IMG/VR virus record: IMGVR_UViG_3300027901_000038
Span: 1-22,897 of that record
Direction: 5' to 3' (one strand)
Length of the DNA stretch: 22,897 bases
Origin: a virus
Shown: positions 1 through 22,897 of the stretch, piece by piece
How positions within the stretch are numbered: the stretch's first letter is position 1
Layout: every line of letters begins with the position of its first letter
Notes under the pieces: generated by a model
Databases searched by the model: none
What the model was told of the DNA's origin: nothing
The model's input: only the letters and a program-made list of their open reading frames with translations
Position numbers and translations under genes: made by a program

Positions 1-1
1 A

Positions 2-1075
2 AATAGCTCAGAGATAGCGACTGGATCAGTTTATGCTCCTCCGGCGTTCGGCACAAATCTTTATATTGGTTTGAAGAATGACGTTACAGATCATGCGGGT
101 GGCACCTTCATGGGCTTTGAAACCTTTGCTCAAGCCATGAGTGCAACCGAAGTTTCCAATGATTATGCCAACATACTTGAGCATGTGGAAGATGATCGGC
201 GACTATCTCCGATCCCCTGGCTGTGGACGAAGGATGGGGATGATGTTGTCGATAACTGCGACGACAGCACGAGGGATAATTATTGTGTGATTGGGGGAAT
301 ACCGGGAAGCGTACAGGCTGAAACCGAAATGCAGATGCTCAAAGCAGGAGAGTCTTTACCCGGTATTTATATCGCTAGATGTCGGATGCCGTACAATAAG
401 TTTGTGTATCCAACATCTCAGTGGTATGCAGAAATGCAAGGAACATCTGATGGTGCATGTAGTGGCGGACAATATGAGCAAACGGCGGTTTCAACGGCTA
501 CTGTAGTAGAAACTTTAGATCCCGATTATCCCGAAGAGTTCCGTGGCGACATCCACTTTTTTGGGAGATTGGGTTCTGATGCGACTGAGAACGTGTGGAT
601 AACTCCGGTGATGTATTTTGGTCCTGGCGGAGATGTCATTGAGGGAGACCAAAAATACTGTGTGCTTATAAATGGTTTCCGATGGTATTATCTCGGCTCA
701 ATGTATTTTGATTATCCAAAATTTGTTGATGATACAACAAAGCAAAGCCGATGGGGTATAGAAGTTACTGATGGAACGTTTCCGACTAATTTCCGTGGCG
801 ATTTTTTGATGGCGCTCAATGGAGAACTAATCCATGTAGATGGTAATGTATATGCGTCATATTATCTAACTATTTCTAAGGAATCTGTTTATCGTACAGA
901 TAGTGCGGGATCGTTGCTGAGTTTATATCCAACTAAAGGTAGGAAAATAGAGCTGTTACCAGAAGAGCTCAATTATATCTGGATTATTATGGCGAACGAC
1001 ACCGGAATTTTAACAATTACGGATACGATGACATTTACATCGGTAGAAATTAGACCTCGTTGGACTTTATTATGA
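2..1075 (+). CDS. Phage tail-associated protein, 5' end outside the window
   Basis: The frame is open from base 2 without a stop, so the gene starts upstream; the TTG at 71 is only an internal codon. At least 357 residues are present. The visible part is rich in aromatic residues, Gly and beta-prone stretches, with no signal peptide or membrane helix and no catalytic motif I recognise. Its stop overlaps the next gene's start (ATGA at 1072-1075), so the two are translationally coupled. The position directly upstream of another tail protein and the lysis genes suggests a distal tail or baseplate component, perhaps a jelly-roll or receptor-binding protein. The tail assignment comes from context, not from a recognised domain. 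Confidence 0.6.
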   Translation, partial: NSSEIATGSVYAPPAFGTNLYIGLKNDVTDHAGGTFMGFETFAQAMSATEVSNDYANILEHVEDDRRLSPIPWLWTKDGDDVVDNCDDSTRDNYCVIGGIPGSVQAETEMQMLKAGESLPGIYIARCRMPYNKFVYPTSQWYAEMQGTSDGACSGGQYEQTAVSTATVVETLDPDYPEEFRGDIHFFGRLGSDATENVWITPVMYFGPGGDVIEGDQKYCVLINGFRWYYLGSMYFDYPKFVDDTTKQSRWGIEVTDGTFPTNFRGDFLMALNGELIHVDGNVYASYYLTISKESVYRTDSAGSLLSLYPTKGRKIELLPEELNYIWIIMANDTGILTITDTMTFTSVEIRPRWTLL

Positions 1076-2718
1076 ATAATTTACGAGTGGTGGTTTATTC
1101 TACAGGAACGACACCAATCAATGATCCTATGGGAGAACTGGAATTGATTGAGGGATTGAATTTTTCTAAAGGTTATCCGGGCGGTCTTTATCTAAATGCC
1201 TCGATGAATGTTCCGCGCGATATTGCTCAGAGCTGGTTTGTCAAAGGTGCCCAACGGCTTGTAATTATGAATGGGCTAGAAATGGTCTGGGAAGGCAAGA
1301 TTGCAGATTTGCGCCGGGCTCTCCAACGAGCATCTCAAGGCGTTGAAATCGAAGCCGTAGGTTATTGGGGCGCTCTACTTGCCACGCGGAGATTGCAAAG
1401 GCTTTATGCCGACGCCAGGACCGATGAACAAACATGGATGTGGTCGACTCCTGTGGATTATCAAGCGGAACAAACGAACGTTATCCGATACGATGAAGAT
1501 CAAGGCGAGAACATGCTGCGTTTTGTTCCGCAGGGAGGAGTTACATGGGCGGCCAATGATACGGCTCGATTGACCTATCTCGCACCGACCGGCGAGACCA
1601 TAAGGCGCATCGATTATGATTATGATTTCCTCGAAGCAAGCGGGCAGACTTGGAAGATGAGATTGCGAGATGAAGCGAATGCGACTGATCTTTTCGTTAT
1701 TGATGCAACGGGCAGCAATACGGGCCAGAATGTAGAACCTGCTGCTGGATGTAATGAACTCAGTTTCGAGATTGTTTCTTTAGCAGGGAGCCAAACTGTT
1801 CCAACTGCTTCGCTTGATCTATATGCCGAAATGAGAAATATCACCGTTTATGCCACCATGAATCACACGCCAGCCGGGGGCAAGAATGTCGTCAATCTAT
1901 ATGAGATCGCTCGAGACTTACGCGCCGAGCTTACAGATTTATCAAGCAACGAGACATTGATCGGAAGCAATACACTAGACTTGAGGCCGATCATTGCTGA
2001 TGGTTTTCCAACGATCGGTGATATTCTGCAGGAGGCGGCAAGTTATGGCGACAGCTCACAGAATAGATGGGCAGTTGGCATTAGAGGATCGCATCTTTCA
2101 ACTGACAGCAAGCCTATTCTTTTCGCTGAACAGTATCCGGTGCTTACTGATTATGATTATGCCGTTCGGGTAGAAGAGAGTAATCTTGCACCTAATTTCG
2201 ACATCTCCGAAGGCTATATCGGATCGGACGAAAACAATGTTTGGAACTGGATTGTTGTTCAATATCGCGATGAGCGGGGGTTCAATCAGTGGGTAACGCC
2301 AGATGATAATGCTAATTTGAAGGACACGACCAGCATCAGTGATTGGGGACAGCGCGATTATCTGATTCGCATAGGTCATGCTGATCAATCCGTAGCCGTG
2401 AATATCGGGCGTCGCTTCCTCGAGGCGCACAAAGATCCTTATTGGCACATGGCTAGGTCGATCAAGATTGAGGGCCATATTCGTAAAAAGAGTGGCGACT
2501 TGCTTCCCGCTTCGCAGATCCAGGCTGGCAAGCGCTTGAGGATCGAGAATTTCCTGCAAGATCCCGCATTGGACGCAGATGATCTTATTTTCCTGATCAC
2601 CAAGACGAACTACCGCGACGACAAGGAGACCTGTGAGATCACGACTGGGCGACCGAACTCGCTCGATATTTACCTTGCGCAGCAGGATTTAGAACTGCAT
2701 AGATTAGGGAGGACGTAA
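1072..2718 (+). CDS. Siphovirus-type minor tail / baseplate protein, 548 aa
   Basis: I chose ATG 1072, which overlaps the preceding stop (ATGA), over an in-frame TTG at 1060. The N-terminal ~110 residues (strand-rich, with VWEGKI and an AVGYWGALL segment) look like the first domain of siphovirus tail or Dit/Tal-like proteins, in which a 'YSTGT..P' strand is followed by a hub barrel. The middle and C-terminal parts are mixed alpha/beta, with no transmembrane segment. The last residues overlap the GH25 gene (TAATG at 2716-2720). The likely role is in the tail tip or baseplate, linking the tail tube to fibres. The assignment rests on general resemblance and on position before the lysis cassette. 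Confidence 0.6.
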   Translation: MNNLRVVVYSTGTTPINDPMGELELIEGLNFSKGYPGGLYLNASMNVPRDIAQSWFVKGAQRLVIMNGLEMVWEGKIADLRRALQRASQGVEIEAVGYWGALLATRRLQRLYADARTDEQTWMWSTPVDYQAEQTNVIRYDEDQGENMLRFVPQGGVTWAANDTARLTYLAPTGETIRRIDYDYDFLEASGQTWKMRLRDEANATDLFVIDATGSNTGQNVEPAAGCNELSFEIVSLAGSQTVPTASLDLYAEMRNITVYATMNHTPAGGKNVVNLYEIARDLRAELTDLSSNETLIGSNTLDLRPIIADGFPTIGDILQEAASYGDSSQNRWAVGIRGSHLSTDSKPILFAEQYPVLTDYDYAVRVEESNLAPNFDISEGYIGSDENNVWNWIVVQYRDERGFNQWVTPDDNANLKDTTSISDWGQRDYLIRIGHADQSVAVNIGRRFLEAHKDPYWHMARSIKIEGHIRKKSGDLLPASQIQAGKRLRIENFLQDPALDADDLIFLITKTNYRDDKETCEITTGRPNSLDIYLAQQDLELHRLGRT

Positions 2719-3440
2719 TGAGAGCAACACTCGTAGATGTATCAAAGCATCAAGGAAATATAAACGGCGAAAAGATTGCCGAAGCAGGATTCTGTGGAAT
2801 CGTTGCACGATGTACATTAGGATGGGGTTATATTGATCCGCAATACTCAAGAAATCTCGCGCAGGCGGTTGCAAATAATCTCATCTTTGGGGCTTATCAT
2901 GTCATCTGGCCGCGCAACAAAGCGGTGCTGAAAGAGGTTGATTGGTTCCTACAAAATCTTGGATCTCAAGTGGATCTTGTTGTTTGTGACATCGAAGTTC
3001 ATGCCGAACAAAATGTCTTAGGATATGCCGAAGAGTGGTTGACTGAAGTTGAAAAGCATCTTGGACAAAGGCCAATCATTTATACTGGGTCGTGGTTCTG
3101 GAATCAACTCCCCTCACCCGCAGGATGGGAAAAAGATTATTCGCTTTGGGAAGCTGAATACTTATCGGTCCCGCCCGGTCAGATGAAGTGGGACCCTTCA
3201 CAAGCACCTCAAGAAAAAGACCCGACAAGCCTTGGGCGCGGATGGGACACATGGACATTCTGGCAGTGGACCTCAAGTGGTAAGCCGATTGGTGTTCAAA
3301 GCGAGTCGCTTGACTATAATGTTTTCAATGGTACTGAAGACCAATTGCGGGAATGGCTGAAATCACCTATAACTCATAAGGTGGAGGTGGACATCCCGAA
3401 AGAAGCCGAGATCATTGAATTTACACTCAAAAGGATATAA
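2718..3440 (+). CDS. GH25-family endolysin (N-acetylmuramidase), 240 aa
   Basis: The protein would cleave the beta-1,4 bond between N-acetylmuramic acid and N-acetylglucosamine of host peptidoglycan at the end of infection. The GH25 signature is clear: VDVSKHQG at residues 6-13 (Asp7), a central GAYHVIWP strand, and the catalytic D-x-E pair in CDIEVH (Asp91, Glu93), followed by a YTGSWFW strand. The catalytic domain fills about residues 1-215. The short remaining tail (KVEVDIPKEAEIIEF) is not a recognisable wall-binding domain. There is no signal peptide, so export should need the holin. The SD GGGAGGA lies before ATG 2718, which overlaps the previous stop. It is the first gene of the lysis cassette. 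Confidence 0.9.
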   Translation: MRATLVDVSKHQGNINGEKIAEAGFCGIVARCTLGWGYIDPQYSRNLAQAVANNLIFGAYHVIWPRNKAVLKEVDWFLQNLGSQVDLVVCDIEVHAEQNVLGYAEEWLTEVEKHLGQRPIIYTGSWFWNQLPSPAGWEKDYSLWEAEYLSVPPGQMKWDPSQAPQEKDPTSLGRGWDTWTFWQWTSSGKPIGVQSESLDYNVFNGTEDQLREWLKSPITHKVEVDIPKEAEIIEFTLKRI

Positions 3441-3441
3441 C

Positions 3442-3756
3442 ATGATTGCACCGAAGATGCCAGAAATAGACCCCATTGAATTATCTCGTTGGCAGGGGGG
3501 AGTTGATCAAAAACTAAATGGCTTAGATTCACGCCTTGGAGGTGTTGAACTAAGACTTGATGTTTTACCGGATAAGATAGAAAAACGATTCGAAAAGGTG
3601 ATCAATAGTTCTTCGTCAGGGGGAAAGAACGCGGTCACCTTTCGGTGGGTACTTGAAAAGATAGCACTACCATTGATCATCGGTGGTGGAAGTGCGGGAG
3701 CGGTACTCTATGCGATTGTTAAGTCACTCCAGAATGGTTCATTAGGTCTTCACTAG
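3442..3756 (+). CDS. Small coiled-coil plus C-terminal membrane anchor protein (XhlA-like), 104 aa
   Basis: ATG 3442 is preceded by AAAGGAT; the upstream in-frame codons would run back into the lysozyme gene. Residues 12-50 form a heptad-like amphipathic stretch (DQKLNGLDSRLGGVELRLDVL). A single hydrophobic segment (IALPLIIGGGSAGAVLYAIV) follows near the C terminus. This coiled coil-then-helix plan is that of haemolysin XhlA-type proteins, which act with a holin at the inner membrane. Its place between the muramidase and a likely holin supports a lysis role. Function is inferred from architecture; no residues are diagnostic. Confidence 0.65.
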   Translation: MIAPKMPEIDPIELSRWQGGVDQKLNGLDSRLGGVELRLDVLPDKIEKRFEKVINSSSSGGKNAVTFRWVLEKIALPLIIGGGSAGAVLYAIVKSLQNGSLGLH

Positions 3757-3778
3757 GGGCTAGTGGAGGGCTATTCCT

Positions 3779-4510
3779 TTGAGTGATGACGAAACACTAA
3801 AAGCAAGGCTCGCCCTGGCTTTTTTGCTTTTAATTCTGATAGCGTTAATTGCAAGAGCTGCGGAGGCAAGCAATGAATGTCTCAATGAGTGGTACTGGCC
3901 GAAGTGTGATGATGGATGGCCGATCAACGGCTATTGGGCTTGGAACAAGGTTTGGGTTCCTGGCTACATCACGATTGAAACATGGTTTACTCCTGCTCCT
4001 GATCATTTTAGCGGTCGGGTGGTTTATTATGATCAGGGAGTTATGGAAGCAACCGCCACATGGCGCGGTTTATCGTTAGATGGTTATGTCGATGGCGTTG
4101 CACTCATGTCACCCGCGGACATTGGGCACAGAGTATGGATTAAATTCGATGGCAATTGGGAAGGTCCATTTTTAGTTGTGGATTGTGCTCGGCGAGGTGA
4201 TATGTACCCCGTCATCATGCACAGGGAAGAGGCGGTTGAGGTTGGATGGGAAACCGCCCAAAGATGGGAGCTCGAACCACCTTATCCTAATGTTGAGATT
4301 TCTAAAACGAAACCGCGATATGGTGAAAGTGTTATATTATCAGAATGGTATGATGAGATCGTGGAGTACGCTGATCGCACAGGACCGAGGATCTATTTCC
4401 GGCCCCCTAACGAATGGAGGATAAATGGCGAGTGGATGACATTCAACAACTATCATGAATTGCCACTAGCACAAAATCGTGCTACATTTCCCACAAGGAG
4501 GATACGCTAA
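3779..4510 (+). CDS. Secreted or membrane-tethered double-psi beta-barrel-like protein, 243 aa
   Basis: The start is TTG 3779, 8 bases after TGGAGGG; no better start exists before the hydrophobic segment. Residues 10-28 form a signal peptide or anchor (LALAFLLLILIALIARAAEA). Residues ~75-165 resemble a double-psi beta-barrel of the RlpA/expansin type: a GRVVYYDQGVMEATA strand, VALMSPADIGHRVWIKFDG, a Val-Val-Asp-Cys segment, then the MHREEAVEVGWETAQRW helix. RlpA relatives act on or bind peptidoglycan. Two Cys flank a Trp-rich N-terminal stretch (CLNEWYWPKCDDGW). The gene sits between the XhlA-like gene and the holin, so a wall- or envelope-related lysis role is plausible. I cannot confirm the RlpA catalytic Asp. 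Confidence 0.55.
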   Translation: MSDDETLKARLALAFLLLILIALIARAAEASNECLNEWYWPKCDDGWPINGYWAWNKVWVPGYITIETWFTPAPDHFSGRVVYYDQGVMEATATWRGLSLDGYVDGVALMSPADIGHRVWIKFDGNWEGPFLVVDCARRGDMYPVIMHREEAVEVGWETAQRWELEPPYPNVEISKTKPRYGESVILSEWYDEIVEYADRTGPRIYFRPPNEWRINGEWMTFNNYHELPLAQNRATFPTRRIR

Positions 4511-4830
4511 TGTTTACTCAAGAACAGATCGTCGTCATCGTCACTGCACTAATCGTACAAGCTATCAAGATCATATGGGTCAAACTACTCGGGCAGCCCA
4601 AACCATCAGTGGGACGTATTCGCCAACTTGTCTTTATCGTGGCGATCCCGCTCGCTTATTTTGTGGGGGATTTCGGTGTTCCCTCGCTCGGTGAAGATCC
4701 GATGGGTTTTGCCGTGGCCTTGATAGCAGCAGCCGGTGAAGTCCTGGTGTTCGCGCATGTGCTTTATGAAGCGATTTTGAAGGGCGTTCTTTCATGGCTG
4801 GATCGGGGGAGTGAGTTGCTTACACCTTGA
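4510..4830 (+). CDS. Probable holin, three membrane segments, 106 aa
   Basis: ATG 4510 overlaps the preceding stop (TAATG) and follows AAGGAGG. Three hydrophobic stretches are visible: residues ~6-27 (IVVIVTALIVQAIKIIWVKLL), ~42-58 (FIVAIPLAYFVG) and ~68-95 (FAVALIAAAGEVLVFAHVLYEAIL), with charged ends. Size and topology fit a class I holin that opens the inner membrane to the muramidase. It is the last rightward gene before the convergent terminator. Holins share no conserved motif, so this is a call from size, helices and neighbours. Confidence 0.6.
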   Translation: MFTQEQIVVIVTALIVQAIKIIWVKLLGQPKPSVGRIRQLVFIVAIPLAYFVGDFGVPSLGEDPMGFAVALIAAAGEVLVFAHVLYEAILKGVLSWLDRGSELLTP

Positions 4831-4845
4831 CGAAGGTGCTATAAT
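4816..4845 (+). promoter_or_regulatory. Candidate extended -10 promoter at the end of the holin gene
   Basis: TATAAT at 4840-4845 is a perfect -10 box preceded by TGC (extended -10). A poor -35 (TTGCTT, 4816-4821) sits 18 bases upstream. It would start a transcript near 4852 that reaches the hairpin at 4885-4913 after only ~65 nt. It may instead be a chance match inside the coding tail. Confidence 0.3.
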
Positions 4846-4884
4846 AGCAATAGAGCGTCAGATTGTTCATCGCTCTCCTCCAAA

Positions 4885-4913
4885 GGAACCCCGCGGCCCA
4901 ACCGCGGGGTTCC
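4885..4913. terminator. Convergent-unit hairpin terminator
   Basis: A perfect 12-bp inverted repeat (GGAACCCCGCGG / CCGCGGGGTTCC) has a 5-nt CCCAA loop. It stands between the rightward lysis genes (ending at 4830) and the leftward early operon (last stop at 4917). A short T-rich run follows on the plus side (AGTTTAAT) and TTT on the minus side. It probably stops both units; the U-tracts are weak. Confidence 0.75.
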
Positions 4914-4916
4914 AGT

Positions 4917-5090
4917 TTAATCGGATGGGAGTTGGTTCGCCGCTTCGTCAATGGCATCAATGATGTCGTGGGCCAAGTCGTGCATCCCACGCACGCGCAG
5001 GGCATCCACAATAAGCCAAGCCTGATCAATGGGGATGCGGATGTTTACGTAAATAGGTTCTTCGTTAAGTTCTTCTGGTAAATCTGCCAT
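4917..5090 (-). CDS. Small acidic hypothetical protein, 57 aa
   Basis: ATG at 5090 gives a protein beginning MADLPEELNEEPIYVNIRIP and ending AANQLPSD. It is an acidic, mixed alpha/beta protein with no Cys motif or membrane helix. Its start overlaps the 3' end of the upstream HTH gene by 26 bases, with an AAGGCGGA-like SD. Its stop lies 3 bases before the terminator hairpin, so it is the last gene of the leftward operon. Two short strand/helix elements (IYVNIRIPIDQAWLIVDAL) could make a small dimer. The function is unknown. Confidence 0.65.
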   Translation of the reverse strand: MADLPEELNEEPIYVNIRIPIDQAWLIVDALRVRGMHDLAHDIIDAIDEAANQLPSD

Positions 5091-5289
5091 GTTCGTTCCG
5101 CCTTACTTTTTGAGTAATAAGCTCAGTGAATCCGAATTTCTTTCTTATGGCTTTATCTTTGGGTTCGTATCCCTCATTGGCAATGCGCCAAGCCATTGAT
5201 TTTGATGATCCATAATGGTCAGCCACTTTTCGCCAACTACCCAATTCGGCGTATAAATTCCAAACTCGATCAACTACTTGTTTTTCCAT
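5065..5289 (-). CDS. Small helix-turn-helix DNA-binding protein, 74 aa
   Basis: The core GSWRKVADHYGSSKSMAWRI (residues ~17-36) reads as a helix-turn-helix: a 'W.kvA..yg.s....wri' pattern followed by a basic tail (KDKAIRKKFG, KVRRNEHGRFTRR). This is the type of small phage or host regulator in which the recognition helix carries Ser/Lys/Trp/Arg. ATG 5289 is preceded by AAAGAG lying in the loop of a short palindrome (5290-5306), which could allow autoregulation. It overlaps the downstream 57-aa gene. The target is unknown. Confidence 0.65.
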   Translation of the reverse strand: MEKQVVDRVWNLYAELGSWRKVADHYGSSKSMAWRIANEGYEPKDKAIRKKFGFTELITQKVRRNEHGRFTRRT

Positions 5290-5306
5290 CGTTACTCTTT
5301 GTAACG
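5290..5306. promoter_or_regulatory. Palindrome over the ribosome-binding site of the small HTH gene
   Basis: CGTTAC-TCTTT-GTAACG is a perfect 6-bp dyad with a 5-base spacer ending one base before the ATG at 5289. On the coding strand the loop reads AAAGA, the likely SD core. It could be an operator for the HTH protein or an mRNA hairpin presenting the SD. Confidence 0.35.
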
Positions 5307-5327
5307 CTAAGCCTGACGCATTATAGC

Positions 5328-5609
5328 CTATTCTATGAGCATCGCGCCAATGGATTTAAGGGCATCCTCAGGGCTGTAAACAATTCCCGGAAAACAACCG
5401 TGTAGCATCATATCTTTCACGACCTTGGCCTGGTTTTTATTTAGCCCCGATCCTTCGGTTTTGACCTCGAGGACATAGAAAGTTCCCCGGAAGGCTACAA
5501 GTAGATCCAAGGGCCATTTGACGCGATAAACTAAGGCGCCCGCAGCCTCGAGTGCCTCGATGATCTCGGGCTCGTTGGCATCCGTCCTCGCATCACGCCG
5601 GGTGACCAT
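5328..5609 (-). CDS. VRR-NUC / PD-(D/E)XK-type nuclease, 93 aa
   Basis: The compact protein carries the PD-(D/E)XK core: Glu14 in DANEPEII, Asp35 in WPLDLLV and Glu48-x-Lys50 in YVLEVK, followed by LNKNQAKVVKDM (Gln in the conserved helix). This matches small phage VRR-NUC or Holliday-junction-resolvase-like nucleases, which cut branched or flapped DNA in replication and recombination. Length is normal for the stand-alone phage form. ATG 5609 lies inside the upstream zinc-ribbon gene (17-base overlap), implying coupling. It is one of three nuclease-fold proteins in this operon. Confidence 0.75.
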   Translation of the reverse strand: MVTRRDARTDANEPEIIEALEAAGALVYRVKWPLDLLVAFRGTFYVLEVKTEGSGLNKNQAKVVKDMMLHGCFPGIVYSPEDALKSIGAMLIE

Positions 5610-5883
5610 TTTGCCTCAACAATAACAAATCGGTATCGCTCGGAATCTCGCACAGAGCCCAAAGGCCGAGGTAGAACACCCAGATCCTGCACAACCATTC
5701 GACCTCGCAATTTTCGCATTGTTTATGGTGGGTGCGTTCATATTGCAACAGCTCGGGATGCAATGCCGGTGCTTCGGGCTTTGGGTAACGCTCCGCACAC
5801 TTTCCACAAATGTACCGAGTTCTAATCATTTGATCCCCGCAGTTGGGACATGGTTTGTAGGCGGTGGGGTTATAGCCCATCAT
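5593..5883 (-). CDS. Zinc-ribbon hypothetical protein, 96 aa
   Basis: CPNC at residues 12-15 and CGKC at 26-29 form a treble-clef or ribbon-type zinc site. A second Cys set follows (CENC ~56-59 and Cys65), then a hydrophobic IWVFYLGLWAL segment that could be buried or membrane-associated. Tandem ATGs at 5883/5880 follow GAGGGG and overlap the upstream stop (ATGA). The function is unknown. Confidence 0.65.
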   Translation of the reverse strand: MMGYNPTAYKPCPNCGDQMIRTRYICGKCAERYPKPEAPALHPELLQYERTHHKQCENCEVEWLCRIWVFYLGLWALCEIPSDTDLLLLRQNGHPA

Positions 5884-6149
5884 TCACCCCTCAGTGTTTT
5901 GGCGTAAGTTAATAATAGAAGCTCATCTTTAGTTAATGCATGGAATCCCAAATGGTTATTCATCGTTCGGGCCATTCTTACCGCATCCTCAGCACTTAAT
6001 AAATCTGTGGCTTTCTTCAGTCTCTCGTAATCGTTGAGGCGGCGCAAAATCTCTCCTTCGTCCATCGGCCTTTCACATTCTCTACAATATGGCAGTTGAT
6101 GGGTTTCAATTCCATCCTCTGTAAGTATCCACTCATGCCTGTGTGTCAT
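5880..6149 (-). CDS. Hypothetical protein with Cys/His cluster, 89 aa
   Basis: I chose ATG 6149 (MTHRHEWILTEDG) because GAGGAG lies just upstream; a GTG at 6161 would place the SD inside the gene. The N-terminal part has HRHEW, H..LPYC and CRECE, a possible metal site. The rest is helical (MDEGEILRRLNDYERL; ALTKDELLLLTYAKTLRG). It overlaps both neighbours. No family is recognised. Confidence 0.6.
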   Translation of the reverse strand: MTHRHEWILTEDGIETHQLPYCRECERPMDEGEILRRLNDYERLKKATDLLSAEDAVRMARTMNNHLGFHALTKDELLLLTYAKTLRGE

Positions 6150-6366
6150 TTCTCTCCTCACAATATTTGCATCTCTTCAGCCGTTCATCCACGATCGGTG
6201 GGTCATAGCAATAAGCCCGGCCACAGATCGATACCCACTGGATCAGCTTGCCCTGCATCTTGAAGGGCTTGTCGATCTCACGGAAACGATGCTGGTACTT
6301 GCCTTCCTGACAGGCTTGCCAAACTATTTCGTTCGTTTCAACTTCAGCGGTGCTTGATCGATCCAT
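6133..6366 (-). CDS. Hypothetical Cys-rich protein, 77 aa
   Basis: Residues are arranged as WQAC, H26, SICGRAYC (C48, C53) and RCKYCEE (C66, C69), likely binding zinc. The start is uncertain: ATG 6366 has no clear SD, and the first 43 bases overlap the upstream gene. The C-terminal 17 bases overlap the start of the following gene. The family and target are unknown. Confidence 0.55.
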   Translation of the reverse strand: MDRSSTAEVETNEIVWQACQEGKYQHRFREIDKPFKMQGKLIQWVSICGRAYCYDPPIVDERLKRCKYCEERNDTQA

Positions 6367-6683
6367 AGCTGCACCATCGTTTCATCATATATCCGGTCCA
6401 TGCGTTCACGGAACCAGATCCTGAATTCTCTCGAATGACCGGCATTAGCGTGGAATAATCTGCAATTCAGCGAGCAGTTGTGTTTGTTATAAAAATAATC
6501 CTGTAGCTCATTGGGCAACTTCTGGAATACGTTTCTCGGAATGAGAACTTCATTGATTGCAAGCGGTCCTTTGCAGGTATGCCAAAGATAATCAACCCCT
6601 TCACAATCAAATTGATGCCCTCCAAAGCTGCCCTTGCGTCTTGGGTCGTTCAGGAGCAATAAGCGTAAATCATCGCGATTCAT
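6324..6683 (-). CDS. HNH-endonuclease-like protein, 119 aa
   Basis: The start is ATG 6683 (MNRDDLRLLL) with an AGAAGA SD rather than an upstream start inside the neighbour. The layout resembles phage HNH-like proteins: LWHTCKGP (His35), INEVLIP (Glu45), YNKHNCSLNC (Asn69, Cys70, Cys74), LFHANAGHS (His78, His83), then a helical RE-x(n)-R-Y-D segment and QLWIDQAPLK near the end. The HNH residues are not perfectly placed, so it may be a degenerate or structural zinc relative. Its first ten residues are identical to those of the upstream gene, in different codons. Confidence 0.5.
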   Translation of the reverse strand: MNRDDLRLLLLNDPRRKGSFGGHQFDCEGVDYLWHTCKGPLAINEVLIPRNVFQKLPNELQDYFYNKHNCSLNCRLFHANAGHSREFRIWFRERMDRIYDETMVQLWIDQAPLKLKRTK

Positions 6684-7065
6684 ATTCTTCTTGTATTTTT
6701 TCAGAACGCCAAACATCTCGGCAATCTGTACATAACCATTCGTTTAGTTCTTCAATCCAATGTGTTGCGGTATTTCCACAATCACAAAGTTTATTTCGTA
6801 ATCTTTCAATTGCCTCAAATACAAGTGCTTCTTCAATTGTTCCTAACAATAAATCTGCCCATATTTCATCCAAAAGTTTTTTAGCTAATTCATCGTTGTT
6901 TAATTGAGATACTTGTTGATGAAAATTTGTGAGCTTTTCTAACACATCCATATTATTACTCCCAGCAAAAATCATTGTGGCTAACATCCATTGCAAATCG
7001 CTGATTTTCTCGCAAGATGTAATCTTTAGTTCTTCTAGCAGTAACCGAAGATCGTCACGGTTCAC
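6670..7065 (-). CDS. Hypothetical protein with C-terminal zinc ribbon, 131 aa
   Basis: The start is GTG 7065, overlapping the upstream MmcB-like gene by 11 bases. Residues 1-90 are helical and Leu-rich (MNRDDLRLLLEELKI, QVSQLNNDELAKKLLDEIW). The C-terminal CDCG...CTDC forms a four-Cys ribbon about 20 residues across. The protein shares its N-terminal decapeptide with the downstream HNH-like gene and overlaps it by 14 bases. The region is distinctly AT-rich compared with neighbours. The function is unknown. Confidence 0.6.
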   Translation of the reverse strand: MNRDDLRLLLEELKITSCEKISDLQWMLATMIFAGSNNMDVLEKLTNFHQQVSQLNNDELAKKLLDEIWADLLLGTIEEALVFEAIERLRNKLCDCGNTATHWIEELNEWLCTDCRDVWRSEKIQEEYESR

Positions 7066-7816
7066 TAAATTTATCTTTCAAATAATCCAGTTCATCGGCG
7101 AGTGCTATTAAACGCATTCCAATATCTCGAATATCGGGTGCAAATCGAATGCGCTTCATAATGCCACCATCCATAATTGTCTTTACCGCTTCGCCAATTT
7201 TGTTTGCATTCCATGTTAAGATTTGCACACCACTGGCTTCTTGAAATTCGCTGATTGCGCGTTCCAGCTCATCTACATGTCGCTTTGCTTCTAAGCTAAT
7301 CCTTTCGCCTTCTTTTTTTCCGATTTCAAACCCACGTTGATACTCAGCATCTTGTGCTTCGCGGGATAAAGACCTATCTACTAATGCTCTGACAAATGCC
7401 GCGGCTATGGACCTTGACATCTCAGCTCGCTTATCAGAATGTAAAGATAATGGTTTTCTTCGGGCTCGCAATCCTTCGCCATCTGGTATATACAATCCCC
7501 ATTTTGGCGGCAATATTTTAAGATCAACAATACCCTTTGGAGCGACAATTGAGAATAAATCCAGGTGCGGTTCAAACTCAGCGAATTTTCGCGTATCTTG
7601 TAACTCCCTCCGCAAATCTCCCCTCGATGTCTTGATCTCTAGGCCATGCAATCTCAATCCTTTGCTTGGCCATGTATCAAATACAATGGCATCAAGTTTG
7701 CGGCTGTATCCAAATCCGGCGCCATTATGCACTTGAACTGCGGTCACATACCGTGGCTGTCTGACCGTCATCGGCCAACGCACCATAATTGCTTTTATCA
7801 AATCAGCTTCGTTCAT
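7055..7816 (-). CDS. MmcB-like PD-(D/E)XK DNA repair nuclease, 253 aa
   Basis: ATG 7816 (MNEADLIKAI) follows GGAAAGAAG; longer readings run into the next gene. The conserved part lies at residues ~25-112: GFGYSRKLDAIVFDTWPSKG, then HGLEIKTSRGDLRREL, then LFSIVAPKGIV and LPPKWGLYI. Asp42 with Glu60-x-Lys62 fits the PD-(D/E)XK fold, and the motif series matches the MmcB-related family linked to DNA repair in bacteria and common in phages. Residues ~140-200 form a basic coiled coil. It probably acts on phage or host DNA during replication or recombination; substrate unknown. Confidence 0.7.
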   Translation of the reverse strand: MNEADLIKAIMVRWPMTVRQPRYVTAVQVHNGAGFGYSRKLDAIVFDTWPSKGLRLHGLEIKTSRGDLRRELQDTRKFAEFEPHLDLFSIVAPKGIVDLKILPPKWGLYIPDGEGLRARRKPLSLHSDKRAEMSRSIAAAFVRALVDRSLSREAQDAEYQRGFEIGKKEGERISLEAKRHVDELERAISEFQEASGVQILTWNANKIGEAVKTIMDGGIMKRIRFAPDIRDIGMRLIALADELDYLKDKFSEP

Positions 7817-7899
7817 CTTCTTTCCTTCACCAGCAAATAAACCACCAGCACGATCGGGAACAGGAAGCAGGCGACGGTGATCCATTCGTCTAGGGCCAT
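7813..7899 (-). CDS. Tiny single-pass membrane protein, 28 aa
   Basis: MALDEWITVACFLFPIVLVV is followed by a basic end (KERR). This is one hydrophobic helix with acidic N and basic C terminus. It overlaps the upstream HTH gene by 10 bases and the downstream nuclease start by 4 (ATGA), filling the only gap between them. A candidate SD (AGAAGG) lies 10 bases upstream. The exact nesting supports a real gene, though it is very short. Confidence 0.5.
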   Translation of the reverse strand: MALDEWITVACFLFPIVLVVYLLVKERR

Positions 7900-8138
7900 C
7901 CTTCAAACGCCTTCTGGAAAATCTTGCCGGCGATCCTTGAGGCCTCCAGATTTCCATTCCACCACAGGCTCAGCATCGTCGGCGCGATAACGTTCCGCTG
8001 TCCGCCCTCCCATGCTTGCACCGTATACCATGACACATTCAGCAACTCGGCGAATTCCGCAATGCTCATTCCCAGTTCCTGCCTGCGGATCCGCTTGAGC
8101 TCCTGGCGGGCGCGGTGTTTAATATGGGATTTCGTCAT
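7890..8138 (-). CDS. XRE/Cro-type helix-turn-helix regulator, 82 aa
   Basis: The start is ATG 8138 (MTKSHIKHRAR). The HTH is at residues ~22-55: LGMSIAEFAELLNVSWYTVQ, then AWEGGQRN, the typical XRE helix 2-turn-helix 3 and the W-E-x-G signature. A basic N-terminal helix (KHRARQELKRIRRQ) precedes it. It likely binds DNA in the phage early region. No operator could be assigned. Its C terminus overlaps the 28-aa membrane gene. Confidence 0.75.
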   Translation of the reverse strand: MTKSHIKHRARQELKRIRRQELGMSIAEFAELLNVSWYTVQAWEGGQRNVIAPTMLSLWWNGNLEASRIAGKIFQKAFEGWP

Positions 8139-8373
8139 CGTCTTTTGTGATTTGAGTGGAAACAATCCAGCCATCACCATTGCACTTCCAACATTTTATT
8201 TGGTCGGGTATTGGCATACCTTCCATTTCTGGAGCACAGGCGTCGGTAGCCATGTCTTTGGTGACATATCTGGTTTGAACAACATAACCCTGCCCTTCAC
8301 AGTCGGGGCAAACAACTTGAACCCCAAAATACTTATCTTCATCAAATCCCTGTTCATGGTAGATGGTGGTCAT
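8119..8373 (-). CDS. DnaJ-type zinc-finger protein, 84 aa
   Basis: Two CxxCxGxG motifs are visible: CPDCEGQG (~residues 22-29) and CWKCNGDG (~61-68), as in the DnaJ Cys-rich zinc domain. There is no J domain. ATG 8373 has GGAGGAG 7 bases upstream and overlaps the DnaA-like gene's stop (ATGA). Stand-alone DnaJ-type zinc fingers are common in phages and can act in protein-protein or RNA contacts. The role is unknown. Confidence 0.7.
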   Translation of the reverse strand: MTTIYHEQGFDEDKYFGVQVVCPDCEGQGYVVQTRYVTKDMATDACAPEMEGMPIPDQIKCWKCNGDGWIVSTQITKDDDEIPY

Positions 8374-8648
8374 CGCTTTGCTCCTCCACACACAAACTCC
8401 ACTTCAACCTGTTCGCCCAAAACGCCAACCAACGTCTTTTCCGCAATCGCCTTACCGCGATCTTCAAGCCAATCACGCTGGTCTTCGGACTCACAAATCA
8501 CCGTGAACTTCCCGTCTTTACGTCCACCGTATTCTGTGGGTTGCCAGAACTTATTAAACTCACCTGAAGCTTTATACATGGTTCTTTTGTAATAGGTGTT
8601 TCTTATTGTGATTAGTGTTTGTATCCAGGGTGTTTGATCTAAGTTCAT
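8370..8648 (-). CDS. Stand-alone DnaA domain I-like protein, 92 aa
   Basis: The pattern runs W8..TLITIRNTYYKRTMYKASGE.., then KFTVICESEDQRDWLEDR, KAIAEKTLVGVLGEQ and VEVEFV. This follows the order of DnaA domain I (helix, helix, strand 'v.a.n.f..dWle.ry...i...l....G..v.v.f'). In bacteria that domain binds the DnaB helicase and DiaA-type regulators. Domains II-IV (AAA+, DNA binding) are absent, so it cannot open an origin itself. ATG 8648 has AAGGA 9 bases upstream. With no phage helicase or primase in the window, recruiting or inhibiting host initiation factors is a reasonable inference. Confidence 0.6.
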   Translation of the reverse strand: MNLDQTPWIQTLITIRNTYYKRTMYKASGEFNKFWQPTEYGGRKDGKFTVICESEDQRDWLEDRGKAIAEKTLVGVLGEQVEVEFVCGGAKR

Positions 8649-8914
8649 GTTTTTAATTCCTTAGCGGTTTCATTTGGAAAATTAGGCAAACTTCCCCCCT
8701 AACCCCCATAGCAAGATAGGAAGATCAGGGGGGATGGTTTCACCCGGAGCCATTGAGGGTTCCTTCCCTGCGGCTTTGCTGCCCGTGGCGGGATTACCGC
8801 TACCCTACCCGCTGATCCTGACCGAAGTCAACCACGTCGCCCGGCTAATGCCTGCTTGACCAGTTTACTATGATTGCTGGCTCTTGTTGCGCGGTGCCAA
8901 ACCGCGAAATACTT
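8649..8914 (-). other. GC-rich, hairpin-rich intergenic region; candidate structured RNA
   Basis: This 266-base gap is the longest in the leftward operon and more GC-rich than its surroundings. Read leftward it holds a row of small stems: GCGGTxxACCGC-type hairpin at 8890-8906, a canonical cUUCGg tetraloop stem (TGAC-TTCG-GTCA, 8819-8830), a 6-bp stem at 8786-8802, smaller stems near 8771-8785 and 8756-8769, and C6T/AG6 arms at 8694-8700/8727-8733. A weak promoter-like pair (TTGACT, 18 bases, TAGGGT) starts near 8831. No convincing ORF was found. It matches no riboswitch consensus I know. Confidence 0.4.
8890..8906 (-). terminator. Hairpin after the nuclease-like gene
   Basis: A 6-bp perfect stem (CGCGGT/ACCGCG) with a 5-nt loop lies 8 bases after the stop at 8915. 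It lacks a U-tract, so it may be a pause or 3'-stabilising hairpin rather than an intrinsic terminator. Confidence 0.35.
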
Positions 8915-9409
8915 CTATTCAATTATTGGACATAAAGATAATTCAACTTCTTCTTTTAGTTGTTTCTTGGGGACTAAAAACATAGGTGTTTGTGAACCTT
9001 TTAATTCATGTCTTTTGGGTTTAGGCTTTATCGGAGTTATTTCTTTGGCATAGTTCCAAAAACTACCATTATCTGTAATCCACCACAGTATTACTGGAAC
9101 ACCGATTTCTGACAATCTTTTACATGCGATCAAAGATGCTTGTTCAATGGTTAATGTAGGATAATTGGAACCATTAGGTGCTGCTTTGATTTGAAGCAAA
9201 TGATTTCCTGATATTGGGGATGTAAGTTCGGCATCTGGAAAATGCTTGATTAAAGCTATATCATTATCATAATTAAAGCGCATATTTGATCGCACCCATT
9301 GAGGGATTGCCCTGAGCAATCTTATTGAATAGCCTTTGTCTAAGAACCACTGAAATACTAATCTTTCGGCTATTTCTGATGTTTTAAATCTATCGATTAC
9401 ATCTTCCAT
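8915..9409 (-). CDS. PD-(D/E)XK-like nuclease, possible restriction partner of the adjacent methyltransferase, 164 aa
   Basis: I chose ATG 9409 (MEDVIDRFKT); a GTG at 9439 would enlarge the overlap with the methyltransferase from 13 to 43 bases. The fold looks like PD-(D/E)XK: a conserved N-terminal Glu12 (SEIAERLVFQWFLDKGYSI), Pro58-Asp59, then Gln73-Ile-Lys75 after a 13-residue spacer, followed by a LTIEQASLIACKRL helix and a VPVILWWI strand. The usual Glu/Asp of E-x-K is Gln here, a variant known in some families. The protein is AT-rich like its neighbour. Cutting activity and specificity are not established; a non-restriction nuclease is also possible. Confidence 0.5.
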   Translation of the reverse strand: MEDVIDRFKTSEIAERLVFQWFLDKGYSIRLLRAIPQWVRSNMRFNYDNDIALIKHFPDAELTSPISGNHLLQIKAAPNGSNYPTLTIEQASLIACKRLSEIGVPVILWWITDNGSFWNYAKEITPIKPKPKRHELKGSQTPMFLVPKKQLKEEVELSLCPIIE

Positions 9410-10494
9410 ATCATTAAATCTCTTGCTAGATAAAGCCACTTTTTATTGGCCTTGGCTTTAGAAACATATTCACCACCGTGTTGTTGTGTTGAATAAGGCA
9501 CTTGTATTCTATGCCACGGTGGACCAATGCGGTAAATGATTTCTGCAGCGTGATCAATAATGCCCCAGTTTTCTTGGGTTGGGCCGATAATGAGTGCTGT
9601 ATATTCTGTTTTCTCTTGACATTCAATTATTATCTTTGTGAGCTCATCATGAAAACGATCAAGTGACATATTAGCAAGATTGGTTTCATGATCGTTATAT
9701 TCGCCTTTTTTTTGTTTCCAATATGGGGGATCAAGAAAGATCATTTTTGCTTTTTTGAAGTTTGGTAATCCTTGTTTGACAATATCTCTTTTTTGAATAT
9801 CACTTCTGATCGGATCAATATCATAGGCAAGACATTCTCGACTGCCAAAATCTAAATCATCACTATTACAGACGTCTATTGTGACACCTCCGCCCGCAAA
9901 TAGATCTACAACAAGATCGCCTGGGTCAGTATAGTAATAATTGAGGTTCATTAAAACTTGTGCTGGTATATTGCCGGGGTGTTCCATGCCAAAACGTTCA
10001 TCGCGAAACGCAAACCCCCAAACTTGATAGACTCTAAGCCAAGCCCTTCTGCTATCACCTGCTGCCCCATTAATCGCCTGTCTAAGTTCTCTGACAGACC
10101 ATTCTTTGCGTTCTGCTTTTTCCAACCACTTTTGTTGTTCTTCTGGTTCAAGCGCGGCTACTTGTTCGTGATGTGACCATTTCAAATTTATTCTACGTAG
10201 AACAAATTTAACATTTTCTGCGACCCACCTATATTTGTTTAAAGTTGAATATTCATAATCAGGAAAGGCCGATAAGAGTTGTGTTCCTTTATCGCCGTAT
10301 TGCGTTTCTATTTGACAAAGAGCATCGCCAATGTTCCATTGAACCGCGTCACCTATGTTGTGCATCCCATTAAAAAACGCCTGCCATTCTTCCCACTCGG
10401 GAACACGATCTAATATAAGTCCCGTGCGCGTTACAACGAAGGGACCAACTGATAGGGCCGGGATTATATTTTTGCGAGTGGCAAGTTCATTCAT
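9397..10494 (-). CDS. DNA amino-methyltransferase with N-terminal helical domain, 365 aa
   Basis: The start is ATG 10494 (MNELATRK), which has no clear SD; a GTG at 10515 is less likely. Residues ~1-145 form an N-terminal domain with a helical WSHHEQVAAL...WSVRELRQAI segment as in ParB-like or phage DNA-binding modules. The AdoMet fold follows: HPGNIPAQV and VVDLFAGGG (motif I, ~196-203), then IFLDPPYW (motif IV, Asp255-Pro-Pro-Tyr258). DPPY indicates N6-adenine (or N4-cytosine) methylation. Motif I precedes IV with no room for a large recognition domain between them. It may shield phage DNA or pair with the nuclease-like gene it overlaps. Confidence 0.8.
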   Translation of the reverse strand: MNELATRKNIIPALSVGPFVVTRTGLILDRVPEWEEWQAFFNGMHNIGDAVQWNIGDALCQIETQYGDKGTQLLSAFPDYEYSTLNKYRWVAENVKFVLRRINLKWSHHEQVAALEPEEQQKWLEKAERKEWSVRELRQAINGAAGDSRRAWLRVYQVWGFAFRDERFGMEHPGNIPAQVLMNLNYYYTDPGDLVVDLFAGGGVTIDVCNSDDLDFGSRECLAYDIDPIRSDIQKRDIVKQGLPNFKKAKMIFLDPPYWKQKKGEYNDHETNLANMSLDRFHDELTKIIIECQEKTEYTALIIGPTQENWGIIDHAAEIIYRIGPPWHRIQVPYSTQQHGGEYVSKAKANKKWLYLARDLMIWKM

Positions 10495-10599
10495 GATTAA
10501 ATAGCTGATGCCCACTATTTAGGTGGTCGCGGTGGACACGAAGCACGACTAGGAGCTTTGGGCCGCGCCCACCTAAGTAGTAGGCACCATGATTAATAG
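10492..10599. repeat. Insertion-like palindrome flanked by a direct repeat at the methyltransferase start
   Basis: Inverted arms of 23 bases at 10510-10532 and 10563-10585 match at 20 of 23 positions around a 30-base centre. They are bracketed by a direct repeat: CATGATTAAATAG at 10492-10504 and CATGATTAATAG at 10588-10599. The left copy contains the methyltransferase start codon (complement), so the leader context appears twice. This looks like a small palindromic insertion with a target duplication, or a duplicated regulatory leader. Confidence 0.6.
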
Positions 10600-10627
10600 T
10601 CAAAGTCGCGCTTGTGTCCATATCAAG

Positions 10628-10656
10628 ACTCTAGCACATTCTCAATCTTAGTGCAA
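10628..10656 (-). promoter_or_regulatory. Candidate sigma70 promoter for the methyltransferase-nuclease pair
   Basis: Reading leftward: TTGCAC (10651-10656), a 17-base spacer, then TAGAGT (10628-10633) preceded by TGC, an extended -10. Transcription would begin near 10621 and run through the palindrome at 10510-10585 before the start codon, giving a ~125-nt leader. Confidence 0.45.
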
Positions 10657-10686
10657 GTGGGACCGTGGCTGATTGCCGGGATGGTG

Positions 10687-11064
10687 TCAAGGTCGGTCAT
10701 TAAGAATATCTAATGCCGATTTGGGCCAATAAATATAAGCAGGATCCTCTTCCCATTCTGCGGGCAAATCCTCTTCCATAATGTAGCAATCCTGACGAAG
10801 TCCATCCATCTCTAATTCTGGTGTAGCCCAGATGGAAGCAAGATAAACATAAGTTTCGTCTTGAGGAATAGGCTTTCCATCTCGATATATTTCGCCGCCT
10901 GTACAGTCCCAATCGCCCGCCAAGCCTGCTGAAGCAGTGAAAGGTTTATTGTCTTTTATTAGTTTGGCAGCCTTATTCCAATCAAAAACCATGAGCGGAT
11001 CTCCTGCTATTCTTGCAGCTTCACCTCTCATAAATGCTGACATATTTCTAGTCCATATATCCAT
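10687..11064 (-). CDS. Hypothetical acidic protein, 125 aa
   Basis: ATG 11064 has AAGGAG 6 bases upstream. There are no membrane helices. Aromatic and acidic blocks recur (GDWDCTGGEIYRDG, YVYLASIWATPELEMDG, EEDLPAEWEEDPAYIYWP). Two Cys only, so no zinc site. An 11-codon ORF and a palindrome sit directly upstream. It lies between small hypothetical genes and the methyltransferase promoter. The function is unknown. Confidence 0.65.
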   Translation of the reverse strand: MDIWTRNMSAFMRGEAARIAGDPLMVFDWNKAAKLIKDNKPFTASAGLAGDWDCTGGEIYRDGKPIPQDETYVYLASIWATPELEMDGLRQDCYIMEEDLPAEWEEDPAYIYWPKSALDILNDRP

Positions 11065-11074
11065 GTCACTCTCC

Positions 11075-11110
11075 TTAGATAATAGCTAGGGAGTTGGCCT
11101 CACACGACAT
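11075..11110 (-). CDS. Candidate 11-codon leader minigene
   Basis: ATG at 11110 follows AAAGGAG/GGAGAG and encodes MSCEANSLAII. It stops at TAA 11075-11077, which runs into the SD of the 125-aa gene (TAAGGAG). It lies inside the palindrome at 11089-11148. It may couple ribosome delivery to the next gene or be a regulatory leader. Very short ORFs arise often by chance. Confidence 0.3.
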   Translation of the reverse strand: MSCEANSLAII

Positions 11111-11148
11111 CTCTCCAGGGCTCCTTTCGTTTGGATTGACCAACTCCC
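11089..11148. repeat. Inverted repeat enclosing the leader minigene start
   Basis: GGGAGTTGG (11089-11097) and CCAACTCCC (11140-11148) form a perfect 9-bp dyad around a 42-base loop. On the minus-strand transcript the loop contains the AAAGGAG SD and ATG of the 11-codon ORF. It could be an mRNA structure controlling access to the 125-aa gene. Confidence 0.45.
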
Positions 11149-11149
11149 T

Positions 11150-11419
11150 TCAACAAATCTCAAATAAATGCCAAATCAGTTGGCCGTCATATTGTTGAAA
11201 AGTACTTATATAATCTTTTTTTGATAAATCAGTAATAATGTGGCCCGTTCCTTTGATTTGAAATGTTCGATATTCTGGAGGATTTCCTGCAATAACTAAC
11301 GCCCAGAGCACAGGATGACCAAATTGCATTTGCACATCCAATATTTCTGCGCCCTCAGGCATTTGGATCTGGAACTGATCTTGGATTGGTATTTCAAACT
11401 TCCAAATAGTTTTATACAT
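11150..11419 (-). CDS. Conserved phage hypothetical protein, 89 aa (DUF7352-like)
   Basis: The sequence KTIWKFEIPIQDQFQIQMPE, GAEILDVQMQFGHPVLWALV, GTGHII and IWHLFEI fits a small family widespread in phages and some bacteria: a short beta protein with no known role. ATG 11419 has AAGGAGGAG just upstream. Length is usual for the family. The family number is from memory. Confidence 0.65.
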   Translation of the reverse strand: MYKTIWKFEIPIQDQFQIQMPEGAEILDVQMQFGHPVLWALVIAGNPPEYRTFQIKGTGHIITDLSKKDYISTFQQYDGQLIWHLFEIC

Positions 11420-11497
11420 AACTCCTCCTTGTGAAGGGGCCAGCCATCCGTCAAGCCTGTACTTGTAGGGGGAATGGCCTCAGCGGGTGCTGAGTTG

Positions 11498-11614
11498 TCA
11501 CGTGAATTGGCCAGCCAACAATCCAATAAAAATCCATAATGGCAAACTGAACAAAATGCCATATAAACATCCTCGTGCAGGAGCAAGCGGGCAGTCTTCA
11601 TTCAAGTGGTTCAT
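11498..11614 (-). CDS. Small single-pass membrane protein, 38 aa
   Basis: ATG 11614 (MNHLNEDCPLAPARG) has AGGGGAG 8 bases upstream; longer in-frame readings run into the next gene. One hydrophobic helix (GCLYGILFSLPLWIFIGLLAG) ends in QFT. Such tiny membrane proteins are frequent in phage early regions; no function is known. A CTCAGC/GCTGAG hairpin (11479-11494) follows the stop. Confidence 0.6.
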   Translation of the reverse strand: MNHLNEDCPLAPARGCLYGILFSLPLWIFIGLLAGQFT

Positions 11615-11651
11615 CTCAATAACTCCCCTGTTATGATATGTGGTGTTAACT

Positions 11652-11921
11652 TCACCATTCTGTTGAACAAAGAAAGCCTCGGCCATTATGCTCAACCCAT
11701 TCTGCCGCGGTTTTCTCATCAATTATCCAATCCTCTTCCGGCAAATACTGATCACGAATTATCTTGATCACTTCATCATCAGGAATCTGTCGCCATTCGG
11801 TGTCTTTTTCAAAATCAATCTCGCTTAAAATACTGTGTTCTTCAACTAACAATTTTTTTAGATCGTCCAACGATTCGGCAATCCAAGTATCATAATCATC
11901 AGTAAAACACGATAAAGCCAT
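11652..11921 (-). CDS. Acidic hypothetical protein, 89 aa
   Basis: ATG 11921 follows AAAGGAGGAACG, a strong SD. It is strongly acidic (SLDDLKKLLVEEHSILSEID, PDDEVIKIIRDQYLPEEDW) and ends KTAAEWVEHNGRGFLCSTEW. No zinc or membrane motif is seen. An acidic DNA-mimic or inhibitor role is conceivable but unsupported. Confidence 0.65.
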   Translation of the reverse strand: MALSCFTDDYDTWIAESLDDLKKLLVEEHSILSEIDFEKDTEWRQIPDDEVIKIIRDQYLPEEDWIIDEKTAAEWVEHNGRGFLCSTEW

Positions 11922-11952
11922 CGTTCCTCCTTTTTGGTTTCGATAATTGACT

Positions 11953-12774
11953 TTATCCTAAGTATTCTTCAAACGGAACCTTCCACAACCAGTTTTGCCT
12001 ACTCCAATAGCGCATATAATTCTTTAGTTCTTGGTCGGTCCATTTCCCATTTACATATGAATTCTTTTGTAATGAATCAATGGGTTGGTATCGCATTGGA
12101 TTCGGCCATGCTTTCAAGCCCTTTATCGTTTCTAGTCGGTATCGGGCATCTTCAGGATCATCGTTATATCCAATCAAAACATAAACTCTAATATGCCATG
12201 TTGAAAAGCCCGATGCGGTCAAAATCTCAAAGGCTTTCATAAATTGTTTTTCTAGCCTTGAATGGTCCCATGCCAATCTAATACACTTAGTATCTAATTC
12301 TCGTAACCGATCAGCATGATGAATGGTAAGAAGTCTAGCATCTAAACCCTGATTAAAATCAATTCCTTTTAATGGCTTGAGTTTATCAATAACTGAATCA
12401 AAGTGATTGAAACTTGTTGCTAATAGATTATTGTCACAAATGATTGGTCGAATCGGCCAATTCTCTAATTCATAAAGATTACCCTCTATGCTAGGAACAA
12501 TACAAAATGAGCAATTACGAATACAACCACGACTCGTGAAAGTCGCTTGTGGATTATGTAGTTTAATTGCATCCCTATAAAAATCTCCGACTTCTGCAAC
12601 ATCATCAAAGAAGGTGGGATCATAAGATACAGCGGGACCACCCACCATTACCTTATAACCTAACGACTTATACCAAACACATTTCTGATATGCTTCTTGT
12701 TTTTGCCAAGAGAACACAACAGAAATATATGCCGTTTCGTCCTCGATCCACTCAACTAATCCCGATTTCCACAT
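11953..12774 (-). CDS. Radical SAM enzyme, 273 aa
   Basis: The [4Fe-4S]-binding motif is explicit: TSRGCIRNCSFCIVP, with Cys84, Cys88, Cys91 in Cx3Cx2C spacing. Before it, residues ~1-75 form an alpha/beta segment with VMVGGPAVSYDP, like the vestigial cobalamin-binding region of B12-type radical SAM proteins. After it come GIDFNQGLDARLL, IRLAWDH and VYVLIGYNDDPEDA strands of the partial barrel. Substrate unknown. The start is uncertain: ATG 12774 (MWKSGLVEW) avoids overlap, while ATG 12819 would add 15 residues inside the upstream gene. The block is AT-rich. Nothing around it is an obvious substrate or partner. Confidence 0.8.
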   Translation of the reverse strand: MWKSGLVEWIEDETAYISVVFSWQKQEAYQKCVWYKSLGYKVMVGGPAVSYDPTFFDDVAEVGDFYRDAIKLHNPQATFTSRGCIRNCSFCIVPSIEGNLYELENWPIRPIICDNNLLATSFNHFDSVIDKLKPLKGIDFNQGLDARLLTIHHADRLRELDTKCIRLAWDHSRLEKQFMKAFEILTASGFSTWHIRVYVLIGYNDDPEDARYRLETIKGLKAWPNPMRYQPIDSLQKNSYVNGKWTDQELKNYMRYWSRQNWLWKVPFEEYLG

Positions 12775-12796
12775 TTTATGCTTTCGATAACGTAAA

Positions 12797-13030
12797 TTAT
12801 CGTAACAGCTCCTTCGCATCGTCGGACATATTATTGAGTGCATTGAATAATTCAATCCAGGCCGTCATTTCAACTTTATTCAATCCAACTATCTCATAGA
12901 CTTCCCGTGCTTTTTTCGCCCATTTAGCCAATTCCGCCAACTCCCTCAACACACGGGCCATGCGTTTTCGCTGAATCAATAATTCTATTATTGGCGAATC
13001 AGATGCTTCCTCAATCTCATCCAGCCACAT
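12797..13030 (-). CDS. Helical coiled-coil-like protein, 77 aa
   Basis: ATG 13030, the second of two tandem ATGs, lies 6 bases after AGGAG, which is encoded in the C-terminal tail of the upstream gene. The protein is wholly helical (LIQRKRMARVLRELAELAKW, AWIELFNALNNMSDDAKELL). It may be a diverged member of the tandem coiled-coil group upstream. The function is unknown. Confidence 0.6.
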   Translation of the reverse strand: MWLDEIEEASDSPIIELLIQRKRMARVLRELAELAKWAKKAREVYEIVGLNKVEMTAWIELFNALNNMSDDAKELLR

Positions 13031-13226
13031 CATCTACTCCTGCCTTGAGAGCTTTCCCAAGCTCACAAACCAAATCCGGATCTACACTATCATAAACCAA
13101 CCAGGCAATTCTCTCTATCTCTAGCAACCTTTCTTTCTCGGCTTTAAGTCGTGCTATACGCCGTTTAGCATCACACAACTCGACATCGCCAACAAAGCCA
13201 CTGCTCGATGCTTGTATCTTACTCAT
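13017..13226 (-). CDS. Coiled-coil paralogue B, 69 aa (own start inside the fused frame)
   Basis: ATG 13226 (MSKIQASSSGF) sits 6 bases after an AGGAG and has the same local context as the neighbouring starts. The protein has a RRIARLKAEKERLLEIERIA coiled coil and ends LGKALKAGVDDVAG, matching the end of the upstream paralogue. The SD of the next gene lies within its KAG codons. The function is unknown. Confidence 0.5.
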   Translation of the reverse strand: MSKIQASSSGFVGDVELCDAKRRIARLKAEKERLLEIERIAWLVYDSVDPDLVCELGKALKAGVDDVAG

Positions 13227-13475
13227 CGTCATCTCCTGCTTTGAGGGCGTCAAGTATTCTTCTGCTTCTTTTCTTTCCTGTGCTAACCATTCTTCGTATT
13301 GCTCATCTTTCATAGATGAATTTTCATACATCGCTTTATTTTCTGCCCACCGCTTGAATTTTGACCATCCTTCCCTCAACCTCTCATTCTCGGCTTCGAG
13401 TTGGGCAACATATTCCCTCGCAAAATCTGGATCGGCCAACCTTTCCCATTTCCATTGTTCAAGTGTTTTAGCCAT
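13017..13475 (-). CDS. Fused reading frame of two tandem coiled-coil paralogues (probable frame disruption)
   Basis: ATG 13475 (MAKTLEQWKWERL) has GCAGGAG 6 bases upstream, embedded in the end of the upstream gene. Literally read, the frame runs 152 residues to 13017. Residues 1-75 contain the VAQLEAENERLREGW coiled coil. Near 13255-13262 the frame enters LTPSKQEMTMSK. Adding a single A in GAAGAATACTT would instead give EEILDALKAGDDDE and stop at 13219-13221, the family's usual ALKAG tail. So I see gene A (13219-13475) with a one-base loss fusing it to gene B (13017-13226). The cause may be a sequencing error or a real mutation. Confidence 0.55.
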   Translation of the reverse strand: MAKTLEQWKWERLADPDFAREYVAQLEAENERLREGWSKFKRWAENKAMYENSSMKDEQYEEWLAQERKEAEEYLTPSKQEMTMSKIQASSSGFVGDVELCDAKRRIARLKAEKERLLEIERIAWLVYDSVDPDLVCELGKALKAGVDDVAG

Positions 13476-13773
13476 CACAATCTCCTGCTTTGAGGGCATC
13501 AGCCAATGCTAATCCAATCGTCTCGGGAATATGCCATTTATCACCCTCGCCCTCAACGAGTATGTATTTCAAGGTATATCCATCTTCTTTCTTTTCAAAC
13601 AGCCAATTGCACACCTTCTCAACTTTCCGCAACCTCTCAATCTCAGCTTCGAGTTGGGCAACTTCATCTGTTACATCTATTTCTTGATCTGGCAATGGGT
13701 CGGCTGATGTCCCGCCCAAAAGGGGATAACGTAAGATCACTTTACAGTATTCATTTCGCTCACTCAGTTTCAT
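13468..13773 (-). CDS. Coiled-coil paralogue C, 101 aa
   Basis: ATG 13773 (MKLSERNEYCKV) lies 7 bases after GAGGAG, encoded in the upstream gene's Glu-Glu. It carries VAQLEAEIERLRKVEKVCNW as coiled coil, then a GYTLKYILVEGEGDKWHIPE beta segment, and ends LADALKAGDCDG. It shares its coiled coil and ALKAG tail with A and B downstream. This is likely a tandem duplication family; role unknown. Confidence 0.65.
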   Translation of the reverse strand: MKLSERNEYCKVILRYPLLGGTSADPLPDQEIDVTDEVAQLEAEIERLRKVEKVCNWLFEKKEDGYTLKYILVEGEGDKWHIPETIGLALADALKAGDCDG

Positions 13774-14044
13774 CGTCGGTCTCCTCGCCCAACGCTTCCT
13801 GGCACAGATAGCACCACTTCTCACCCTTCACCAGCTTGTCATATCGCCCACACAGTTCACAATTATCGAACTCGGGCTTTTCATAGAACATTCGGATCAT
13901 CTCGTTTGTGAGCTCCTCTTGATCGGTCATCAGATGTCTCCTCATAAAATGCAATGCGGTAGGGTTCCATATCAGAGCCCATCTCACACGGCCTTCATTG
14001 CGGATCTCGGCCAGGGACACAATCGGCTTACTTTGCAGGGTCAT
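13760..14044 (-). CDS. Small zinc-ribbon protein, 94 aa as read; start or frame uncertain
   Basis: The C-terminal part has CELC...CYLC, a four-Cys zinc site, and the acidic tail GEETDDETE. ATG 14044 overlaps the LuxR-like gene by 17 bases but has a weak SD. An internal ATG at 13930 (MTDQEELTNEM) has GAGGAG 7 bases upstream and would give 56 aa. Between them, one added base near 14000 would switch to a frame reading RVRMGSDMEPYRIAFYEE. So two small genes, the first damaged, may be present here. Confidence 0.5.
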   Translation of the reverse strand: MTLQSKPIVSLAEIRNEGRVRWALIWNPTALHFMRRHLMTDQEELTNEMIRMFYEKPEFDNCELCGRYDKLVKGEKWCYLCQEALGEETDDETE

Positions 14045-14303
14045 CTAAGATCGCCTTGAGCTCTTTCAAGAACACCTTGCGGACCAGTTCGCTTTTTGAA
14101 CAACCAACAGCTCGGCACACATTGGTCATATAAAGGATAACGGTCCCGTGCGGGATACTGGTTTCTTCTGCGATCTCGATATTGGAGTAGCCCTGGATTG
14201 CGAGCCTACCCACAATCCTTTCGTTCTTAGAAAGCTGCGGGTAGGCCCGGAATGGGTCGTTGAGTAGCTGGTTGATCTCAAGCACTTTGTTGATTGGTTT
14301 CAT
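14028..14303 (-). CDS. LuxR/GerE-type helix-turn-helix regulator, 91 aa
   Basis: ATG 14303 is 7 bases after GGAG. Residues ~24-70 match the LuxR C-terminal HTH: LSKNERIVGRLAIQGYSNIE, IAEETSIPHGTVILYMTNVC and KSELVRKVF (helices 2-4). No receiver or ligand-binding domain is present, as in small phage sigma region 4/LuxR-like regulators. It could control early or late gene expression. It overlaps both neighbours. Confidence 0.75.
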   Translation of the reverse strand: MKPINKVLEINQLLNDPFRAYPQLSKNERIVGRLAIQGYSNIEIAEETSIPHGTVILYMTNVCRAVGCSKSELVRKVFLKELKAILDDPAK

Positions 14304-14496
14304 GCTGTTTCTCCATATATCTCATTGCCTCAAATAAAAGAAAGTCTAGCTCGACCACCATTCTATACGGAACATTTGGTGGGCTTATTGGTGGATCAAT
14401 TAATGCGTCCCGACACTCCTTGAGTTCTGGCTCCCACTTATCGAGTGTTTCTTTTATTGTTTTGATGAACTTCTCGATCTTATCTGATTGAGACAT
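14278..14496 (-). CDS. Hypothetical helical protein, 72 aa
   Basis: ATG 14496 (MSQSDKIEKFIKTIKETLDK) follows AGAGGG by 8 bases; upstream starts would lie within the neighbour. It has two helices separated by a Pro-rich turn (PPISPPNVPYR), then LDFLLFEAMRYMEKQHE. No Cys motif or membrane segment. The function is unknown. Confidence 0.6.
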   Translation of the reverse strand: MSQSDKIEKFIKTIKETLDKWEPELKECRDALIDPPISPPNVPYRMVVELDFLLFEAMRYMEKQHETNQQSA

Positions 14497-14851
14497 AAGG
14501 TTTACCCTCTTTACGGAACTCCAGAAGCTCAGGATGTGCTTTGGCATAACCATCAAGGGCTTTATTGTCCCACGTGATTCGGCCATTATTGAAGACAGCC
14601 TTAAGAAATTCACCATCCACCGTTTCGCCAAGCTCAATAGTCATATCCTTGATCTTTTGTTCAAGTGCGGTGGTTTTTGAAGATGCGATTTCGATCTTAT
14701 CTCCAAACTCATCTCGGATAGATTGAACTTTTTGTTTGACCTCATTTGGCATAACCTCATCGATCATTCGCTCTTGCTCTTGTTGGACAAGGACAAGTTC
14801 AGCTCGGATCTCTGCCAAATCATCAAGAAGTTTTGTTATTTCTTTTTTCAT
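14480..14851 (-). CDS. Coiled-coil phage protein, possibly Gam-like, 123 aa
   Basis: ATG 14851 has AGGAG 7 bases upstream and overlaps the upstream stop (ATGA). Residues 1-70 form a long helix hairpin (ITKLLDDLAEIRAELVLVQQ, ALEQKIKDMTIELG). The conserved end reads FNNGRITWDNKALDGYAKAH, then PELLEFRKEGKPYVSIR. That end recurs in many phage early operons next to recombination genes. A host-nuclease inhibitor (Gam-like) role is a guess. Confidence 0.6.
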   Translation of the reverse strand: MKKEITKLLDDLAEIRAELVLVQQEQERMIDEVMPNEVKQKVQSIRDEFGDKIEIASSKTTALEQKIKDMTIELGETVDGEFLKAVFNNGRITWDNKALDGYAKAHPELLEFRKEGKPYVSIR

Positions 14852-15849
14852 GACTGTTCTCCTAACATGTCAATCGCCTTGGCGATGGCCTCTTCATTAT
14901 CCCCCCGCTCCCATGCTGCATTGGCGACCTTCGCGCGCTCATCCGATGCAATGTCAGGAAACTCCTCTTTCAACTGCGATCGGAGCACCACGTAACCGAT
15001 CGCCTCGGTCATGTCCAGATCGCCATAGGGCACGTCAATGAACGGCGATTGATTGAGGATGTTCACGGCATGAGGTCGGGCCTGCACCAGTTGGAGATCC
15101 ATGATCTTGTCGATGATTTTTTGTTCCCATTGGTTCTTCAATCTAGGAGCAGATATTGACGTTTCTTTTTCTTGTTTTGGTTGTTCGGGCGTGATCACTG
15201 TTCCAATTTCCATGTCTTCTAAATCTTGCGTGAAGAATTCTGAAGCATTGACAGCGATCAAGGTTGCAGCTATCAGAGATCGTTTCTGTGCCATCTTATC
15301 GATGGTGTTTACAAGGTCTTGCGGATTTTCGTTCTTGATCATGCCTCGATCTTGACCTTCGATCTCTTCAGCACCGTCCGACCATTTTTTGCCGCACCCG
15401 CCCTTTTTATGCCAACACAGCCAACCACCACCGTATTCTTCCTTGCCTTTGATGATGGCTTCCTGTCCACATTCGGGACATACTGGATTGGCGGTCCTGA
15501 AGCGGTATTTCTTTTCCCATGAGTTGCAGGAACCTACGCCATGACCAACAAGCATTTCGCCACGATACAGTAAGCATCCATATTGAAAATAGAAGAATGG
15601 TTCTCCGTGATGATTGTCGCCGTTCCAATCAAGATTTTTTTCTAAGACCTCAAACTTTGGTGAAAGGCCAAAGAAGGTGGTCAGTTTTTCGGCTCCCGGT
15701 TTTAGCAATGTAGGCTTATCTGTTCCGGGGATGATGCCATAATCAGTTCCTTCAACCATGATCCCTTTGACAAATTCCACCAAAGTATCACGGCGATTGA
15801 CTGCCAGTTGAATGTCCATAACTGGCATGATCGCAAATTCATCAGTCAT
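14848..15849 (-). CDS. Conserved phage protein with zinc ribbon, possible single-strand annealing/recombination role, 333 aa
   Basis: ATG 15849 has AAGGAG 7 bases upstream. The N-terminal part has MVEGTDYGIIPGTDKPTLLK and PGAEKLTTFFGL; a strand-rich core (PFFYFQYGCLLYRGEML, GVGSCNSWEKKYRF) follows. A zinc ribbon is inserted at ~125-155 (CPEC...CWHKKGGC). Then comes TIDKMAQKRSLIAATLIAVN with FFTQDLEDM. The 'K-M-A-Q-K-R-S/A' helix after a DSRM-like core recalls Rad52/Sak/DdrA annealing proteins. A variable C-terminal helical region ends the protein. Annealase function is inference; the family itself is commonly left hypothetical. Confidence 0.6.
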   Translation of the reverse strand: MTDEFAIMPVMDIQLAVNRRDTLVEFVKGIMVEGTDYGIIPGTDKPTLLKPGAEKLTTFFGLSPKFEVLEKNLDWNGDNHHGEPFFYFQYGCLLYRGEMLVGHGVGSCNSWEKKYRFRTANPVCPECGQEAIIKGKEEYGGGWLCWHKKGGCGKKWSDGAEEIEGQDRGMIKNENPQDLVNTIDKMAQKRSLIAATLIAVNASEFFTQDLEDMEIGTVITPEQPKQEKETSISAPRLKNQWEQKIIDKIMDLQLVQARPHAVNILNQSPFIDVPYGDLDMTEAIGYVVLRSQLKEEFPDIASDERAKVANAAWERGDNEEAIAKAIDMLGEQS

Positions 15850-16093
15850 CGTTATTCTCCTTTATATTTTCCCAATTTTTCTCGGTCAAAATATATGTAA
15901 ATACATCAAACCGCGGAACAAGATGGATGGCAACTAATTTCTCGCATCCTCCACTTTCGTGATCACATGTTGTTAAATGTGTATCTGAATAACTCTTGAG
16001 CGGTAAATATCTGTGTTGTTCAAGACCGCAATGCGGGCAAGTAAACTTTATACGCACCTGCGGAACATAGTCATTTTCGGATGTGTTAGACAT
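15842..16093 (-). CDS. Zinc-binding hypothetical protein, 83 aa
   Basis: ATG 16093 (MSNTSENDYVPQV) follows GGAGGG; longer in-frame readings lie in the upstream gene. The zinc site is FTCPHCGLEQ with TTCDHESGGCEKL. A beta segment (AIHLVPRFDVFTYILTEK) closes the protein. It is the second gene after the leftward promoter. The function is unknown. Confidence 0.65.
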   Translation of the reverse strand: MSNTSENDYVPQVRIKFTCPHCGLEQHRYLPLKSYSDTHLTTCDHESGGCEKLVAIHLVPRFDVFTYILTEKNWENIKENNDD

Positions 16094-16094
16094 C

Positions 16095-16295
16095 TCAACC
16101 CTCCACAAACACATAATCGGCAAGATCCTCGATCCCGTAATCTTTGCCGACTTGATATAAAACTGCTCTGAGCTGGTTGTTCTCCGTCTGCAGATCATCG
16201 TTCGCCTTGGTTAGTTTGCGGATCTTTGCCAAGAGCGGAGCCCGGTAGCTTTCGAGCAGTTCTTCCTGATTTTCGCGTAATTGTTGGAATGTCAT
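16095..16295 (-). CDS. First early gene: coiled-coil protein, 66 aa
   Basis: ATG 16295 follows GAGGAG by 9 bases, and the predicted start of transcription is only ~16 bases upstream. The protein is almost all coiled coil (LRENQEELLESYRAPLLAKI, LTKANDDLQTENNQLRAVLY) with a short acidic end. As first product of the consensus early promoter it may be abundant. The function is unknown; a leucine-zipper-like dimer is likely. Confidence 0.65.
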   Translation of the reverse strand: MTFQQLRENQEELLESYRAPLLAKIRKLTKANDDLQTENNQLRAVLYQVGKDYGIEDLADYVFVEG

Positions 16296-16317
16296 CTTGT
16301 CACTCTCCTCATAAGTA

Positions 16318-16346
16318 ATTATATAATAGGTTTATAGTCATGTCAA
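16318..16346 (-). promoter_or_regulatory. Consensus sigma70 promoter driving the leftward early operon
   Basis: Reading leftward: TTGACA (16341-16346), an exact 17-base spacer, and TATAAT (16318-16323), both perfect consensus. The start point is expected near 16311, before the SD and ATG at 16295. It faces away from the terminase promoter, whose -35 begins 8 bases to the right. Confidence 0.85.
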
Positions 16347-16354
16347 GCACTAAA

Positions 16355-16384
16355 TTGCATCGCAAAGACGTTTTGTGGTAAAGT
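16355..16384 (+). promoter_or_regulatory. Promoter for the terminase-head operon
   Basis: TTGCAT (16355-16360), an 18-base spacer and TAAAGT (16379-16384) with TGG before it (extended -10). Transcription should start near 16391, giving a short leader to ATG 16410. An imperfect dyad, GTGGTA-AAG-TATCAC (16375-16388), covers the -10 and could be an operator. Confidence 0.55.
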
Positions 16385-16409
16385 ATCACCGTGGCTAAAT
16401 TCAACTAAA

Positions 16410-16967
16410 ATGCGTGAAACGAATAAAGCGAAGCAAGCTTTTGAAGATTATTTCAATATGGGACCAGGTCGGTCTCTTCGTGCATTACATGAAGAATACT
16501 GTCAACGAACCAAAGATAAACCGCCAACAAAAAGGTTTGAGACGATAGCTACTTGGTCTACAAAGCACCATTGGCAGGATCGTATTGCACAGAGAGAACA
16601 TGAAATAGCTCAAGCACAGTTTGAGGCCATTAAAGAAAGGGCGATTGAATCAAGCTATGCTTATTGGCCCAAGCGTGTTAAGGATCTAATCGAATTGGCC
16701 GAACTTTTACTGGAAGAGATACAAACCGAAGACAAAAGATGGCTACCAGATGTCAAGCAGATCGGTGGCGGGGAATTTGCCGAGCGAGTTGACATCGTTC
16801 GTTTTAATTCGGCACTTATTGAACAATTCCGAAGGACATTAGATGATATTGCATCTGAAGTTGGCGAACGGATTAGCAGACATGCTGTTGTAGGTGCCGA
16901 GGAAGGTCCAGTAATCATCAAAGTGATAAGAGATGGAATTGGTCGTTCGTCTCAAAACTCCACATGA
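16410..16967 (+). CDS. Terminase small subunit-like protein, 185 aa
   Basis: It lies directly before and overlaps the large terminase. The N-terminal half carries the pattern seen in small terminases and related HTH proteins: FEDYFNMGPGRSLRALHEEY with W49STKHHWQDRIAQREHEIAQ. A long helix and oligomerisation region follow (VKDLIELAELLLEEIQ, FNSALIEQFRRTLDDIASEV). It should recognise phage DNA and load the motor. ATG 16410 lacks an SD and sits ~19 bases from the predicted transcript start. Confidence 0.75.
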   Translation: MRETNKAKQAFEDYFNMGPGRSLRALHEEYCQRTKDKPPTKRFETIATWSTKHHWQDRIAQREHEIAQAQFEAIKERAIESSYAYWPKRVKDLIELAELLLEEIQTEDKRWLPDVKQIGGGEFAERVDIVRFNSALIEQFRRTLDDIASEVGERISRHAVVGAEEGPVIIKVIRDGIGRSSQNST

Positions 16968-18204
16968 AAAACAGCGCGCATTTATTGAGAGCAAGGCCAA
17001 GCGCAAGATTGTGCGTGCTGGAAGACGAAGTGGCAAAACAACAGGCGCATCCATTAAAGCCGTTGATGATTTTCTCGATGGCCATCGAATTCTCTATGCT
17101 GTACCCACCCAAGAACAAGTTGATCGATTTTGGTTTGAGTGTAAGATTGCACTAAAAGAACCAATTGAAGCAGGTATTTACTATAAGAATGAAACCAAAC
17201 ATATCATTGAACTTCCCGGTACGGAGCAGCGCATTAGAGCAAAAACTGCGTGGAATGCAGATTCATTGAGAGGCGATTACGCTGATGAATTAATACTTGA
17301 TGAATATCAGCAGATGGATGAAGACGCTTGGAGTTTGGTTGGAGCTCCGATGATGTTAGATACAGATGGAAATACAACTTTTATTTATACGCAAAAGCGC
17401 GGCAAACATCATTCTAAGGAATTATTTAAGAAAGCAAAAGAAGATCAATCTGGACGCTGGGAAACCTTTGTTTTTAGTAGTCACGATAATCCCCATTTGA
17501 GTCAAGAGGCATTAGACGAAATCACATTAGATATGACGACAATCGCTTACCGCGCCGAGATCCTTGCCGAGGACATCGAAGACGACCCAATGGCACTATG
17601 GCGCCGGCAGGAGATGATCGAGGACCATCGTGTCACTTCGCACCCTGCTCTAGTTCGTGTTATTGTAGGGGTTGATCCTCCTGGCGGTGCAACCGAGTGC
17701 GGGATCATCGTTGGTGCTTTGGGAAAAGACGGAGATGGATATATCATAGAGGACAGGAGCCTCAAGGCTTCGCCTGCCAAATGGGGCTCGGAGGTTCTCA
17801 CGGCATACCACCATAATGAAGCCGACCGGATCGTAGGAGAAAAGAACTACGGCGGGGATATGGTGGAGAATACCATCCGCAGGCTTGAAGGCGGTGAGCT
17901 AGTATCTTACAAAGATGTCCACGCCACAAGAGGCAAAGCAGTTCGGGCAGAGCCAGTTGCGGCATTGTACGAACAAGGTAGAATTCATCATGTGGGCGAA
18001 TTCCCCGATCTGGAAGACGAGCTCTGCACCTGGGTTCCGGGGGTTTCCAAATGGTCGCCGAACCGACTGGATGCTTTGGTTTGGGTTATCACAGAAATCA
18101 TCCCGGCGATCCGAGCGAGGAGTTTACCCGAGACACAACCTATTCAAGAATCCAAATTCCTAGAAGAGCCAGTAGGCGAGAAATCTAGGTGGAAGCGATA
18201 TTAA
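16933..18204 (+). CDS. terL: Terminase large subunit, 423 aa
   Basis: This is the packaging motor. The ATPase has Walker A AGRRSGKT (29-36) and Walker B ELILDE (Asp123, Glu124). The RNase H-like nuclease has VIVGVDPPG (Asp248), a middle acidic GEKNYGG (Glu303) and PNRLDALVW (Asp380). Length is normal for a compact TerL. ATG 16933 lies 35 bases inside the small-subunit gene, indicating coupling. It pumps DNA into the procapsid through the portal and cuts concatemers. Confidence 0.9.
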   Translation: MELVVRLKTPHEKQRAFIESKAKRKIVRAGRRSGKTTGASIKAVDDFLDGHRILYAVPTQEQVDRFWFECKIALKEPIEAGIYYKNETKHIIELPGTEQRIRAKTAWNADSLRGDYADELILDEYQQMDEDAWSLVGAPMMLDTDGNTTFIYTQKRGKHHSKELFKKAKEDQSGRWETFVFSSHDNPHLSQEALDEITLDMTTIAYRAEILAEDIEDDPMALWRRQEMIEDHRVTSHPALVRVIVGVDPPGGATECGIIVGALGKDGDGYIIEDRSLKASPAKWGSEVLTAYHHNEADRIVGEKNYGGDMVENTIRRLEGGELVSYKDVHATRGKAVRAEPVAALYEQGRIHHVGEFPDLEDELCTWVPGVSKWSPNRLDALVWVITEIIPAIRARSLPETQPIQESKFLEEPVGEKSRWKRY

Positions 18205-18205
18205 C

Positions 18206-19621
18206 ATGCCACAAAACAAAGAAATCGGAATCGTAGGACTTGACGAGTGGAGCGGGCAGATCCGTGAGGATTTCCTGCGAGAGCTACAAGGTAAAGAGGG
18301 CTTCAAGCGTTATAACGAGATGCGGCTCAACTCGCCCATCATCGGAGCCCTGCTTGTTGCCATCAAGCAGTCCATCCTTTCTATCGATTGGAATTATGAA
18401 AGCGAAGAGGGCGAAGAGGATCCCCGCTTGGAGATCCTTAATGATTCCTGGGACACGATGTCGCACTCTCAGAAGGACCACATCGAAGAGGCGCTCACAT
18501 TCCTACCCTTCGGTCATTCGATCTTCGAGATCGTCTACCAGCGCGACGGGAGCCGGATCTTGTGGCGCAAGTTCGCTCCTCGAGGTCAGGACACGGTTTG
18601 GAAGTGGGACCTTGACGAAAAGGGCGGGATGGAAGGCGTCGTGCAGCAGACGGTGAGGAATCCGACGCCGACGCCGATTCCGATTGAAAAGCTGATCGTC
18701 TACCGGGTGAATATCGAGAAGAACAATCCAGAAGGTCGCAGTATTTTGAGGCAATCTTGGATTCCATACTACTACGCCAAGAACATCCAGCAGATCGAAG
18801 CGATCGGGATTGAGCGCGATCTGGCGGGCTTGCCGGTTATTGGACTTCCAGAAAATGCAACGACCGACGAAACCGATACCAATTCGGATTACAGCAAAGC
18901 GAGTAAGCTGGTTCGCAACATCCGTAACGATGAGCAGGCGGGCGTGGTCAGACCGTTTGGTTGGGAGGTGCAATTACTGTCCACTGGCGGCTCGAGGCAG
19001 TTCAACACCGACGAGATCGTCAAGCGCTACGAGAGCCGGATGCTGATGAGCGCCCTGGCGCAGTTCTTGATGCTCGGCCAGGAGCAGGTCGGGTCCCTTG
19101 CCCTATCCCGAGATCAAACGGATTTCTTCACGATGGCCGTCAACGCGACCGCCGACATCATCTCCGAGACGCACACGAAGTTCGCCATCCCGCGCTTGAT
19201 GAGGCTCAACGGCTATGATGCGGAGGGACTGCGCTTCGATCACTCGCCTGCAGGCGATGTGGACATCAAGTCTCTGGGCGAGTTCCTGACAGCCATTTCA
19301 CCTTTCATCACCTGGACGACCGAGGATGAGATCTGGCTGAGAGGAGCGGCCAAGCTACCCGAGCGAGCGCCGGAAGAAATCGATGAAGTGAAAGAGCAGA
19401 AGCGCTCGATGATCACACCGATGCTCGAGGGCCTGCGGAAAAAGAAAGAGGAGCAGGAAGGCGAAGAGGAAGAGAAGATGGGAGCGGAATACTATGCCGG
19501 TGCGCCGGATGATGTTGAGCGGCGCAGGTTCGAGCGCAGATGGGAGCAGACGATCAAAAGTTATTTCGCCGATCTGAAAAAGCGGGTGATAAAAGGGGCA
19601 AAAGGCATCAAGCGTGTTTGA
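18206..19621 (+). CDS. Portal protein, DUF935 / Mu gp29-like, 471 aa
   Basis: ATG 18206 follows the terminase stop directly. Features of the family: RYNEMRLNSPIIGALLVAIK, HIEEALTFLPFGHSIFEIVY, a KLIVYRVNIEKNNPEGRSIL segment ('GrSilR'), YYYAKNIQQIEAIGIERDLAG, and MLMSALAQFLMLGQEQVGSLAL. It forms the dodecameric ring at the capsid vertex. The C terminus is charged (KKKEEQEGEEEEK). GC content is clearly higher than in the early genes. It overlaps the next gene by 8 bases. Confidence 0.85.
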   Translation: MPQNKEIGIVGLDEWSGQIREDFLRELQGKEGFKRYNEMRLNSPIIGALLVAIKQSILSIDWNYESEEGEEDPRLEILNDSWDTMSHSQKDHIEEALTFLPFGHSIFEIVYQRDGSRILWRKFAPRGQDTVWKWDLDEKGGMEGVVQQTVRNPTPTPIPIEKLIVYRVNIEKNNPEGRSILRQSWIPYYYAKNIQQIEAIGIERDLAGLPVIGLPENATTDETDTNSDYSKASKLVRNIRNDEQAGVVRPFGWEVQLLSTGGSRQFNTDEIVKRYESRMLMSALAQFLMLGQEQVGSLALSRDQTDFFTMAVNATADIISETHTKFAIPRLMRLNGYDAEGLRFDHSPAGDVDIKSLGEFLTAISPFITWTTEDEIWLRGAAKLPERAPEEIDEVKEQKRSMITPMLEGLRKKKEEQEGEEEEKMGAEYYAGAPDDVERRRFERRWEQTIKSYFADLKKRVIKGAKGIKRV

Positions 19622-20123
19622 ACCTCTCAAGCCTTTCAACCGCGTGTTCGTCACCGGACCTCAGCGATCCGGCACACGCATCTGCGCCAGGATGATCGCC
19701 CATGACACAGGACACATCTTCGTCGATGAGCGGGATTTTCACACCGACAGCCTTTACCATCTCAGCGGACTCATGGCCCGCAATCTGGACGAAAATCTGG
19801 TCGTCCACTGTCCCGCTCTATGCCGGTGGGTGCACATGCTTGGAGCTCACGATAGCGTGGCCGTGGTTCTCATGCGAAGAGAAACCGAAGACATCATCGC
19901 CAGCCAGGAGCGGATCAAGTGGATCTGGGAGTCGGTCGAATTGATGAGATACGAGGTCGCGGAAGGGAATATCGCCGAACTCAAATACTGGTATTGGGAC
20001 AAATGGCAGAAAGACAAGATCGTAAATCCATTCGAGATTGAGTATGAAAGCCTCGCCTATCATCCGCTGTGGGTTGAGGAGCGGAAGGATTGGGGGGCAC
20101 ATCAGATGGAGGTGATGGGATGA
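19614..20123 (+). CDS. Sulfotransferase-like P-loop protein, 169 aa
   Basis: GTG 19614 lies 8 bases after AAAGG and overlaps the portal stop. The N terminus VFVTGPQRSGTRICARMI (Gly15-Pro-Gln-Arg-Ser-Gly-Thr21) is the PAPS 5'-phosphosulfate loop type. VVLMRRETEDIIASQERI (Arg88/89...Ser97) resembles the 3'-phosphate-binding Arg-x7/8-Ser element of sulfotransferases. A nucleotide kinase is less likely, as GxxGxGK is absent. The gene sits between portal and MuF, where no packaging role is known, so it looks like cargo. It might modify a host or phage glycan, metabolite or protein. Confidence 0.6.
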   Translation: MFEPLKPFNRVFVTGPQRSGTRICARMIAHDTGHIFVDERDFHTDSLYHLSGLMARNLDENLVVHCPALCRWVHMLGAHDSVAVVLMRRETEDIIASQERIKWIWESVELMRYEVAEGNIAELKYWYWDKWQKDKIVNPFEIEYESLAYHPLWVEERKDWGAHQMEVMG

Positions 20124-20347
20124 CGCATTTTCTTGACAAGATCGTCGGTCCATTATTTACAGATAAAGATATTTCTCTTGAAATTGTTTGGTTTGATCCC
20201 TGGAATCATCCAAACACCAAAATTATTGAAGGGGCTATTTTGCCATCTAAACGAATTGTTGTTATGAGTGATCAAGATTCATATTGGTTTGAAGCAGATG
20301 GAACTTCGCCAAAGGGAACTTTTTTATTAAAGGTGAATGATGCCTGA
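20120..20347 (+). CDS. AT-rich hypothetical protein in the head operon, 75 aa
   Basis: ATG 20120 (MTHFLDKIVGPLFTDKD) overlaps the previous stop (ATGA) after GGAGGTGATGGG. The protein is mostly beta (ISLEIVWFDPWNHPNT, KRIVVMSDQDSYWFEADG, GTFLLKV). Its coding DNA is visibly AT-rich between GC-rich head genes, suggesting late acquisition together with or after the sulfotransferase-like gene. No family is recognised. Confidence 0.6.
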   Translation: MTHFLDKIVGPLFTDKDISLEIVWFDPWNHPNTKIIEGAILPSKRIVVMSDQDSYWFEADGTSPKGTFLLKVNDA

Positions 20348-21068
20348 CCCCCTCGACCCCGAATTCTGGATCAGAGAAGCCAGTCGATTCAGCGGCGAAC
20401 TGAGCGAGCTGTTCATGCTCGCCCTGCTCGCTGGTGCGGGAAGCGGCATCGATCTCCTGCCACCCAATCTGCGGACGCTCATCGGATGGGACGTGATCAA
20501 TCAGGCCGCGCTCGATTTCCTGCGTACTTACCAGTTCGAATGGATCAAGGACATCACCGAGACAACGCGCAGGCAGACGGTACAGGCCATCGAACAGTGG
20601 ATCGAATCGGGCGATCCGATCTCGGCACTTGAATCAAGGCTCATCCCGATCTTCGGTGACAGCCGGGCAAGATCCATCGCCGTGACCGAAGTGACGCGCA
20701 TCTTCGCATCGGGCAATATGATGGCGTGGCAGTCCACGGGTTTTGTTGGAGCGAAAAAGTGGCAGACTGCGGTGGATGAACGGGTGTGTCCATTTTGCAG
20801 ACCGCTCCATAATAAGATTGTTCAGTTAGAAGGTCAGTTCGCTTTGCTTCCGCAAGATATGACACCGGAACTGTTGCAAAGACGATTTAGGGGTGGCTAT
20901 GAGTTCGCCTGGATGGGGCCACCAGCTCATCCGAATTGTAGATGCTGGCTGCTCCCAGTCGTCAGTCTCGAAGGATTGCGCGAGCAGATCCGCCAAGGCT
21001 TCGGATGGTTCGGCGATCTGGATGTCGTCGAATATCTTGAAGCAAATAAGGTAGCCTATGTCGCCTAA
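20340..21068 (+). CDS. MuF / SPP1 gp7-type minor head morphogenesis protein, 242 aa
   Basis: Tandem ATGs at 20337/20340 follow AAAGGTGA; 20340 has the better spacing. The family core is at ~75-220: IEQWIESGDPISALESRLIP, SIAVTEVTRIFASGNMMAWQ, KKWQTAVDERVCPFCRPLHN (CxxC) and the end motif PPAHPNCRCWLLP. A helical N terminus precedes it. Such proteins sit at the portal vertex and help head assembly or ejection. Position after the portal agrees. Confidence 0.85.
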   Translation: MPDPLDPEFWIREASRFSGELSELFMLALLAGAGSGIDLLPPNLRTLIGWDVINQAALDFLRTYQFEWIKDITETTRRQTVQAIEQWIESGDPISALESRLIPIFGDSRARSIAVTEVTRIFASGNMMAWQSTGFVGAKKWQTAVDERVCPFCRPLHNKIVQLEGQFALLPQDMTPELLQRRFRGGYEFAWMGPPAHPNCRCWLLPVVSLEGLREQIRQGFGWFGDLDVVEYLEANKVAYVA

Positions 21069-21522
21069 AGTCATGGAAGTCGAAGGGCTTGACGAGCTCA
21101 TTGATCGGTTGCAGCGCACACCGCAGGTCTACAAGCAGGCCGAACAGAAGACCATGGTCGCATCGCTTACGATCCTGTGGGAAAACGTGCCGCCTTATCC
21201 TCCTGCGCCAGCGACCAGTCGCTATGTTCGGACCGGGACGCTTGGTCGTTCTTTGGGCTCGTCGATGGGCGGAGGAGCTACGGGACAACCGCAAATCTTC
21301 GGCATCAAGATGTATAGCAAGGGTGCGGTTGGCAGTTTCGGCACGCGATTGAAATATGCTCAATATGTCATCGGTTCACGGCACACACAGCAGATTTATC
21401 CATTCTCCGCGTACTGGTGGACCATCGACACGATCATCGGCAAGGCCTACGGAAAGATTTTGCGTGCCTGGAAGATCATGGCCGAGGAGCTGGCGAAGTT
21501 CCTCGAAGGCAGAGGTTTATGA
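21058..21522 (+). CDS. Phage gp10-type neck / tail-completion protein, 154 aa
   Basis: ATG 21058 is 6 bases after AAGG and overlaps MuF. The sequence GLDELIDRLQRTPQVYKQAE then ILWENVPPYPPAP, YVRTGTLGRSL and LKYAQYVIGSRHTQQIYP resembles HK97 gp10-like proteins, where the 'Y..TG.L..S' and '..YA..vE.G' elements recur. It should join head and tail. No catalytic motif is expected. Confidence 0.7.
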   Translation: MSPKVMEVEGLDELIDRLQRTPQVYKQAEQKTMVASLTILWENVPPYPPAPATSRYVRTGTLGRSLGSSMGGGATGQPQIFGIKMYSKGAVGSFGTRLKYAQYVIGSRHTQQIYPFSAYWWTIDTIIGKAYGKILRAWKIMAEELAKFLEGRGL

Positions 21523-21722
21523 GCGGGAACAACAAGGACGCTAAACGATTGAAGCCCGAAGATCACCGCTGTCAGCACTGTGGGAGGTTGCTTGCCCGCG
21601 TCCGGTTAGTACCCGGCTCCTATATTGAGATCCGCTGTCCGAAGTGCTCCAGAATGTATGCTTACCAAGAGGTACTGGTTGACAGCGTACAAGAAATGGT
21701 TATACTAGATTCAGTTGAATAA
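21519..21722 (+). CDS. Com-like zinc-finger protein, 67 aa
   Basis: ATG 21519 overlaps the neck protein stop (ATGA). RCQHCGRLLARV and EIRCPKCSRMYAY give a four-Cys CxxC...CxxC ribbon with the wording of the Mu Com family. In Mu, Com binds mom mRNA and activates translation of the DNA-modifying Mom protein. No mom-like gene is visible in the window, so the target here is unknown. Its 3' end holds the promoter at 21679-21706. Confidence 0.65.
   Translation: MSGNNKDAKRLKPEDHRCQHCGRLLARVRLVPGSYIEIRCPKCSRMYAYQEVLVDSVQEMVILDSVE
21679..21706 (+). promoter_or_regulatory. Sigma70-type promoter inside the end of the Com-like gene
   Basis: TTGACA (21679-21684), a 16-base spacer and TATACT (21701-21706). 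Start predicted near 21713, just before the Com-like stop, giving a ~100-base leader to the protease gene. Confidence 0.6.
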
Positions 21723-21806
21723 TTCCGCACGAGCACCTAGAGTGCCCTTGTGAGGCGAAGAGCGCCGGAGAGCGCCGTTGATCCATGCGGATCGGCGGCG
21801 TTTTTT
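21713..21806 (+). ncRNA. Structured leader or small RNA before the protease gene
   Basis: From the promoter to the T-run lie three consecutive stems: GCAC/GTGC (21733-21745), GGCG/CGCC (21754-21766) and the terminator stem (21773-21800). The repeated GAGCGCCG blocks could also pair in alternative ways. It could be an attenuator or a ~94-nt phage small RNA. No known family is recognised. Confidence 0.4.
21773..21806 (+). terminator. Intrinsic terminator abutting the protease start codon
   Basis: CGCCGTTGATCC (21773-21784) pairs over 12 positions (two G-U) with GGATCGGCGGCG (21789-21800) around an ATGC loop, followed by six T (21801-21806). The protease ATG is at 21812, only 5 bases after the T-run. 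Confidence 0.7.
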
Positions 21807-21811
21807 ATTTT

Positions 21812-22897
21812 ATGCCACGACCTAGACCGGGCGAAACAGAAGACGAATACATCCCGCGTTGCATTTCTTATGTGATGAGCAACGAAGGCATCAAAGATTC
21901 GAGTCACGCGGCTGCCAAATGTCACGGCCTATGGAAGCAGTACAAGGAGGGCAAGATGGGAGCCGAAGAGTTTGACGGATGGGTCACAGTCGAAGAGATG
22001 AAAGAGTTTTGTCCCGACTGTGCCGAGCAAATGGAAGCGCATGGATTTTCTAAGATCAATATTTACGCTATTGAACGCATTCCAGAACCTATGCTCCGTG
22101 GTCTATGTGCCAAGTTCGGACCGAGTCCCGGGTTTTTCACCCGCTGTTCACAATCGTCCTTCGGCGGGTTTCCGGTTTCGGATAAGGCCCGATTCTGTGG
22201 TGCGCTCAAGAAAGCCTGTGTCGCTCGCGGCATGGCATCTTACGGAGAGAGCATGTACCTCATCGACGAGATCGACAACTACGTGACCGTGAAGCCCGGC
22301 GAACCGCTGAGGCTTTTCAAGTTCGGCAGGATCATCAAGAAAGGCGTGGAGCGGATCATCACGCCCGAGCTGGCGGCGAAATTCAAGATCCCGCATTTCA
22401 AGCCACCGATCAAGCTCGGTGGTCACGAAGATGCTTTGCCAGCAGGCGGGCATCTTGTCGGGTTGGAAGTGCGTGAAGATGGGCTTTATGGCAAGCCCGA
22501 ATACAACGAAAAAGGCTCTCAGGCACTCGCTGAGGGCGCCTGGAGATATACATCACCGGAGGTTATATGGGACGAAGACGGAGGATTTGAAAATCCAGAG
22601 ACAGGAGAAATGATCAACGGTCCTTTGATTGTTGGTCTGGCGCTGCTTCATCGTCCGCACCTGGGCGAGAATGCGGCGCTTTATCATGTGGAGCCAATCG
22701 GCAAGGAGAAGGTGATCATGACAGACGAAAACGTAATGGTTTCCAAGAATTTCTTTGAAAGCTTGCTTTCGAGGATTTTGCCTGAGAAGCCGGAGATCCC
22801 CGAGGAATACAAGGCGGCCGTCAAGGAGCGGGACGACCTTAAGAAAGAAAAGGTCGAAGCTGAAAAGTTGGCCGCTCAGGTTGCGCGCCTCGATGAG
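21812..22897 (+). CDS. Mu gpI-like head maturation protease / scaffold, 3' end outside the window
   Basis: The frame is open for 362 codons to the window edge. The N terminus MPRPRPGETEDEYIPRCISY with AAAKCHGLWK matches the short Cys-containing module often fused to phage head proteins, and a second Cys-rich copy-like stretch follows (FCGALKKACVARGM). The protease core carries AWRYTSPEVIWDED and GPLIVGLALLHRPHLGENAA, typical of Mu I-type serine proteases that process the scaffold. The end (EYKAAVKERDDLKKEKVEAE) starts a coiled-coil scaffold. The start codon has no SD and follows a terminator hairpin, so expression is probably controlled. Confidence 0.75.
   Translation, partial: MPRPRPGETEDEYIPRCISYVMSNEGIKDSSHAAAKCHGLWKQYKEGKMGAEEFDGWVTVEEMKEFCPDCAEQMEAHGFSKINIYAIERIPEPMLRGLCAKFGPSPGFFTRCSQSSFGGFPVSDKARFCGALKKACVARGMASYGESMYLIDEIDNYVTVKPGEPLRLFKFGRIIKKGVERIITPELAAKFKIPHFKPPIKLGGHEDALPAGGHLVGLEVREDGLYGKPEYNEKGSQALAEGAWRYTSPEVIWDEDGGFENPETGEMINGPLIVGLALLHRPHLGENAALYHVEPIGKEKVIMTDENVMVSKNFFESLLSRILPEKPEIPEEYKAAVKERDDLKKEKVEAEKLAAQVARLDE

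Follow-up and report, generated by a model that had tools for sequence, protein, structure and literature searches.

The window analysed here is a 22,897-nucleotide stretch of viral DNA (IMG/VR record IMGVR_UViG_3300027901_000038), whose early gene region includes a small gene encoding a protein that resembles a single domain of the bacterial initiator DnaA. The features of this region are as follows:

4917..16295, minus strand: early gene region, between the lysis and terminase genes (ORFs, Pfam/PHROGs, Walker A scan)
5328-5609, early region: endonuclease-type protein (Pfam/PHROGs)
7055-7816, early region: DNA-repair-type protein (Pfam/PHROGs)
7890..8180, minus strand: XRE-type helix-turn-helix protein, 96 aa (PHROGs and Pfam HTH matches)
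8119..8373, minus strand: following gene, a DnaJ-type CxxCxGxG zinc-finger protein of 84 aa (Pfam PF00684, E=1.2e-5, below that family's cut-off)
8370..8648, minus strand: solo DnaA domain I-like protein, 92 aa (ORF list, profile score, AlphaFold, Foldseek)
8657..8662, minus strand: AAGGAA ribosome-binding site of the domain I gene, 8 nt 5' of the ATG at 8648-8646
9397-10515, early region: N6/N4 DNA methyltransferase (Pfam/PHROGs)

The minus-strand ORF at 8370-8648 is a genuine gene, because it alone among the six frames over this segment has a codon score above zero (+22.8 bits for its 92 codons), it has the AAGGAA site, and its stop overlaps the start of the following gene as ATGA. A plus-strand antisense ORF at 7924-8592 was ruled out as a true gene by its codon score of -39. 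The GGAGGAG site of the following gene sits within the 3' end of the domain I gene and, judging by this internal site and the ATGA overlap, the zinc-finger gene is probably translationally coupled to it. The 92-aa protein recurs unchanged in two more assemblies of this phage in IMG/VR, 12,578 and 39,849 bp long (the latter hereafter the sister contig).

An earlier sequence-only reading had described this ORF as a domain I-like protein without the AAA+ and DNA-binding domains of DnaA, and both its location and its motif are as described: the protein contains DWLEDR...GVLGEQVEVEFV. With only 92 aa and no second domain found by Pfam, it has neither the AAA+ domain III and helix-turn-helix domain IV of a DnaA protein nor the DNA-binding domain that an initiator carries in the same chain.

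The protein is homologous to DnaA domain I. We rely for this on a profile of domain I from 50 bacterial DnaAs, their loci found with Pfam DnaA_N independently of the query: the phage protein scores 29.0 bits, and the best of 2,000 query shuffles scores 10.2. A 65-sequence profile gave 32.3 bits (best shuffle 10.3, best other phage ORF 4.3), and hhalign returned probabilities of 96.7% and 96.9%, the latter over residues 8-87. When phmmer was run against PDB sequences, the top match was B. subtilis DnaA domain I (4tps; E=0.005, residues 30-86). Weaker matches came from NCBIfam DnaA (E=0.12) and from the PHROGs "replication initiation protein" family, at the C-terminus of that profile (E=0.33, residues 46-83). 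A pattern scan of one genome per species (84,980 species), together with tblastn using the query, yielded 22 loci, and all those translated were bacterial DnaA domain I; however, these candidates were pre-selected by a shared RDWLE-type pattern, which is why the unbiased 50-sequence profile is preferred. The HMM comparison with DnaA_N that had been proposed as a check thus depends on the profile: the fuller one matches, but the stock Pfam profile (PF11638, curated cut-off 24.6 bits) does not, either with the query (hmmscan, E up to 10) or in the search of the sister contig.

Structure prediction points the same way. A single-sequence AlphaFold model, made without an alignment, has low confidence (pLDDT 55) and follows the order H-H-E-E-H-E, which is that of domain I. 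Among its top Foldseek matches are DnaA domain I of B. subtilis (E=3.5e-5), E. coli, M. genitalium and H. pylori, as well as E. coli tau. With 59 DnaA sequences aligned, AlphaFold gave a pLDDT of 86.7 and a pTM of 0.76, and Foldseek matched this model to 4tps (TM 0.77/0.83, E=1.6e-6), with DciA helicase-loader domains next (E=0.019); because its alignment was DnaA-guided, the second model is supportive, not independent. The elements of the 92-aa protein in the model are:

Residues 3-21: alpha1
Residues 25-35: alpha2
Residues 39-44: beta1
Residues 47-52: beta2
Residues 55-77: alpha3
Residues 82-87: beta3

The predicted fold is therefore the alpha1-alpha2-beta1-beta2-alpha3-beta3 of DnaA domain I, and the strand and helix order first read from the letters is borne out by the unaided topology, its four DnaA matches and the fit of the aligned model to 4tps. 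The best viral structure matches of the protein are replication initiators.

The presence of both DciA and tau among the fold matches raises the question of whether the protein is instead a helicase or polymerase adaptor of the DciA (DUF721) or tau domain V type. DciA is a small helicase adaptor with a KH-like fold, in which respect the phage protein resembles it, and a resemblance between its core domain and the N-terminus of DnaA is known (PMC9825169). Even so, we consider this extremely unlikely: DnaA domain I is clearly the better structural match in the DnaA-guided model (by the two E-values above) and the only plausible match by sequence. No sequence similarity to DciA was found, including no Pfam family match, and the phage protein is without DciA's DnaB-binding extensions.

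Compared with DnaA domain I (PF11638; structures 4tps, 2e0g, 2jmp and 2wp0), the phage protein shares the fold, the helix-1 tryptophan and the helix-3 DWLExR, with approximately 14-32% identity over the domain. It differs in having no domains II-IV, in falling below Pfam detection, in an aspartate at the Phe46 position and in a seven-residue insertion after helix 1. The positions concerned are:

8625..8627, minus strand: Trp8 codon, equivalent to E. coli DnaA Trp6; kept (Trp in 50/50 bacterial DnaAs in the alignment)
8559..8579, minus strand: seven-residue insertion, residues 24-30 (MYKASGE), between alpha1 and alpha2; in none of the DnaA domain I sequences compared
8481..8483, minus strand: Asp56 codon, at the position of E. 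coli Phe46 and B. subtilis Phe49; Phe lost (Phe in 47/50 bacterial DnaAs)

These positions matter for what the domain can bind. In E. coli DnaA, Trp6 serves domain I self-association and Phe46 is a contact for both DnaB and DiaA, while the B. subtilis counterpart, Phe49, contacts SirA (PMC5448010). Phe46 is also Phe in most of the mobile-element DnaA_N copies that we compared. In the phage protein, Asn44 is replaced by Ser, and on the helix-1 face E. coli Leu5 corresponds to Pro7 and the Leu33 position holds a polar or charged residue. The E. coli-type pair of DnaB contacts, Glu21 and Phe46, is not present, Phe46 being Asp56; in an ungapped reading, Glu30 immediately precedes Phe31, and Glu21 is itself not conserved in DnaAs, where the position is mostly Ser. 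The core, i.e., Trp60 and DWLExR, is retained. On this alignment, both canonical faces of domain I have diverged around the retained core, as seen in one protein sequence (three identical copies). The premise that domain I is the part that binds DnaB helicase is thus weakened for this protein, because the E. coli contact residue has been replaced, and the loss of Phe46 speaks against its simply reproducing the contact between DnaA and DnaB of E. coli.

Loss of the key phenylalanine, along with the single known lineage, might also suggest a decaying remnant of a larger initiator gene, without present function. We regard this as very unlikely, since the frame is intact, has a coding signal, its own ribosome site and an overlap with the next gene, and since the protein is identical in three assemblies and keeps the core DWLExR.

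The same residues bear on a second explanation, in which the protein is an antagonist of host replication. It would pair with host DnaA domain I via the helix-1 face, or titrate a DnaA partner, so that DnaA complexes could not load helicase, host initiation would stop, and the machinery would be freed for the phage. Keeping the helix-1 Trp and losing the helicase-contact Phe is the pattern expected of a dominant negative, and there is a precedent in YfdR, a CPS-53 prophage protein that inhibits initiation and has DnaA domain I as its binding partner (PMC4776307). If the phage protein is an antagonist, it would, like YfdR, be a phage-derived actor at DnaA domain I; however, YfdR is a ligand of the domain, whereas the phage protein is a copy of it (PMC4776307). 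Against an antagonist, the other helix-1 dimer residues are not kept (Leu5 and Leu33, as above), and Trp6, which does not vary among DnaAs, may be there for structural reasons. We hold this explanation to be possible but somewhat doubtful.

With tblastn the protein matched none of 50,697 phage records and 72,556 plasmid records, IMG/VR yielded only two further contigs (both of the same phage), a single-sequence search of genome contigs gave no homologue, and no second copy was present in terminase relatives (80 loci, many of them short). Five of the six "phage" DnaA_N matches examined are full-length DnaA, and such full-length copies are probably bacterial contamination. The Rep protein of Brevibacillus phage Jenst has an HTH_36 domain and a C-terminal DnaA_N, and the domain is also C-terminal in seven initiator-like proteins encoded on plasmids of Bacillus, Paenibacillus, Niallia, Terribacillus and Rubrobacter, some of which bear the annotation TrfA or "replication initiation protein". 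A Leptolinea plasmid protein has DnaA_N at its N-terminus. In a terminase-related phage (L126:1-1092), an initiator-like protein has a DnaD-like (DnaB_2) domain and then a weak DnaA_N, and its gene adjoins ParA-type and HTH genes. The Jenst Rep and the Bacillus, Paenibacillus and Rubrobacter plasmid Reps are like the phage protein in carrying domain I on a mobile element outside DnaA; in them, however, an N-terminal replication-protein part is fused ahead of DnaA_N and the Phe is mostly retained, whereas the phage protein stands alone.

Solo DnaA_N frames were rare in samples of approximately 60 and 130 genomes. Two further solo copies, each in a phage or phage-like mobile element, are:

L097:2986-3372, on a 36-kb viral contig (IMGVR_UViG_2784132153_000003): 128 aa, Pfam E=4.8e-16; a gene for an IrrE/ImmA-type protease lies upstream, and a phage integrase gene adjoins it
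L189:2852-3310, in a Bacillota genome (G186:C6): 152 aa, Pfam E=3.2e-12; located behind genes for an XRE repressor and an ImmA-like protein, approximately 1 kb from cas2 and cas1-like genes

An XRE/ImmA neighbourhood is common to both. Like the phage protein, each is a single DnaA_N; they differ from it in scoring above the Pfam cut-off, in being longer, in keeping Phe46 and in lying beside XRE/ImmA (and, in one case, integrase) genes. The description of a phage protein consisting only of domain I accordingly holds in that 92 aa contain a single domain, but the protein is not unique, since there are two other solo copies in mobile elements. Searches of open-licence papers turned up no account of a DnaA domain I standing alone in a phage.

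The setting of these two copies suggests a third explanation: an accessory protein of a lysogeny, regulatory or recombination module, with the DnaA-like fold put to a new use, the binding of a different protein or of single-stranded nucleic acid. Both copies adjoin XRE repressor/ImmA-type genes (one also an integrase gene) and not replication genes, and the phage domain I gene lies two genes from the XRE-type HTH. Domain I has a KH-like fold, and that of E. coli binds ssDNA weakly (PMC5448010). However, Phe46 is retained in the other solo copies, which are not close relatives, neither an integrase nor an ImmA gene was recognised in the vicinity of 8370-8648, and replication initiation is the setting in which the domain is chiefly known. 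Such an accessory role is therefore unlikely in our view.

Pfam and PHROGs searches of nearly all ORFs of the early region recognised no helicase, primase, polymerase or loader, although divergent loaders without a Walker A motif, like lambda P, would escape this; at that sensitivity, the earlier statement that the window has no phage helicase, primase or polymerase holds. Further matches in the early region were to HTH proteins and a radical SAM protein, and the genes at 14848-15849 and 14480-14851 look like a recombination pair, by eye rather than by profile. A Walker A scan of the 39.8-kb sister contig found the terminase to be the only gene with both the motif and a nucleotide-binding role; of the three remaining matches, one fell within a late structural gene and the others within ORFs that run antisense to other genes. 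The sister contig seems to end inside late or cargo genes, so a few genes may be missing. Neither an initiator nor an origin could be identified in this phage. A DnaA-box origin was ruled out, with matches to TTATNCACA at the level of chance (18 versus 19.4 expected).

Upstream of the domain I gene is a 266-bp non-coding gap (8649-8914) with pairable G-rich and C-rich runs, the stability of which is not above that of shuffles; it may hold an origin. A structured RNA in the gap was ruled out (fold z=0.26, no Rfam match). Beyond it, 8915-9439 encodes a 174-aa protein with no family match and a nuclease-like LQIKAA stretch, which overlaps the end of the methyltransferase gene; the two are possibly a restriction-modification-like pair. 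For the domain I protein itself, a link to a defence system was ruled out, as PADLOC gives no match.

Other observations concern the late genes. At the end of the sister contig (L005:17764-19682), a Peripla_BP_4 sugar-binding periplasmic protein and a glycosidase-like protein lie beside phage late genes, and these may be host-derived cargo, a provirus edge or a chimera. A late-region protein of 1,219 aa (L005:11512-15171) has dozens of short repeats around "KDLxLxWDI", also found in a shorter protein (L005:9739-11175). Over its first 4 kb, the window shows 13 mismatches to the sister contig and one gap of approximately 25 bases, which splits a late gene (window 1060-2718) into two frames in the sister contig (L005:1310-2993); this discrepancy may be an assembly error or real variation.

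Since the phage, in whose early operon the gene lies, has no recognisable helicase or loader, the domain I protein probably plugs into, or interferes with, the host's replication-start machinery. Recruiting the host replisome or blocking host initiation, the two functions first suggested for it, is a reasonable prediction, because the domain ends phage and plasmid initiators and because of that same lack of a helicase or loader. We favour the first, i.e., a replication adaptor linking the host's replication-start machinery to phage DNA, and tentatively put its probability at approximately 0.42. The adaptor role is suggested by phage and plasmid initiators, in which the domain and the replication protein are joined in one chain. 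As an adaptor, the solo domain would be a protein-protein interaction module paired with a separate phage DNA-binding protein, for which the 96-aa XRE-type HTH protein may be one candidate. The module would attach host DnaB helicase, its loader or DnaA itself to phage DNA, as this domain presumably does in phage and plasmid initiators, where it is fused to their DNA-binding part. With Asp in place of the canonical helicase-contact Phe, the contact would have to use a changed surface or a different host partner. That Asp counts against an adaptor, as do the lack of a DNA-binding part in the protein, the lack of an identified phage initiator or origin, and DnaA boxes that are not enriched.

What we describe is a known module in solo form, not a new kind of system, and the points of note are the solo form itself, the altered contact surfaces and the recurrence of solo copies in mobile elements. 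Many phages of approximately 40 kb encode no replicative helicase and must capture that of the host. A fuller account, possible but tentative, is that the phage took DnaA domain I alone and rewired its helicase-receiving surface (the Phe-to-Asp change and the insertion), so that it either brings a different replication protein of the host to phage DNA or poisons the assemblies that host DnaA forms, as one of a recurrent, undescribed group of solo domain I proteins in mobile elements. If an adaptor or inhibitor role is true, a solo DnaA domain I would be a minimal helicase-capture adaptor or a minimal inhibitor of host initiation, and the domain I interaction module would circulate on its own among mobile elements. 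At 92 aa, the protein would also offer a small system for asking which domain I surfaces matter in helicase delivery.
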